Below, one piece after another: positions 1-64,000 of a DNA stretch of 64,000 nt; within the stretch, counting starts at the first letter, position 1, and each line of letters begins with the position of its first letter. Below the pieces are notes generated by a model. That model was not told the origin of the DNA, searched no databases, and saw only the letters and a program-made list of their open reading frames with translations. A program made the position numbers and the translations under genes. The DNA comes from Caulobacterales bacterium (GTDB taxonomy: Bacteria > Pseudomonadota > Alphaproteobacteria > Caulobacterales > Caulobacteraceae), in contig JACPDR010000011.1 of NCBI GenBank assembly GCA_016183935.1, positions 62,001 through 126,000 of the forward strand, in the 5' to 3' direction.

Positions 1-1728
1 TTCATCGACGCCAAGCGCGACCCGGGGCGGCTGAGGAATTTCAACGTCTCTGTGCTGGTCCCCGACGCCTTCATGCGCGCGCTCGAGGCCGGCGAGGACT
101 GGCCGCTGGTGTTCGCCGGCGAGACGTATCGGGCCGTGCCGGCGCGTGACCTGTGGGCCCGGCTGATGCAGGCGACCTACGACGTGGCCGAGCCGGGGGT
201 GATCTTCATCGACCGGGTCAACGAGCGGAACAATCTGAGCGGCATCGAGACGATCTCGGCCAGCAACCCCTGCGGCGAACAGATGCTGCCGCCCTACGGG
301 GCCTGCCTGCTGGGCTCGATCAACCTGGCGCGCCTGGTGTCCGGTCCATTCGAGCCCGACGCCGCGCTCGACGAGGCGCGGCTGGCCGAACTGACCCGCA
401 CGGCCATCCGCTTCCTCGACAACGTCATCGACGTCTCGCGCTTCCCGCTGGAAGCCCAGGCGGAAGAGGCCCGGGCCAAACGGCGGCTCGGGCTGGGCGT
501 GACGGGCCTGGCCGACGCCCTGGTGTTCTGCGGCGTTCCCTATGGCGGGGAAGCGGCGGCGGAGATGACCCGGCGCTGGCTGGGCGTCATCAAGCGCGAG
601 GCCTACCGCGTCTCGGCCGAACTGGCCGCCGAGAAGGGCCCCTACCCGCTCTATGACCCTGCGGTGCTCGATCGCCCCAACCTGCTCGAGCTCGACGAGG
701 AGACGCGGACCCTGATCGCCCGGCACGGGCTTCGCAACGGCTGTCTGACCTCGATCGCGCCGACCGGCACCACCTCGCTGATGGCCGGCAACGTCTCCTC
801 CGGGGTCGAGCCGGTGTTCGCCTTCGCCTACACCCGCAAGGTGCTGCAGCCGGACGGGTCGAAGCGCGAGGAGGCGGTCGAGGACTACGCCCTCACCGTC
901 TGGAGGCGGCTGCACGGCGACGCGCCGCCGCCGGGCGACGCCTTCGTCACCGCCCAGACCCTGACCCCCGCCCAGCACCTGCGCATGCAGGCCGCGGCGC
1001 AGGAGATGATCGACAGCTCGATCTCCAAGACCGTCAACTGCCCCGAGGACATCGCCTTCGACGCGTTCGCCGACGTCTATGTCGAGGGCTGGCGGCTGGG
1101 CTGCAAGGGCCTGACCACCTATCGGCCGAACGCCGTCACCGGCTCGGTGCTGTCGGCCGCCCCGGCCGCCGCGTCCGGTGCGTCCGTCGCGCCCGACCCG
1201 GCGCCCCCGGCCGAGATCCGCCTGAGCCCGAGACCGGAGGCGCTGGCCGGTTCGACCTACAAGATCAAATGGCCCGACAGCCCGCACGCCGTCTACGTCA
1301 CCCTGAACGACGTCCAGGGGCCGGACGGGCCGCAGCCGTTCGAGATCTTCGTCAACTCCAAGAACATGGAGCACTACGCCTGGACCCTCGGTCTGACCCG
1401 GATGATCTCGGCGGTGTTCCGGCGCGGGGGGGATGTCTCGTTCGTCGCCGAGGAACTGAAGGCGGTGTTCGACCCCCGCGGCGGCGGCTGGCTGAACGGC
1501 CGCTACGTGCCCTCGCTGCTGGCGGCGATCGGCGGCGTGATCGAGCGCCACCTGGCTTCGGGCGCGGCCGCCTGCGACGAGCATCGGGCCGTCGGCGACG
1601 CCCTTTCGCCGGAGCCCGCAACGGCTGCGGGTCCAAAGGTCGGTTGCCCGCGCTGCGGAACGCCCGGTCTCGTGCGCAAGGAAGGCTGCGACACCTGCTT
1701 CGAATGCGGCTATTCGAAATGCGGCTAG
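1..1728 (+). CDS. nrdJ: Adenosylcobalamin-dependent ribonucleoside-diphosphate reductase, C-terminal part (5' end outside window)
   Basis: Class II ribonucleotide reductase makes deoxyribonucleotides from ribonucleotides with coenzyme B12 as radical source, so it works with or without oxygen. The reading frame is open from base 1, so the gene starts upstream; about 575 residues are visible. The active-site motif NPCGEQ lies at visible residues 89-94. A glycine/threonine-rich loop (IAPTGTTSLMAG) and the Cys-rich tail with CPRC, CDTC and CGYSKCG, typical of the B12 family, are present. It converges on the nirK-porin unit across a strong palindrome. Its oxygen independence suits the anaerobic respiration genes that follow, though the neighbourhood may be coincidental. 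Confidence 0.95.
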   Translation, partial: FIDAKRDPGRLRNFNVSVLVPDAFMRALEAGEDWPLVFAGETYRAVPARDLWARLMQATYDVAEPGVIFIDRVNERNNLSGIETISASNPCGEQMLPPYGACLLGSINLARLVSGPFEPDAALDEARLAELTRTAIRFLDNVIDVSRFPLEAQAEEARAKRRLGLGVTGLADALVFCGVPYGGEAAAEMTRRWLGVIKREAYRVSAELAAEKGPYPLYDPAVLDRPNLLELDEETRTLIARHGLRNGCLTSIAPTGTTSLMAGNVSSGVEPVFAFAYTRKVLQPDGSKREEAVEDYALTVWRRLHGDAPPPGDAFVTAQTLTPAQHLRMQAAAQEMIDSSISKTVNCPEDIAFDAFADVYVEGWRLGCKGLTTYRPNAVTGSVLSAAPAAASGASVAPDPAPPAEIRLSPRPEALAGSTYKIKWPDSPHAVYVTLNDVQGPDGPQPFEIFVNSKNMEHYAWTLGLTRMISAVFRRGGDVSFVAEELKAVFDPRGGGWLNGRYVPSLLAAIGGVIERHLASGAAACDEHRAVGDALSPEPATAAGPKVGCPRCGTPGLVRKEGCDTCFECGYSKCG

Positions 1729-1734
1729 GCTGAG

Positions 1735-1762
1735 CCGGAAGGGGGCGATCGCCCCCTTCCGG
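1735..1762. terminator. Bidirectional hairpin between converging genes
   Basis: A perfect 28-bp palindrome (14-bp arms, no loop in DNA) starts 6 bases after the ribonucleotide reductase stop codon and abuts the stop of the converging porin gene. Its arms are CCGGAAGGGGGCGA and the reverse complement. Position and symmetry suggest transcription termination in both directions; there is no clear T-tract. Confidence 0.7.
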
Positions 1763-2965
1763 TCAGTAGCGGTATTCGAGGATCAGCCACCCCTTGTCGG
1801 CGTCCCCGAAGGCGGGATGCTCGCCCTCGAAATGCGCCGCCTTCAGCTCGACCGACCAGCGGCGGTCGATCGGCAGGACGGCCGATAGATCCAACTCCCG
1901 CCCGAGGGCGAACGCTCCGTCCGCGTCATGGAAGGCGTGCGCCTCGGCGGTCAGGCGCGCCGTGCGGCCCAGCATCGGAACGCTGACCTGTCCACGGGCG
2001 AACAGGTCACGGACGCCGAACGCCGGCGTCGTGGTGATGACGTCGGACCAGCCGAGGAAGCCGTGGCCTGTGCCCAGCGGCGTCTGAAAGCCCGAAACGC
2101 CGTCGCCATCGAACCGCTCATAACCCAGGCCCGCCGACCAGCGCGGCGTTTGCACCCCGATGGCCGCCGCCTGGAAGTCCAGCGAATAGTCGGCGGGATT
2201 GGATCCGTTGTCGGACTGCGCCGCGTATTCCCCGGCCCAGGTCGCCGACAGGTCGCCGGTCATCGGCCGCGAGCCGGCCAGCCGGACGCCGACCGTGGTC
2301 GAGGACTGCGCGGGCGCGTTGTCCAGATCGATGGTCAGGCCGAAGCCGCTCAGTCGGCCGACGGCGGTGTCCGCCTCGGCCTGCAGCAGGTGGATGTCGC
2401 CTCGCCAGACGCCCTGGGGGTGCTCATGCCCGAGCGGGCGCTGGACCCGGTCGGCGAACACATACGTCAGGGTCACCGGCTTCAGCGCCGTGGTGGCGAG
2501 CCGAATCGCGTCGAAGGTCTGTTCGTTCTGGCGCCAGCCGACATTGCCGACGAACCGGCTATTGCCCACGACCAGTCGCTGGCGGCCGAGGGTGACCTCG
2601 GTCTTGGGCAGGCCGGTCCAGCGCACCTGCGCCCGGTTCAGCTCCAGCGTCTCGCCGTCGGCCACGGCGGGACGGCCCGGAACCGGATCGACCGGCGCCG
2701 AGTAGCGGTCGTCCAGCACGGTCACACCCTCCCCTTCGATAAGCAGCTGCAGGCCGCGCGCCGTCGGCGATCGCCATCCCAACCGGGTCCGCAGGGTCAG
2801 GGCGTGCGCCCGGTCCAGGAACCCCTGCTGATCGACCGTCTCGCTGCGCAGGCGCGTCTCGAACAGCAGCCGCGCGCCGGCATCATCGGCCGCCGCCTGC
2901 GCCGAGGCCGCTGCGGGAACCGCGGCGAGCAGAAAAGCCAGCGCGGCGGCGTGTCTCGTCGTCAT
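1763..2965 (-). CDS. Outer-membrane beta-barrel channel, alginate-export-like family
   Basis: The product is about 400 residues with a signal peptide (MTTRHAAALAFLLAAVPAAA, cleavage near ASAQA), then repeated amphipathic strands and a terminal aromatic residue (EYRY), typical of outer-membrane barrels. Features such as LGRQRLVVGNSRFVG and RQNEQTFDAIR match the alginate-export/porin-like group. The chosen ATG at 2965 sits directly before the signal peptide; the longer frame overlaps the intergenic region. It lies 70 bp downstream of nirK on the same strand and is probably co-transcribed from the nirK promoter. It may admit nitrite or another small anion, but the substrate cannot be read from sequence. 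Confidence 0.75.
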   Translation of the reverse strand: MTTRHAAALAFLLAAVPAAASAQAAADDAGARLLFETRLRSETVDQQGFLDRAHALTLRTRLGWRSPTARGLQLLIEGEGVTVLDDRYSAPVDPVPGRPAVADGETLELNRAQVRWTGLPKTEVTLGRQRLVVGNSRFVGNVGWRQNEQTFDAIRLATTALKPVTLTYVFADRVQRPLGHEHPQGVWRGDIHLLQAEADTAVGRLSGFGLTIDLDNAPAQSSTTVGVRLAGSRPMTGDLSATWAGEYAAQSDNGSNPADYSLDFQAAAIGVQTPRWSAGLGYERFDGDGVSGFQTPLGTGHGFLGWSDVITTTPAFGVRDLFARGQVSVPMLGRTARLTAEAHAFHDADGAFALGRELDLSAVLPIDRRWSVELKAAHFEGEHPAFGDADKGWLILEYRY

Positions 2966-3035
2966 GGTCGTCTCTCCACAAAAAGACGGCCGCCGGGAGC
3001 CATCCCCCGGCGGCCGGCGTCGCAAACAGGCGCGA

Positions 3036-4076
3036 CTAGTGTTCCATGTGGTTGTGGGCCTCGGGCGCGCCCCGGAAGATGTCCGGGTTCTGGGGCCCGG
3101 TCACCTCGATGATGCCGGCGGCGCCGCGGTCGACCCGGCTCAGGGCGTGATCGACCATGATGTAGCTGCCGGGCACCTCGAACTTGAGATCCACCACCGT
3201 GGCTCCGCCCGGGGGCACCAGCACGGTCTGCACGTCGGTGACCGGCGGGCTGGTCAGCGACGCGTCGCGATAGACGTGGTCGAAGATCTCGCCGATGACG
3301 TGGAAGCTGGAGATCTTGTTCGGACCGCCGACCCCGAAGTAGATCCGGGCGGTGTCTCCCACTTCGGCCTTCAGGGCGTTCTCGCCGGTCAGGGCCTTGA
3401 AGGCGCCGTTCATGACGTAATAGGTCGGCTGTTCGTTCAGCAGCTTCTCGACGCTCTCGGTCAGCAGGCCGGGGGTGCCCTGGGCTTCCTCGGTGTAGAG
3501 TTCGCCCTGCATGACGTAGAACTCGTGATCGACCGCCGGCAGGCCGCCCTCGGGCTCGACGAGGATCAGGCCGTACATGCCGTTGGCGATGTGCTGGGCG
3601 ACCATCGGGGTGGCGCAGTGATAGACATAGAGGCCGGGCTGCACCGCCTTGAAGGTGAAGCTCTTGCTTTCGCCCGGGTTGGCGTTGGTCGCCGCCGCCC
3701 CGCCGCCCGGTCCGGTCACGGCGTGGAAGTCGACGTTGTGCATCATCACGCTGTCGGCGTCGTTGGCCATGTTGACCTCGACCGTGTCGCCGACGCGCAC
3801 CCGGATGAAGGGCCCGGGAACCCGGTTGTTGTAGGTCCAGTAGGTGTAGCTGGTCCCGTCTTCCAGCCGGCCTATGACCTCGGTGGTCTCCAGATTCACC
3901 ACATGGTGGCGCGGGCTGTTGGCCGTCAGCGGCGCCGGAAGGTCGGTGGCGCGGCGGATGATGTCGGCGGCCGGGGCCGGCGCGGCTGCGCCGGCCTCCT
4001 GGGCGAGGGCGAAAGTCGGCGCCGCGGCGATCATGGCGAGGGCGGCGGCGCTGGTGAGAAGGGCTGTCAGTTTCAT
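3036..4076 (-). CDS. nirK: Copper-containing nitrite reductase (NO-forming)
   Basis: NirK reduces nitrite to nitric oxide in the periplasm. The 346-residue product has a signal peptide (MKLTALLTSAAALAMIAAAP, then TFALAQ). Copper ligands are all visible: type 1 copper H113, C154, H162 and M167 in YHCATPMVAQHIANGMYG, and type 2 copper H118 (FHAV), H153, with later histidines in SSFHVIGE and MVDHALSR. The Cys-to-His loop is one residue shorter than in the classical Alcaligenes enzyme, as in class II NirK. The ATG at 4076 was chosen for the signal peptide. An NnrR-type box lies 72 bp upstream. The tail is His-rich (HNHMEH). No nitrous oxide reductase gene is present in this window. Confidence 0.97.
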   Translation of the reverse strand: MKLTALLTSAAALAMIAAAPTFALAQEAGAAAPAPAADIIRRATDLPAPLTANSPRHHVVNLETTEVIGRLEDGTSYTYWTYNNRVPGPFIRVRVGDTVEVNMANDADSVMMHNVDFHAVTGPGGGAAATNANPGESKSFTFKAVQPGLYVYHCATPMVAQHIANGMYGLILVEPEGGLPAVDHEFYVMQGELYTEEAQGTPGLLTESVEKLLNEQPTYYVMNGAFKALTGENALKAEVGDTARIYFGVGGPNKISSFHVIGEIFDHVYRDASLTSPPVTDVQTVLVPPGGATVVDLKFEVPGSYIMVDHALSRVDRGAAGIIEVTGPQNPDIFRGAPEAHNHMEH

Positions 4077-4147
4077 GTGTTCGGTCCCCGGGGGCGCTTG
4101 TTCGGCCCCGATGCGCAGAGGTCTAGGAGCGTCCCCGCAGACCGACA

Positions 4148-4161
4148 TTGCGCCGGCACAA
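4148..4161 (-). promoter_or_regulatory. NnrR/FNR-type box upstream of nirK
   Basis: The plus strand reads TTGCGCCGGCACAA, a 14-bp dyad with TTG and CAA ends. From memory this TTGCG-N4-CACAA form is what is described for NnrR sites in Rhodobacter. Its centre is 78.5 bp from the nirK ATG; a class II activator site 41.5 bp from the start of transcription would leave a leader of about 37 nt. Confidence 0.7.
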
Positions 4162-4222
4162 CGTTCGCCGACCCCCGGCCGACATGTCGCAGGCCGACTT
4201 CGTCTCCGCTCCCGCGTCGTCC

Positions 4223-4251
4223 ATAATTATCTAGTGTTTTCTGATAATTAT
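4223..4251. promoter_or_regulatory. AT-rich inverted repeat between sirB2-like gene and nirK
   Basis: ATAATTATC and GATAATTAT form perfect 9-bp arms around an 11-bp spacer in otherwise very GC-rich DNA. It lies between the end of the SirB2-like gene and nirK. It could be an operator or upstream activator element for nirK, or the promoter of a lost plus-strand gene, because an ATG follows at 4256 without a credible gene after it. Confidence 0.4.
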
Positions 4252-4327
4252 AACCATGTCCGGACTCACCATCGAGACCTACGGGCGTTCCCGGAGAGGG
4301 CTCTTACGGAGGCCGACGGACGACCGT

Positions 4328-4732
4328 CTAGCCGCCCGCGCCGGCGAAGAATCCGAGCGGATGATGGGCCCGGGCCACCGTGACGATGAAGCCGAACACC
4401 GCCAGCGCCGCCAGCCAGAAGCCGATCCGGACGGACCGCGGACGGGCTGGAGCGAAGGCCAACGTTCCAAGGCCGATGTAGACGACCAGCAGCGTCACCT
4501 TCACCGTCAGCCAGTGATCGACGAACGGAAACTGGCGCACCACGGTCATCAGCATCAGGGCGGCGCTCAACAGGACGGTGTCGACGACCCAGGAGGCCAG
4601 CCGGACCGGAAAGAACCGGGGCCACGATGCGCCGAGCAGGTTGAAGGCCCCGCCGCGCGCGGCGAACAACAGTCCGCTGGCGGTCACCGCCGAGATATGG
4701 ACGGTGCGAATCTGGAGATAGAATTCTTCCAT
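4328..4732 (-). CDS. SirB2-family membrane protein
   Basis: The 134-residue protein is strongly hydrophobic with about four membrane segments (roughly residues 8-30, 45-65, 72-92, 100-122). Its N-terminus (YLQIRTVHISAVTASGLLFA) and the LLSAALMLM segment resemble the SirB2 family, small inner-membrane proteins of unclear function often found near respiratory genes. It starts 44 bp after the YcnI-like gene and is the third member of the TonB receptor unit. A role in respiration or metal handling is only inferred from context. Confidence 0.7.
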   Translation of the reverse strand: MEEFYLQIRTVHISAVTASGLLFAARGGAFNLLGASWPRFFPVRLASWVVDTVLLSAALMLMTVVRQFPFVDHWLTVKVTLLVVYIGLGTLAFAPARPRSVRIGFWLAALAVFGFIVTVARAHHPLGFFAGAGG

Positions 4733-4776
4733 GCCGCTGTCGGGCCTCTTGATCTCAAAGAGCCCGACCGGGCGCG

Positions 4777-5292
4777 CTAGTGGTGTGAGGCGCCCGCCCG
4801 CAGCGTCAGGATCGGCGCCGGGTGCGCCGGCCTCGTTCCGTCGGCCGCCGTCGTGCCGGTCCAGCGGGCCTCGCCCTGCTCGCAGGTCTGGATCACCGGA
4901 AAGGCCAGCGGTCCCGTCGTGGCCGGCAGCTTCGCCGCCAGGCCGAACTCGTCGAATTGGTCGTCCGGCAACCGGCCGGTCCAGGTGATGGCGCTGACCC
5001 GTTCGGTCAGGAACTCGCCGCCTTCCGCCGCAACGGGCTCGGGCAGAGGCGTCCGCTCGATGGCGATGGTCCAGCCGGCCTTGGGCTGCGGTCGGGCGAC
5101 GAGGATCCCGGCCGGAATTTCGACCCGCACGGATGTAGTGGCCGAGCCGTCGCAGCCATGGCTGACCCGCAGGGCCCCGGCCCAGTGGCCGCCCGCCCCC
5201 GCGTGGGGCTGGACGAAGACGACATGCGCCTGGGCGGAGCCCGCCGCCGCGAGGGCGGCCAGTCCGGCCAGGAGGAGGGAGCGGGTTCTCAT
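4777..5292 (-). CDS. YcnI-like (DUF1775) secreted protein
   Basis: The 171-residue protein has a signal peptide (MRTRSLLLAGLAALAAAGSA-QA) followed directly by HVVFVQP. A histidine right after the cleavage site is the hallmark of YcnI/DUF1775 proteins, which bind copper in the cases studied. The body contains the family features GWTI..E and FDEFGLAAKLP. It starts 11 bp after the stop of the TonB-dependent receptor, so the two are one operon. With nirK next door, a role in delivering or buffering copper for nitrite reductase is a reasonable inference. Confidence 0.8.
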   Translation of the reverse strand: MRTRSLLLAGLAALAAAGSAQAHVVFVQPHAGAGGHWAGALRVSHGCDGSATTSVRVEIPAGILVARPQPKAGWTIAIERTPLPEPVAAEGGEFLTERVSAITWTGRLPDDQFDEFGLAAKLPATTGPLAFPVIQTCEQGEARWTGTTAADGTRPAHPAPILTLRAGASHH

Positions 5293-5303
5293 GACGGGTC
5301 CTT

Positions 5304-7364
5304 TCAGAAGGCGGCGCGAAGGCCGACGAAGGCGCTGCGCCCCTCGCCCGGCCAGAAGACCGCGGTGGATACGACGCGGGCGTCGGTGACGGCGCTGGCG
5401 TTGGCGATGTAGCGCTCGTCGGTCAGGTTGCGGGCGTCGAGGAACAGCTTGATCCCGGGGGTGACCGCCAGGGTCGCGTTCAGCGACCAGACGGCGTAGC
5501 CGGGCGACTTCAGGGTGTTGGCGTAGTCGACCCAGCTGTCCTTCGGCGTCCACTGCACCGACGGCGCGATCGACCAGCGGCCGGCGTCGTAGCCCAGCTC
5601 GGCGTGGTAATGGTGCTCTGGAACGACCGGCAGGCGACCGTCGCCGTAGTGGGGATCGCCGTCGAAGCGCAGGTCGGTCCAGGCGTATGTCTGGTGCAGC
5701 TTCAGCCGGCGTTCGCCGTCGCGCCAGATCGTCCAGTCCAGGCCGGCCTCGAGCCCCTGGTGCACCGTGTCGCCGGCGTTGAAGGTGGCGGCGGGAACGT
5801 CGGGCGCCGTCAGGAAGGTCAGCAGTTCGTTCTCGACGGCCATGCGATAGAGGGCGACGTCCCAGGCCAGCGGCCCCTTGCGCCCCCGCGCGCCGATCTC
5901 GACCGTCCACGCCTCCTGGGCCTCGACCGGCACGAAGTGCGGATGCGGCGTCTGCACCAGGGCGGAGAAATGCGGCGGCTCGACCGAGCGGGTCAGGTTG
6001 GCGAACAGCTGCCGCCCGCCGTCGTCCTCCCACAGCACACCGACCCGGGGGGCGAACCACTCGAAGTCCTTCGAGGCGTCCCGGGCCGGGTTCAGATGGT
6101 CGGCGTAGTCGCGCGTGGTCCACCCCCAGCTGCCGCCGGCGACCAGCGCCAGCCGTTCGGTGACGAACAGCCGGCCCTCCGCGAAGGCGTCCACGGCCGT
6201 GGCGCGCTGGGTGTTGTCGCCGGTCAGGGCGCCGCGCTCGCCGGCGTTGTTCTGAAAGGTCAGGCCGTCCAGCACGCCGTCGCGCAGCCAGGCGCCGAGG
6301 AACAGGTCGGCGTTCAGCCCGCCGAGCATGCCGCTCCAGTCGAGGCGGCCGAAGGCGCCGATGTTGCGGCTCTGCTGGTCGATGACCACCGAGATGGGGT
6401 GGTCCAGATCCTTGACCGCCCCGTAGACGCCGCCCTCGAAGCTCCAGGCCTCGTCGAGGCGCCAGCGGGTCTGCACCGAACCGCGCAGGGAGGTCATGTC
6501 GCGGCGATAGTCCTTCACCACGTTGGCGGTGGCGGCCATGGTGGGGTCCTCCATCGCCTGGGTCAGGGTCAGGGCCCCGGGAATCTCGTTCTCGATGTCC
6601 GCGGCGCTGAGCAGAACCCGGACTTCCCGGTCCTCCCCGAACCGATGACCGAGATTCAGGCTGAGCCGTTGCGAGGCCTGGGCGGAGTGATCCCGCCAGC
6701 CCTCGGCGCCGAGCACCGATACGCCGGCCCAAAGGTCCGTATCGCCCCACGCGCGGGCCATCTCGCCATGGGCGCGCCAGGTCCCGAACGAGCCGGCCTC
6801 AAGCCTGACCTCGTTGCGCTGCGGCGCGTCGCGGCCGGTCGGGGTGTTGAGCTGGATGGCCCCGCCCATGGTCGCGCCGCCGAAGCGAATGGCGTTGCCG
6901 CCCTTGAACACCTCGATGTAGCGGGCGCTCAGCAGGTCGATTTCCTGAAAGTCGCCGAATCCGTCGGCCTGGTTGAACGGCACCCCGTCCTGGGCCAGCA
7001 CCACGCCGCGGTTGTGCGACGAGTTGCCCACCCCCGAGCCGCGGATCGACAGCCGGACCTCCTCGCCCCAGCGCTTCTCGGCGTAGACGCCCGGCACCGC
7101 GTGCAGGGCGTCGCCCAGGTGCATGGCCAGGTGGTCCGCGTACTGCTCGCGGCTGACCACGGCGACCGCGCCCGGCGTCTCCTGGGCCTCGGCGCGCGCA
7201 CGCGCGGCCACCGCCGGATCCATCGGATCGCGCCGGCCGGTGACCACCACCTCGGTCAGGACCACCGGCTCGTCCGGCGCGGCCAGGTGGACGAGGTGCG
7301 TGACGTCCTGCGGCGCGCCGGCGACCAGCATCAGGGCGGCGGCGGAGACGGTGGAGAGGAACAT
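5304..7364 (-). CDS. TonB-dependent outer-membrane receptor (possible copper receptor)
   Basis: The 686-residue receptor takes up a scarce ligand across the outer membrane using TonB energy. It has an N-terminal hydrophobic signal, a TonB-box-like stretch (EVVVTGRR), a plug domain (GVYAEKRWGEEVRLSIRGSG, then the IEVFKGGNAIRFGG region) and a barrel ending in F (FVGLRAAF). The start at 7364 precedes the signal sequence. An NnrR-type palindrome lies 74 bp upstream. The downstream YcnI-like gene and nearby nirK suggest copper as the ligand, as for NosA/OprC receptors, but siderophore or other ligands cannot be excluded. Confidence 0.9.
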   Translation of the reverse strand: MFLSTVSAAALMLVAGAPQDVTHLVHLAAPDEPVVLTEVVVTGRRDPMDPAVAARARAEAQETPGAVAVVSREQYADHLAMHLGDALHAVPGVYAEKRWGEEVRLSIRGSGVGNSSHNRGVVLAQDGVPFNQADGFGDFQEIDLLSARYIEVFKGGNAIRFGGATMGGAIQLNTPTGRDAPQRNEVRLEAGSFGTWRAHGEMARAWGDTDLWAGVSVLGAEGWRDHSAQASQRLSLNLGHRFGEDREVRVLLSAADIENEIPGALTLTQAMEDPTMAATANVVKDYRRDMTSLRGSVQTRWRLDEAWSFEGGVYGAVKDLDHPISVVIDQQSRNIGAFGRLDWSGMLGGLNADLFLGAWLRDGVLDGLTFQNNAGERGALTGDNTQRATAVDAFAEGRLFVTERLALVAGGSWGWTTRDYADHLNPARDASKDFEWFAPRVGVLWEDDGGRQLFANLTRSVEPPHFSALVQTPHPHFVPVEAQEAWTVEIGARGRKGPLAWDVALYRMAVENELLTFLTAPDVPAATFNAGDTVHQGLEAGLDWTIWRDGERRLKLHQTYAWTDLRFDGDPHYGDGRLPVVPEHHYHAELGYDAGRWSIAPSVQWTPKDSWVDYANTLKSPGYAVWSLNATLAVTPGIKLFLDARNLTDERYIANASAVTDARVVSTAVFWPGEGRSAFVGLRAAF

Positions 7365-7437
7365 GGCGGACCCTGAAGAGGCGGCGCGGCCCTGAGCGGA
7401 CCGTGGCGTCAATTGAGCGTCCGCTCCGCCAACCTCC

Positions 7438-7451
7438 TTGCGCTGGCGCAA
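7438..7451 (-). promoter_or_regulatory. Perfect NnrR-type palindrome upstream of the TonB receptor
   Basis: TTGCGCTGGCGCAA has perfectly symmetrical TTGCG/CGCAA half sites. Its centre is 80.5 bp from the receptor ATG, almost the same distance as at nirK, which supports it as a real activator site. Confidence 0.75.
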
Positions 7452-7510
7452 GGCCCCGGCTCCGCAATTATACGGTGCGTCCACGGCCGCGAGGTGACGC
7501 AATGACGCTG

Positions 7511-7849
7511 TCAGCCGGGCCCGGAAGGCCCACCCTCGCAGCCGCAGCACGTGTCGCGCGGCGCCGCCGGGCGGGCGCGAAGCCAGGCCGCCTGATGGTC
7601 CGCGCAGCGCTCGACCAGCACGCGCCAGACGGGTTCGGCGATGGCCGCCGACAGACCGGCGACGCCGGCGGCCTGCAGCACATTGGCCAGCACCGCCTCG
7701 ACCCGCGCCGGATCGCGCACCCTGGCGGGATCGCCCTTCACCCGGGCGATGGCCTCGACGATGCGCTGACGCCGGGCGAGAGTCTCGACCGTGCGGCGGT
7801 CGAGCGCGTCCAGTTCGGTCCGCAGCGTGGCGAGATCAGGCTCCGTCAT
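7511..7849 (-). CDS. AroQ-fold protein (chorismate mutase or isochorismate pyruvate-lyase-like)
   Basis: The 112-residue protein is an all-helical AroQ-type domain: LRTELDALDRRTVETLARRQ, RVKG and RDPARV match the chorismate mutase residues Arg11, Arg28, Lys39, Asp48 and Arg51. The position of Glu52, important for mutase activity, is Val here, which looks more like the related lyase PchB (PERV). A glutamine in DHQAAW fits the last active-site residue. A Cys-containing tail (CCGC) is added. The gene overlaps ubiV by 14 bp, so it is translated with the ubiquinone genes. It may act on chorismate or isochorismate; the exact reaction is uncertain. Confidence 0.8.
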   Translation of the reverse strand: MTEPDLATLRTELDALDRRTVETLARRQRIVEAIARVKGDPARVRDPARVEAVLANVLQAAGVAGLSAAIAEPVWRVLVERCADHQAAWLRARPAAPRDTCCGCEGGPSGPG

Positions 7850-8750
7850 GCCGCGCTCCGATGGGCGCCAGTCCCGCCTCTCCGCGCAGATAGCCGCCGA
7901 CCAGTTCACCCGGCGGGCCCGAGGCGACGACCCGGGCGGCGAGTTCGGCGCCGTCGATCCGCCCGTCCGCCCGGTCGCGGAACGCCGTGGCCACGGCGAC
8001 CATGTCGGTGGTGTGCGGCGACAGGCGCAGGGCGGTGACTCCGGCCCTCCTCAGCGCCTCCGGCGGCGCATCGACCGCCTGCACGCCATGCGACAGGGTC
8101 TGGACGCCGTTGACGGCGAGGAAGTCGCTTCCGTCCAGGGTCTTGAGCGCCAGGCCGTCGGGGTCCCGGTCGCAGATGAACTGGCAGGCGTCCTTGTGCA
8201 GGCCGTGGTGGCGGGCATGGTAGCAACGCCCCGACAACGCCAGCGGCAGGCGGCCGAAGGCGAACAGTTCGATCTCCAGCCCGGAACAGGCGGCGGCGAT
8301 CGCCGATACGGCTTCCAGGGACAACTCGACATTGGCGCACAGCCGCACGCATCCGCGCCTCATCAGCTCGCGCGCGGCCCCCTCGTTGTAAACATTGAGC
8401 AGGGGTCCGGCCACAAACGGCCCGGTCCGACCCCGGAGCGCCGAGACGTCGTTGATCTCGATCAGCATCTCCTGCTCAGCGGCCAGGGCGGCGATCGCCT
8501 TGCGGTCGCGCCTGAGGGCCGGGAGGCCCAGGGTCGACCACACCACCGTCTTGCCCGCCTGGCTCAGCCTTTCAGCGGCGTCGGCCAGGGCCGCGTCGAT
8601 CAGCGGGGCGCGCTTGCCGCACACCACCTCGCCCAGGTAGATCCGGTCGATCGGCCCCTCGTCGGCGATCCGGGCATAGAAGTCGCGGATGCGGTCGGGC
8701 GCCCAGTTGAACAGCAGGGGCCCCAGGGTCAGCTGGATCGGATCGGTCAT
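7836..8750 (-). CDS. ubiV: UbiV, oxygen-independent ubiquinone hydroxylation (U32 peptidase family)
   Basis: UbiV works with UbiU to hydroxylate the ubiquinone ring without O2. The 304-residue protein belongs to the U32 family and keeps four cysteines for a 4Fe-4S cluster: C44, C176, C189 and C193. This agrees with the pattern known for E. coli UbiV, including the four-residue gap between the last two. It overlaps ubiU by 4 bp (ATGA) and aroQ by 14 bp. Along with UbiT and UbiU it lets the cell keep a ubiquinone pool when denitrifying. Confidence 0.93.
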   Translation of the reverse strand: MTDPIQLTLGPLLFNWAPDRIRDFYARIADEGPIDRIYLGEVVCGKRAPLIDAALADAAERLSQAGKTVVWSTLGLPALRRDRKAIAALAAEQEMLIEINDVSALRGRTGPFVAGPLLNVYNEGAARELMRRGCVRLCANVELSLEAVSAIAAACSGLEIELFAFGRLPLALSGRCYHARHHGLHKDACQFICDRDPDGLALKTLDGSDFLAVNGVQTLSHGVQAVDAPPEALRRAGVTALRLSPHTTDMVAVATAFRDRADGRIDGAELAARVVASGPPGELVGGYLRGEAGLAPIGARHDGA

Positions 8751-9739
8751 CGCCAGGTCTTCCGGTAGGCGCCGGCGGTCTCGCGGCCGCCTTCGGCGAG
8801 GTCGGTCAGCAGGCTCTCGAAGGGCGTGGGATCGACGCCCTGGTCGAGGGCGTCGATGGCGCCCCGGAAGGCCGAGGCCACGCGCGCCACATAGGCCTTG
8901 CCCCGCTGGCGCCCCTCGACCTTGACGGCCGTGACGCCGGCGCGGCGCAGCGCCGCCAGCAGGCTCATGGCGTTCAGGCTGACCGGGTCCTCGAACAGGT
9001 AGGACAGGTCGCCGCCCACATCGAAGCGGCCCTTACACAGGGTCGGATAGCCGGCCGGCTCGCCGGGCGCGTAGCGATCCAGCGCGAGGCCGCCGAGGCG
9101 CGAAACCAGCGCCCCCTCCTCCTCGGTGTAGGTCACCGATTCCGGCGGCGAGCAGACCCCGCTGAGGTTGGGCGAGCGGCCGGTGACATAGGACGACAGG
9201 GCGCAGCGGCCCTCGGCCATGACGCACAGCCCTCCGAAGACGAAGGCCTCGGTCTCGACCGCGATCTCGCGCATCAGGGCGGCGATCTCCTCGACGCTGA
9301 GCACCCGCGGCAACACCACCCGCTTCACGCCATAGGCCGCGGCGTAGAAGGCGATGGCCTCGGGAGACCCCGCGGCGGCCTGGACGGACAGGTGCAGGCG
9401 CAGGTCCGGGTGCGCGTCCCGCGCGTGCGCCAGAACGCCGAGATCGGCGACGATGACGGCGTCGACGCCGGTTCCCGCCGCCGCGTCCACGGAAGCTCGC
9501 CAGCGGTCGCCGGCTCCCGCGCGGGCGAAGGTGTTGACCGCCAGCAGCACCTTGGCGCCGCGGTCATGGGCCCAGGCCACGCTGTCCGTCAGTTCGGCCG
9601 GCGAGAAGTTCAGCCCGGGGAAGTTGCGGGCGTTGGTGTCGTCCCGCAGGCCGCAGTAGACGCTGTCGGCGCCCGCCTCGACCGCCGCCCTGAGCATGGC
9701 GGGCGATCCCGCCGGGCACACCAGTTCGATCGATCCCAT
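8747..9739 (-). CDS. ubiU: UbiU, oxygen-independent ubiquinone hydroxylation (U32 peptidase family)
   Basis: Partner of UbiV in O2-independent ubiquinone synthesis. The 330-residue U32-family protein has cysteines C172, C179, C196 and C235, which match the spacing of the E. coli UbiU cluster ligands with a constant offset of three. The segments FVFGGLCVMAEGRC and LSGVC around them are typical. The start lies one base after the ubiT stop codon and its end overlaps ubiV by 4 bp, so ubiT-ubiU-ubiV are translationally linked. Confidence 0.94.
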   Translation of the reverse strand: MGSIELVCPAGSPAMLRAAVEAGADSVYCGLRDDTNARNFPGLNFSPAELTDSVAWAHDRGAKVLLAVNTFARAGAGDRWRASVDAAAGTGVDAVIVADLGVLAHARDAHPDLRLHLSVQAAAGSPEAIAFYAAAYGVKRVVLPRVLSVEEIAALMREIAVETEAFVFGGLCVMAEGRCALSSYVTGRSPNLSGVCSPPESVTYTEEEGALVSRLGGLALDRYAPGEPAGYPTLCKGRFDVGGDLSYLFEDPVSLNAMSLLAALRRAGVTAVKVEGRQRGKAYVARVASAFRGAIDALDQGVDPTPFESLLTDLAEGGRETAGAYRKTWR

Positions 9740-9740
9740 C

Positions 9741-10208
9741 TCAGAGACCCGTCGCCGCCGGACGCAGCCGGTTCAGCGCCCCGGCGAGGCCGGCGTTGAC
9801 CCGGTCACGCAACGGCGGCCCGACCCCCAGCAGATCGGCCAGGGTCAGTTCGGCGGCTTCCAGCGTGTTGTGCAGGGCGACCACCGCCCGGGTGTCGCCG
9901 TCGACCCGGATACGTCTCGAGAAGAACGCCGAGTCGGCGTCGCACCGGCCGTCGAACAGCGCCAGCAGCGTCAGCAGCGGACCGGATATGCGGGCGGCGT
10001 GCGGCGCCGCGTCATCGGGGCGGACCACCTCAACCGATCCGGCGCCGCCGCCCGGACGCAGGCGGAAGGCCACCGGAAAATCGGTGGGCGCGACGACGAA
10101 GATCACGTCGCCGGCCTCGCCGAGCCGCTCGAACACCTCGGGCCGGCGGCGCGCCACCCGACGCAGGGCGAGGGTCAGGAGGCGCTCGACCGGATCGCGC
10201 AGCGTCAT
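9741..10208 (-). CDS. ubiT: UbiT, SCP2-domain accessory factor for anaerobic ubiquinone synthesis
   Basis: The 155-residue protein has an SCP2 (sterol-carrier-like) lipid-binding domain. Features are the N-terminal RDPVERLLTLALRRVARRRP helix, FRLRPGG, RISGPLLTLLALFDGRCDAD and FFSRRIRVDGDT. The last element is characteristic of UbiT, which binds quinone intermediates for UbiU/UbiV. The ATG at 10208 fits the family start; longer frames run into unrelated sequence. It is the first of the ubiTUV genes and starts 72 bp after the decarboxylase stop. Confidence 0.9.
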   Translation of the reverse strand: MTLRDPVERLLTLALRRVARRRPEVFERLGEAGDVIFVVAPTDFPVAFRLRPGGGAGSVEVVRPDDAAPHAARISGPLLTLLALFDGRCDADSAFFSRRIRVDGDTRAVVALHNTLEAAELTLADLLGVGPPLRDRVNAGLAGALNRLRPAATGL

Positions 10209-10279
10209 GAGGAGGCCGGTGGCGGCGGCGCCCCGCGTTCGGGCCCCGCGTCCGAGACCCCCGGCCCGCCAGCCGGCGC

Positions 10280-12052
10280 TCACGCCGCCGCCTCGAGATC
10301 GCCGCCGAGGCTGTCGCGGACCAGGGCGATGAAGGACGGGAACAGGGCGGCGCGGAACGCCGGGACCGCCCAGTAGGGGTTCATGAAGACGCAGCGGACC
10401 AGCACCATCCCCGGCGCGTCGACGACGCCGCCGAACCCGTCGACGTGGCGCGCGATCGCCGCGGCGTAGTCGGGACCGAGCGTGGTCTTCGAGACCGAGA
10501 ACTCCGGTGAATGGTGGATATGGTCGAACAGCGCCGTGGTGCGGCGGTTGGCGTCGGACAACGCCTCCCCCCGCGCGGCGATGGAGAAGCAGACGATGTT
10601 GGCGTCGGCCGGCTCCAGGAACCGCACCTCCGGCACGGCGGCGCGCAGGGCGGTCTCGAAGGCCTGGCGCGTCCGCACGGTCTCGGCGAGCAGCGCGCCA
10701 AGGCCGGATGGGCCAAAGCCGATGGCGCGCCCGCTCAGCCAGGTCGCCGCCGCGCCGGCCGCCGAGCGCGAGCCCTCCAGGGTCGACGACCATTTGCCGT
10801 CGCCGAGTTCGGGCCGGTCCAGATAGGGGGCGTCGAAGGCGGAGACGGCGTAGCGGGCCGTATCCCGGGTCAGGAAGGCGCCGCAGGCGTAGGGCACGTA
10901 GCCCAGCTTGTGCGGATCGATGGTGACCGAATCCGCCCGCCCGATCCCCCGCAAGGCCGCAGCGCTGGCGGGGGTGAGCACCGCCTCGTCCGGGCCGCCG
11001 AGGATGGCGCACAGGAAGCCGCCGTAGGCGGCGTCGACGTGCCGCCAGATGTGCAGGCCGCGTTCGGCCTCCCAGCGTTCCAGCCGGTCATGCAGGATGT
11101 CGATCGGGTCGATCTCGCCGGTCTCCGTGGTTCCGGCCACGCCGACCGCCATCAGCACCGGCCGGACCGCGGCCTGCGCCCGCAGGATCAGACGTTCCAG
11201 ATCGTCGACATCGAGCCGTCCCTCGGCGTCGAGGTCCACCGCCCACAGGGACTCCTCGCCGAGGCCGAAGAGGTTGGCGGCCTTGGACCAGGAATAGTGT
11301 TTGTTGCCCGGGACCAGCAGCACGGGGCCCAGGAAATCGCGGCCGGAGGCGCGGCTGATCCGGCGCCAGATGTCGGCCGGCACGCCGACGGCGGCGCTGT
11401 AGCGGCGCAGTACGGCGTCGGTCAGCCCGTGCTCGGTCCACAGCGCCCGGAACCGGTCCCAGCCCATATGGGCCGCGGCGAACACGTCGAGCGGTTCGCG
11501 GGTCTTTTCAGCAACATAGAGGCCGAGACTGAGCCAGTGGTCGAGCCGGTAGCGGGCCCGCCAGACAGCCTCGAAATTGGCCACCGTGCCGCCCGAGGTG
11601 AAATGGCCCTCCGCCGTCGCCGGATCATAGCCGACCATGGCCGCCAGCATGGCGATGGCCTCGGCCTCGATCACCGTGCCGACCTTGCTGGCCTCGCGCG
11701 AGGTGTTGTTGGGATTGTGCAGCATGGCCGCCAGCCAGCCCAGCAGGGCCGGCAACGACACCTCGGCCTTCATGTGGCCGATGTAGCGGGGGGTGTAGGT
11801 CGGGGTTTCCGCCGTCAGCGCCTCGCACAGCCGGGCGAGCTCCCGGGACAGGACCTCGCGCCTCTCGAGCCCATCGAGCGACGGCCCGCCGACGGGCCCG
11901 ACCAGACCAGGGTCGTCAACGAACAGGCGCTTGCGCCAGTTGAACCATTGATCCAGCACCGCCTGGAACTCGCCGCGCACCCAAGGCTCGTTTTCCGAAC
12001 GCGGGCCGGGGAAGCAGGCGCCGGCGATCACGGCGGCGGGGGATGGGCTCAT
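10280..12052 (-). CDS. Pyridoxal-phosphate-dependent group II decarboxylase
   Basis: The 590-residue enzyme is a glutamate/aromatic amino-acid decarboxylase-type protein of aspartate aminotransferase fold. The PLP lysine is in TIDPHKLGY. FTSGGTVANFEA and HVDAAYGG are the phosphate-binding and cofactor-ring regions. It is longer than typical GAD (about 470), with extra N- and C-terminal parts. It lies between a DUF454 gene and ubiT on the same strand, in an apparently NO-controlled unit. The substrate cannot be told from sequence; related genes are found beside denitrification genes in other alphaproteobacteria as far as I recall, without a proven role. Confidence 0.85.
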   Translation of the reverse strand: MSPSPAAVIAGACFPGPRSENEPWVRGEFQAVLDQWFNWRKRLFVDDPGLVGPVGGPSLDGLERREVLSRELARLCEALTAETPTYTPRYIGHMKAEVSLPALLGWLAAMLHNPNNTSREASKVGTVIEAEAIAMLAAMVGYDPATAEGHFTSGGTVANFEAVWRARYRLDHWLSLGLYVAEKTREPLDVFAAAHMGWDRFRALWTEHGLTDAVLRRYSAAVGVPADIWRRISRASGRDFLGPVLLVPGNKHYSWSKAANLFGLGEESLWAVDLDAEGRLDVDDLERLILRAQAAVRPVLMAVGVAGTTETGEIDPIDILHDRLERWEAERGLHIWRHVDAAYGGFLCAILGGPDEAVLTPASAAALRGIGRADSVTIDPHKLGYVPYACGAFLTRDTARYAVSAFDAPYLDRPELGDGKWSSTLEGSRSAAGAAATWLSGRAIGFGPSGLGALLAETVRTRQAFETALRAAVPEVRFLEPADANIVCFSIAARGEALSDANRRTTALFDHIHHSPEFSVSKTTLGPDYAAAIARHVDGFGGVVDAPGMVLVRCVFMNPYWAVPAFRAALFPSFIALVRDSLGGDLEAAA

Positions 12053-12117
12053 GGGACCTCCTGCAGGGTCAATCGCGCCGTCGGGCGGCCGCGTCGTTGT
12101 CGGCGCGCAAGCTCCGC

Positions 12118-12588
12118 TCAGGACGGGCGGGTCAGGATCCAGCCGCCGACGCAGACCAGGACGAGGCCGGCCGCGACGGTGGCGGGGAGGCCGGCTCCCG
12201 ATGCATGAACCAGCAGGCCGCTCACGGGCAGGCTCACCGCCGCCACGGCCTTCGCCCCGGGCGGGATGGCGCGGCGCTTTTCCCACGCCCTCAGCGGCGG
12301 ACCGAGCCGGGGGTGGTTCCGCAGCCAGGCCTCGAGGCGCGGCGACGATCGCGCGAACGCCCAGGCCGACAGGAGGACGAACGGCGTCGTCGGCAGAACC
12401 GGCAGGGCCACGCCGGCGAAGGCCAGCGCCGCCGCGCCCAGACCCAGCGCTCGCAGCATCAGCCGATCGCCGCGGGGGGCGGAGGGCGAGCAGTGGCATT
12501 CCCCGTGGCAACACAGGTCCGTCGGACACATCGCCGGATCACAGCAGTCTGAAGCGGGGCGGGTCATTCCAGACTCGTCGCACGTCAT
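12118..12588 (-). CDS. DUF454 (YbaN-like) membrane protein with Cys-rich N-terminal extension
   Basis: From about residue 44 the protein is a standard DUF454 protein: LRALGLGAAALAFAGVALP, LPTTPFVLLSAWAFARSS, and a C-terminal membrane pair. Before this is an extension with eight cysteines in 33 residues (positions 3, 15, 16, 21, 26, 27, 31, 33). Three starts are possible: 12588 (used here), 12567 and 12459; the upstream NnrR-type box lies only 14 bp from the first, so 12567 or later is likely the true start. The extension looks able to bind metal or an Fe-S cluster. The 3' neighbour is the decarboxylase. Confidence 0.75.
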   Translation of the reverse strand: MTCDESGMTRPASDCCDPAMCPTDLCCHGECHCSPSAPRGDRLMLRALGLGAAALAFAGVALPVLPTTPFVLLSAWAFARSSPRLEAWLRNHPRLGPPLRAWEKRRAIPPGAKAVAAVSLPVSGLLVHASGAGLPATVAAGLVLVCVGGWILTRPS

Positions 12589-12601
12589 GGCTGTCGCCGC
12601 C

Positions 12602-12615
12602 TTGCGCCAACGCAA
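12602..12615 (-). promoter_or_regulatory. NnrR-type palindrome between nnrS and the DUF454 gene
   Basis: TTGCGCCAACGCAA has perfect TTGCG/CGCAA half sites. It lies two bases past the nnrS stop codon and upstream of the DUF454-decarboxylase-ubiTUV-aroQ run. A class II activator at this site would start transcription near 12567. Confidence 0.72.
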
Positions 12616-12617
12616 GG

Positions 12618-13799
12618 TCAGGTCGACCGCCGCCACAGCATCGGCCCGTAGGCGGCGACGAAGCCCGAGAAGGCCAGCGCCCACAGCGTCGCCGAGATCG
12701 CCAGCAGGACGATCGTCCATTCGGCCAGGAACGGGGCCGACACCCGCACGACCGCCGCCGACAGGATCAGCAGGTAGATGGCGGTCGTCGAACGGTCGGC
12801 GACCCGCGGCCGGCCGGTGTGTCCCCGCGTGGCCCGGGTCATGATGCCCAGGGTCTCGACGCCCATGGCGCCCGTGGTCAGCGCATGGATGCCCGCGGTG
12901 AACGGAACGGCGGCCGGGGCCAGCGCGGCCAGTCCGAGCAGGATCAGCCCCACGCCGAGCCAGGCGTAGCCGAGGTGGAGAATCCAGACGAGCGCCTCGC
13001 GCCGCGCCAGCCAGCCGCGCCAGCGCGCCAGTCGGACCAGGTTGGCTCCGCCGGCCAAGGCCAGGGCGACGCCGGTGATCGGCGACAGCGGCGCCGCCAC
13101 CCAGGCGACGAGCGCCACGCCGGTCACCGCGAGCACGCCGGCGTCGAGGCCATTGAAGGCCGTCGGCCCCTTCAGGATCCCGTGGGCCTGGGTCCAGTTC
13201 TGGGTGAAGCTGGGGGTCACCCGGCCGCCGATCAGGGCGATCAGGCCGGTGACGACCGCCACGGCGGCCCGCTCGGCGCCCGGGCCGAACAGCGGAAACG
13301 CGCCGCGCAGGTGGAAGGCGATGTTGGCCGCCGCCAGCGCCGACACCAGCAGGCAGACCGGCAGGTTGCGCCGGTTCCTGGCCGCCAGCACCTCGCGCCA
13401 GATGAGGCCGGCGAAGACGACGAGGAAGGCGCTGTCGGTCACGGCCGCGGGGACGGCCATGGAGGCCGGAAGGAAGCCGGCCGCCCGGCCCGCCGCCCAC
13501 AGGGCGAACAGGCCAGCCAGTTTCGCGCCGGTCACCGGCAGGCGGCCGGTCCAGTTGGGCACGGCGGTCAGCAGGAAGCCGGCGATGACCCCGGCCAGAT
13601 AGCCGAACAGCATCTCGTGGATGTGCCAGAGGCGGCCGTCCATGGCGCCCACGGTTCCATCGCCGAGCGACATCGACCCGACCCAGACCGGCACGGCCAC
13701 AGCGGCCCACGCCGCCGAAAACAGGAAGAAGGGCCGGAAGCCGAAACTGAACAGGGGCGGGCCGGCGTACCGACGGAGAGACTGGGCGGTCGTGGCCAC
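12618..13799 (-). CDS. nnrS: NnrS family membrane protein
   Basis: NnrS is a haem- and copper-containing membrane protein linked to nitric oxide stress and found with nir/nor genes. The product (about 393 residues from a GTG at 13799) has around 12 membrane segments. Family features include FRPFFLFSAAWA near the N-terminus, WHIHEMLFGY, GFLLTAVPNWTGR and a region with TPSFTQNW. The GTG start is preceded by a good ribosome-binding site (AGAGGAT); the longer frame would run into the norB end. It is 73 bp downstream of norB and probably shares its promoter. Confidence 0.92.
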   Translation of the reverse strand: MATTAQSLRRYAGPPLFSFGFRPFFLFSAAWAAVAVPVWVGSMSLGDGTVGAMDGRLWHIHEMLFGYLAGVIAGFLLTAVPNWTGRLPVTGAKLAGLFALWAAGRAAGFLPASMAVPAAVTDSAFLVVFAGLIWREVLAARNRRNLPVCLLVSALAAANIAFHLRGAFPLFGPGAERAAVAVVTGLIALIGGRVTPSFTQNWTQAHGILKGPTAFNGLDAGVLAVTGVALVAWVAAPLSPITGVALALAGGANLVRLARWRGWLARREALVWILHLGYAWLGVGLILLGLAALAPAAVPFTAGIHALTTGAMGVETLGIMTRATRGHTGRPRVADRSTTAIYLLILSAAVVRVSAPFLAEWTIVLLAISATLWALAFSGFVAAYGPMLWRRST

Positions 13800-13872
13800 G
13801 GGAAAACATCCTCTGGAAAAGAAACGGCGGGGAGAGGCGAACCCCTCCCCGCCCCGTACGCTGGCGAGCCGG

Positions 13873-16155
13873 TTACTCGGCCGGCAGGACCGCCGGTTCG
13901 GCTGAGGGGTCGGCCGCGAGCCTCGGCTTGAGGCCCGCAATCACCAGCCGGGCGGCGAAGATCGCCAGGGTGACGGCGCCCGCCCCGAACACCACGTCGC
14001 CGGGGACGCGCATCCAGACCAGGGTCTGGACCAGCGGCGAATGCAGGACGGCTGGAGAGCGCGCGTACCACATGCCGTGCTCGATGCTGGCGAAGGCCTG
14101 CACCACGCCGATGGGCAGCAGCGACAGGAACAGCATCATCGCCAGGCCGATGTTCAGCAGCCAGAAGGTCCAGGCCAGCAGCTTGTCGCTCCAGGCCTCG
14201 CGCCGGGCCAGGCTGCGGAAGCAGAACAGCAGCAGGCCGATCCCCAGCATCCCGTAAACCCCGAACAGGGCCGCATGGGCGTGGGTCGCCGTCGTGTTCA
14301 GGCCCTGGATGTAGTACAGGCTCAGCGGCGGGTTGATCATGAAGCCGAAGACCCCGGCGCCGAGCAGGTTCCAGAAGCCGACGGCCACGAAGAACAGGAT
14401 CGGCCATTTGTAGGCCTTGACCCAGGGCGCGGCCCTGGAGTGCCGCCAGTTTTCGAAGGCCTCGAACCCGACCAGGGCCAGCGGCACCACTTCGAGCGCC
14501 GAGAACACCGAGCCGATGGCCATCACCGAGGTCGGGGTGCCGGCGAAGTACCAGTGGTGGGCGGTGCCCAGCACGCCGCCGGTCATGAACACGATGGTGC
14601 CGAAGACCACCGCGACGTTGGCGACCAGCGGCCGGACGAGGCCGAGGCGGACGAACAGCAGGCTGATCACCGCGGTGGCGAACACCTCAAAGAAGCCTTC
14701 GACCCACAGGTGAACCACCCACCAGCGCCAGTATTCGACCATGCTGATGTGGGTGTGTTTGCCCCACATGAATCCGGCCGCGTAGAACAGGGCGATCGCC
14801 ACCGTCGACAGGAACAGGATCACCAGCACCGGCTTGGCCTGGGATTTCTCCTTCAGCGCCGGCCACAGGGCGCGGGTGACCAAAAGCAGCCACAGGAGCA
14901 GGCCGACGAACAGCAGGCTCTGCCAGAAGCGGCCCAGGTCGATGTATTCCCAGCCCTGATGGCCAAACCACCAGTTGGTGTCGAGGTCGAAGATCTGCTG
15001 CACGCCGAACCACTCGCCGGCCATCGAACCGAGGACGACGAAGACGAGGGCGACCCAGAGGACGTTGACGCCGAGCGCCTGGAATCGCGGTTCCTTGCCG
15101 GATACGATCGGGGCGATGTAGAGGCCCGTGCCCAGCCAGGCGGTGGCGATCCAGAACACCGCCAGCTGGGTGTGCCAGGTGCGGGTCACCGCGTAGGGAA
15201 TCCATTCCGAGATCGGAATGCCGTAGAAGTCGTGGCCCTCGACCGCATAGTGGGCGGTGACGGCGCCGAGCCCGACCTGCAGCAGGAACAGGGCGATCAC
15301 GGTCAGGAAATACTTGCCCGCCGCCTTCATCGAGGGCGTCGGCTTCATGCCCATCAGCGGATCGGCCGTGGGCGGCTCAAGGTGCTCCTCCTTGGGCTGG
15401 CGCGCATGCCAGAAGACCAGGGCGGCGACGCCGAAGATCAGCAGCAGGACGCTGGCCACCGACCACACGATATTGGCCGGGGTCGGCACGTTGTCGATCA
15501 GGGGCTCATGCGGCCAGTTGGAGGTGTAGGTGATGACGTCGTTGGGACGTTCGGTGCCCGCGCCCCAGCTGGCCCACCAGTAGAAGGCGGAGATCTGGTT
15601 GCGGCGGCCGAGGTCCGGCACCGCGTTATTGGCGATGGCGTATTGCTCTCGCAGCGATTCCAGCGCGGGATCGTCGCTGAGCAGGGCGACGTAGTGCGCC
15701 TTGACCTCGCGCATGGCCGCGGCCCGGTCGGTCGAGACCGTGATGGTGTCGGTCGCCGGATCATAGGTGTTGGTGCGCATCTCGCGCTTGACCCGGGCCT
15801 TCAGGGCCGCCTGACGCTCGGCGTCGAGGCTGGCGTACGACTGGCCGTGCTCGCGCTGCGACCACATCTCCAGCAGGGCCGTGATTTCGCGATGCAGTTG
15901 GTCGGCCGACCAGTCGGGCGCGACGTAGCCGCCGTGGCCCCAGATCGAGCCGACCTGCTGGCCGCCCATGGACTGCCAGGCCAGTTGCCCGGTCTGGATG
16001 TCCTCGCGGGTAAGCAGCACGGCGCCGGAGGTGTCGACGACCTGCGCCGGTATGGGCGGCGCCTGCCGGTTTATTTCTCGCCCCATCATCCCCAGCACGG
16101 CGAACGAGGCCGCCATGATCAGGGCGAGGACGATCCAAAGTCTCCTGGTTGTCAT
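13873..16155 (-). CDS. norB: Quinol-dependent nitric oxide reductase (qNor)
   Basis: The enzyme reduces NO to N2O in the inner membrane using quinol. The 760-residue single-subunit form has the long N-terminal extension of qNor with a membrane anchor at residues 8-28 and a soluble domain that replaces the cytochrome NorC. The core has about 12 membrane segments with metal-binding histidines in TRTWHTQLAVFW, WWVVHLWVEGFFEVF, GTAHHWYFAG and NTTATHAHAALFG. An NnrR-type box lies 83 bp upstream of the ATG. It detoxifies the NO made by NirK; no norC is needed. Confidence 0.96.
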   Translation of the reverse strand: MTTRRLWIVLALIMAASFAVLGMMGREINRQAPPIPAQVVDTSGAVLLTREDIQTGQLAWQSMGGQQVGSIWGHGGYVAPDWSADQLHREITALLEMWSQREHGQSYASLDAERQAALKARVKREMRTNTYDPATDTITVSTDRAAAMREVKAHYVALLSDDPALESLREQYAIANNAVPDLGRRNQISAFYWWASWGAGTERPNDVITYTSNWPHEPLIDNVPTPANIVWSVASVLLLIFGVAALVFWHARQPKEEHLEPPTADPLMGMKPTPSMKAAGKYFLTVIALFLLQVGLGAVTAHYAVEGHDFYGIPISEWIPYAVTRTWHTQLAVFWIATAWLGTGLYIAPIVSGKEPRFQALGVNVLWVALVFVVLGSMAGEWFGVQQIFDLDTNWWFGHQGWEYIDLGRFWQSLLFVGLLLWLLLVTRALWPALKEKSQAKPVLVILFLSTVAIALFYAAGFMWGKHTHISMVEYWRWWVVHLWVEGFFEVFATAVISLLFVRLGLVRPLVANVAVVFGTIVFMTGGVLGTAHHWYFAGTPTSVMAIGSVFSALEVVPLALVGFEAFENWRHSRAAPWVKAYKWPILFFVAVGFWNLLGAGVFGFMINPPLSLYYIQGLNTTATHAHAALFGVYGMLGIGLLLFCFRSLARREAWSDKLLAWTFWLLNIGLAMMLFLSLLPIGVVQAFASIEHGMWYARSPAVLHSPLVQTLVWMRVPGDVVFGAGAVTLAIFAARLVIAGLKPRLAADPSAEPAVLPAE

Positions 16156-16237
16156 CTCGCAGTATCCTTGCGGCCGCGCGGGAGATCCCGAGTCCGGCCA
16201 GTTGAAGCTTCCATCCGTCGATCAGGGTGGCCGGACG

Positions 16238-16251
16238 TTGCGCGCCGACAA
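16238..16251 (-). promoter_or_regulatory. NnrR-type box upstream of norB
   Basis: TTGCGCGCCGACAA keeps the TTGCG half site and the CAA end (GACAA for CGCAA). The centre is 89.5 bp from the norB ATG, similar to the other sites in this cluster. Confidence 0.62.
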
Positions 16252-16287
16252 ACTCCGGGATTCCCCCAGTGGGGATTGTCCCGGAGG

Positions 16288-17652
16288 TCACACCGCCCGG
16301 GCGTGGCGGCTCTTGGCGATCGGCAGGCGGGCGTCGAAACAGGCCGCGACCACGCGCATGACACGGTGCGCCTCGGCGGGAATCCGGATGGTCCGGCCGG
16401 CGACCACGCACAGGCCGTCCGCCTGCAGCCGGCCCGCGGCCACGATCGAGCCGTCGAGCGTCGCGTCGGCGAAGCCGTGCGCCCGGCAGACCTCGCCGAC
16501 ATCGACAGCCAGGTCGCACATCAGCCGTTCGATCACGGCGGCGCGCAGATCGTCCTCCGCGGTGACGGCCAGCCGGCGCGCCAACGGCAGGCGACCCGCC
16601 TCGACCTTGCGGCCCCAGTCATGGGTCGCGGCGGCGTTCTGCACGAAGCCTTCGGCGAAACGTCCGATCGACGACGGGCCGATCGGGACCAGAACGGGGG
16701 CTGGATCGTCGGTGTAGCCCTGGAAGTTGCGCCGCAGGCGCCCCGACGCCGCCGCGATCGTCAGCGGATCGTCGGGCAAGGCGTAGTGATCCAGGCCGAT
16801 GCGGACGTAGCCCGCCGCGCGCAGGGCCTCGTCGGCGGCCTCGGCCTGGGCCCAGCGGCCGTCGCCGTCGGCGAGATCCGCCTCCTTGATCATGACCTGG
16901 TGCTTCTTCATCCACGGCACGTGGGCGTAGCCGAACACGGCCACCCGATCCGGCCGCAGGGTGACGGCCGCCTCCGTGGAGGCCGCGACATTCTCGGGGG
17001 TCTGGCCGGGCAGGCCGTACATCAGGTCGAAATTGATCGCGGACACGCCCGACTTGCGCAGCCGCTCGTTGGCGGCGGCGACCATTTCGAAGGGCTGGAT
17101 GCGGTTGACCTTGGCCTGGACCACCGGATCGAACGTCTGGACGCCGAGGCTGACCCGGGTCACCCCGGCCTCGCCCACAGCGTCGATGAAGGCCTCCGAC
17201 AGCAGGCCGGGATCCAGTTCGGCGGCGATCTCGGCGCCGGGGCGCAGGGCGAAGCGGGCGGTCATGTGCCGGACCAGTTTGCGGAAATCGTCAGGCGACA
17301 GGGCGTTGGGACTGCCGCCGCCGAAATGCAGATGGGCGGCCCCGGCGTGCGGCCCGATGGCGTCCGCCCACAGATCCACCTCCAGCATCAGGGTCTGGAA
17401 GAAGGCGCGGACCCGATCGTACTCGTGGAAGACGCTGGTGTTGCAGCCGCAGTACCAGCACAGCCGCTTGCAGAACGGCACGTGGACATAGGCGGAGATC
17501 GCCTGGTCCGCGCGGGTGGCGGCCAGCCAGTCCCGCGCCTCCCACTCCCCGACGGCGGTCTCGAAGGCGACCGCCGTCGGATAGCTGGTGTAGCGGGGCA
17601 GGTTGCGCTCGGCGTGGGGCCGCCAGGCGGCCGGGAGGGGACGGAACGACAT
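16288..17652 (-). CDS. hemN: Oxygen-independent coproporphyrinogen III oxidase
   Basis: This radical SAM enzyme makes protoporphyrinogen for haem without oxygen. The 454-residue product has the 4Fe-4S motif CKRLCWYCGC with the HemN-specific extra cysteine, the HFGGGSPN SAM-binding loop, NFDLMYGLPGQT and RIGLDHYA. The ATG at 17652 begins a typical HemN N-terminus (RNLPRYTSYPTA). It follows the alternative oxidase by 26 bp and precedes norB. It supplies haem to NorB, FixL and NnrS under low oxygen. Confidence 0.95.
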   Translation of the reverse strand: MSFRPLPAAWRPHAERNLPRYTSYPTAVAFETAVGEWEARDWLAATRADQAISAYVHVPFCKRLCWYCGCNTSVFHEYDRVRAFFQTLMLEVDLWADAIGPHAGAAHLHFGGGSPNALSPDDFRKLVRHMTARFALRPGAEIAAELDPGLLSEAFIDAVGEAGVTRVSLGVQTFDPVVQAKVNRIQPFEMVAAANERLRKSGVSAINFDLMYGLPGQTPENVAASTEAAVTLRPDRVAVFGYAHVPWMKKHQVMIKEADLADGDGRWAQAEAADEALRAAGYVRIGLDHYALPDDPLTIAAASGRLRRNFQGYTDDPAPVLVPIGPSSIGRFAEGFVQNAAATHDWGRKVEAGRLPLARRLAVTAEDDLRAAVIERLMCDLAVDVGEVCRAHGFADATLDGSIVAAGRLQADGLCVVAGRTIRIPAEAHRVMRVVAACFDARLPIAKSRHARAV

Positions 17653-17678
17653 GCGGAGACCTGGTCTGTCGTTCGCCG

Positions 17679-18368
17679 TTACGCCGCCGCCTTCCAGGCG
17701 GGCTGCAGTTCGACATGCGGCGGGCACGGGGCGATGGCGATCGGAGCCGCGCCGCACAGCTCGTTGGCGAAGCCGTGGTTGACGTCGCGGTGGTGGGCCT
17801 CGTCGGCGCGAACCACCAGCACCACGTCGCGCAGCGTCGCCTCAGCCGGCAGGTTCCAGTAGCGGATGGCGATCTCGGGCGCGGCCACGTTCTCGCTGCG
17901 GCCCTCGTCGATTTCGGCGAGGTAGTGGGTGTAGCTGATCACCGCCTCTTCCTCGAAATAGCCGACCACGCGGTGCGCCGTCTTCGCGGACACCAGGTAG
18001 AGGCCGAAGAAGAACAGGTAGAAGACCCACTGCACGGCGATGACCACGAAGCGTTCGAACAGGGTCGGCTTGCACACCTCGATGAAGGTCATCAGGTGCA
18101 TCCGCTCGTTCTCGGCCTCGTCCATCAGGGTGCGGATCCAGCCATTGTCGTCCTTCATCCGGCGCAGGGCCTTGAGGTGGTTCAGGGTCGCGCCGACCAT
18201 GCCCGGAACGGCGGCGACGGTCTCCAGCACCACCGCCCGGTGACCGTAGCGTTTGGCGAAGAAGGTGTCGGCGAAGAAGCGCAGCGCCTTGACGAAGCCC
18301 CAGGCGGTGCGGTCAGACAGGCCCTTGGGCGCGTGATGGACGGACAGGTCGACGAGGGGAGCGGTCAT
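17679..18368 (-). CDS. aox: Alternative oxidase (di-iron ubiquinol oxidase)
   Basis: Alternative oxidase passes electrons from ubiquinol straight to O2 and resists NO and cyanide. The 229-residue protein has all six di-iron ligands with the spacing of the eukaryotic enzyme: E49, E88, H91, E139, E190 and H193, in [26 protein letters not shown] and [13 protein letters not shown] hydrophobic hairpin at residues 106-126 fits its monotopic membrane binding. It heads a unit with hemN beside NO-producing and NO-reducing genes. An NO-tolerant oxidase here would keep oxygen respiration going when NirK makes NO. Confidence 0.95.
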
Positions 18369-18482
18369 GGCGGCCTCTGAAAAGCTATGGACTGGGGCCG
18401 GCGGCCCGATGACCGTGAAGTAGCCGCCGCCCGCGACTGGCGAAATTCGGGGGTTTCACCTACGGGATGTTGCGGAGGCGCG

Positions 18483-19997
18483 ATGAGGACGAACGACACG
18501 CTTGAGAGCCGGACGCCCTGGGACTGGATGCTGGCCAAGCGCCACGCCGGTTTCGGGCTGGCGACCGCGGTGCTGGGCGCGGCCGGGGGACTGGCGCTGC
18601 GACTGGCGATGGCGCCCTGGCTGGAAGACCGTCTGGCCCTGCTGTTCTTCGTGCCCGCCGTGGTCGCGGCGGCGGCCATGGGCGGCCTTGCCCCCGGGGC
18701 CGTGGCGACGGTGCTCGGCGTCGCCTGCGGGCTGTATGTCACCTGGTGGTCCGGCGCGGTGGCGGCCGGGGACCTGGCCGGCGCGCTGATTTTCCTGGTG
18801 CTGGGCGGAGCGATCAGCGCCGGCGGCGAAGCCTTCCAGACGATGCGGTCGCGATCGGTCGCGGTCAACCGCGACCTTCGGGCCCGCGAAGCCCACCTCC
18901 AGTCCATCCTCGCGACCGTGCCGGACGCCATGGTCGTCATCACCGAGCGCGGGATCATGCAGTCCTTCAGCCACGCCGCGGAACGGCTGTTCGGCTGGTC
19001 CGCGGAGGAAGTGATCGGCAAGAACGTCAAGATCCTGATGCCCGAACCGTATCGCGAACAACACGACGGCTACCTCGACCGTTATCTGACCACCGGCGAG
19101 CGCCGGATCATCGGCATGGGGCGGGTCGTGGTCGGGGAACGCAGGGACGGTTCGACCTTTCCGATGGAGCTGTCGGTCGGGGAGATGATCTCGGGCGACC
19201 AGCGCTTCTTCACCGGCTTCGTCCGCGACCTCAGCGAACGCCAGCAGACCGAGCAGCGGCTCCAGGAGCTGCAGTCCGAGCTGGTCCACATCTCGCGCCT
19301 CACCGCCATGGGCGAGATGGCGTCGGCCCTGGCCCACGAGCTGAATCAGCCGCTCTCGGCCATGGCCAACTACCTGAAGGGGTCGCTGCGCCTGCTGGAC
19401 GTCGAGCCCATCGCCCGGGATCGCCTGCGGGACGCCATTCACAAAGCCGGCGACCAGGCCCTGCGGGCCGGCGACATTATCCGCCGCCTGCGCGACTTCG
19501 TCGCCCGGGGCGAGGCCGAACGTCGCGTTGAAAGTCTGCCGAAACTGATCGAGGAAGCCAGCGCCCTGGCGCTGGTCGGCGCGAAGGAGCACGGCGTCCG
19601 CGTGCTGTTCCGTTTCTCGCCCGAGGTCGACCTGGTGCTCGCCGACAAGGTCCAGATCCAGCAGGTCGCGCTGAACCTGATCCGCAACGCGATCGAGGCG
19701 ATGGAGGAGGCGAAGCGCAAGGTGCTGGAGATCCGGATCGATCCCGTCGCCGACGACCAGGCCCAGATCACCGTGGCCGACACCGGCTCGGGGATCAGCC
19801 CGGACATCGCCGACCAGTTGTTCCAGCCGTTCGTCACCACCAAGCGGACCGGCATGGGGGTGGGCCTGTCGATCTCGCGCACCATTGTCGAGGCCCATGG
19901 CGGCCGCATCTGGGTCGAACCGAATCCGGGCGGCGGCACGCGATTCTGCTTTACGCTGCGCTCTGTAGGCGAGGAGGAACTCTACGATGGCGAATGA
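18483..19997 (+). CDS. fixL: FixL, haem-PAS oxygen-sensor histidine kinase
   Basis: FixL phosphorylates FixJ when oxygen is low. The 504-residue protein has four membrane segments (about residues 24-120), a PAS domain (138-250) and a histidine kinase (from 260). The haem ligand is H194 in [12 protein letters not shown]200 and R214 match Arg206 and Arg220 of Bradyrhizobium FixL by exact spacing; His214 of that protein is Arg here. The phospho-accepting H285 is in LAHELNQPL; later DTGSGIS and [16 protein letters not shown] form the ATP site. It is divergent from the aox-hemN unit and overlaps fixJ by 11 bp. Confidence 0.95.
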
Positions 19998-20592
19998 GCC
20001 GATCGTCCATGTGGTCGACGACGATCCCGCGATCCGGGATTCCCTGGCCTTCCTGCTGGACACCGCGGGTCTGGCGTCCAGGACCTATGACTCGGCCGCG
20101 GCCCTGCTGGCCCACGCGGATGACCTCGCGCCCGGCTGCATCGTCACGGACGTGCGCATGCCGGACATGAATGGTCTGGAGATGGTCCGCCGGTTGTCCG
20201 AAATGGGCGTGCGCCACCCGGTCATCGTCATGACCGGTCACGCCGATGTGCCGCTGGCCATCGAGGCGGTCCGCGCCGGCGTCAAGGACTTCATCGAAAA
20301 GCCCTTCGACGACGAGGCCCTGCTGTCCTCGATCCGCTCGGCCCTGGCCGACCAGGCGGGCGCCACCGAGCGCGAGGGACAGGACGCCGAGGTGCGCGAG
20401 CGCCTCGCCTCCCTCTCGACGCGGGAGCGCCAGGTGCTGGAGGGCCTGGTCGCCGGCCGCGCCAACAAGGTGATCGCCTACGACCTCGAAATCAGCCCGC
20501 GCACGGTCGAGGTCTATCGCGCCAACGTCATGACCAAGATGCAGGCGCGCAGCCTGTCCGAACTGGTCCGGATGACCATCCTCGCCCGGTAG
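19987..20592 (+). CDS. fixJ: FixJ, response regulator
   Basis: FixJ is the partner of FixL and activates microaerobic genes. The 201-residue protein has a receiver domain with the acidic pocket DDD (residues 11-13), phospho-acceptor D55 in VTDVRMP, the conserved MTGHAD and EKPF, then a LuxR-type helix-turn-helix ([20 protein letters not shown]). The order and 11-bp overlap with fixL show one operon. Targets may include hemA and the facing denitrification block, but no experimental FixJ motif can be asserted. Confidence 0.95.
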
Positions 20593-20700
20593 GCGCGGCC
20601 CGGACGTGCGACGCATCGCCGGCGCTCAGGGGTTTCCCGGAGGTGACGCGCGGGATCGCGGATGGGAGGAAGAGGCTCGACCACCGCGGGATTCCACCTC

Positions 20701-21927
20701 ATGTTCGACTACCAGGCCGCCTTCCAGACCGCCGTGGAGCAGGTCAAGGGCGAGGGGCGCTATCGCGTCTTCGCCGACCTGAAGCGCGTGCGCGGCCAGT
20801 TCCCCAAGGCCATCCGCCGCCGCGCCGACGGCTCCGAGCAGGAGGTCGTGGTCTGGTGCTCGAACGACTATCTCGGCATGGGCCAGCACCCGGACGTCCT
20901 CGCCGCCATGACCGCCGCGATCGACCAGGCCGGCGCCGGCGCCGGCGGCACCCGCAACATCTCGGGCACCACCCGCTCGGCCGTCGACCTCGAGGGCGAA
21001 CTGGCCGCCTGGCACCAGAAGGAAGCGGCGCTGCTCTTCACCTCGGGCTACGTCGCCAACGAGGCGACCCTGACCACGCTGCAGCGCATCCTGCCCGGCC
21101 TGATCGTCTTCTCCGATTCGCTGAACCACGCCTCGATGATCGCCGGCATCCGCAACGGCGGCTGCGAGCGGCACATCTTCGCCCACAACGACCTCGAACA
21201 CCTTGAAGCCCTGCTTCAGGCCGCGCCCGCCGACGCGCCCAAGCTGATCGCCTTCGAGAGCGTCTACTCCATGGACGGCGATATCGCCGACCTGGCCGGC
21301 ACCATCGCCCTGGCGAAGACATACGGCGCGATGACCTACCTCGACGAGGTCCACGCCGTCGGCCTCTACGGCGCGACCGGCGCCGGCGTCGCCGAGCGCG
21401 ACGGCGTGCTGGACGGCATCGACATCGTCGAATGCACCCTCGGCAAGGCCATCGGCGTCATGGGCGGCTATATCGCCGCCGACGCGGTGATCGTCGACGC
21501 GGTGCGCAGCTGGGCCGCCGGCTTCATCTTCACCACCAGCCTGCCGCCCGCCCTGACCGCCGGCGCCCTCGCCTCGGTCCGCCACCTCAAGGCCCATCCC
21601 GAACTGCGCGAGGCCCATCAGGAGCGCGCCGCCACCCTCAAGGCGCGCTTCGCCGCCGCCGGCATCCCGGTGCTGCCCTCGGTCAGCCACATCGTGCCGG
21701 TCCACGTCGGCGACCCGGTCCACTGCAAGATGATCTCGGACATGCTGCTCGAGGAGCACGGCGTCTATGTCCAGCCGATCAACTATCCGACCGTGCCCAA
21801 GGGCGCCGAGCGGCTGCGCTTCACCCCGTCGCCGAACCACACCGACGCCATGATGGACGACCTCGTCGCCGCCATGGACAAGCTCTGGACCCGTTGCAAC
21901 GTGGCGCGGCTGCCCATGGCGGCGTAG
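20701..21927 (+). CDS. hemA: 5-aminolevulinate synthase
   Basis: Condenses glycine and succinyl-CoA to 5-aminolevulinate, the first step of haem synthesis in alphaproteobacteria. The 408-residue protein begins [14 protein letters not shown] and shows the class II PLP-fold features: [38 protein letters not shown], and the PLP lysine in [14 protein letters not shown]. It lies 108 bp after fixJ, fitting oxygen control of haem supply. The ATG at 20701 gives the typical N-terminus. Confidence 0.96.
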
Positions 21928-22043
21928 GCGGCGACGGGGGACCAGGGCCACGATCCTGTTTCCCGTGCTCTGCTCGGGATCGAAGCTCACATGGCTGAAC
22001 TGAATTCCGGAACGCCTCCCGTCGGCGTACAGACCTCGTTTCT

Positions 22044-22058
22044 GATATCTCATATATC
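22044..22058 (+). promoter_or_regulatory. AT-rich dyad in front of the XRE regulator
   Basis: GATAT and ATATC are perfect 5-bp arms around CTCAT, 15 bp before the ATG of a small XRE-type repressor. It is a likely autoregulatory operator; the sequence TCATATATC also places it in a promoter-like AT stretch. Confidence 0.4.
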
Positions 22059-22073
22059 GGATAAGATGGGTCA

Positions 22074-22325
22074 ATGATCACCGGATTGCAGATACGCGCG
22101 GCCCGTGCGCTGCTCGGCCTTGAGCAGCGGGAGCTTGCCCGGCTGTCGGGCCTGTCGGTTCCGACCATCCAGCGCATGGAAGCCTGTGAAGGTTCGGTGC
22201 GCTCGGTCGTCGACAGCCTGGAGAAGGTCGTGAACGCGCTGGCCGAGGCCGGCGTCGAAATGATCGCCGAAGGCGCTCCCAGTCTGGGCGTGGGCCGAGG
22301 CGTCCGGCTCCTGGAGAAGCGTTAG
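22074..22325 (+). CDS. Small XRE-type helix-turn-helix regulator
   Basis: The 83-residue protein carries one XRE helix-turn-helix (RAARALLGLEQRELARLSGL followed by SVPTIQRME). This class of short regulator commonly precedes SulP transporters in alphaproteobacteria. The gap to the transporter is 9 bp, so they form one operon. It probably represses its own unit through the dyad just upstream; the signal is unknown. Confidence 0.85.
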   Translation: MITGLQIRAARALLGLEQRELARLSGLSVPTIQRMEACEGSVRSVVDSLEKVVNALAEAGVEMIAEGAPSLGVGRGVRLLEKR

Positions 22326-22334
22326 GGACAGAGC

Positions 22335-24008
22335 ATGGCGAAAGGCGACTGGCGGCTGTTTCTTCCCAAAACGGTGACCGTGCTGGCCCGTGAGGGTTAC
22401 GCCCCGGCCGATTTGCGCGCCGACCTCGTCGCGGGGCTGACCGTGGCCATCGTCGCCTTGCCCTTGGCCATGGCGCTGGCCATCGCCTCCGGAACCACGC
22501 CCGAGCGCGGCCTGATCACCGCCGTGATCGCCGGCTTTCTGATCTCCCTGTTGGGTGGCAGCCGCTTCCAGATCGGCGGCCCGACGGGCGCCTTCGTCAT
22601 CATCGTCTACGGAATCATCGCCAACCACGGCTATGACGGCCTGCTGATGGCGACCCTGATAGCCGGCGGCGTCCTGATCGCGGCCGGCTTGCTGAGGGTC
22701 GGGGCCTTGATCAAATACATTCCCGACCCCGTGACGACGGGATTCACCAGCGGCATCGCCGTGGTGATCATCGCCAGCCAGCTCAAGGATCTGTTCGGCC
22801 TGACGATCGCCGACGTGCCGGCGGAGTTCGTGCCCAAGCTGTCGGCCTTGTGGGCGGCGCGCGCGACGCTGAGCCTTCCAACCCTGGGCCTCGCCTCAAT
22901 CTGCCTGGCGATGATCCTGCTGCTCAAGAAGTTCACACCGAAACTCCCGGGCTTTCTGATCGTCACCGTGGGCGCGGCGCTGCTCGTCGCCGTCTTGCAT
23001 CTGCCGGTCGAAACCATCGGCTCGCGGTTCGGCGACATCGACGCCAGCCTCCCCCGGCCCAGCCTGGCGTTCTGGTCGTGGGACAGGGCCCGCGCGGTCC
23101 TGCCCAGCGCCCTCACGATCGCGCTCCTGGCCGGGGTGGAATCCCTGCTCTCGGCCGTGGTGGCGGACCAGATGACCGGCCGCCGTCATCGATCCAACAT
23201 GGAACTCCTCGCCCAAGGGATCGCCAACATTGCGTCCGCCGCGTTCGGCGGCCTGCCGGCGACCGGCGCGATCGCCAGGACCGCGACCAATATCCGCTCC
23301 GGAGCCCGCTCGCCCATCGCCGGGATGGCGCATGCGGCTTTCCTGCTGGTCTTCATGCTGGCGCTCGCGTCCCTGATGAAGTTCGTGCCGCTGGCGGCGC
23401 TCGCGCCGATCCTGCTGGTTGTGGCGTGGAACATGGCCGAGATTCATCGCTTCCGCACGATCCTTGGAACCTCAAACGGCGAGCGCGCCGTGCTGATCGC
23501 GACCTTCGCGCTCACCGTGCTGGTCGATCTGACCGTGGCGATCGAGGTCGGCATGGTCATGGCGGCCTTCGTCTTCATGCACCGGATGGCCCGTCTGGCG
23601 AGCGTGGACGGGGCGGGCATGGTGATCGAGGACGATCGCGCCGACGGAGCGTACGACGCGCCCTATTCGCCCAACGACGGTCTGCCGCCGGACGTGAGGG
23701 TCATCACTTTCCGCGGCCCTCTGTTCTTTGGAAGCGCCAGCATCTTGAAGGACACGCTGGATCAGATCGGCGCGCGCAAGCGGCGCTACATCCTGCGCAT
23801 GGAGGACACGCCCCTGGTGGATCCGACCGGGGCCTTCGCCCTGGGCGATTTTCTTGCGCGCCTTCAGGCCGACGGGGCCGAGATCGTGGTCTGCGGCGCG
23901 CGGCCAACGGTGATCGACACCCTGCATCGGTCGCTGGCGGCCCCTCTGTACAAGGGCTTGAACTTCGTCTCGTCGATGGATGCGGCGCGCGCCGCGGTCC
24001 GAGGCTGA
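22335..24008 (+). CDS. SulP-family anion transporter with STAS domain
   Basis: The 557-residue membrane protein has 10-14 membrane segments beginning DLVAGLTVAIVALPLAMALAI, the family signature GGSRFQIGGPTGAF, and a C-terminal STAS domain (about residues 455-550, VITFRGPLFFGSAS and MEDTPLVDPTG). SulP members carry sulfate, bicarbonate or other anions; the substrate is not evident. The neighbouring XRE regulator is co-transcribed. Nothing in the sequence ties it to nitrogen oxides, although an anion carrier next to a denitrification island is notable. Confidence 0.9.
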   Translation: MAKGDWRLFLPKTVTVLAREGYAPADLRADLVAGLTVAIVALPLAMALAIASGTTPERGLITAVIAGFLISLLGGSRFQIGGPTGAFVIIVYGIIANHGYDGLLMATLIAGGVLIAAGLLRVGALIKYIPDPVTTGFTSGIAVVIIASQLKDLFGLTIADVPAEFVPKLSALWAARATLSLPTLGLASICLAMILLLKKFTPKLPGFLIVTVGAALLVAVLHLPVETIGSRFGDIDASLPRPSLAFWSWDRARAVLPSALTIALLAGVESLLSAVVADQMTGRRHRSNMELLAQGIANIASAAFGGLPATGAIARTATNIRSGARSPIAGMAHAAFLLVFMLALASLMKFVPLAALAPILLVVAWNMAEIHRFRTILGTSNGERAVLIATFALTVLVDLTVAIEVGMVMAAFVFMHRMARLASVDGAGMVIEDDRADGAYDAPYSPNDGLPPDVRVITFRGPLFFGSASILKDTLDQIGARKRRYILRMEDTPLVDPTGAFALGDFLARLQADGAEIVVCGARPTVIDTLHRSLAAPLYKGLNFVSSMDAARAAVRG

Positions 24009-24185
24009 ACCGCCGAAGCCAGGCTGTAAAACATCCGGTCCTTCAGTCGGGAGAGAAAAGCAGCGCGCCGCGTTGGCGGCGCCGCGGCGCAGCTCAGCGG
24101 GACCAGGTCAGACCACGTCCGCCGTCGACCTCGACCGAATTCGGTCGGCCCCGGCGGTTGACGCAATGTCGCAGGTCCGCGGCTC

Positions 24186-24199
24186 TTGTTCTGGATCAA
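24186..24199 (+). promoter_or_regulatory. FNR/FixK-type box upstream of ompW
   Basis: TTGTTCTGGATCAA matches the FNR/FixK consensus TTGAT-N4-ATCAA at 9 of the 10 half-site positions. The centre is 89.5 bp from the ompW ATG. OmpW genes are FNR-controlled in several bacteria, which supports the assignment. The half sites differ from the TTGCG type in the nir-nor block. Confidence 0.65.
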
Positions 24200-24281
24200 A
24201 GCCCGTGGACAAGCGTGGCCGCAGAACGCCTCCGACGCTTCGCGGCCGAATTCGCGGCCGCGAAGCGTCGGGAACAGAACC

Positions 24282-24932
24282 ATGACTCTCAAGACCGCCT
24301 CTCTCGCCGCGCTGGGCCTCCTCGCCCTGTCGGGAAACGCTCAGGCCCAGGAGGCCTGGCAGGCGCCCCGGGCCGGCGACTGGCTGATCACCGGCCGCGT
24401 CACCGATGTCGCGCCGACGGCGGACGACGCCATCGTCACGCCCGGCGGCGGCGCGACCGGTCTTGAGGTGGATGTCGGCGACAACATCATGCCGACCCTC
24501 GGCTTCACCTACTTCCTTACCGACCACTGGGCCATCGAGGCCATCCTGGGCACGACCCGGCATGAGATCCGGGCGCAGGGCGGCGCCACCGACGTCGCGG
24601 TGCACGAGACCTGGGTCCTGCCGCCGGTGGTCACCGTCCAGTACCGACTGCTGACCGGAGGCGGATTCAGCCCCTATGTGGGCGCCGGCGTCAACGCCAT
24701 GCTGTTCTACGGCGGCGACGACCGGAACGGCTTCACGGTCGATCTGGACGACGGTCTCGGCTACGCCGCCCAGGTCGGGGCCGACATCGGCCTGCAGGGC
24801 CCCTGGAGCCTCAATCTCGACGTCAAGAAGGTGTGGTTCAACACCGATGCCCGCATCAACGGCGGCGCGCTGGAAAGCGACGTGGATCTCGATCCCTGGG
24901 TCGTGTCGCTCGGTGTCGGACGGACCTTCTGA
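24282..24932 (+). CDS. ompW: OmpW-family outer-membrane protein
   Basis: The 216-residue protein has a signal peptide (MTLKTASLAALGLLALSGNA-QAQ) and an eight-stranded small barrel. Family features are GDWLITGRVTDVAP, NIMPTLGFTYFLTDHWAIE, GGGFSPYVGAGVN and the terminal VGRTF. OmpW forms a hydrophobic channel. The ATG at 24282 is preferred over an upstream frame because of the signal peptide. An FNR/FixK box lies upstream. It is the last clearly chromosomal gene before the mobile element. Confidence 0.9.
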   Translation: MTLKTASLAALGLLALSGNAQAQEAWQAPRAGDWLITGRVTDVAPTADDAIVTPGGGATGLEVDVGDNIMPTLGFTYFLTDHWAIEAILGTTRHEIRAQGGATDVAVHETWVLPPVVTVQYRLLTGGGFSPYVGAGVNAMLFYGGDDRNGFTVDLDDGLGYAAQVGADIGLQGPWSLNLDVKKVWFNTDARINGGALESDVDLDPWVVSLGVGRTF

Positions 24933-25104
24933 GCCGTTCATCGCGGCGGACCGCGGGCAGAACCACGACGGCCGTCAGATCGCCGTCGCGCTTCTGCTGA
25001 AAGCGGATCAGTGAGCGTCACCCTGCCTGCGACGGCCCCAGGGAGTCTCCTCTCGGGGGCCAGGCGCCCGCCGTCCCGTGGCCGATGGCTTTGATGCGCA
25101 CAAT

Positions 25105-25142
25105 CCGATCCCGGCCGGCGCGGTCGCGCCGGCCGGGATCGG
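25105..25142. repeat. Perfect 38-bp inverted repeat at the ompW/mobile-element border
   Basis: Arms of 18 bp (CCGATCCCGGCCGGCGCG and its exact reverse complement) flank a 2-bp loop. There is no T-tract on either side. It lies between ompW and the converging relaxase gene, so it may terminate both, but its length and perfection are unusual. No matching copy was noticed at another place in the window. Confidence 0.7.
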
Positions 25143-25174
25143 ACTGAAGCCTGGCGCGTGAGTCACAAGCGGTC

Positions 25175-26413
25175 TCAGCGAGCGAGTTCATCGGTCCGCC
25201 CGGCCAGTACCTGCGCCAGTCCGTTCGATATCGGCGCCAATGCGATCCTGGTCCCCACCTTCGCGGCCTCACCCGCGCACAGCCGTGCATAGTGCTCGAC
25301 TCCTCCCGCGTCCCGCACCACGACGAACGGCGCCGCGCCGGCCTCATCGTGATACCCGCTTTTCACCACCACGCCCCGCACCCGCTCCGTTCCCAGGGGG
25401 CGCACGTCCCTCGCCCCCTCCAGCCGCCGCTGGTTCAGCGTCCGGATGATGTCCCGCCGCGCCTGCAGCGTGCGCAGCTTCGTCTCCATATCGCCAGCGA
25501 GCCGATACCGCCGCCCCGCCCTCGCCGCGAGCCCCAGCCCTTCAAGGTGCCGCAATCGCCCTCGGGTCAGCGCCGCCCAGGCGTCGCTCGCCCCGACGCG
25601 GTCATCGACCAACCCACCACCATCAGCCGCCGCCAGAAGGCGTCGGTCGAAGCTCGTGAACCGATCCGCCTGCGTCTCCCGCCAGATGCGGCGTTCGGCC
25701 TCCACCCGCGACAGGTCGCCGAGCCGCTCCTGCGCCGCCTCCTGCGCCCGCGCCCGAAAGCCGTAGCCCATGTAGTCGCGCGGAATGACGAGGTCCCGGC
25801 CGTCCCCTCGCCGCCCCCGCACCAACACATGGGCGTGCGGCTGGTCGGTGTCGTAGTGGCAGGTCGCCAGCCATTTCAGATCCGGCTGCCCCAGGTCCGC
25901 CGCGACCCGGGCCATGACGTCCCGCACATAGCCCCTCAGGTCGCCGATCCGGTCGCCGTGCTCCGGCGAGATGATGAAGCGGAAATGATGCCGGTCCCGG
26001 CTCCAGCCTTCGGTTTCGACCGCTGGCCGGACCCCGTCCCGATCGCGATCGAAGAACTCCGGCCGCCCCCCCTCGACCCCCGCGCCGGACCGCCCGAGGT
26101 AGGCGACATGCTTGCCCAGGGCCGCCGCCCGTTCGGCGCCCTTGCCGACATGACGCGACACCAGCGCCTTGACGACCACCCTCTGCCGGACGTCCAGGCG
26201 GAAGGCCCGGCCCGAACGGCCCTGCGCCGCCCTGAGCACCCCTGAGCGATCCCCCAGGGCGAAGGCGCGCGAGCTCGCCAGCCGCTGGAACATGCCCGTC
26301 CGGACGTTCACCCGGTCGGATTTGAGAGACAGCGGGAGCCGAACATGGACCGCCTCGGGATCCTGTCGGGCGCCCTCCATCAGACGGGACTGGATGGCTT
26401 CACGGACGAGCAT
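25175..26413 (-). CDS. VirD2/MobP-type relaxase (mobilisation nuclease)
   Basis: Relaxases nick DNA at oriT to start conjugative transfer. The product (412 residues from the ATG at 26413; 453 from an upstream start) has the conserved RHHFRFIISPE block, the metal-binding pair in DQPHAHVLVRG and VIPRDYMGYGFRARAQE, as in the relaxases with a DUF3363 tail. An Arg-rich N-terminal part with RVVVKALVSRH precedes it. Typical members are 550-700 residues, so this one is short at the C-terminus, ending soon after a DUF3363-like start. No type IV secretion genes are in the window. Confidence 0.85.
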   Translation of the reverse strand: MLVREAIQSRLMEGARQDPEAVHVRLPLSLKSDRVNVRTGMFQRLASSRAFALGDRSGVLRAAQGRSGRAFRLDVRQRVVVKALVSRHVGKGAERAAALGKHVAYLGRSGAGVEGGRPEFFDRDRDGVRPAVETEGWSRDRHHFRFIISPEHGDRIGDLRGYVRDVMARVAADLGQPDLKWLATCHYDTDQPHAHVLVRGRRGDGRDLVIPRDYMGYGFRARAQEAAQERLGDLSRVEAERRIWRETQADRFTSFDRRLLAAADGGGLVDDRVGASDAWAALTRGRLRHLEGLGLAARAGRRYRLAGDMETKLRTLQARRDIIRTLNQRRLEGARDVRPLGTERVRGVVVKSGYHDEAGAAPFVVVRDAGGVEHYARLCAGEAAKVGTRIALAPISNGLAQVLAGRTDELAR

Positions 26414-26685
26414 TCGACGCCTCCGATCAGGCCGACGGCGCCGTCCCGAGCCGACAACCCACCGCAAGTCGTCCGGGCCCCGTACCCACGCCGCTAACCG
26501 CTGGACAGCATACGAAAAACGGGAACCGCCAAACACCCTCTTTTATCTTGCCCTCCAGCCCTTTTTCGAGATTTCCGGACATCGCCATCAAGCTTTCGCG
26601 CATCGGATCAAACCGCATCAACAACCCGCCGGGTCGCCTTGGCCAAAGACCGACCGCGCCATCCCCGGTGGCCGAACGCCGCCGG

Positions 26686-26724
26686 ATGACAAAACAAAAG
26701 CCCGCCCGGCCGAAGCCGAGCGGG
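26686..26724 (-). terminator. Rho-independent terminator after the DUF2493 gene
   Basis: CCCGCCCGGC-CGAA-GCCGAGCGGG forms a 10-bp stem with one mismatch. On the minus strand it is followed by CTTTTGTTTTGTC, a T-rich tail. It lies 22 bp past the DUF2493 gene stop. Confidence 0.8.
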
Positions 26725-26746
26725 TCGTCGAGGCGACAGGGTTCGG

Positions 26747-27682
26747 TCAGGCCGCGCGCGCCCGGATGGGGACGTGCCGGAGCCCGGACTCCCTCGCCTT
26801 CTGTCCCAGGTTGAGCGCGGGCCCGAACGGCCGCTGATCCGGCGACCTCGCCCGATCCAGCGAGTGGACCAGGGTGAGGCAGCAGGCGGGCTCGAGCGCG
26901 ATCAGCTCGTCGTTGGCCCGGAACGGCGCCGCCTTGCCGTGCGTGTCGAAGTCCGCCCGGGCGAGGATCAGCTTCACCCCCTTCTGCCTCGACCATTTGA
27001 TGGCCAGTTTCTCGGAGCCCTTCGCCCCGGTGGTCGCGAGCGCCATGTCGGGCCACTCCTTCAAGGCCCAGTTCAGGGCGTCGAAGATCCGGTCCGCGTC
27101 GTCCCGGGTGTCGGCCGTCGGCGCGCCGCGGAAGGCGATCACCGGACCGCCCGGATCGGCCTCTCCCGCGCGCCGGTTGCGGATCGCCCGGATCGCCTGT
27201 TTCGCCTCCAGCTGGGCCGCCGTCAGATGCGAGCCGCGCCGGCTGCCGCGCCAGGCCGTCCAGACCTCGCCGGTCGCGACCGTCCAGGTCTCGGCGGCGG
27301 CGTCCCGGATCAGCTCCGTCGCCCGGGTCGCCGTATCCCCGGCCCGCGCCCGGGCGGTCGCCTCCTGCAGTTCGGTGTCGCCGGCCTCCGATCCGTCGAA
27401 GTCGCGGTCGAGGCCGCGCATCGCGTCGCGCGCACGGTCGGCGTCGCGTTCGATCCGCCCGGCCGCCGAATGGAAGGCGCCGATCAGGGCTTCGCCGAGG
27501 AGGGTCTGAAAGTCCTCCAGGGCGGTGTTGGAGATCACGTCCAGCAACTCGGTCATGAGGGCGCGCCCGAGCTGGACCAGGGCCTCCTCGGTCGGATGCG
27601 GACGCGGATCGCCGAGCGAGGCGGCCAGGTCGTCAAAGGCGGAGTCGGATTTGGCGGAGAAGGGTGAGCTGAAGGTTTGCAT
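26747..27682 (-). CDS. DUF2493 domain protein of mobile elements
   Basis: The 311-residue protein has an acidic, helical N-terminal half and a C-terminal DUF2493 domain (from about residue 195: GPVIAFRGAPTADTRDDADR, MALATTGAKGSEKLAIKWSR, KGVKLILARADF). DUF2493 proteins resemble nucleotide- or nucleoside-binding Rossmann-like SLOG folds and are typical cargo of alphaproteobacterial plasmids and integrative elements. The start at 27682 gives MQTFSSPFS. It is followed by a good terminator, so it is likely transcribed alone or with an upstream leader. Confidence 0.8.
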   Translation of the reverse strand: MQTFSSPFSAKSDSAFDDLAASLGDPRPHPTEEALVQLGRALMTELLDVISNTALEDFQTLLGEALIGAFHSAAGRIERDADRARDAMRGLDRDFDGSEAGDTELQEATARARAGDTATRATELIRDAAAETWTVATGEVWTAWRGSRRGSHLTAAQLEAKQAIRAIRNRRAGEADPGGPVIAFRGAPTADTRDDADRIFDALNWALKEWPDMALATTGAKGSEKLAIKWSRQKGVKLILARADFDTHGKAAPFRANDELIALEPACCLTLVHSLDRARSPDQRPFGPALNLGQKARESGLRHVPIRARAA

Positions 27683-28045
27683 CGGGTCATTCCATGTCTG
27701 AAATGTCGAGGCGCCCCATGCGCAACGACCCCGGTTTTGGCCACGGCGGGGTCCCCGGCAGTCACCGGAACGGGTCGCCTCTCGCGGCCCGTGGAGGGGA
27801 ACGGCGCAGCCGTTGACTTCCGGGGCGCCGTGACAAAATCGGAGGGCGTTGTGTGGGGGCATGTGCCCGGCCGCCTTCGGCCGGGCACGCAACTCGGCGC
27901 CGTCGCGCCGATAGCGATCGCGGTCCCGCTGTTCCTTGTCTGAAAGGGGACGCCCGCCTGGCGTCCCAAGCGCGGCGCTTGATGGCAAACGCCGTTTGGC
28001 CAATGTCGTCCGATGGGCTAGCGTGGCTGAATCAAGGAGCGACTC
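27683..28045. other. Intergenic region between DUF2493 gene and graspetide cluster
   Basis: This 363-bp stretch separates divergent genes, so it should hold both promoters. The only clear structure is an 11-bp stem with CCTT loop at 27863-27888 (GTGCCCGGCCG and complement), without a T-tract. No credible small gene was found. Confidence 0.5.
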
Positions 28046-28465
28046 ATGTCGACCGCCCAACGATCCGCGACCGTTCGTCCCTTTCTGACCGGGTTCGCGG
28101 TTCCGCGCACGGGCGGCGACGCCTTCATCGGCCATTACTCGTCGACGCGGCATGTGTGGATGGTTGACGGCGCCGAGGGGCCCCGCCCCGCGATCGAGGT
28201 CCGCTCCGGGGATGGACAGACAGGAACGAGCACGGCGGTCGCGGCGGAGACCGACGACACCGACGTGGACCACGGCTCGCGGCTCGGCACCCAGACCTAT
28301 GTCCAGGCCGAGGACGACGACGTCGACCGCGCCGCCGCCATGCTGCTCTCGGTGACGACCAAGACCAACGCCCAGGTCGAGCGCGACGACAACCTTGTCG
28401 CGCTCGACGGCTTCGACGGGCCGTCGCCCTTCGGCGTTTCGATCGGGTCGATGCCGATCCATTGA
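28046..28465 (+). CDS. Graspetide precursor peptide with three core repeats
   Basis: The 139-residue peptide is the proposed substrate of the ATP-grasp enzyme encoded right after it. The leader has RPFLTGFAVP (residues 11-20), comparable to the PFFARFLE-type recognition motif of microviridin leaders. Three cores follow the pattern TxTxxxxExDD: TSTAVAAETDD (61-71), TQTYVQAEDDD (82-92) and TKTNAQVERDD (105-115). Thr side chains would be esterified to Glu/Asp carboxylates to give ring peptides. A tail with GFDGPSPFGVSIGSMP follows. The stop overlaps the enzyme's TTG start by 4 bp. The call rests on context plus repeat pattern. Confidence 0.85.
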   Translation: MSTAQRSATVRPFLTGFAVPRTGGDAFIGHYSSTRHVWMVDGAEGPRPAIEVRSGDGQTGTSTAVAAETDDTDVDHGSRLGTQTYVQAEDDDVDRAAAMLLSVTTKTNAQVERDDNLVALDGFDGPSPFGVSIGSMPIH

Positions 28466-29412
28466 TCCTGCTCGTCACCAACGCGCGCGATCTCACCACC
28501 GACTATGTGGTTCTCGAGCTGCAGAAGCGCGGATGCGCCTACGCCCGGCTGAACGCCGAGGCGCTCCCCAGCGGCCGGGTGACCCTCGGCTTCGCCGACG
28601 CGCAGGACTGGAGCCTCGTCATTGCGGGCCAGACCATCCGCGGCGGCGATATCCGGGCGGCCTATTTCCGGCGGCCGGGCGCGCCCCTCATCGACGTCGG
28701 CGTCAGCGACAGCGGCGAACGCGCCTATTGCGCGGCGGAATGGAACGCCCTGCTGAAAAGCCTGTACGAGCGGATCGGCGAAAAGTGGCTCAGCCCGCCG
28801 TCGATGATCGCGGCGGCGGAGGACAAGCCCAGACAGCTGCTCTTGGCCCGGCGGCTGGGTTTCGCCGTCCCGGAGGTGATCGTGACCAACGACCTGGCGG
28901 CGGCGTCCCGGTTTCTCGAGGGTCCGGCCAGCATCGCCAAGCCGCTGCGGGAAGCCCTGATCGAGGGCGATGTCGAGAAGGTCATCTTCACCAACCGCGT
29001 CGCCCGCGCGGCGCTGCGTGACGAGCCGTCGTTCGCGGCCGCGCCCGTCATTCTGCAGCGGGAGGTGGTCAAGCGGGCGGATGTCCGGGCGACGGTCGTC
29101 GGAGACCGGGTGTTCGCAGCGCTTATCCATTCGCAAGGGACGCGAGAGACCGAGGTCGACTGGCGCCAGGGCGGCGCGCTGGACCTGCCCTATGAGGTCG
29201 TCGTCCTGCCTCCGGCGATCGCCGACCGGTGCGTCAGGATGGTGTCCGCCATGGGGTTGCGGTTCGGGGCGATCGATCTGGTCCAGATGCCGGACGGCGA
29301 CTACCGGTTCCTCGAAATCAATCCCAACGGCCAGTGGGCCTGGATCGAGAACCGGACCGGACTTCCCATCGCAAGCGCTATTGTCGACGAACTCGAGCGC
29401 ATCGCCGCATGA
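28462..29412 (+). CDS. Graspetide synthetase (MvdD-like ATP-grasp ligase)
   Basis: ATP-grasp ligases of this group form ester or amide links between side chains of a precursor peptide. The 316-residue protein starts at a TTG, giving ILLVTNARDLTTDYVVLELQ, the N-terminus typical of MvdC/MvdD-like enzymes. The C-terminal ATP-grasp part has QREVVKRADVRATVVGDRVFA, a DWR element (EVDWRQGG) and the metal-binding FLEINPNGQWAWIE. It overlaps the precursor by 4 bp and the next gene by 4 bp, so the three genes are one tightly coupled operon. Confidence 0.92.
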   Translation: MILLVTNARDLTTDYVVLELQKRGCAYARLNAEALPSGRVTLGFADAQDWSLVIAGQTIRGGDIRAAYFRRPGAPLIDVGVSDSGERAYCAAEWNALLKSLYERIGEKWLSPPSMIAAAEDKPRQLLLARRLGFAVPEVIVTNDLAAASRFLEGPASIAKPLREALIEGDVEKVIFTNRVARAALRDEPSFAAAPVILQREVVKRADVRATVVGDRVFAALIHSQGTRETEVDWRQGGALDLPYEVVVLPPAIADRCVRMVSAMGLRFGAIDLVQMPDGDYRFLEINPNGQWAWIENRTGLPIASAIVDELERIAA

Positions 29413-30032
29413 GGCGCTGGACCGACATCCTGTGGCCGACGCTTGAGCCCGTCTCCGATATGGCGAACGCGCAACGCGCCGCCGAACAGCGCCAGGATCT
29501 CGCCGATATCGCCGCCGCAGTCATCAAGGGCGATGAGGACACGCTCGTCGAGGAAGCGCGGCGCGTGTTCGACGCCGAAACCGATCGACGCAAGACGGCG
29601 GACGTCAAGGCCACGACCTACCTGACCATCGCGGGGATCGTCGCCCCGATCCTGGCGTCGATCACGCCGACAGCGCTGGTGGCGGGCCAGGGCAGGATCC
29701 AGACCGCGGTCACCGTCGCGATCTTCCTGACCACCCTCGCCTATCTCCTCGGAAGCGGCCGATGGGCGTTCCGGACGCTGGCGGTCTCCGCGTCCTCCCG
29801 ACTGGACGCCAGGGAACTGATCCAGATCTGGACCGGCGGCAATCCCCGGGCCGAGCTGGCCAAGGGACTCCTGGAATGCGTTCGTCTCAACCGCGACGGC
29901 GTCAACCAGAAGGTGTCGGCCATCAAGATGGCCCATGCGTTCGGCTGGCGAGCGTTCGTCTCCCTTATGATCGCCGTCCTGGTCCGCGCGGCCTGGTCGC
30001 CTCTCGCGGCGACCCTTCAAGCTGTATTCTAG
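29409..30032 (+). CDS. Membrane protein of the graspetide operon, unknown function
   Basis: The 207-residue protein is not recognised as a known family. It has a charged N-terminal helix (residues 15-65) followed by two membrane segments (about 70-92 and 97-117) and a third near the C-terminus (about 180-200). The ATG overlaps the ATP-grasp stop (ATGA). There is no protease or ABC signature. It may act in export of, or immunity to, the modified peptide; this is only inferred from operon position. Confidence 0.7.
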   Translation: MRRWTDILWPTLEPVSDMANAQRAAEQRQDLADIAAAVIKGDEDTLVEEARRVFDAETDRRKTADVKATTYLTIAGIVAPILASITPTALVAGQGRIQTAVTVAIFLTTLAYLLGSGRWAFRTLAVSASSRLDARELIQIWTGGNPRAELAKGLLECVRLNRDGVNQKVSAIKMAHAFGWRAFVSLMIAVLVRAAWSPLAATLQAVF

Positions 30033-30058
30033 GGGAAAGGCCAGGTCGCGGGCGCGCC

Positions 30059-30523
30059 TCAGCCCAAGCCCGCCAAGGCCATCAGGCTCTCGGCCTCCTG
30101 CCGGACCGGCCGGTAGGCGATCGCGGCGTGCGCCGCGCAGAAGGCGCCCAGGGCCACCCGCCGCCCGCACAGGGCGAACCCGCGGTCCCGGGGGTCGCCG
30201 TACGGCCAGCGGCACTCGAACCTTCGGACCGTCAGGATCGTCGCCGTTCCCTCGGAGGCGGCGGGCGCCGGATGAGCGTCCGGCGTCGGCGGCGCGCCAG
30301 TGGCAGGCCGGGGCGGTCGCGCAATGGGCCGTTTGACCGCGTGAGCGAACCGGGAGGCTGGAGCCCGTCCCGCGGACAGACCCAGGCGATGGACCTTGCC
30401 CAGCACCGCGCTGCGCGTGAGCCCGTGATCCAGATCGCGGGCGATCTCGGCCGCGCTGCGCCCCTCCAGCCAGAGGGTCTTGAGACGACCGACGCAGTCG
30501 TCGGTCCAGGCGGAGGCGGTCAT
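30059..30523 (-). CDS. GcrA-family regulator carried on the mobile element
   Basis: GcrA is the Caulobacter cell-cycle regulator that binds sigma70 and methylated GANTC promoters. The 154-residue protein has the N-terminal DNA-binding part (AWTDDCVGRLKTLWLEGRSA, TRSAVLGKVHRLGL) and the C-terminal region (CRWPYGDP, FALCGRRVALGAFCAAHA) with the cysteines and the YRP end of true GcrA. The linker is Pro/Ala-rich. It lies among ssb and parB genes rather than in a housekeeping locus, so it is probably an element-borne paralogue. Confidence 0.9.
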   Translation of the reverse strand: MTASAWTDDCVGRLKTLWLEGRSAAEIARDLDHGLTRSAVLGKVHRLGLSAGRAPASRFAHAVKRPIARPPRPATGAPPTPDAHPAPAASEGTATILTVRRFECRWPYGDPRDRGFALCGRRVALGAFCAAHAAIAYRPVRQEAESLMALAGLG

Positions 30524-30600
30524 GGCGGAAACTCCTATGCCAACGAGCCCATCGGCTCGCCCGCCCCGGCCTCGCTTCGCCCTCCCGGCCCCGGCACGGA

Positions 30601-30630
30601 AACGGCCCGGCGCTCGCGCGCCGGGCCGTT
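30601..30630 (-). terminator. Strong hairpin between ssb and gcrA-like genes
   Basis: Perfect 13-bp arms (AACGGCCCGGCGC) around a TCGC loop lie just after the ssb stop in its direction of transcription. There is no long T-tract, but the stem is very stable and well placed for termination. Confidence 0.65.
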
Positions 30631-30648
30631 CCGCCTCTCGCCGTCGGA

Positions 30649-31068
30649 TCAGAACGGGATGTCGTCGTTCAGATCGTATCCGCTGGCCGGCTCCTGCACC
30701 TGCCGGTCGGCGGCGCCGTCGTCCGTCGAGGGCCGGTCGCGCCGGTTCTTCAGACGGATGTCGCCGACGATCAGGCGCAGATCGTAATGCTCGACGCCGT
30801 CCTTGCCGGTCCAGGTGTCGTTCTCGACATGGCCCTGGATCACGACGCGGCTGCCCTTGCGGGCGAAGGCCTCGATGTATTTCCCGGCCGTCGCCTCGTT
30901 GAAGCAGACGCAGTTGAAGCCGGTGGTGCGCTCGCCCGGCGTACCGTCGGCGCGCCGGAAGCGGGTGGTCTCCAGCACGCGGAAGCTCGCGCGCTTCTTG
31001 CCCGAGCCCTGGGCCGACAGAATGGACGGGTCGGCGGCCAGATAGCCTTCGAGGGTGAGGGTCTGCAT
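30649..31068 (-). CDS. Single-stranded DNA-binding protein-like (element copy)
   Basis: The 139-residue protein has an OB-fold: TLEGYLAADPSILSAQGSGK, ASFRVLETTRFRR, FNCVCFNE, GSRVVIQGHVENDTW and LRLIVGDIRL. It ends in the acidic SSB tip DLNDDIPF, which recruits replication partners. It is the first of two adjacent SSB-like genes, 35 bp downstream of the other, in the element's maintenance operon. Confidence 0.9.
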   Translation of the reverse strand: MQTLTLEGYLAADPSILSAQGSGKKRASFRVLETTRFRRADGTPGERTTGFNCVCFNEATAGKYIEAFARKGSRVVIQGHVENDTWTGKDGVEHYDLRLIVGDIRLKNRRDRPSTDDGAADRQVQEPASGYDLNDDIPF

Positions 31069-31103
31069 GGTCAGTCTCCTGGAAATGAAGGGGTTGAAGG
31101 GGT

Positions 31104-31460
31104 TCAGGCCGCGGCGCGGCCGGCGACGCCGTCATCGGCGGCGCGATCCTCGGCCCAGTCGAGGACGGTGAGCCGGTTCACCACCAGCTCCTTGGCGGTG
31201 CGTTCGGTCCCATCCTTGGCCGCGTAGGCCGTGTCGATGAAGGCGCCGACGACGACGGCTTCGCAGCCCTGGGCCAGACCGCGGGCGATGACCTTCTCGT
31301 TCAGGCCCTTCGACCAGCTGACGCAGTTGACCCCGACCAGCCGGTCCTTGCCGGCGGCGTCGACGCCGCGTTTTTCGAGCAGCCGGAACACCGCCTTGGC
31401 GAAGTCCGGGCTGATCTGGGGGTCGGCCGCCAGGCGGCCGGTGAACACCATGGTCTGCAT
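31104..31460 (-). CDS. Second SSB-like OB-fold protein
   Basis: The 118-residue protein shares the opening MQT(M/L)xxxGxLAADPxIS with the neighbouring SSB and has FRLLEKRG, GVNCVSW, EAVVVGAFIDT and KELVVNRLTVLDW, an OB-fold pattern. It lacks the acidic DDIPF tip and ends with Ala-rich sequence, so it probably binds DNA without recruiting the same partners. It was assigned the start at 31460, which matches the paralogue. Confidence 0.8.
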   Translation of the reverse strand: MQTMVFTGRLAADPQISPDFAKAVFRLLEKRGVDAAGKDRLVGVNCVSWSKGLNEKVIARGLAQGCEAVVVGAFIDTAYAAKDGTERTAKELVVNRLTVLDWAEDRAADDGVAGRAAA

Positions 31461-31622
31461 GTCAGTCTCCTGTTGATCCGAAGCGCGGAGAGCCGATTCC
31501 CCATCCCGCTTCACCCGGGATCTCCCTTCCTCCCGTTCTCCGCCTGACCGGGCGAGGTCCTGCCGCCGCCCGGGAACTCCGCCCCGACCTTGGCCGGAGC
31601 GGAGCTTGATCGCGCTTGAGGC

Positions 31623-33695
31623 TCAGGCGGCCGCCCGGGCGAGCGCCGCCTCTCCGGCGGGAGTGACCACGAAGACGCCGGCGCCTTCAGGGTCCCCGGA
31701 CGACCCCTCCCCGCCCCCGGACGCCGGGTCATGCCCGCCGTCGCCGGGCCCGTCCCCGGCCTGGACCGCGTCCGGAGACGCGGTCCAGCACAGACTCGCC
31801 GGCGCCCAGACCCGGGCCGCGGCCTGTTCGGCGACGCGCTCGACCAGCTCGGTCTTCTTCAGCGCGCCGGCGCCGTCATGGCCGTCGCCCATGGCGGCGA
31901 GCATGCCGAGCAGCAGGGGCCTGGAGTGCGGCTGCAGGAAAGGCGCGTCCGGCGTCCAGTGGCGGGTGATCTCCGCCCCGCACAACGCCGCCAGTTCGGC
32001 CGCCTCGGCCCGGGCCGACCGCCGGACCAGGGTGGTCCGCTCTTCCCGCAGGTCGAGGGTGATGGCCGTGAGTTCGGCCAGCAGCGCCATCCGGTCGTCG
32101 TGCGCCAGACCGTGGACCCAGCCGATCACCGTCTCGCCCGAGGCCTCCCAGTCGGCGCGGCGCGCGTCCAGGCGTTCCCTGACGTGGCCGTCCAGGGACT
32201 CGACCACCCGACCGCCGGTCGGCGCGAACGGACGGACGCTGATCGCCAGCGCCGCTTCCGTCCGGGCGACGCCGCCGCGGACCGCCAGCGCCGTGAACAG
32301 GCGGGCGACGAGGGCGGTCAGCGCCGTGCCGGGATCGTCCGCGAGGGCCCGGATCAGGCCGCGCGTGGCCACATCGGTGCGGGTCGCGTGCAGGGCGTGG
32401 TTCACCCCCTCGATGTCCGGCTCGGGCGCCGGGGCCATGGGCGGAGCGTAGACGGGATCGGCCGCGGGCGGGAACTCCGCCGCGCCGTCTTGACTCTCCG
32501 CGGGCTCGATCTCCGGCTCGACCGGCGCATAGCAGCGGACCTCCACGCCCGTGCGGTTCGACGGTCCCATCACCAGGACGGTGATCGCGCGGTCGCCGAC
32601 GCCCGCCTGATCCCGGGCGATCCTGGCCCGGATCATCGGCAGCAACCGGCCGACCGCGTCCTCGCCCAGGTCGCCGCTCTCGACGGCCTCGACGGTCTCG
32701 TCATAACGGTCGCGGGCTTCGCGCCAGGCGGCCATCTCGTCGGCCGACAGCGCCCCGCCATGAACATAGCCCAGGAGTTCGAGGTCGTCGGGCAGGTCCG
32801 GTGACGGTCCGGCGGTCACATGGACCTCCAGCCCCTCCCCCTCCAGGACGGCGGCGATCTCCCGGGCGCGCTTCATCCAGGCCGCGGTCAACAGGTCCAG
32901 GTCGAGCAGCACCGGCGGGAGTTCGCCGAACAGATCGGTCTCCGTCCGGCCGCCCGCGGCCGCATAGAGGTCCGGCCCGACCAGGGCGCAGCGGGGGTCC
33001 CGCGTCGTCACCCGGCTTTCATCAAGGCGTTCGGTGACGCGCCAGTCCTGGAAACCGTGCCCGTCGAGCGCGGCGCGGGCCAGATCGACCTGTTCGTCCA
33101 CGTCCTTCAGCCGGGCGAGCAGCCGGGCCTGGCGCAGAGTCATCCGACCGGCCTTCAGCGCCTCGAGCGCTATGGCGGGCAGGGCCGAGAGGGCGGCGAG
33201 GCGCTTGATCTCCACATCGGCGTAGCCGAGCGCCTGGGCGATCGCCGTCACGGTCAGCCGCGCGTTCAGCATGCGGCCGATGGCGGCGACGACGTCGGCG
33301 ACATGGACCGGCGCCGCCGTATTGGTGAGGACGACCGCCGCGGCCTGGCGCGCCCGGTCGGTCTCCTCGAACACCTCCACGGGATGGTCGTCGTCGATGT
33401 CGCCGGCGTCCCGCAGCAGGCGCAGGGCGAGCAGGCGGCGGCGGCCGTCGAGCACCATGAAGGCCGCCTCCTTGCGGCGGCCTGGCCGCACGGTCGGAAA
33501 CAGCAGCAGGCCGGCGGCCTTGATGGTCGCCGCGAGCTCGGGAATATCGGCGTCCGGCGGCTCGCCGAAGCGAAGGTTCTCCGGCGCGACGTCAAGGTCG
33601 CGCAGGCGAACGATCCTCTGGCGTCGCGAGGACGCCGCGGCGACGGCGACGCTCGTCGTTTCGACCACGGGAACGGAATGGGCGCGTCTGGTCAT
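31623..33695 (-). CDS. ParB/RepB-family partition protein of the element
   Basis: The 690-residue protein begins with a ParB N-terminal nuclease-like domain (about residues 28-120, with LRDLDVAPENLRFG, ELAATIKAAGLLLFPTV, LDGRRRLLALR) and a KorB-type helix-turn-helix (about 135-200, TVTAIAQALGYADVEIKRL). The long C-terminal part is typical of ParB proteins on alphaproteobacterial plasmids and integrative elements rather than chromosomal ParB (about 300). It follows the Toprim gene by 27 bp in the operon radC-toprim-parB-ssb-ssb. Confidence 0.88.
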   Translation of the reverse strand: MTRRAHSVPVVETTSVAVAAASSRRQRIVRLRDLDVAPENLRFGEPPDADIPELAATIKAAGLLLFPTVRPGRRKEAAFMVLDGRRRLLALRLLRDAGDIDDDHPVEVFEETDRARQAAAVVLTNTAAPVHVADVVAAIGRMLNARLTVTAIAQALGYADVEIKRLAALSALPAIALEALKAGRMTLRQARLLARLKDVDEQVDLARAALDGHGFQDWRVTERLDESRVTTRDPRCALVGPDLYAAAGGRTETDLFGELPPVLLDLDLLTAAWMKRAREIAAVLEGEGLEVHVTAGPSPDLPDDLELLGYVHGGALSADEMAAWREARDRYDETVEAVESGDLGEDAVGRLLPMIRARIARDQAGVGDRAITVLVMGPSNRTGVEVRCYAPVEPEIEPAESQDGAAEFPPAADPVYAPPMAPAPEPDIEGVNHALHATRTDVATRGLIRALADDPGTALTALVARLFTALAVRGGVARTEAALAISVRPFAPTGGRVVESLDGHVRERLDARRADWEASGETVIGWVHGLAHDDRMALLAELTAITLDLREERTTLVRRSARAEAAELAALCGAEITRHWTPDAPFLQPHSRPLLLGMLAAMGDGHDGAGALKKTELVERVAEQAAARVWAPASLCWTASPDAVQAGDGPGDGGHDPASGGGEGSSGDPEGAGVFVVTPAGEAALARAAA

Positions 33696-33722
33696 GGGGT
33701 GTCTCCAGCCGGTCGACGGGGC

Positions 33723-34589
33723 CTATTCCCCGCCGGACCGGCGCCCCTCAGCACCCTTCCTCCCGCCTCCCGGCGGCGGTCGCCGCCTCGTTCCAGTCCC
33801 CGAACGGCGGCTTCGGCAGGACCAGCCGGGCCTGAACGCCGGCCGCCGCCAGCGAACCCCGGGCGGCGCGGCCCAGACCGACAGATTGCGGGCCGACAGC
33901 AGCGCCCAGCCCGGAACCCCGAACCGCGCCGACGCGGACAGGACCGTCATCACCCCCTCGCCGACGAGCAAGGTGTCCGCGATCGGCGCCAGGCCCACGG
34001 CCGCCCCGGGCGCGAGGACCCCGACGGTCTTGCGCGGCAGACGCAGGCCTCGCGCCTTGCAACCGCCGGGTTCGAGATAGGTCAGTTCGACGGCCGTCAG
34101 GACGCCCGCCGGGTCGCTGATCCGGGCGACGAGGGCCGGGCGGACGGGGCCTTCAGGCCGGTAGACCGACACCGGCGCCGCCGGGTGGTGGCGAAGGTCG
34201 CAAAGGTCGCCTGGCGGCGTGTGGATGGCGCGTCCGACCAGATGCCGGCGCGAGGCGCATCCCTCGCCCAGGTCGGCGGCGCCCTCCCAGAGTCGCCGCG
34301 CCGCGGCGACGCGGGTCCGCTGATCCGGTCGGAGCATCGGCGCCCCGGTAGAGGCCGGCGGGCTCCCGGTCGGCCGCGACGCGGCATCGATCAGGCCGAG
34401 GCGGAGGAGATGATCCCGAACCGCCCGCCAGTCGGCCGCCCCGAACCCGTGGATCACCACCCGGCCTCCGCTGAGCAGCAGGGACGCCGATCGGTCGCCG
34501 GCGCTGTGGCCGGGCGCCGGGACATTGGCGCGCCGGCCGCCGGAATAGAGGTCTCCGCCCAAGGCGGCGACGATGCGGTGCAAGGTCAT
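33723..34589 (-). pseudogene. Toprim-domain primase-like gene with a damaged C-terminus
   Basis: The first 240 residues look like the Toprim/primase-like proteins of mobile elements: YSGGRRANVPAPGHSAGDRS, WEGAADLGEGCASRRHL and LLVGEGVMTVLSASARFG. After PPGV the reading frame turns into low-complexity Arg/Gly sequence. Another frame of the same strand carries the expected ending instead (SLAAAGVQARLVLPKPPFGDWNEAA, 33748 to about 33860, split over two motifs: VQARLVLP and FGDWNEAA). The acidic Toprim residues that should lie between are absent. A small deletion with frameshift near 33855 explains this. The start is 7 bp after radC. Confidence 0.75.
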
Positions 34590-34596
34590 GGCCGCC

Positions 34597-35283
34597 TCAG
34601 ATCAGGCCCAGGGCCCTGAAGCTGGCCGTGCCTTCCCGACCGACGACGAGGTGGTCATGAACCTGGAGACTGAAGACTCGCGCCGCCTCGACGATCTGGC
34701 GCGTCATGTCGATGTCGGCGCGCGACGGAGTCGGGTCGCCGGACGGGTGATTATGGACCAGGATCATCGCCGAGGCGGAGAGTTCGAGGGCGCGGCGGAC
34801 CACCTCCCGCGGATATGCCGGCGCATGATCAACGGTTCCATGGGCGATCAGCTCATCCCGGAGCAGGATGTTCCTCCGGTCCAGAAACAGCGTCCGAAAC
34901 TGTTCGCGCGGCTCATGGGCGAGCGCCGTCCGGACATAGGCGACCAGAGCCGTCCAGGAGGTGATCACAGGCCGCCGGCAGGCTTCGTCGCGCGCGAGGC
35001 GCAGGGCGAACTCACGCAGCAGCGCCAGATCGGTCCCGACGCTCGCTCCGGCGCCGAAGTCCCGCTCCAGTTCGCCAGGCGCCGCGCCGGCGACGGCGCC
35101 CAGCGATCCGAACCGGGCGAGCAACGCGGCGGCGAGCGGTTCGGGATCGGCATCCGTACCCGGCCTGCCGAGGATCAAGGCCAGCAGGGTCTGATCGGCC
35201 AGCGCCGCATCAACGAGGGTCGGCCCCGGCCCGGGGCGCTTGCACGGTTCAGGGGTCATCGGCCGGGTCGGGGTCGGTTTCAT
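34597..35283 (-). CDS. RadC/JAMM-domain protein of the element
   Basis: The 228-residue protein has the C-terminal MPN+/JAMM metalloprotease-like motif of RadC: HNHPSGDPTPSRADID (with EQFRTLFLDRRN before it). Preceding sequence is a helical region like the RadC helix-hairpin-helix part. RadC-like genes are common in element maintenance operons; despite the old name, no repair role is proven. The ATG at 35283 gives MKPTPTRPMTPEP. It heads the maintenance operon. Confidence 0.9.
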   Translation of the reverse strand: MKPTPTRPMTPEPCKRPGPGPTLVDAALADQTLLALILGRPGTDADPEPLAAALLARFGSLGAVAGAAPGELERDFGAGASVGTDLALLREFALRLARDEACRRPVITSWTALVAYVRTALAHEPREQFRTLFLDRRNILLRDELIAHGTVDHAPAYPREVVRRALELSASAMILVHNHPSGDPTPSRADIDMTRQIVEAARVFSLQVHDHLVVGREGTASFRALGLI

Positions 35284-35570
35284 GGCGGTGTCCTCCGCTC
35301 CACCACGGAGCATCGCCACGCGGCCTTCCTTTCCCTCCCCGGCCGGGCTTGTTCCCCCACCCGGGGCCGCGCCGACCGCCCTCCTCGATCGAGGTGCGCC
35401 TGTCCGACTTCGACGCCGCCGCACTGAACAGTTCCGGCCCCGCCGATCGCGACCGCCTGGTCCGCCTCATCGTCCCCTGCCGGCTGGACCGCGTCGCGGG
35501 TCGGGGCGGCAACAGCCTGGTCGTCGTCCATGACCGGGTATCGCCTCCCGGAGACTCAACGGACGTCGGG
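35284..35570. other. Region upstream of radC without a clear gene
   Basis: Open frames exist on both strands, but none shows recognisable motifs or a convincing start. The stretch should contain the promoter of the radC-parB-ssb operon. Confidence 0.4.
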
Positions 35571-35852
35571 TCAGCGACCTCCTCCACATCGCCCGGGGCC
35601 GGAAAGGCGCCGATTGAGAGCCGGGACGGCTAAGTCGAGAAGCGCCGCGCCCAGAAACGCCAGGCTCCCGGTGATCGCCCGTGCCAGGCCGGACGCCGTC
35701 ATATCGACGCCGCGCCCGAAGGCCGCCTGATCGCAAAGGCGGTCGTTGGCCGCCAGCCAGCGTATCGGCGCCTCGAACGGCGCGCCCCCCGACCACCCAT
35801 CCGGAGGCCCCGGAAGGGAGTTAAAGCCTGACGGCCCGAAGCCGCAGCGCAT
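35571..35852 (-). CDS. Possible small hypothetical protein
   Basis: A 93-residue frame overlaps the end of copA by 32 bp. Its C-terminal half has a plausible hydrophobic helix ([20 protein letters not shown]) that could be a membrane segment. No family is recognised, and high GC makes chance frames common here, so this is a weak call. Confidence 0.3.
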
Positions 35853-38175
35853 TGCCGACGACGCTGACCGACGACAGCGCCATGGCCAGCGCCGCCAGGG
35901 CCGGCGACAGCAGCAGGCCGAAGAGCGGATACAGAAGGCCCGCCGCGATCGGGATGCCCAGCGTATTGTAGCCGAACGCGAAGACGAGGTTCTGGCGGAT
36001 GTTGCCCATAACCGCCTTCGAAAGCCGGCGGGCCCGGACGATGCCCTGAAGGTCGCCGCCCAGCAGGGTGACGCCGGCGCTCTCGATCGCCACGTCCGAC
36101 CCGGCGCCCATGGCCACGCCGACGTCGGCGGCGGCCAGGGCCGGGGCGTCGTTGACCCCGTCCCCGGCCATGGCCACGATCCGGCCCTCGGCGCGCAGCC
36201 GCTCGACCACCGCCGCCTTGTCCTGGGGCAGGACCTCGGCCTGGACGTCGTCGATGCCGAGCCGGCGCGCCACCGCCTCGGCCGTCGTGCGATTGTCGCC
36301 CGTCATCATCACAAGGCGCAGACCCGCCGCCTTCAGATCGCGGATGGCCTGGGCGGTCGTCGTCTTGATCGGATCGGCGATGCCCAGGACGCCGGCCGCC
36401 GTCCCGTCCATGGCCACGAAGATGGCGGTGGCGCCGTCCTGGCGAAGCGCCTCGGCCTCGACCTCGAGCGACGCCGCATCGACGCCGATCTCCTTGAGGT
36501 AGCGGCCGTTGCCGATAGCGACGCGGCGCCCGTCGACCACGCCCGTGACGCCGCGTCCAACCGGACTGTCGAACTCCGACGCCTCCAGGAGGACGAGCTT
36601 CCGTTCCGTCGCGGCGCGGACGACCGCGTCGGCCAGGGGATGCTCGCTGTTCCGCTCCAGGCTGGCGGACAGCCTCAGAAGCTCGCCCTCGTCGAAACCG
36701 GCGGCGGGCCGGATCGCCGTGACCGAAGGCCGCCCCTCGGTGAGGGTGCCGGTCTTGTCGAGCACCAGGGTGTCGACCTTCTCGAAGCGCTCCAGCGCTT
36801 CGGCGTTCTTGATCAGCACGCCGCTCCGCGCGCCACGCCCCACGCCGACCATGATCGAGATGGGCGTCGCGAGGCCCAGCGCGCAGGGGCAGGCGATGAT
36901 CAGCACCGAAACCGCGGCGACGAGAGCGTAGGACAGGCGCGGCTCGGGCCCGACCAGGGCCCAGACGACGGCCGCGAGAACCGCGATCGCGATCACCGCC
37001 GGGACAAACCAGCCTGACACCTGGTCAGCCAGACGCTGGATGGGCGCGCGGCTGCGCTGGGCCTGGGCGACCATCTGGACGATCTGGGCCAACAGGGTGT
37101 CGGCGCCGATCTTGTCGGCCCGCATCACGAACGAGCCGGTCTTGTTGAGCGACCCGGCGATGACCCTGTCCCCGACCTCCCTGGTCACCGGCATGGATTC
37201 TCCCGTGACGAGGGACTCGTCGATGGTCACCCGGCCTTCGAGGATTTCGCCGTCGACCGCCACCTTCTCGCCCGGCCGGAGACGCAGCCGGTCTCCGACG
37301 GCGATCAGGTCGAGCGTCACATCCTCGTCGCCGCCGTCCTCCCGCACGCGCCGCGCGGTCTTCGGCGTCAGATCCAGCAACGCCCGGATGGCGCCGGACG
37401 TCTGTTCGCGCGCGCGCAACTCCAGGATCTGGCCCACCAGAACGAGGACGACGATGACGGCCGCCGCCTCGAAATAGACGGGCGCGCTGCCGTCCATCCG
37501 TCGGACCGCCGCCGGGAACAGGTCCGGCGTCAGAACCGCGACCACGCTGTAGATCCAGGCCGCGCCGACGCCGAGGGCGATCAGGGTGAACATGTTGAGG
37601 CTGCGGTTGCGGATCGAGGCCCACCCCCGCTGGAAAAAGGGCCAGCCAGCCCACAGCACCACGGGCGTCGCCAAGGCGAACTGGATCCAGTTGGAGGTCT
37701 GGCCGGGCATTCGCATGGCCAGACCGGTCAGATGGCCGCCCATCTCCAGCGCCAGCACCGGCAGGGCCAACACCAGGCCGACCCGGAAGCGGCGGGTGAA
37801 GTCGACCAGTTCGTGATTGACCGGCGCCTCGACGGTGACCGTCTCCGGTTCCAGCGCCATGCCGCAGATCGGGCAGAAGCCCGGCCCCTCCTGACGCACC
37901 TGCGGATGCATCGGGCAGGTGTAGATCGTTCCCGGAACGACAGGCGCGGACTGCGGCTTTTCTCCGAGGTATCGACCCGGCTCGGCGACGAATTTGGTCC
38001 GGCAGCCCGCGGAGCAGAAGAAGTAGTCCTGACCCTCGTGGGCGGTCCGACCCGTTGCAGTCGCCGGATCAACGGTCATGCCGCAGACCGGATCGACCGC
38101 GCAGGCGCCGCTGTCGGCCGGTTTGGGCGAACAGCCGTCGGGACCAGTCGAATGCGGGTGCGAGGGCGTGGACAT
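35821..38175 (-). CDS. copA: Copper-translocating P-type ATPase with YHS and heavy-metal-binding domains
   Basis: This P1B-type ATPase exports Cu(I) from the cytoplasm. The 784-residue protein begins with a His/Cys-rich stretch, a YHS domain (about 27-70, [10 protein letters not shown] and FFCSAGC), and a heavy-metal-binding domain (YTCPMHPQV to CPICGM). It then has eight membrane segments with the CPC metal motif in [15 protein letters not shown], phosphorylation motif [13 protein letters not shown], and MVGDG-type [10 protein letters not shown]. The usual N-terminal HMA domains are absent. The ATG at 38175 is divergent from csoR, with two operators between. Confidence 0.95.
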
Positions 38176-38206
38176 GACGGGCTCCTTGAACAAGCCGACG
38201 TCAAAT

Positions 38207-38223
38207 ATACCCCAGCAGGGTAT
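38207..38223. promoter_or_regulatory. CsoR operator 1
   Basis: ATACCCCAGCAGGGTAT is an inverted repeat of the TACCCC/GGGGTA type used by copper-sensing CsoR. It lies between the divergent copA and csoR genes, 32 bp from the copA ATG. Confidence 0.75.
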
Positions 38224-38231
38224 CGTGCAAC

Positions 38232-38248
38232 ATACCGTATTGGGGTAT
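38232..38248. promoter_or_regulatory. CsoR operator 2
   Basis: ATACCGTATTGGGGTAT is a second CsoR-type repeat, 25 bp from the first (two helical turns plus), close to the csoR start. The pair would silence copA and csoR until Cu(I) binds CsoR. Confidence 0.7.
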
Positions 38249-38274
38249 ATGGAATGATCGAAGCGAGGAATTGG

Positions 38275-38550
38275 ATGCAGACCCCGACCAAGCCCAAGGT
38301 GATCAACCGACTCAACCGGATCGAGGGCCAGGTGCGCGGCATCACCCGGATGGTCGAGGATGACCGATATTGCGTGGACGTGCTGACCCAGCTGCAGGCC
38401 GTGCGGGCCGCGCTGCTGCGTGTCGAGAGCGAGGTGCTGAAGGATCACCTCGATCATTGCGTCATGGAAGCGATGACCGGCGACGATCCGGCCGACCGAA
38501 GGGCGAAGGCGACCGAACTGATCGAGCTTCTCGGCCGGGCTACGCGCTAG
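38275..38550 (+). CDS. csoR: CsoR-type Cu(I)-sensing repressor
   Basis: The 91-residue all-helical protein has the Cu(I) ligands of CsoR in the exact C-x24-H-x3-C spacing: C33, H58 and C62 ([16 protein letters not shown]). The N-terminal [15 protein letters not shown] segment is the family DNA-binding helix. The ATG at 38275 gives the usual length; an ATG at 38254 in the same frame would add 7 residues. It is divergent from copA with two operators between, the typical arrangement. Confidence 0.93.
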
Positions 38551-38616
38551 CCTCAGCCGGCCTTCGACGAACCGACCGGCGAAGGCCGATGCGGCTCAGG
38601 CCCCTAAACGCCTGCT

Positions 38617-38703
38617 GAGCGCCAGGAGCAAACATTGACACGCGGCTCAGAAGCGGACGTTCAAGCGGAGCCACGCTGAGGACGGCTTTCGACCCATAGC
38701 GGT
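38617..38703. repeat. Dispersed intergenic repeat, copy A
   Basis: This 87-bp stretch aligns over nearly its full length with 44650-44738. Shared elements are GCGCCAGGRGC, AAGCGGACGTTCA, GAGCCA and CTTTCGACCCAT. Shorter relatives occur at several other gaps (see the findings). Confidence 0.65.
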
Positions 38704-38759
38704 CGTCTGGCCTCGACTTCATTGCTGATTGCTGGTTCCTTGGAGACCGGAGATACGCG

Positions 38760-39230
38760 ATGCTCAAAACAGGCGACGTGCTGCCGTTAGGGTTCGCCGC
38801 GTTTTCGATTTTCGCGGCGCTCGCCGGGCTAACTCTGCTTGTCGGCGCAAATCACGCCTCGCCCGGCTGCACTGGACCCGAAGTTCAACGATGTGACTAT
38901 GTGGCGAGCGCGAAGATTGCCGTCGCACGGTCTCAGCACCATCCTTTCCAGCCCGACCTTGGCTTTGAAGTGTTTGATCAGGGCTCGTCGGTTTTGGTCC
39001 AGCAGTTCACCCCGCCTGGCGAGCCCTCCCTGAACCACGCGCCATCAGTCCTGATCGACAAGAAGAGTTGTCGGGCCTGTCGAGTTGACTGGCACTTCCC
39101 GACCAGAGGTCACCCGCTAGACCCCTATGTGGGGCCGCTCGTCACTCGCATCCCCGCGGAAGATCCGGTGGCCGCTGCGGAGCGGACGAAACGATGGGAA
39201 GGCGGTCCCGGCGGAATTGCGCTGCTCTGA
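38760..39230 (+). CDS. Hypothetical protein with N-terminal membrane segment
   Basis: The 156-residue product has one N-terminal hydrophobic segment (about residues 8-30, PLGFAAFSIFAALAGLTLLV) and a soluble part with five cysteines, including CRAC. It is not recognised. A purine-rich site (GGAGACCGGAGA) precedes the ATG. The lower GC and the surrounding repeats suggest the accessory mosaic region starts about here. Confidence 0.55.
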   Translation: MLKTGDVLPLGFAAFSIFAALAGLTLLVGANHASPGCTGPEVQRCDYVASAKIAVARSQHHPFQPDLGFEVFDQGSSVLVQQFTPPGEPSLNHAPSVLIDKKSCRACRVDWHFPTRGHPLDPYVGPLVTRIPAEDPVAAAERTKRWEGGPGGIALL

Positions 39231-39296
39231 CCTGTAGGTCAGCTAACCACCCATTGCAGACTGTCGCCGGGCCCGCTCGGAGCCCGGCTCTAAGTC

Positions 39297-39918
39297 ACAG
39301 ATCGATCTGTTCTGACATCTCCAGGGCGTCGTCCACCTCGATGCCGAGGTATCTGACGGTGCTCTCCAGCTTTCAGTGGCCAAGCAGGAGCTGGCAGGCG
39401 CGAAGATTGCCGGTCTTCTGACGAGGGACACCTTTGTGCGCCTGAGGCGGTGGGCGCCATAGCCCTGCGGTTCGAGGTCGATCATCCGAACCCACTGATC
39501 CACGAGCCGCGCGTACTGCCGCGTGCCGATGTGCTGACCCGGCCGGCTGCGGCTCGGGAACAGCCAGTCATCGTCGCGATGGCCACCGGATCTTCAGCCA
39601 GGCGGTGATAGCGTCACGCGCTGGCTCAGTGATCTCGAAGGGCACAGGCCTTCCGGTTTTCTGCTGGATAACGATCGAACGCTGGCGAACTGCGCCGCCG
39701 GGCGCCACGTCGCTCACACGGAGTCGAACCAGGTCACAGGCCCGCAGCTTGGCATCCAGGGCGCAGTTGAACATCGCGAGATCGCGCACTCTCTTTGCGA
39801 CCTTCAACTGCTGTCGAATGGCCCAGATGTGCTTGGGTTTGAAAGGTGCCTTGGGACCGATCAGTCGGCCGGCGTTCCAAGGGCGTTTTAGTGGGATGAA
39901 CAAGTCAGACTGGCGCAT
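39297..39918 (-). pseudogene. Tyrosine recombinase, frameshifted copy
   Basis: The frame from 39918 matches the intact recombinase at 47081-47713 for about 110 residues (MRQSDLF, KRPWNAGRLIGPKAP, LRACDLVRLRVSDVAPGGA). A 1-bp insertion near 39580 then breaks the frame, and a further 4-bp loss near 39420 breaks it again. DNA similarity continues to the end (about 39297), including the part encoding H-LRRTK and the terminal EQIDL. The catalytic tyrosine is out of frame, so it should be inactive. It lies in the same orientation as the intact copy 7.8 kb away. Confidence 0.85.
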
Positions 39919-40091
39919 GGCGAAACTCCATTGGAGTGGCCTCCCTGTGCGCGTCCATCTACTCTTGTCGCGGGCTGATCAGCGCCAGGGCCGGACAATA
40001 TCCCCTTGCCGGAAACACGACCTTCAGGGTTCAAGGGCGTCGGAACCTCTGCTTCCGGCCCTGTTCAACGATCACCCCAGCGAGTTCGGCG

Positions 40092-40490
40092 CTACCGGGG
40101 GGGCTCGTTCTGACGCCCCCATCGGTCGAAGATTTCAACTCTTCCGCTGAGCATCACCGTGCCGAGGCTCGCGCCGACCGGGAACAGATAGTGGCCCCGG
40201 GCGTCTGGCCTGACCGGCCGCCCATCGACACTGAGCGTCAACTGCCTGTTGGGCGGGCAGGTCTGTCGGCGAGAGCAGGCCGTGGAGACCGCGTATCCAC
40301 CCCGCTCGACCCTCACTCGCGCCGAGAAGCGGCCTTCCGCATCCGTGGTCGCGACCACAACCGGCGAGCCCCCGGGGTCCTTGCCCAGGTAGATATCGAC
40401 GCCGGGGATTGGTTCTCCAGGGGTGATCGCCGCCCCCGAGACCGCCAAGGCAAGCCCAACGAGGGCGATGAGTCTGAATCGCGATGCCAT
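40092..40490 (-). CDS. Secreted protein with carboxypeptidase-regulatory-like domain (paralogue 1)
   Basis: The 132-residue protein has a signal peptide (MASRFRLIALVGLALAVSGA) and a small beta-sandwich resembling the CarboxypepD_reg fold: GEPIPGVDIYLGKDPGG, TTDAEGRFSARVRVERGGY and VSTACSRRQTCP. It is clearly related to the proteins at 42413 and, more weakly, 40787. It faces away from them. The function is unknown; such domains often serve in protein assembly or anchoring on the cell surface. Confidence 0.7.
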   Translation of the reverse strand: MASRFRLIALVGLALAVSGAAITPGEPIPGVDIYLGKDPGGSPVVVATTDAEGRFSARVRVERGGYAVSTACSRRQTCPPNRQLTLSVDGRPVRPDARGHYLFPVGASLGTVMLSGRVEIFDRWGRQNEPPR

Positions 40491-40786
40491 TTGGATTTCC
40501 GCAAGGCCATGCCGGCCGCTGTTTGCGGTCGGACAACGCTGGTCACCGAGAGGCCTCGTTGTCAATGCGGTGCAATCGCGAGGATCCCCCGAGCCAACGG
40601 CCATTCAGGTCAAACCTGACGAGGTCTTCTTCGAGCCGGATTGGCGTTCCGCCCGCGCCTCCAGACGACGATTGTCGCGGAAACTGTGCTCCGGGTCCTG
40701 ACGATCCAAACCGCATTGACAGCCAAGCTCAACCGTGACCAGCCTGAAAAACCGTCGATATCTAAGCGGATACTGGAACCGTCATC

Positions 40787-41497
40787 ATGACATCGCGAAT
40801 GGGTCTGATCGGGCTGGCCAGTCTGGTGGGCGTGGCGCTGTCGACATCCGCCACCGACGCTCAAACGACGCGCAGCACCGGCGGCTACATCTTTACGGAC
40901 ATCCTGGTCTCCTCCATGCGCGGCGGTCGCACAGTCGCCAGCACCCGTACGGACCGGCAGGGCGGCTTCCGCTTCGAACTGCCCGCGGGCGACTACGACA
41001 TCTGTCTCAACGGACCCAGCCTCAGGTCGGCGATCGACCGCTCCGGCGGCGGCCATGGTGAAGACCACATCATCGGCGTCCTGATCGGACTGCTGCTGCC
41101 GGCGGTCCAGACCGCATCTGATGAGCGGCAACTGACCTTCCCCGGCGCCGCCTCGGGGGCGGGCCAGGACGGACGACGCGGCCCCTCCCCAGCGGCTCGG
41201 GACCTGTGTTTCCCCTACACCGTCAATGCGGGTCCCGGACTCGTCGACGAAGCCGTGACGCGCAGGACCAACCAGCCAATCGCAACCCGCGACACCGACA
41301 ACCTGAGCAGCCAGGCCCCGGCCCATGGTGGACGCGCCGGCGGCGTCCGGGTGGCGGTGGGCGATGTAAACGGCGACGGACGCGCAGACCGACAGGTCGA
41401 TCCGCGCATCCCGCAGCCCGGCCCCCAAGCCGCCCCAGCGCGCCCCGCGGCGCCGCAACCGGTGGCCGTCGTCGGCGCCGTCAGACTGGTGCGATGA
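40787..41497 (+). CDS. Secreted protein with carboxypeptidase-regulatory-like N-terminal domain
   Basis: The 236-residue protein has a signal peptide (SRMGLIGLASLVGVALSTSA-TDAQ), then a sandwich domain (YIFTDILVSSMRGGRTVAST, TDRQGGFRFELPAGDYDICL). The second half holds VGDVNGDGRADR, a calcium-binding-like loop (dockerin/EF-hand style), and a Pro/Ala-rich tail. It overlaps the CsgG-like gene by 4 bp (ATGA), so the two are co-expressed. It may be a substrate or partner of the CsgG-like channel; not recognised beyond the domain. Confidence 0.65.
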   Translation: MTSRMGLIGLASLVGVALSTSATDAQTTRSTGGYIFTDILVSSMRGGRTVASTRTDRQGGFRFELPAGDYDICLNGPSLRSAIDRSGGGHGEDHIIGVLIGLLLPAVQTASDERQLTFPGAASGAGQDGRRGPSPAARDLCFPYTVNAGPGLVDEAVTRRTNQPIATRDTDNLSSQAPAHGGRAGGVRVAVGDVNGDGRADRQVDPRIPQPGPQAAPARPAAPQPVAVVGAVRLVR

Positions 41498-42387
41498 CCA
41501 TGAGCTCCGCAGGTTTGAATAGACGGTTGGTGCTCACCGGCGCGACCCTGGTCCTGGTCGCGGGCGCCGCCGCCCGCGTCGAGGCCCGGCCCCAGAACCG
41601 CGCGGCCTTCGACGGCCTGAGAAAGACCATCGCAGTCGACACGTTCCTGGCCACCGAGGCGGTCGGCGGCTCGGTCACCGCCGAGGGCATGACCGCCATG
41701 CTGACCCAGGCCCTGGTCGAGGACGGCCGCTTCCTGGTGGTCGAGGGATCCGGCGGGGGGATCGCGCCCAGCGCCATCGTGCGGGCCGCCGTGACCAAAT
41801 ATGAAGCGGCGGCGGGCGGCGGCGGCTTGAGCATCAGCGGCGGCCCGCTGGGCGGCCTGCTGGGCGGTCGGGCCAGCACCCGCAGCCAGACCGCGGTGAT
41901 GGAGATTGCGCTGCGCCTGATCGACGCCGCCACGGGCCAGGTCGTCTCGACCTCAAGCGCCGAAGGGCGCGCCTCGTCGCGCACCACAGAGGCCGGTCTG
42001 GTCGACAGCTGGGGCGGTGCCCGCCTGGGCGGGGAGATCTTCCGCGCCAGCCCCATCGGCCAGGCCGGCCAGGACGCCATCATGAAGGCGGTCGATCAGA
42101 TCGCCGGGGGGATGCGCGCGGTGGAATGGTCGGCGCTGGTGGTCGAGGCCGCCGACAGCGGCGTCTATCTGAACGCCGGGGCCGACCGAAACGTCCAGTC
42201 CGGCCTGACGCTGAGCGTCTGGCGGCCCGGCCGCACCCTGACCGATCCCGGCACCGGCGAGGTGCTGGACGTCGAGATGGCCCGCATCGGCCGGGTCCGG
42301 GTCGATACGGTGCGCGCCCGGCTATCGACCGCCAGCGTCATCGAGGGCGAGCCGCCGATGCGCGGCGACGTGCTGAAAGCGGATTAG
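41494..42387 (+). CDS. CsgG/HfaB-like outer-membrane assembly protein
   Basis: The 297-residue protein resembles CsgG/HfaB, secretion channels for curli and holdfast-anchor proteins. Visible features are RKTIAVDTFLATEAVG, MTAMLTQALVEDGRFLVVE, the alternating RSQTAVMEIALRLIDAATGQVV strands and VEWSALVVEAADSGVYLNAG. A twin-Arg-like start (NRRLVLTGATLVLVAGAAA) serves as export signal; a lipobox cysteine is not obvious, which is odd for this family. It lies in a unit of secreted proteins and might export them. Confidence 0.75.
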   Translation: MTMSSAGLNRRLVLTGATLVLVAGAAARVEARPQNRAAFDGLRKTIAVDTFLATEAVGGSVTAEGMTAMLTQALVEDGRFLVVEGSGGGIAPSAIVRAAVTKYEAAAGGGGLSISGGPLGGLLGGRASTRSQTAVMEIALRLIDAATGQVVSTSSAEGRASSRTTEAGLVDSWGGARLGGEIFRASPIGQAGQDAIMKAVDQIAGGMRAVEWSALVVEAADSGVYLNAGADRNVQSGLTLSVWRPGRTLTDPGTGEVLDVEMARIGRVRVDTVRARLSTASVIEGEPPMRGDVLKAD

Positions 42388-42412
42388 CGGGCCCCGGCCT
42401 GTCCACGGAGAG

Positions 42413-42919
42413 ATGACCATGACCCGCCACGCCGCGCCGCTCGCCGCCGTCCTGGCCCTGGCCTCGATCCTGCTGATCGCGCCCGCGTCGGCGGACATCG
42501 GCGAACCGATTCCCGGCATCGACATCGTCGTCAGGAAGAACCCGGGGGGCTTGGCCGTGGTTGCGGCGACCAGCGGCCGCGATGGCCGCTTCTCGGCCCG
42601 CGTCCAGCTGGAACCCGGCGAATACCAGGTCTCCACGGCCTGCCGCGCGCGAACCGCCTGTCCAGCTCATGAGCTGAGTTCGCTGACGGTCGATGGCCGG
42701 CCCGCGCGCAGGGTCGAGGACCCGCCCATGCAGACGCGCGGTGATCGCAACGGCATCGGCATTTACATTATCGGTGCGATCGTCATGCGCGAGCGCCCGC
42801 CGGTGGTGATCGCAGGGCAGGTCGCCACGCGCCGCATCGCGCAACCCGCTGATCCTCGCGACCTCGCCCGGGGCCTTCCATACGCCACATCCGGCCACGG
42901 GGCCGCAACACGGGAGTGA
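42413..42919 (+). CDS. Secreted protein with carboxypeptidase-regulatory-like domain (paralogue 2)
   Basis: The 168-residue protein is a paralogue of the one at 40092: GEPIPGIDIVVRKNPGG, DGRFSARVQLEPGEY and VSTACRARTACP align closely. A signal peptide (RHAAPLAAVLALASILLIAP-ASA) precedes. It follows the CsgG-like gene by 25 bp and the next gene by 7 bp, so it is within the same operon. Duplicate, oppositely oriented paralogues flanking the CsgG-like gene suggest local duplication with inversion. Confidence 0.7.
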   Translation: MTMTRHAAPLAAVLALASILLIAPASADIGEPIPGIDIVVRKNPGGLAVVAATSGRDGRFSARVQLEPGEYQVSTACRARTACPAHELSSLTVDGRPARRVEDPPMQTRGDRNGIGIYIIGAIVMRERPPVVIAGQVATRRIAQPADPRDLARGLPYATSGHGAATRE

Positions 42920-42926
42920 ACACACC

Positions 42927-43721
42927 ATGCGGAAAACAGCCCTCATCCTGGCCGGCGCGGCCGTTTTTGATCTCGGCGTCATGGCCGTGTCGGCCCAGGC
43001 GCAGCAACAGGTCCAGCCGCCCCCGCCGTCCCCCGCCGGCCCGGCTGGCCTTCGCGGTGGGTTCATCATCCCGTCCACCGGGGTTGCGGAGGATCCGGGG
43101 GCCTGCGCCCAGGGCAAGCATATTCCGGCCGCCCAGCTCAGCGCATGTCGCGGAGCAGCTCCAGACAATCCCACAGGGCCCGTAGGCCAAGCCGCAGCCG
43201 TGGACATGTTTCTCAAGATCGACCGGGTGAATACGGTCCAGGCTTGCGCTGCCCGGCGGGGCACGGTGGTCACCCGCGACGGCTCCCAGCAGTGCCGAAT
43301 TCCCGCCGATGGAGCCGGGTCGGCGAGCGGACGCCCGCCCACTGATGCCGCTCCAAGGGGCAGAATCATGTCCGAGCTCTCAACGATGGAAGTGGAGATT
43401 TTCATCAAGATCGACGCGGTGAACACTGTCCAAGCCTGCACGGCCCGACGCGGCGAGATCGTCAGGCATGAGGGGGTTCAGCAGTGCCGCCTGCCAGCGC
43501 CGGCCGGGTCGCCCAACCTCCGGGCCGCGCCGAACGCCGGGCCGGGGGACTCCGACATTCACAAGCAGGGCCTCTCGTTGAACTTTATGAAGATCGACGT
43601 CGACTACACCGCCCGCGCCTGTGTCGCCCAGCGAGGCGAGGTGGTCACGCACGAAGGTGTTCAGCGGTGCCGCCTGCCGGGCGATCCGGGGGACATCCAG
43701 CCCTCCTCCCCCCGGCGATAG
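42927..43721 (+). CDS. Secreted three-repeat protein with paired cysteines
   Basis: The 264-residue protein has a signal peptide and three copies of a motif of about 33 residues: (M/I)FxKID-xVNTVQAC-x-ARRG-x-VV-x4-G-x-QQCR(I/L)P, at about residues 94-126, 160-192 and 218-250. Each repeat holds two cysteines 16 residues apart, so each could close one disulfide loop. Linkers are Pro/Gly-rich. No known family is recognised. It is the last of the secreted-protein operon before the YkgJ-like gene. Confidence 0.7.
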   Translation: MRKTALILAGAAVFDLGVMAVSAQAQQQVQPPPPSPAGPAGLRGGFIIPSTGVAEDPGACAQGKHIPAAQLSACRGAAPDNPTGPVGQAAAVDMFLKIDRVNTVQACAARRGTVVTRDGSQQCRIPADGAGSASGRPPTDAAPRGRIMSELSTMEVEIFIKIDAVNTVQACTARRGEIVRHEGVQQCRLPAPAGSPNLRAAPNAGPGDSDIHKQGLSLNFMKIDVDYTARACVAQRGEVVTHEGVQRCRLPGDPGDIQPSSPRR

Positions 43722-44515
43722 TGGCCGGGGCGGCGAGCTCCGGGCGCGGGACGAAGCCGCAGCGGGTCGATCCGGACGATGACGCGGTCGTGCGCCTGTC
43801 CGCCGTCCCGCGGGACGGCGGCGCGACCGCCATCGGCCGGGTGATGCTGGAGGTCGGGGAGGAGCGGATCCCAGTCGAGATGACCGTGCCCGCGGGCCCC
43901 GTCGCGGTCGAGGACGTGCTGCCGATTCTGCACGGCCTCAGCAGCCTGTTCGCGACGCGGGCGACCGCACGGGCCGAGGCCGACGGGCGGGAGATTTCCT
44001 GCCGCGCCGGCTGCGGCGCCTGCTGTCGGCAGCTGGTGCCGGTCGCCCCCGCCGAGGCCCGCGCCCTGGCCCGGCTGGTCGAGGCCATGCCCGAGCCCCG
44101 GCGCGAGCGGGTGCGCCGCCGCTTCGACGCGGCCCTCGACATCCTGGAGCCGCTGGGCCTGATGGAGCGGCTGGACCAGAACCGCGACGATCGCCAGGTG
44201 ATCGCGCGGGAGTATTTCGCCGCCGGCGTCGCCTGTCCCTTCCTTGAGGACGAGGCCTGCTCGATCCACGCGGACCGCCCGTTGTCGTGCCGCGAATATC
44301 TGGTCACCTCGCCGCCGGACCTGTGCGCCGCCCTATCTCCAGGTATCGAGAAAGTGACTCTCGAGGCGCGGCCATCGCTGGCGCTCCTGAATGCCGATCT
44401 CCGCGACGGTTGGCTGCCGCTGGTACTGTCGCTGGTCCAGGACGCCCAGGCGCCGCCTTCGCCGCGTGACCAACCGGCGGCTGACATCCTGAAACAGGTG
44501 ATCGGCGGCCTGTGA
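43721..44515 (+). CDS. YkgJ-family zinc/iron-chelate-binding protein
   Basis: The 264-residue protein has the CxxCxxCC-type cluster CRAGCGACCR near residue 87 and later CPFL, CSIHADRPLSCREYL, the signature of the YkgJ family of metal-cluster proteins. The start is taken at a GTG (43721) that overlaps the stop codon of the preceding gene by one base. The family may modify or chaperone metal sites; the role is unknown. It continues the operon of the secreted proteins. Confidence 0.75.
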   Translation: MAGAASSGRGTKPQRVDPDDDAVVRLSAVPRDGGATAIGRVMLEVGEERIPVEMTVPAGPVAVEDVLPILHGLSSLFATRATARAEADGREISCRAGCGACCRQLVPVAPAEARALARLVEAMPEPRRERVRRRFDAALDILEPLGLMERLDQNRDDRQVIAREYFAAGVACPFLEDEACSIHADRPLSCREYLVTSPPDLCAALSPGIEKVTLEARPSLALLNADLRDGWLPLVLSLVQDAQAPPSPRDQPAADILKQVIGGL

Positions 44516-44649
44516 TACCGGGCCGGCACTCCGTCATCACGGACGAATGCCAACTTTATCTCTTGTGTGAGGCGCCCGATTGCCCACCCGCAAAGCGGAC
44601 GTCTTCAAGTCCTGCGAGGGGTCAGGCTCCAACATTCGACGAAGTCGGC

Positions 44650-44738
44650 ATCGCGCCAGGGGCGGACATTGGCGCGCTTCCGAAAAGCGGACGTTCATGC
44701 TGAGCCAGGTCGAAGGGCTGCTTTCGACCCATTGCGGA
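44650..44738. repeat. Dispersed intergenic repeat, copy B
   Basis: Aligns with copy A at 38617-38703: CGCGCCAGGGGCGGACATTG, AAAGCGGACGTTCATGC, TGAGCCAGG and GCTTTCGACCCATTGCGG correspond in order and spacing. It fills most of the gap between two genes. Confidence 0.65.
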
Positions 44739-44812
44739 CTATGGGTGTTCGATTGTCCCTGATGCGAAGGTCGGCCAAGCTGGCAGAACAGCCATCGTCG
44801 AAGGAACGACAG

Positions 44813-45349
44813 ATGAGACACAACCATTTGGCCCGATCAGTGCTCCTCGGGACCGCTATCGTTCTGCTGGGCGGCCTACCAGCCATGGCGTGCAGCCGGG
44901 GTGTGCCACCGCGACTTTCGGGCGAGACAGATGAGCAGTGGATGGCGCGGGGGCGCTCCGTCGAGCAAGCACGGTTCCTGGCAGAAGCCGATACCGTCTT
45001 TCTGGCTGAGCTAAGTATGATGAAGCGTGTCGGCGCCTCGGACGTTGAGACCACCTTCACGCCTGTCGTCCACCTCGCCGGCGACGATGTGCCGACCATA
45101 CCCCTGACCTCGCGCGACCATGAAGGTAACACATGTCGCAGGCCCGAGCGGGTGGGCGACACAGTAGTGGTTTACGCTGAACGAACCCAAGCAGGCTATT
45201 CGATCGTCGGCTTGGTTGCTGATCTTGAGATAATCGACAGGGGAATGATCCGGACGATCCGTGCAGCGGCGCGTGGTCAACTCCCGAACCCGTATATCCC
45301 GATTAGGTTCTACAACCCGCTTCGATGTCCGCTCGCCACCCTTAGGTGA
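44813..45349 (+). CDS. Hypothetical secreted protein
   Basis: The 178-residue product has a signal peptide (RSVLLGTAIVLLGGLPAMA, then CSRG), possibly a lipoprotein because a cysteine follows the hydrophobic stretch. Cysteines recur at about 27, 112 and 173. No family is recognised. A purine-rich site (GAAGGAACGACAG) precedes the ATG. It is bordered by dispersed repeats on both sides, typical for a small stand-alone gene in this mosaic region. Confidence 0.6.
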   Translation: MRHNHLARSVLLGTAIVLLGGLPAMACSRGVPPRLSGETDEQWMARGRSVEQARFLAEADTVFLAELSMMKRVGASDVETTFTPVVHLAGDDVPTIPLTSRDHEGNTCRRPERVGDTVVVYAERTQAGYSIVGLVADLEIIDRGMIRTIRAAARGQLPNPYIPIRFYNPLRCPLATLR

Positions 45350-45427
45350 CTGACGGCTCCCGACCCTTAGCGGACCTTCCGCTTCCTCCGCTTGTGGCAA
45401 ACCTGCGGTTCTGGGAAGGATGGTCCC

Positions 45428-45691
45428 ATGACCAAAGAGCACTATCCTGACGCTATCCCTGCCGATGAAATCGTCGATGAGATCGGGAAGCGAAGGGTCG
45501 CCCATCCAGTGTTTCGCTATGGCTACGAGTGCCTGTTCATCGCAGCGAAATCGACCAGACCTTCCATGGAGTTCTCGCTTCTTCCGGCAGACCTCAACTC
45601 CCCGGATTGGAGATCATACGTCGTTCAGCAGGTTGGACGCGCAAAGGAAGACGCTCGCGATGGCGAGACCGTCTACTTTGATGCTGACTGA
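45428..45691 (+). CDS. Small hypothetical protein
   Basis: The 87-residue protein is soluble and acidic (MTKEHYPDAIPADEIVDEIG at the start, ETVYFDAD at the end). A GAAGGATGG site precedes the ATG. No family is recognised. It is followed by the repeated phrase GCCGACCCTTAGCGGAC, also found just before it. Confidence 0.5.
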   Translation: MTKEHYPDAIPADEIVDEIGKRRVAHPVFRYGYECLFIAAKSTRPSMEFSLLPADLNSPDWRSYVVQQVGRAKEDARDGETVYFDAD

Positions 45692-45754
45692 TTTTTGTCC
45701 GCTACCCACCCTTAGGCGGCGGTCGGCTGCCGACCCTTAGCGGACTTTTCCGGC

Positions 45755-46330
45755 CTATAAATTGAGTGGATGGGTCGGCAGCCAATCCGAGTGCTGGGCG
45801 GCCATCCGCTGAACGGCGTCGGCGTCTGGCAAGAAGAGATCAATGCCGCCGTCATATGGGGCGAAGATCGCCCCATCCGTCCCCATCCATAAAGTCGGCC
45901 CCGCCTTCTCTTCGGCTATGGCCAGAAGCAGCTCGTCGAACCGACCGGGCGACCAGCGGACTTGCGCGGCATACACTCGCCAAGGACGCCCCTCTTCGCC
46001 ATCGTCTTCAAGAAACTCGAAGGCGAAATCCAGTTTCCAGTCGCGCGTGGCCCGGAACGGATCGTGTTGTTGGTCTGCCGCGTCCCGTTCTCCGGCGTGC
46101 AATATCCAGTGGGCTTGCACGAGCCAGCAGGGGCGGTCGCCGAGCACTTCTGAAGCCAGCACATTCTGGCGGCCCAACAACAACAAGCGTTCTTCGTCCG
46201 TGTCGGCATACCGTTTCGACGCCGGGAGTGAATGAAAGCGAAGACGGTTTGCCGCTCCCTCGCCAAGGAGCATCCAGCCTATCGGTCGTTCACCAGGGTG
46301 AGACTGCGCCCAATCATTTTCGAATGACAT
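45755..46330 (-). CDS. DUF3885-like hypothetical protein
   Basis: The 191-residue protein has a central WLVQAHWIL, an RWSPGRFDELLLAIAEE helix and a C-terminal FAPYDGGIDLFLPD, which resembles the end of DUF3885 proteins (PYDGG-D). The start is placed at 46330 (MSFENDWAQ). The function is unknown; DUF3885 genes often occur near toxin-immunity or other accessory loci, but no toxin is seen here. Confidence 0.6.
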   Translation of the reverse strand: MSFENDWAQSHPGERPIGWMLLGEGAANRLRFHSLPASKRYADTDEERLLLLGRQNVLASEVLGDRPCWLVQAHWILHAGERDAADQQHDPFRATRDWKLDFAFEFLEDDGEEGRPWRVYAAQVRWSPGRFDELLLAIAEEKAGPTLWMGTDGAIFAPYDGGIDLFLPDADAVQRMAAQHSDWLPTHPLNL

Positions 46331-46410
46331 TGGTGGAGCGTAGCAGGGGAACAGCTTGATGTCCGCTTCCCACCCTTTGGCGACCGTCTGCTGCCGACCC
46401 GAAGCCGACC

Positions 46411-46854
46411 TTACCGCAAGCGAGCGCGGAGGCGGGGAAGCTCGGCAGCGAGGCTTTCGTGCGAAAAGATGCCCAAGTTCACATCGCTGCACGTCATTGT
46501 GAGAAGAATGCGGCGAGGGAAATCGCCTTGGTCAAGCGGAGCCCACCCGCCACGCCCCTGTAGGGGGCTTGCCCGCTTACGGTCGTCGTCGTCAAAATCC
46601 TGCGTTTGGAGAACGCGGATGCGCTCCCTAGCGCAATCCATTTCAACAATGCTGTCCCTGCGCACGATCTCCCAACCCTCCACCGGGGCGAGATAGACCT
46701 CTACTAGCGTTGCTCGCCGGATCGCGCCTTTGCGATCGATACTGTCAGTCGGGGTGAAATAGGCGGTGCGATCACTTACCATCAAGATGATGCCACGCGT
46801 GTCGAGAGAGGGAGCGGTCTGAACCGACAGGGCGAGGAGAAGCGACATAAGCAT
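46411..46854 (-). CDS. Hypothetical secreted protein
   Basis: The 147-residue protein starts with a signal-like segment (MLMSLLLALSVQTAPS) and has SDRTAYFTPTDSIDRKG, ATLVEVYLAP and VEMDCARERIR. This pattern (a modified phrase about colour/charge-exposed strands with one conserved Cys) is seen in small surface-adhesin-E-like proteins of Caulobacterales, but the match is loose. No partner gene is evident. Confidence 0.5.
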   Translation of the reverse strand: MLMSLLLALSVQTAPSLDTRGIILMVSDRTAYFTPTDSIDRKGAIRRATLVEVYLAPVEGWEIVRRDSIVEMDCARERIRVLQTQDFDDDDRKRASPLQGRGGWAPLDQGDFPRRILLTMTCSDVNLGIFSHESLAAELPRLRARLR

Positions 46855-47080
46855 TCGCTATTGGCTCCTATCGGGGGCCCTCCGTCAACGCGCACCCTTT
46901 TCGGAAGTACCGCTGACCCCACACCCGTGCTTAGTGCCCTCCGGCCTGACGACCGTTGCGGCACGAAGGTGACAGTTCAGAGACTGATCTCGGCCAAGCG
47001 GCTCAGCCCGCCATTTCGCTATGACCGCTTTCCACCCCAAGGCGACAACGACCGGGTCCGCTTTCGGGCCCGGCCGTGAG

Positions 47081-47713
47081 TCACAGATCAATCTGTTCTG
47101 ACATCTCCAAGGCGTCGTCCACCTCGATGCCTAGGTACCTGACGGTGCTCTCCAGCTTCCTGTGGCCGAGCAGGAGCTGGCAGGCGCGAAGGTTGCCAGT
47201 CTTCTTGTAGACGAGAGACACCTTCGTGCGCCTGAGGCTGTGGGTCCCGTAGCCCTGCGGTTCCAGGTCGATCATTCGAACACACCGATCGACGAGCCGG
47301 GCATACTGCCGCGTGCCGATGTGCTGACCCGGCCGGCTGCGGCTCGGGAACAGCCAGTCATCTTCACGCTCGCCGCGGACCTTCAGCCAGGTCGCGATCG
47401 CATCGCGCGCAGGCTCGGTGATCTCGAACGGCACCGGCCCCCCCGTCTTCTGCTGGATGACGATCGAACGCTGGCGAAGCGCGCCGCCGGGCGCCACGTC
47501 GCTAACCCGGAGCCGAACCAGGTCACAGGCCCGCAGCTTGGCGTCGAGCGCGCAGTTGAACATCGCGAGATCGCGCACTCTCCTCGCGACCTTCAGTTGC
47601 TGTCGAATGGCCCAGATGTGTTTCGGCTTGAGCGGCGCCTTTGGGCCGATCAGGCGGCCGGCGTTCCATGGGCGCTTCGGTTGGGTGAACAGGTCAGACT
47701 GGCGCATGGCCAA
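47081..47713 (-). CDS. Tyrosine recombinase / site-specific integrase, intact
   Basis: The 210-residue enzyme lacks the usual N-terminal arm-binding domain and is close to the catalytic core alone. Catalytic residues are R61 (KLRACDLVRLR), H158 and R161 (HSLRRTK), H184 (LLGHRKLEST) and nucleophile Y193 (VRYLGIEV). Short recombinases of this kind are frequent in accessory regions of Sphingomonadales and Caulobacterales. A frameshifted relative lies at 39297-39918 in the same orientation. The 7.8 kb between holds the secreted-protein cargo. Confidence 0.9.
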   Translation of the reverse strand: MAMRQSDLFTQPKRPWNAGRLIGPKAPLKPKHIWAIRQQLKVARRVRDLAMFNCALDAKLRACDLVRLRVSDVAPGGALRQRSIVIQQKTGGPVPFEITEPARDAIATWLKVRGEREDDWLFPSRSRPGQHIGTRQYARLVDRCVRMIDLEPQGYGTHSLRRTKVSLVYKKTGNLRACQLLLGHRKLESTVRYLGIEVDDALEMSEQIDL

Positions 47714-47769
47714 CCTCCTCTGAAGCTGGCCTCCCTGTCGCAGTTCATCCTACGCTCGCGGCAGCTCTT

Positions 47770-47821
47770 CAGCGCCATAAGCAGACATTCGCCGGCAGGC
47801 GAGAAGCCGACATTCACCTGG
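47770..47821. repeat. Dispersed intergenic repeat, short copy
   Basis: AGCGCCATAAGCAGACATTC followed by AGAAGCCGACATTCACC, the same order of motifs as the larger copies A and B. It lies upstream of the intact recombinase. Confidence 0.55.
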
Positions 47822-47987
47822 GGGGAAGTTCGCCTTCGGACCGAGCCACTCTCCGGTTGTTTAAATCAGGAGGGTTCTGGTTTTCACAACTCGCTGATCC
47901 CCGACACGCCTTTCTTCGCCCTACGGCTGACGCAACCCACTCGCCGCGTCCGGTCTGGGGCGCGACGCAGACACATCAAACCCGCCG

Positions 47988-50120
47988 CTACTCCGCCCCG
48001 CCGAACCGGTAAGACAGCGTCCATCTCAATTGGGGACCATCTCCCCTCGCCTCCAGCCGCTGCTCAAACTCAGGTGTGGTCAGCGCAAACGTCTGGTCCC
48101 CGCTGTCGAACAGGTCAGAAATGGTCAAAACCGACACGAGCCGACTGGTAATCGGCCGCCGCCAGCTCAGGCTAGATTGGAAAACTGCCGAACTGGTCGT
48201 CTGATAGCCTTGGGATTCCCCCGAGTAGCGAAGCGACCACTGGAAGGTGTCGCTCATCGGGTCGGAGCCGAGCGGTTTGAACGACATCGCCAAGTTCGTG
48301 CTGAACTCGATGAACCCCTCCCTAGCCAGCGCACCGCTGACCAGCACATCCTGTTCCGAGTGAAAAATATTCGCCGTCGCGAGAAGTCGGTAACGGTCCG
48401 AGAGAGCCCGCCGCATCGATAGCTCCAAGCCCGTATTGGCCCGCGTCCCCGCATTGACGAAGGTCTGAACGATGATCTGCTCGGCGTTCAGGTTGAAGGA
48501 TGCTTGCCAAACATCGGAAGTGACGCGGCGATACAGCGTCGCGCTCGCGTTGTTGTCACCGGAGGCATATTCGACGCGTGCTTCGAAAGCGTCTGTGAAC
48601 TCCGGAGCGAGGCCCGGCGAGCCGACCGAAACATTCGTCGCGCTGGAAAACACGGGCCTTGGGTCTAGCCGGCCCAGGTCGGGACGATTGACTCTGCGCG
48701 AATAGCTTAGATTGAGCTTCCAATCTGCCGAGATCGGACGCCTCAGATGTAGGCTTGGGAACAGATCTATCTCGTCCTCACGGTCGAGCGCCGTGTCACC
48801 GATTTCATACGCCGACCGCTCGATCCTCAAGCCCGGCATCACTGTCCAATCAGACGTAGGCCACTGCATTGAGCCGTAGGCCGCCCAAAGCCTCGTGTCA
48901 CCGCTCAGACCGCTCTCTTCACCTGGCAGTCCCACATCGGTCAGACGAGAGATGAGTTGGCTTTCGGTGTCGAAGGCGACGCCTGCCTTGAGCACCAGTT
49001 CGTTCGCCCCATCGTACTCAACCGAAGCAGCGAGCGAGGCCTTGTCAGTCGAATAGCGGGAGGACATGCCGAACAGTTGCTGAGGCGCAGAGGGGTTCGG
49101 GGTGCGGATGTATGCGTCCTCGGAGAGAAAATCGTTTGAGGAGATTGTACCGGATATCTTGGCCAACAAGCGGTCGTCGAGCGACTTGGTCCTGTACTCA
49201 ATGTTCGCGTCAGCAGTGTCTATCACAGCTTCGCCCAGCAAGATTTCCTCGTACTCCGTCGAGATCGAACCGCTAAGTATCCGGGCAAAGGCGTTGCGGT
49301 TCTCGGAGCGCACATGACCGATGGTTCCGCCCCAGGTCAGTGACCGTCTCTCATCAAACGCATAGGTAGCGGTCACGCCGAGCGCAGCATTGTTTCCCGA
49401 CTGCCGGAAAGCCGATGTCTCCGAGACATCTGCGATCGCCGGCGAAAAGGCGTCTCGAAAGAGCGAGCGATCCTGTTGCGACGCTGCTTCTTCAAGCGAC
49501 ACGTTGCCCGTTACCGTAAGTCTCCCGACGCTCGTTGAGGTCGACACCGAGAGCCGCATATCCCCCAAGGTGCCCGCGCGACCCAGTACGTTACCAGACA
49601 GTCCGATCGGCCTTCGACGTTTGGTGATAACGTTTACGACTCCGCCCGTGCCCTGGGCCCGAAACTCCGCTGACGGGTTTGTCATCACCTCGACGCGATC
49701 CAAATCCGATCCCTGAAGCACCCGAAGCGCCTCAACATTCGCGGCGGGCTTGCCGTCGATGAGGACGGTGGCCGTGCCTTGGCCGAGAAGAGTGATTGTC
49801 CCGGATAACGTGACGGAAACGGACGGGAGGCGACCGATCACTTCGAGAGCTGTGCTGCTCTGCGAGAGCGGATCGCGAGCGACATCGTAGACGCGGCGAT
49901 CAATACGGTCGGTCTGGGATTGGACGGGGGCCACGACCTCAACGTCTTCGAGCTGGACCGGGCCAGCGTCGGGGGACTGCGGCGCCGGCGAACCCTCCTG
50001 CGGCGCCGACTCATCCCCCGTCGCATCCTGTGCCGATGCAGCCTGCGCTGAGGCGAGCGTCGGCAATGCCGCGCTTAGGCAGATGAGCAACGCTCTCTTA
50101 AAATGAATGCCCACCCGCAC
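47988..50120 (-). CDS. TonB-dependent receptor of the Cys-rich RiPP cluster
   Basis: The receptor (about 710 residues from a GTG at 50120) has a signal peptide (ALLICLSAALPTLASAQA), a Pro-rich linker, a plug domain (VEVVAPVQ, LPSVSVTLSGTITLLGQG, VLIDGKPAANVEAL, DLDRVEVMTNPSAEFRAQG-T, GGVVNVITK) and a beta-barrel ending in SYRFGG. This is the outer-membrane beta-barrel receptor group. The GTG is preferred for its GAGG site and because it leaves room for a promoter opposite the divergent radical SAM gene; an ATG at 50189 is the alternative. It may import, or export, the peptide product. Confidence 0.85.
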   Translation of the reverse strand: MRVGIHFKRALLICLSAALPTLASAQAASAQDATGDESAPQEGSPAPQSPDAGPVQLEDVEVVAPVQSQTDRIDRRVYDVARDPLSQSSTALEVIGRLPSVSVTLSGTITLLGQGTATVLIDGKPAANVEALRVLQGSDLDRVEVMTNPSAEFRAQGTGGVVNVITKRRRPIGLSGNVLGRAGTLGDMRLSVSTSTSVGRLTVTGNVSLEEAASQQDRSLFRDAFSPAIADVSETSAFRQSGNNAALGVTATYAFDERRSLTWGGTIGHVRSENRNAFARILSGSISTEYEEILLGEAVIDTADANIEYRTKSLDDRLLAKISGTISSNDFLSEDAYIRTPNPSAPQQLFGMSSRYSTDKASLAASVEYDGANELVLKAGVAFDTESQLISRLTDVGLPGEESGLSGDTRLWAAYGSMQWPTSDWTVMPGLRIERSAYEIGDTALDREDEIDLFPSLHLRRPISADWKLNLSYSRRVNRPDLGRLDPRPVFSSATNVSVGSPGLAPEFTDAFEARVEYASGDNNASATLYRRVTSDVWQASFNLNAEQIIVQTFVNAGTRANTGLELSMRRALSDRYRLLATANIFHSEQDVLVSGALAREGFIEFSTNLAMSFKPLGSDPMSDTFQWSLRYSGESQGYQTTSSAVFQSSLSWRRPITSRLVSVLTISDLFDSGDQTFALTTPEFEQRLEARGDGPQLRWTLSYRFGGAE

Positions 50121-50193
50121 CGCCGCCTCGCTCGAACTACCTTGACAGTTGCTCTGCTCCGCGTCCACATCCTTAGCGGGGGCAGTCAAGAAA

Positions 50194-51357
50194 ATGCAAT
50201 CAGTTCTAGAGGCGATGGCCGTGAAGGACCAGAACGAGCCATCAGGCTCGGTGACGTCTGTCCAGGTGGCGCAGGCGGTTTCGCCGCGGCTTCAGGAACT
50301 CATTCTGCTGCCGACCGAGAAATGCAACTTGCGATGCACCTACTGCTACGAAGATTTCAAGATCGGTCGTATGTCAGAGACGACTCAGCGCAGCGTCGAG
50401 CTCTATCTCGAGCAGCGGGTGCCGCAGCTCACCAGCCTCCGTTTCAGCTGGTTCGGCGGGGAGCCTCTGGTAGCGAAGGACATCGTGCTGAGACTTTCGC
50501 GGTTTGCGAACACTCTTTGCGACCGCAACGGCGTGGAGTTCCTAGGTGGCCTCACGACCAATGCTTATCATCTGGATATAGAGACTTTCAAAGAACTTCT
50601 GGCCTGCGGGCAGGATTTTTTTCAGATCACGCTGGATGGCTGGCGTGAGAAGCACGACCAAGTCCGTCGGTTCGCCAACGGTCGCGGCAGCTTTGATAGG
50701 ATTTGGTCGAATCTGATCGGTCTCAAGGCGGTAGAGTCGGACTTTGAGATTCTTCTTCGCATACATGTTCGCCGCGACAATATCGACAGCCTGCCAACGC
50801 TAATCGAGAAGGTGGCCGAAGAGTTTGGCGGCGACCGGCGATTCCGACTGGACTTCGAGCATCTGCGGGATCTTGGCGGTGATGGCGGTCGCACCATCGT
50901 TGACGGCGTGAGCTACGAGGAATTGGGGTCAATCGAGCAACCCCTCAGGGAGCTCTACTATAAGGCGACGCACGCCAAGCACGATCTGGACGACCAAGTC
51001 ACGACCGGACGGCGGGAGGCCGATGCGGTCTTCGCGGAAGCCAAGGCATCCGGGGAATCCGCTGGAAGTCAGCGTCTGTCTGACATTGCCGCAGGGGGCC
51101 CGTACATTTGCTATGCCTCCAAACCCAACTCGCTGCTGATCCGAGCTGATGGCCGGATTGGAAAGTGCACAGTCGCTCTGAACGACAGGCGGAATGATAT
51201 CGGCCGGCTGAACCCGGACGGGACGCTCGCTATCGATAATCCGAAACTTCGGCCTTGGATCAGGGGCTTTGAGCATCTTGACGAGAGTGTTCTCGGGTGT
51301 CCGCTAGCAGGATTACCGGGCGCGCTTGAGAAAGAACTACAACTGATACCGGCGTGA
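50194..51357 (+). CDS. Radical SAM peptide-maturase with reduced SPASM-like C-terminus
   Basis: The 387-residue enzyme has the radical SAM cluster motif CNLRCTYC at residues 44-51 and the expected FSWFGGEPL, GGLTTNAYHLD and FFQITLDG elements. The C-terminal part has three cysteines (ICYA, IGKC, GCPLAG), fewer than a full SPASM domain. It lies 25 bp before two Cys-rich precursors, so it should form thioether or other links in them. The start is taken at ATG 50194; an ATG at 50215 or a TTG at 50149 is possible. DNA here is visibly lower in GC than the flanks. Confidence 0.9.
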   Translation: MQSVLEAMAVKDQNEPSGSVTSVQVAQAVSPRLQELILLPTEKCNLRCTYCYEDFKIGRMSETTQRSVELYLEQRVPQLTSLRFSWFGGEPLVAKDIVLRLSRFANTLCDRNGVEFLGGLTTNAYHLDIETFKELLACGQDFFQITLDGWREKHDQVRRFANGRGSFDRIWSNLIGLKAVESDFEILLRIHVRRDNIDSLPTLIEKVAEEFGGDRRFRLDFEHLRDLGGDGGRTIVDGVSYEELGSIEQPLRELYYKATHAKHDLDDQVTTGRREADAVFAEAKASGESAGSQRLSDIAAGGPYICYASKPNSLLIRADGRIGKCTVALNDRRNDIGRLNPDGTLAIDNPKLRPWIRGFEHLDESVLGCPLAGLPGALEKELQLIPA

Positions 51358-51382
51358 AACTGAAGCAGAGGAGGGGTTTGAC

Positions 51383-51643
51383 TTGAAACTTTCGTTTGGC
51401 GACCTCGTACTGGACGAGCTTGGGCGGGTCATATTGAGCGATGCGGATCTTGGCGAGATTGAGGACCTGGGCCTTGTGTCAGTTGGTGGAACGGACGGTC
51501 AGATCAACAGCGGTACGTGCGTCAATTCGGCCAGCTGCGCTGCTACGACCAATGGACAATGCACCAACACTCAAGGTGCCTGTGAGAGGTCCAACAACAC
51601 CAAGTGTCCAACAAAAGATGAGATGGAAACTATAGAGCCCTAG
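51383..51643 (+). CDS. Cys-rich RiPP precursor 1
   Basis: The 86-residue peptide has a leader (residues 1-36, LDELGRVILSDADLGEIEDLG, then VSVGG) ending in a double glycine for the C39 peptidase, and a core with five cysteines (46, 52, 60, 67, 75) among Asn, Thr and Ser. It starts at a TTG with a strong GGAGGGG site. The leader shares LDE-GR--LSD-DL---DLG-VS--GG with precursor 2. The core shares NGQC and N-T-K-C. This is the proposed substrate of the radical SAM enzyme. Confidence 0.85.
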   Translation: MKLSFGDLVLDELGRVILSDADLGEIEDLGLVSVGGTDGQINSGTCVNSASCAATTNGQCTNTQGACERSNNTKCPTKDEMETIEP

Positions 51644-51651
51644 GAGGGAAT

Positions 51652-51933
51652 ATGAATTCGATTGATCTTACGGGTTTCGAGCTGGACGAATTTGGCAGAG
51701 CTCGCCTATCGGATGAAGATCTAAAGCTACTTGACGATTTAGGTCGCGTGTCTCTCTCAGGCGGAGACGGTGTAAACGACAGCTGCGGCGGCACAAACAA
51801 TTCGTGCCGCAACGAAATCAAATGCGACGGCAGCTCCAATGGGCAATGCGCCAACGCTGGAACCTGCCATACCACCAGCAACACGAAGTTTTGCAGCAAT
51901 ACGGGCGAAGAGCAGATCGAGGTCCCTCCTTAA
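51652..51933 (+). CDS. Cys-rich RiPP precursor 2
   Basis: The 93-residue peptide is the partner of precursor 1: same leader layout (LDEFGRARLSDEDLKLLDDLG, SLSGG at 34-38) and a core with six cysteines (45, 52, 58, 66, 72, 81), including SNGQCANAGTC and SNTKFC. An AGGAGGG site lies 8 bp upstream. Cys spacing differs from precursor 1, so the two give distinct products from one enzyme. Confidence 0.85.
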   Translation: MNSIDLTGFELDEFGRARLSDEDLKLLDDLGRVSLSGGDGVNDSCGGTNNSCRNEIKCDGSSNGQCANAGTCHTTSNTKFCSNTGEEQIEVPP

Positions 51934-51946
51934 GAATCTCCCGCAC

Positions 51947-54073
51947 ATGTCGTCATCGAAAAGCCGACAGCCCAAAATGTCGTGGCGAGAACCTGTATTT
52001 GAATTACAGGCCGAGCCAGCGGATTGCGGTTATGTAGGCATTAGCGTTCTGCTCGCGTTCTTGGGCATCCGGCGAAGCGTGGCGGAAATTAAAACAGAAG
52101 GCGGGCTCACCTCGCGAGGTCTCTCGGTTCGTCAGGCCCGCCAAATCTTACAACGGTATAATGTTGAAGCCGACGCGGTCTACTTCGACCGCACCAGATC
52201 GGAAGCCTACCCCTGTCCAGGCCTCTTGCTACTCTCCAAGGGGCACTACATCGTTCTCGTGCGCAGGGTCGGGGATGCCTTCCACTCTTATGACCCGAAC
52301 TTCGGGTGGCATAAGATCACCCGGCAAAAACTCGCTCGTCTGACCCAGGGCATCGGGATTGAGGTGGCGTTGCCGACTTCAGCGCGTTTGACGCCGCCCA
52401 CGATCCCACCCTTACCTTCCTTTTTTTGGTCGCTGTTTGGCGGAAGGTTGGGGTGGCTCGCGGTCGCCGCCATCGCAATGACCCAGGTCGTGGCGTTGTC
52501 CTTGCCTCTACTGTCTCAGCGCTCGATCGATGAACTTGGCGCTCGACTAGACCCCTCCTTCCTTGGCATGGTCGGGTTAGGGTTCGTCTTGATTTCGGCG
52601 CTCAGCATGCTCACCAGCTTCGTGAGCACTGCGCTTGGTCTCAAGATTTCTCGGCGCGCTGCGCGTCGCCTCGGCCAACATACCTTCGACCGACTCGCCC
52701 GCCAGCCGGTCTCCTGGTTTACCAGAACCAGCCCAGCCTCGATCCAGTACCAGATCGCCGGCCTCGACCTCCAATATTCGCTCGTAGGCGAGATCATCCG
52801 AGTTGTGATTACCATCTGCGTGACACTGACGTTTGGTCTCCTCGCATTCCTCGTCGTATCACCTTGGCTCGCCATACCCGGCCTTATCGGCGCCGCGATC
52901 AGCATCAGCGTCGATCTGCTGTTCAACAGGATGCAGTTGTCGCTGCAGCATAACTCGATGCAGTCGATGCAGCGACGTTCCGCCCTGAACTACGATCTAC
53001 TGACTCAGATGCCGCTGCTCGCCCGGTTCGGCGCGCTGGCGCGAGGGCGCGCGCGCTATGCGAGTGTCATATCTAAGAGCAATGCGGTCGACGCCAGGCT
53101 GCAAACCCTTCGGAACTGGAAGACTCTCGTCCTCGGGATCGTGAGGTCAGCCGACGCTCTCGTCTTTGTCACCCTTTCCTCCGTCCTCATGGTTCGAGGA
53201 AACTATTCTCTGGGGGCCTTTGTCGCTGTCGGCGCATACAAAGATCTCGTCGCGCAATCGCTGCTCAGCGCATTCGCGCTAAGACAAAGGATCAAGCACA
53301 CTGAGGGCCATCGCCTTCAAACGAGAGATTTACTCGCTGTAGATCTGAGCGTCCCTCCGACAGGGGGCGTCAGGATAGAGGAAGGTCGGGTCGAGTTTTC
53401 GGCCGTATCATTCAGCTACGGATCCCTGGATCGGGAAATCCTCAGGAACGCCAACCTCACGATTGAACCGAAACAGTGCGTCGTCATACGCGGCGAGTCC
53501 GGCATCGGAAAGTCGACTATCGCTCGCCTCCTGTCCGGATCCGTTGAACCGATGTCTGGTCAGGTCAAAATAGACGGCCAGGTCGTGGCCCACCCGATCA
53601 TGGGCTTCGGGGCCGTTCTTCAGGAGGATCGGCTCATTTCCGGGTCCATTCGCGAAAATGTGTTGTTGTATCGGGACGGCTTCAACGACGCGGCCGTGTA
53701 CGCCGCGCTCGAGTGTGCAGAACTCGACGAGTTTGTTCGCGGCCTGCCGATGAAGCTGGAGTCCCAAGCGACGGAGCACAGTGGTGGTCTCTCGGGCGGA
53801 CAACGGCAACGACTTCTGATCGCTCGCGCCGTCCTCGGCACCCCGAAGTTGGTCGTTCTCGATGAGGCGACCGCGTCACTGGAAGTCGAGCGCGAGCGCT
53901 CCATCGTTAAACGCTTGAAAAGCACAGGCGCCACCCTCGTTATCGTTTCCCATAGGCCAGAGGTGTGGTCGCTGGCCGATCGGCTGTTGGAAGTTACCGA
54001 CGGAATCATCCGCGAAGTCCCGGTTGTGTCTGGTCTCGCCCCAGCTCGGGCGGCCGAGACCGGTCGGTTTTGA
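51947..54073 (+). CDS. Peptidase-containing ABC exporter (PCAT, C39 type)
   Basis: The 708-residue protein removes the leader after the double glycine and exports the product. The N-terminal C39 peptidase has C27 (EPADCGYVG), H100 (SKGHYIVL) and D116 (YDPNFGW). About six membrane segments follow (residues 165-450). The ATPase part has Walker A GESGIGKST, the signature LSGGQRQR, Walker B LVVLDEAT and the switch SHRPE. It starts 13 bp after precursor 2. Together with the radical SAM gene this is a complete maturation and export unit. Confidence 0.95.
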   Translation: MSSSKSRQPKMSWREPVFELQAEPADCGYVGISVLLAFLGIRRSVAEIKTEGGLTSRGLSVRQARQILQRYNVEADAVYFDRTRSEAYPCPGLLLLSKGHYIVLVRRVGDAFHSYDPNFGWHKITRQKLARLTQGIGIEVALPTSARLTPPTIPPLPSFFWSLFGGRLGWLAVAAIAMTQVVALSLPLLSQRSIDELGARLDPSFLGMVGLGFVLISALSMLTSFVSTALGLKISRRAARRLGQHTFDRLARQPVSWFTRTSPASIQYQIAGLDLQYSLVGEIIRVVITICVTLTFGLLAFLVVSPWLAIPGLIGAAISISVDLLFNRMQLSLQHNSMQSMQRRSALNYDLLTQMPLLARFGALARGRARYASVISKSNAVDARLQTLRNWKTLVLGIVRSADALVFVTLSSVLMVRGNYSLGAFVAVGAYKDLVAQSLLSAFALRQRIKHTEGHRLQTRDLLAVDLSVPPTGGVRIEEGRVEFSAVSFSYGSLDREILRNANLTIEPKQCVVIRGESGIGKSTIARLLSGSVEPMSGQVKIDGQVVAHPIMGFGAVLQEDRLISGSIRENVLLYRDGFNDAAVYAALECAELDEFVRGLPMKLESQATEHSGGLSGGQRQRLLIARAVLGTPKLVVLDEATASLEVERERSIVKRLKSTGATLVIVSHRPEVWSLADRLLEVTDGIIREVPVVSGLAPARAAETGRF

Positions 54074-54119
54074 TGGCTGGCGCAGTCGCGTCTGCCCGCT
54101 CATCAGGCCGCTTTAGGAA

Positions 54120-54323
54120 ATGCAACGGCGGCTAAAGGCGGGAATCGCGCTCGCCCAGGCGGATCGACTAGATCCCGCGCTCAGGGCGACCTTCATCGAC
54201 CCTGTCGGCGAGATCGAGCTTCCGGATGAGCCGGAGGATTCTTTCGACCCCGACGCCCCCACACCAAGGCCACGTCCTGCGGCCGACTATTGGCCGAGGC
54301 CTTGGTGGACTCAGAAGCGCTAG
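54120..54323 (+). CDS. Possible small hypothetical protein after the exporter
   Basis: A 67-residue frame with acidic and Pro-rich sequence (LPDEPEDSFDPDAPTPRP) and a Trp-rich end (YWPRPWWTQKR) starts 46 bp after the exporter gene. No family is recognised. The gap and composition allow a real gene in the same operon, but this is not certain. Confidence 0.35.
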   Translation: MQRRLKAGIALAQADRLDPALRATFIDPVGEIELPDEPEDSFDPDAPTPRPRPAADYWPRPWWTQKR

Positions 54324-54608
54324 GGGCTAGCAGCGTCAACGTCCCTTTATCCCCGGGTCACCGCTCGTCGAGCATGGCTTGGGCTGTTCCGGGGCAACAA
54401 GGGAGATTCATCCGTCGGGCCGTTCATACGGATGGCTGGACGTGCCCGATCGGCAATCATTGGAAGGGATCGACTATTCGACCTCGGTTCTCGCCCGGGC
54501 GAACAATGCCGCGTGCTGGGTTCGGCTGAGCGCCATGAGCAGACATCAGGACCACGTCTGAAAGCCGACCTTCGTTGAGCGCGCCGTCGCTTGGTATTAA
54601 GCAACGGC
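54324..54608. other. Intergenic region with a dispersed repeat
   Basis: No gene is seen in this 285-bp stretch. At 54528-54580 it holds GAGCGCCATGAGCAGACATC followed by GAAAGCCGACCTTCG, another short member of the dispersed repeat family. The rest shows no clear structure. Confidence 0.5.
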
Positions 54609-55292
54609 ATGCCTGCGCCGACTGCCCAACTTGAACTCGGTCGAGACGGTGCTGAGCTGGCACCCAACGCGCTCGAAAGCTCCACACTCGCTGCCTTGGA
54701 ACAGGTACTCGATGGCCAGCCGCGCGACGTCGCCGGCGTCAGGCTTTTCGGCGTGGAAGGGGTGCTGGACTTCCTCGCCACCAACGGCCCGATCGGCAGC
54801 CTCGCCGCCTGGCGTCTTGGTGAGATGGCGCGGCCGGTGCGGGCGATCCTTTTCAACAAGACAGCCTCCGCGAATTGGGCGTTGGCCTGGCATCAAGACC
54901 GCGTGATTGCGGTGCGGGAGCGAGAGGAAGTGGAAGGCTTCGGACCTTGGACGCGCAAGCATGGCGCGCTGCATGTCGCGCCACCGTTCGAGCTGCTAGC
55001 CGGTATGCTCACCCTGCGCGCCCACCTCGACCCTGTGCCTCAGACCAACGCTCCACTACTTGTCGCGCCGGGGTCGCACCGCTTTGGCAGGATCCCGGAG
55101 GCGGATGTTCCCGAAGTGGTGTGCAAGTGCGGCGTCGCCATGTGTCTGGCTGAAGCGGGCGACATCTGGATCTACGCGACGCCGATCCTGCACGCGTCCG
55201 ACAGGGCGTCCGTCGCGACGCACCGCCGAGTCCTACAGGTGGACTATGCCGTCGGTGATCTTCCCGGCGGACTGCAGTGGCTTGGCGTCTGA
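54609..55292 (+). CDS. PhyH-like (phytanoyl-CoA dioxygenase family) oxygenase
   Basis: The 227-residue protein has the iron ligands of the Fe(II)/2-oxoglutarate fold: H and D in WHQDRVI (about residues 98-100) and a distal H in LHASDRA, with R in HRRVLQVDY. Other features are APLLVAPGSHRFG and GDIWIYATPILHAS. The family hydroxylates varied small molecules. It stands alone after the RiPP unit; a link to the peptide product is possible but not shown by the sequence. The ATG at 54609 is chosen; a TTG lies 18 bp upstream. Confidence 0.75.
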   Translation: MPAPTAQLELGRDGAELAPNALESSTLAALEQVLDGQPRDVAGVRLFGVEGVLDFLATNGPIGSLAAWRLGEMARPVRAILFNKTASANWALAWHQDRVIAVREREEVEGFGPWTRKHGALHVAPPFELLAGMLTLRAHLDPVPQTNAPLLVAPGSHRFGRIPEADVPEVVCKCGVAMCLAEAGDIWIYATPILHASDRASVATHRRVLQVDYAVGDLPGGLQWLGV

Positions 55293-55413
55293 GACGCGCC
55301 AAGTGCGGACATTGATCGGTGGTCAGGAACCGGACCGTCGGTGCGCTGCGGCCAGAGCGTCCGCTTTGATGTGGCCCTGTATGGCGGCTCACGATCACCG
55401 AGCCCCGACACGA

Positions 55414-55818
55414 TCAGCTTGACCCCAGCTCCTGGATTACGGGGCAGCGGATTTCGTTTCCGTCACGACAGTCGGCGACGGCTTGCTGCAACACGCCCCG
55501 AAGGCGTTGCAGATCGACGATCTTTGCGTCGATGCTCGCGATGTGCTCCTGAGCCATATCGCGCACCTCGCAACAGGCTTGGACCTCCGGCTCGCTTAGC
55601 GCGATCAGCCGTCGAATGGCGTCGATGCTGAAGCCGAGTTCCCGAGATCGGCGGATGAACCTCAAGCGCTGGGAATGACCTGGCGCATAGCTTCTATGGC
55701 CACCCTCCGTTCGGGCGGGGGCCGGCATGAGTCCGATCCGCTCGTAGTAGCGCACCGTCTCCAGATGCACACCGGCGCTGCGCGCCAGGCGTCCGATGGT
55801 CAAAATCTGTCTGCGCAC
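55414..55818 (-). CDS. merR: MerR, mercury-responsive regulator
   Basis: The protein (134 residues from a GTG at 55818) has the MerR helix-turn-helix (IGRLARSAGVHLETVRYYERIGL) and coiled coil. The three Hg(II)-binding cysteines are present: one of the CC pair in VQACCEV, C in AVADCRDG and C in IRCPVI, the last two as in MerR of Tn21. The GTG start gives a usual length. It is divergent from merT, with the operator between. It should act as a repressor without Hg(II) and an activator with it. Confidence 0.9.
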   Translation of the reverse strand: MRRQILTIGRLARSAGVHLETVRYYERIGLMPAPARTEGGHRSYAPGHSQRLRFIRRSRELGFSIDAIRRLIALSEPEVQACCEVRDMAQEHIASIDAKIVDLQRLRGVLQQAVADCRDGNEIRCPVIQELGSS

Positions 55819-55822
55819 GCTC

Positions 55823-55853
55823 TTGATCCCGTAGTGGCTACGGGTTGTAGCGT
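55823..55853 (+). promoter_or_regulatory. MerR-controlled promoter with 19-bp spacer
   Basis: A -35-like TTGATC (55823-55828) and a -10-like TAGCGT (55848-55853) are 19 bp apart, the over-long spacing of MerR promoters. The dyad CCCGTAG-TGG-CTACGGG (55828-55844) fills the spacer. It drives merT on the plus strand and covers the start of merR. Confidence 0.8.
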
Positions 55854-55876
55854 GTATCAGATGAAACAGGAGGTCC

Positions 55877-56263
55877 ATGGTGACCGATCAAAACCGCCCT
55901 CGCATTCCTGAAGTCGCCGTCAGCGCCTCGGCGGCTGTCGGTGGGCTTGCCTCCGTCTTCGCTTGGGCGGCCTGCTGCGTTCTTCCCTTGGCCCTGTCGG
56001 TGGCGGGCGTGTCGTTCGCCGGCGCTGCCCTGATCGCGGGTGCGAGAAACTGGCTGACGCTCGTCGCCGGCGTCCTCTTGGCCGCAGGTTGGTTTCTGCA
56101 TTGGCGCCGTCGTCGAATGTGCCGTCAGGACGCAGCCTGCGCCCGGCCGTCGCCGCTGGTCTTCTGGCTGCTGGCCGTCGCCTCGGTGCTGATGGTGCTG
56201 TCCTTGGCGTGGGAGCCTATAGTCGAGCCGTGGGCGATGCCCCGACTGGCGGCCATGCGATGA
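55877..56263 (+). CDS. merT: MerT-like mercuric ion transporter
   Basis: The 128-residue membrane protein has three membrane segments and the paired cysteines of MerT in the first (FAWAACCVLPLALSV). A second Cys site (MCRQDAAC) lies in the loop after the second segment. MerT brings Hg(II) in for reduction. The ATG overlaps nothing upstream and begins 24 bp after the -10 of the MerR promoter. Its stop overlaps the next ATG by 4 bp. merP is not present. Confidence 0.85.
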   Translation: MVTDQNRPRIPEVAVSASAAVGGLASVFAWAACCVLPLALSVAGVSFAGAALIAGARNWLTLVAGVLLAAGWFLHWRRRRMCRQDAACARPSPLVFWLLAVASVLMVLSLAWEPIVEPWAMPRLAAMR

Positions 56264-56481
56264 CCTCCATTATCGTCTTGGAGTCCACCCTGACCTGCCC
56301 GACCTGCGGACATGTGGCGACTGAAACCATGCCCACGGATGCCTGCATCTGGTTCTACGACTGCGCCGGCTGCGGGACCAAACTGAAACCCAAGCACGGC
56401 GATTGTTGCGTTTTCTGCTCGTACGGCGATGTGGCGTGTCCCCCGATCCAGGCGGGCGGCCGCGACGCATGTTGCGGGTAG
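56260..56481 (+). CDS. Small Cys-rich protein of mer operons (GDCCVFCSYG family)
   Basis: The 73-residue protein has CPTCGH near the start, CAGCGTKL and the hallmark GDCCVFCSYGDVACPP, ending in DACCG. Such proteins recur beside merT and merA in alphaproteobacteria and are thought to handle mercury or another metal. It overlaps merT by 4 bp. Confidence 0.8.
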   Translation: MTSIIVLESTLTCPTCGHVATETMPTDACIWFYDCAGCGTKLKPKHGDCCVFCSYGDVACPPIQAGGRDACCG

Positions 56482-56508
56482 AACGCACCCTGTGAACGAG
56501 GACACGCC

Positions 56509-56700
56509 ATGGTCGCCTACGACCTGATCGTCATCGGCAGCGGCACGGCCGCCCAGGTTGCCGTCAGCCGCATCCGCGCCGCCGGATGGTCCGTCGCAGT
56601 CATCGATCATCGCCCGTTCGGCGGGACCTGCGCGCTGCGCGGCTGCGACCCAAAGAAGATGCTGGTCAGCGGCGAGGAGGCGATCAGCTCGAGAAATTAG
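56509..56700 (+). pseudogene. merA: Truncated mercuric reductase (merA), N-terminal remnant
   Basis: The 63-residue frame starts with the FAD-binding LIVIGSGTAAQVAVSRIRAA and includes the redox pair GTCALRGCDPKKM, as in MerA-type flavoprotein disulfide reductases (about 470-560 residues). It stops right after GEEAIS because unrelated sequence begins near 56684. Without the rest it cannot reduce Hg(II), so the operon would import Hg without detoxifying it. Confidence 0.9.
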
Positions 56701-56774
56701 CTCAACTCCACGAACGCGGCGTTCTCACTGATTCCGAGTTCCAAGCTCAAAAAACTAAGCTTCTCGCGAGCTAG
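56682..56774 (+). pseudogene. SHOCT-domain tail joined to truncated merA
   Basis: In another frame the stretch encodes DQLEKLAQLHERGVLTDSEF followed by QAQKTKLL and a stop, the C-terminal SHOCT motif normally found at the end of oligomerising proteins. Nothing upstream in that frame belongs to such a protein. It marks a recombination joint with the end of another gene. Confidence 0.75.
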
Positions 56775-56942
56775 GTCCGGCGGGCCTTTGAGCTAGGAGC
56801 GGACATTCCAAGCCCACCGGGAAGCAGTCGCGGCAGGGGAACTTCCGAAGGTGCTTGCCGGACGAAGGCGTCTTTTCGGTCATGTAAGAGGTCTCTGTCG
56901 ACGCGAACGACGGAGGCCATAGGGTGTTTTGGGGGGACTACG

Positions 56943-57455
56943 ATGAGACACTGGGTTTTGCTGGCAGCGCTGAGCGCAGGCTGTTTTGCCTCTGCCCCCT
57001 CACAGGCTCAGAGCTGCTACGAGAGCGTAGTTCGCTCCCCGTCGCCGTTTTTGGGAAACCATGACGAGATCTTTCGCCTGCAAGACGGCACGATTTGGCA
57101 GGTCCAGCACGAGTACGAGTACCTCTATGAGTACTACCCCTCGGTGGTGATTTGCCCTGCTCGAGGGGCGCTGGTGATCAACGGAAAACGGCTGGCCGTT
57201 AGACAGCTGAACGGCTCAGCCACGCCGGACGGTGGAAGCGACCTGATCGAGTCACGTATCGACGGTGAGTTTTCCGGCTGGGATGGAGAGACCGTTTTCA
57301 AGCTCGCTAACGGCCAGATTTGGCAACAGGCGAGCTATGACTACGAGTACCACTACGCGTACAGCCCTGAGGTATTTATCGTCCGGACAGGTGGTCGTTT
57401 TATGATGACCGTCGAAGGCGTTGATGACCCAATCCGAGTGATCCGCCTCCGGTAG
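56943..57455 (+). CDS. Secreted protein with two Tyr-rich repeats
   Basis: The 170-residue protein has a signal peptide (RHWVLLAALSAGCFASAPSQ-AQ) and two copies of a repeat: FRLQDGTIWQVQHEYEYLYE followed by YYPSVVI, and FKLANGQIWQQASYDYEYHY followed by AYSPEVFI. The shared form is F-L-G-IWQ-x5-YEY-x-Y-Y-P-V-I. No known family is recognised. The pattern resembles small beta-strand proteins of unknown role. Confidence 0.65.
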   Translation: MRHWVLLAALSAGCFASAPSQAQSCYESVVRSPSPFLGNHDEIFRLQDGTIWQVQHEYEYLYEYYPSVVICPARGALVINGKRLAVRQLNGSATPDGGSDLIESRIDGEFSGWDGETVFKLANGQIWQQASYDYEYHYAYSPEVFIVRTGGRFMMTVEGVDDPIRVIRLR

Positions 57456-57601
57456 GCTTGGAATGGTAGCGAGCCTGAAGTCCTATCAGCGCCAGTTGCG
57501 GACGTTGATGCAGCTCCTGACACCGGACGGTGGCTTCGGGCCGCTCGTCACACCATTGCCTACGGCGGCGCTGAAAGTTACACGGGCGTTGGAGCCTCGA
57601 T

Positions 57602-58009
57602 TTGCCGAACGCCCTTCGCCACCTCTGCATCGGTCTGTGCGTCGCCGTCCTGGCGGCCATGAACCTGCATGGGCTGTCGCAGTCGCAACATGCCGTCGGC
57701 CACGCCGCCGACTGGCCTGCCATCGCCTTGAGCGAGGCGGACGAGGATCATCACGGCCACGTCCATGTGGCGCCTGAAGAGGCCCCAGATACCGACCCCG
57801 ATCGCGACACAGACGGCGCGCGCCCGGTCGGGCATCACCATCACGCCGGCGGCGACATTCACGCCGCCCTGCCCTTGCTTGAACGGGATATGACCGAAGC
57901 ATCATCGCTGACGTCGGCGCTCCGATGGGCCGGTCCCGATCCCGTCTTGCCGAGCCTCTCCAGCGACGGGCCCGAATACCCTCCAAAACGGATGCGCACG
58001 GTCGTCTGA
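57602..58009 (+). CDS. His-rich protein preceding a metal-efflux operon
   Basis: The 135-residue protein starts with a membrane or signal segment (ALRHLCIGLCVAVLAAMNLH) followed by His-rich stretches (DEDHHGHVHVAPE, GHHHHAGGDIH). Such proteins often lead cobalt-zinc-cadmium or copper efflux operons and may buffer periplasmic metal. The start is a TTG with a GGAG site 7 bp upstream. It lies 48 bp before czcC. Confidence 0.7.
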   Translation: MPNALRHLCIGLCVAVLAAMNLHGLSQSQHAVGHAADWPAIALSEADEDHHGHVHVAPEEAPDTDPDRDTDGARPVGHHHHAGGDIHAALPLLERDMTEASSLTSALRWAGPDPVLPSLSSDGPEYPPKRMRTVV

Positions 58010-58057
58010 ACCGGCGCGGCCGTTCGGCTGCGCGCAACCCGTTTTCCGGAGATACCC

Positions 58058-59367
58058 TTGAAGACCCCGATCGCCGGCTCAGCCGGATCGTGGGCGCGTT
58101 TCGCGGCCGTTTCGATCGCAGCGCTCTCACTGGCGGCCTCGCCGACCCACTCCGCCGTGGCCCAGGAGCCGTCCGGCTCCATCGCAAATGCGCCTGTGCT
58201 GTCCCTTGAGCGCGCCCTCGCGCGCGCCGTCGAGGTGGACCCCGGCCTTCCGGGCGTGGAGGCCCGTGCCCGCGCCGGGGACGCGGCCGTGCGGCAGGCC
58301 GATGTCCGACCCAACCCAACCGTGGGTCTGATGGTCGAAAACCTGCCCACGCTGGGCGGCGGCAACATCATCGACCGCACCGAGACGACCCTGTCCTACG
58401 AGCAGCGGTTCGAACGCGGCGGTGACCGGCCGGCCCGCGTGGCTCTGGCGAGGAGCGAAGCCGCCCTCGTCCAGGCCGAAGCCGCGATCAGGCGGCTCGA
58501 TCGCCTTGAACAGGTGCAGCGCGCCTGGGCCGAGGCGCTCGCCGCCCAGGCCGAACTTGAGATCGCCCGCGAACGCCTCGCCCTCGCCGAGCGCTTTCAG
58601 ATCGAGGTGCAGCGCCGGGTCGACATGGCGCGTGACCCGCTGTTCGCCGGCGCCCGCGCCGAGGCCGAACTCGCGCAGGCCCAGATCGACTTCGATCAGG
58701 CCGAGATACAGGCCCGTCTGGCCCGCGCCACGCTGGGACGGTTCTGGATCGGCGCGTCGGACTCCTCGCTGGACCCGGCGGACTTCGAGGACACCAGCGC
58801 CGCGCGCGAAATCGCGGGCGACGCCGCCGAGATCGACCTCGCGGTTCTGGCGGCGCAGCGCGATGTCGCCCGGGCCCGCGTCAGCCTCGAACAGGCCCGC
58901 GCCATGCCGGACGCGACGGTCAGCGTCGGCGTCCGCCATTTCTGGGATGGGCAGGATCTCGGCCTCGTCGTCGGCGGTTCCATCCCGCTCGGCCGCCATG
59001 ACCGCAACGAGGGCGCCATCGAGCGGGCCCGGTTCGAAGGGGTCGCGGCCGAGGCCGACATGGCGGCGCTCCGGCAGGAACGGGAACGGGAGATCGCTCG
59101 TCTCCAGGTCCTCTTGGCCTCCCGGGCGCTGGAAGCCCAGCGGATCGCCGGGGAGACCTTGCCGCAGGCCGAACGGGCCGTGGCGCTCGTGCGCGAAGGC
59201 TTCGCGCGCGGCGGCTTCTCCTACAATGACGTCATCGCCGCCCAGACGGCGCTCCTGACGGCGAAGGCCCGCCGCGTCGCCGTTCTCAAGCAATTCCACA
59301 TCGATCGCGCCCGCCTTGACCGGTTGACCGGCGCGCATGCCGACCTGCTCGGCCTGGAGACCCAACC

Positions 59368-59371
<4 letters not shown>
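58058..59371 (+). CDS. czcC: CzcC-like outer-membrane factor of heavy-metal efflux
   Basis: The 437-residue protein is a TolC-family outer-membrane channel with long Ala/Glu/Arg-rich coiled-coil helices (about residues 130-230 and 280-420) and a signal peptide (SIAALSLAASPTHSAVA). RPNPTVGLMVENLPT and FERGGDRPARVALA fit the CzcC group. The TTG start has a GGAG site 6 bp upstream. It overlaps czcB by 4 bp, forming the operon czcC-czcB-czcA. Confidence 0.9.

Positions 59372-64000
<4,629 letters not shown>

Follow-up and report, generated by a model that had tools for sequence, protein, structure and literature searches.

A radical SAM RiPP locus of a Caulobacterales bacterium with two Asn-Cys-patterned precursors, a C39-type exporter and a divergent TonB-dependent receptor

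The maturase NxxcB of streptococci is described as joining Cys to the beta-carbon of an upstream Asn through an S-C-beta link (PMC13361665, PMC8326336); in the NxxcA/NxxcB system of Streptococcus orisratti, the radical SAM maturase pairs Cys with the Asn located three residues upstream and NxxcA carries one ring. Freyrasin, matured by PapB, carries several thioether rings with one acceptor per Cys, this acceptor being Asp (PMC11002830). Both NxxcA and freyrasin are ranthipeptides, a class marked by non-alpha thioether links that a radical SAM enzyme introduces. Other systems are close by their gene content. The source for freyrasin also describes the Itf cluster of Bacteroides thetaiotaomicron, which groups a radical SAM enzyme, a C39/ABC protein, a TonB-dependent transporter, a precursor and a YcaO enzyme and leads to an amidine and a Trp-Ile C-C link (PMC11002830). 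Methanobactin operons associate a RiPP, an exporter and a TonB transporter for re-uptake (PMC3621798), with MbnB/MbnC, a MATE exporter and copper-binding heterocycles as their own features. Isopeptidase-type lasso peptide clusters also carry a TonB-dependent transporter (PMC9266682), beside lasso chemistry, an isopeptidase and a sigma/anti-sigma pair. Ranthipeptides and NxxcA are the prior art for the chemistry considered below, and Itf and methanobactin are that for a RiPP accompanied by a TonB transporter.

The locus analysed here extends from 47988 to 54073 in a 64,000-nucleotide stretch of DNA from a Caulobacterales bacterium (hereafter the window). A TonB-dependent receptor gene faces away from the genes for a radical SAM enzyme, two precursors with double-glycine leaders and a C39 peptidase/ABC exporter, and a stretch at 50115-50193 separates the divergent receptor and enzyme genes. 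The original prediction of a complete radical SAM RiPP unit with its own receptor was borne out, all five genes being found where it placed them and the Pfam hits of receptor, enzyme and exporter being in agreement with it. Like the Itf cluster, the unit combines a radical SAM enzyme, C39-ABC protein, TonB transporter and precursors, but no Pfam hit to YcaO was obtained among its proteins; it shares a RiPP, an exporter and a TonB transporter with methanobactin operons and a TonB-dependent transporter with the lasso clusters, but neither isopeptidase, sigma/anti-sigma pair nor lasso-type enzymes are found among its genes. A phytanoyl-CoA dioxygenase gene (54591-55292) and a 67-aa frame (54120-54323) were left out of the unit because tblastn matched neither of them in L167, L174 or L175, all related units.

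Precursor P1 (51383-51643, plus strand) starts with TTG and comprises a 36-aa leader ending in VGG (51383-51490) and a core with five Cys (51491-51643), whereas P2 (51652-51933, plus strand) starts with ATG and comprises a 38-aa leader ending in SGG (51652-51765) and a core with six Cys (51766-51933). Both starts are preceded by an AGGAGG-type sequence and the two products are 44% identical, which agrees with the predicted pair of double-glycine precursors. Their cores display a simple regularity, as 10 of the 11 Cys have an Asn at -3 or -4. In P1, this holds for four Cys out of five (two with Asn at -3), the exception being the fourth, Cys67, with Asn at -5; in P2, it holds for all six, three of them with Asn at -3. 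The NxxC substrate motif is therefore present as a motif only, Asn not being exactly at -3 for every Cys.

The same rule, N-x(2-3)-C, was observed in 17 related cores, where Asn occupies -3 or -4 for 79 of 82 Cys (-3 for 50/82, -4 for 35/82), compared with 27.1 +/- 3.7 in shuffles. These cores were hand-picked, after the pattern had been seen, from a list of small frames made without any Asn criterion, keeping only candidate frames with a RiPP-like leader; L175a, L046b, L046c and L046d were shortened manually to inner starts, and the L087 pair, identical to the L086 pair, was counted once. The three misses are P1 Cys67, the last Cys of L175b and the first of L046a. Among the precursor homologues (13 matches minus the window's own P0121 and P0122, giving 59 Cys), the seven misses all concern the fourth Cys, in the seven P1-type precursors, where Asn stands at -5. 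The rule does not hold throughout the wider family, since the Cys-bearing small frames near L005, L006, L040 and L176, which are not among the 17 cores, obey it partly; near L023, L088 and L177, the criteria of the small-frame list yielded no precursor candidate.

Since NxxcB forms its thioether between Cys and the beta-carbon of an Asn placed in this way, thioethers are predicted in the cores, and the rule supports the earlier proposal that they look like thioether substrates. The likeness has its bounds. NxxcA has one ring, whereas P1 has five Asn-Cys pairs and P2 six, most of them with the Asn at -3 or -4; the rings of freyrasin are matched here by predicted ones, with the upstream Asn as predicted acceptor instead of the Asp reported there. 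NxxcA/NxxcB is streptococcal, whereas the present unit belongs to Caulobacterales and includes a TonB receptor, and NxxcB is likened to the window's enzyme by description, not by sequence. A TonB receptor is not expected in a Gram-positive bacterium.

The radical SAM maturase (50194-51357, plus strand; PF04055, 8.3e-17) carries the CxxxCxxC motif as C44/C48/C51. After residue 230, its sole Cys are C306, C325 and C369, which do not vary among 29 aligned sequences, its own included, and correspond to a reduced SPASM, as anticipated from the reduced C-terminal Cys set in the original prediction. The CxxC block of full-SPASM relatives is missing and Pfam gives no SPASM hit at E<=1. A full SPASM domain is a trait of known ranthipeptide maturases, and the window's enzyme lacks it. 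Its best NCBIfam model is TIGR04463, with 138.9 bits for a cut-off of 525, and it scores 92.2 bits with the PapB ranthipeptide maturase model NF047865, below the cut-off of 340. The Asn-Cys pairing could serve an S-C-alpha linkage or none. It is indeed conceivable, if unlikely, that the Cys are free or engaged in disulfides while the enzyme does other work, such as epimerisation or S-C-alpha links: EpeE and further radical SAM folds also match the model and no product is known, but disulfides do not explain why, in cores that have diverged, almost all Cys have an Asn at -3/-4.

The exporter (51947-54073, plus strand) combines Peptidase_C39 (PF03412, 2.8e-11), ABC_membrane (PF00664) and ABC_tran (PF00005), in line with the predicted C39 peptidase ABC exporter. 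As the listed ORF overlaps P2, its start very likely lies near 51947. Walker A and LSGGQ are present, and the alignment shows the C39 Gln, Cys, His and Asp in place; in the C39 domains of L167 and L175, Tyr replaces the catalytic Asp. The fusion of C39 to ABC and the GG leaders of both precursors are those of a bacteriocin-type exporter.

The receptor (47988-50114, minus strand) has a barrel recognized by Pfam (PF14905, 3.5e-42; PF00593, 6.5e-19), and a signal peptide, a TonB-box-like segment (EDVEVVAP) and a plug-type sequence recognized by eye, which makes it a TonB-dependent receptor. Its open frame reaches back to a TTG at 50189, although the start very likely lies near the GTG at 50114, giving a signal-peptide-like N terminus. 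The Plug domain (PF07715) exceeds the cut-off in three linked receptors and gives no Pfam hit in the window's receptor, where no signalling domain was hit either; no solved structure is related to it by sequence at E 0.01. That it might be an outer-membrane exit port replacing a TolC/HlyD route, and not an importer, appears very improbable. No HlyD-type adaptor is found among the unit's genes or in the frame lists of the four units, and the TonB-type protein Oar of Myxococcus is reportedly needed for secretion of PopC, but the TonB-box-like segment and the plug are importer-type and, in some related clusters, no match to the receptor lies close by.

Indeed, no tblastn match to the receptor was obtained in the stretches fetched around L046, L085-L089, L023, L005 and L177. 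As L046, L085, L086/L087 and L089 have the same kind of core, the receptor would not be needed for the chemistry. The receptor belongs to the unit, since seven of its nine close relatives lie on a contig of exactly the same nucleotide size as one bearing a radical SAM relative, and since all the parts occur together, arranged in three different orders, in four of the five radical SAM-positive Caulobacteraceae genomes (the window's included). In L020, a receptor-like gene adjoins a radical SAM gene cut by the contig end, and in L029 and L041 such a gene lies 6-7 kb away. A tree with several long branches gives no support for the four linked receptors as one clade and requires at least three changes; the receptor is therefore not strictly co-inherited with the enzyme.

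The original prediction also raised the idea of a metal-binding product, for which no positive support emerged. A metallophore that captures metal extracellularly and is then taken back up would follow the gene logic of methanobactin (PMC3621798). This reading seems quite improbable: the whole window contains 0 matches to an E. coli-type Fur box (up to 3 mismatches allowed), neither a metal-linked protein nor a Pfam hit to an MbnB/MbnC-like protein occurs among the unit's five, and the thiolates are predicted to be consumed, each Cys being paired to an Asn, so few would remain free if every Cys is thioether-linked.

The unit is rare. Five of 299 Caulobacteraceae genomes, the window's included, are radical SAM-positive, while a wider scan for enzyme relatives gave at least 80 loci, most of them distant. 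At 1e-90, the receptor is found in 6/299 family genomes, the window's receptor and one in G873 (L167) sitting in units; this limit misses the linked receptors of G844 and G1070. The search for homologous precursors beside radical SAM and TonB receptor genes, suggested at the outset, shows that the enzyme is accompanied by precursors, receptor and exporter at other loci too, and this recurrence is more than chance. The GC content of the unit is 0.587, versus 0.699 for the window outside 44500-57500, and the receptor occurs in one of 131 genomes of the genus; the DNA of the unit thus looks acquired, as had been proposed. The L175 unit is flanked on both sides by IS240-type transposases, and related clusters were found on phage contigs. 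A tyrosine recombinase gene (47084-47713), which may hint at a prophage origin, lies near the window's unit.

This rare and mobile-looking distribution, with its low GC, its transposases and its phage contigs, would also suit competition peptides, ringed and secreted to inhibit relatives that they enter by the same receptor type, the exporter protecting the producer; so would two receptor relatives, P0137 (on an 80-kb contig) and P0140, which have no matching contig among the 120 radical SAM relatives listed and could be receptor-bearing non-producers. This reading, which overlaps the preferred one in chemistry, is rather unlikely, as the five genes of the unit include no evident immunity gene and a producer with the receptor would sensitise itself, yet the receptor is kept in all four units.

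The preferred explanation, to which we give an even chance, is a pair of Asn-Cys thioether peptides exported via C39-ABC and then recaptured by the TonB-dependent receptor. The leader would dock on the radical SAM enzyme, a SAM radical would remove one beta-hydrogen from Asn, and a three-Cys auxiliary cluster would hold, at its open site, the thiolate of the Cys that closes a small ring with this Asn. P1 would in this way acquire at most five rings and P2 at most six. The export that we infer would involve cleavage after GG by the C39 domain, transport by the ABC part and exit through the outer membrane by a housekeeping route. The receptor would then import the ringed peptide via TonB, free or with cargo, a direction suggested by analogy with other TonB systems. 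More tentatively, and with some doubt, these units could represent a Gram-negative RiPP class of paired poly(Asn-Cys) thioether ladders, made by a radical SAM enzyme with a single three-Cys auxiliary site, exported, recaptured by a dedicated but swappable TonB receptor and disseminated by mobile DNA, phages included. The arrangement extends a known peptide class and founds no new one. The initial impression of an unrecognised arrangement stands for the exact gene set, for which a literature search, with most subscription papers beyond its reach, found no paper, but not beyond it, since Itf (PMC11002830) and methanobactin (PMC3621798) resemble it.

The N-x(2-3)-C pattern, with one Asn per Cys, provides a one-line sequence rule predicting where rings form in an uncharacterised family, a prediction that mass spectrometry can check directly. 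The three-Cys enzyme would be a small model for an open-site auxiliary cluster in thioether formation. Furthermore, since candidates for multi-ring Asn-Cys thioethers occur here together with a TonB receptor, simple gene deletions can test what role such peptides play in Gram-negative bacteria.

The unit at 47988-54073 of the window begins with a minus-strand gene for a TonB-dependent receptor. Genes for a radical SAM enzyme, two precursors (P1 and P2) and a C39-ABC exporter follow in that order, divergent from it. The start codon is TTG in P1 and ATG in P2, with an AGGAGG-type sequence ahead of each. In this genome of 2.93 Mb, the GC content of the unit is 58.7%, versus 69.9% for the window without 44500-57500. 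This low-GC stretch also includes a tyrosine recombinase gene (47084-47713) adjoining the receptor gene. On the other side, a phytanoyl-CoA dioxygenase-like gene (54591-55292), for which no counterpart was found in the related units, lies 3' of the exporter gene on the same strand. What appears to be left of a mercury-resistance locus lies at 55417-56700: a MerR-type regulator, a MerT-like frame that matches only weakly, under the cut-off, and a fragment covering a short part of the N-terminus of a pyridine nucleotide-disulphide oxidoreductase.

The frame LDE-x-GR-x(2)-LSD-x-DL is common to the leaders of P1 and P2, both of which terminate in GG. An alignment of these precursors with 11 relatives found by sequence search has five Cys columns common to all, and conserved columns of Asn. 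Fifteen additional cores came from related units: two each in the loci L167, L174, L175, L085 and L086, one in L089 and four in L046. In the resulting set of 17 cores, chosen after the pattern had been seen (candidates were listed on Cys count and place only, and a RiPP-like leader was then required), 79 of 82 Cys have an Asn at -3 or -4, versus 27.1 +/- 3.7 in shuffles keeping Cys fixed, none of 5000 reaching the observed count. Asn is depleted at -2, -1, +1 and +3 of these Cys and enriched at +2 and +5, in keeping with the repeat N-x2-C-x-N-x3-C. Among the 11 relatives, taken without such a choice, the rule is obeyed by 52 of 59 Cys, the seven misses being the fourth Cys of P1-type precursors, with Asn at -5. 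The rule is only partly obeyed in small frames close to the more distant enzymes L005, L006, L040 and L176. The maturase NxxcB of Streptococcus orisratti is reported to link Cys to an upstream Asn (PMC13361665, PMC8326336). Such rings require one Asn per Cys at a fixed short spacing, as in these cores, which disulfides would not need.

The radical SAM enzyme matches best the NCBIfam model TIGR04463 (138.9 bits for a cut-off of 525), followed by the geopeptide, CefB, Clo7bot and PapB maturase models, all with scores far under cut-off. At 1e-20, 2588 homologues were found among 7996 scored candidates, the best 120 of which were used. Three C-terminal Cys (C306, C325 and C369) are invariant in an alignment of 29 sequences including that of the window, and are kept in all 19 enzymes that we picked for comparison. 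A CxxC-type block ahead of the last Cys is present in three of these (Gram-positive) and absent from 16, 14 of which have no further Cys beyond residue 230; the others have one (L174) or two (L005). We infer that the second auxiliary cluster has been lost and that the first is kept with three Cys ligands, which would leave an open site. In structure comparison of the AF2 model (mean pLDDT 82), CteB, anSME and ChlB tied as top VIA rows; Foldseek ranks CteB first.

Phage contigs also carry this enzyme type with NxxC cores. The 192-kb viral contig L089, which encodes a PHROG major head protein, a helicase and a ribonucleotide reductase, has what appears to be a RiPP unit carried by a phage: at 9989-13499, it encodes a radical SAM enzyme (42%), a single Asn-Cys precursor with a GG leader, and an exporter of the C39-ABC type. 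An enzyme and two Asn-Cys precursors are found in each of L085 (3445-4946), L086 (5588-7514) and L087 (9983-11909), with a PHROG 52 tail protein adjoining them in L085 and L086/L087, as if these sets were prophage cargo; L086/L087 also have a MacB/FtsX-type permease pair. In Luteibacter (L046, 9390-11824), one radical SAM gene lies amid four Asn-Cys precursors, followed by FtsX/MacB-type permeases; among 147 genomes of the family of this genus, three have the enzyme at 1e-40.

Thioether chemistry is already known from ranthipeptides and NxxcA (PMC8326336, PMC13361665, PMC11002830), and the arrangement of radical SAM enzyme, C39-ABC and TonB transporter from the Itf cluster of Bacteroides (PMC11002830). 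Therefore, chemistry and gene logic both belong to known kinds, and the novelty lies in the combination, in the rule of multiple pairs and in an enzyme with three Cys. No publication on this gene set was found in searches of open-licence literature.

The system is rare. Counting the genome of the window each time, the radical SAM enzyme was found in 5/299 genomes of the family (1e-30), 2/229 of the order (1e-60), 1/385 of the class and 1/398 of the phylum (both 1e-40), and 2/101 near relatives (1e-15, including one weak partial match), and the receptor in 1/131 genomes of the genus (1e-90). At 1e-30, the receptor has 43 relatives, nine at 54-91% identity and 34 at 24-47%, with the higher values limited to short stretches. 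For seven of the nine, the longest contig is identical in size to that of a radical SAM relative, so that linkage is deduced from equal sizes rather than read from the contigs; six of these contigs also match a precursor relative. Across the seven, enzyme and receptor identities to the window drop roughly in step, from 96/91% to 70/53%. The two other close relatives, P0137 (70%, 79,944-base contig) and P0140 (57%, 9,430-base contig), have no contig match among the best 120 of 2588 radical SAM relatives and are possibly receptors without producer. For five Caulobacteraceae receptors at 32-33% (L162-L166), no enzyme or exporter match was found in the 12-17 kb fetched around each.

In the proposed mechanism, the leader would dock on the enzyme, which would make the Asn-Cys rings; the C39 domain would then cleave after GG and the ABC part export the peptide. 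Since the unit has no adaptor gene, the peptide is assumed to cross the outer membrane by a general route. The receptor would finally bring the product in, a direction suggested by its plug and TonB-box-like segment and by methanobactin and lasso clusters. The main rival is that the peptides serve in competition; import of the finished peptide is the likely role of the receptor.

The complete set is found again in more distant family members, L167, L174 and L175 (58-59% identity to the window for the enzyme, 34-43% for the ABC exporter and 25-30% for the receptor). L174 has the gene order of the window, with a divergent receptor; L167 has the order precursor-enzyme-precursor-ABC-receptor; in L175, the receptor comes last and one precursor is divergent. 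IS240-type transposase genes flank the L175 unit (3362-14707, genome G844) on either side. On the 12.5-kb contig of the fifth enzyme-positive genome of the family (G886, 35% identity for the enzyme), neither a receptor nor an exporter match was found. In the receptor tree, which has long branches, the L167, L174 and L175 receptors fall on branches other than that of the window, with at least three changes. This suggests that receptors were recruited or replaced, with the biosynthetic genes being retained.
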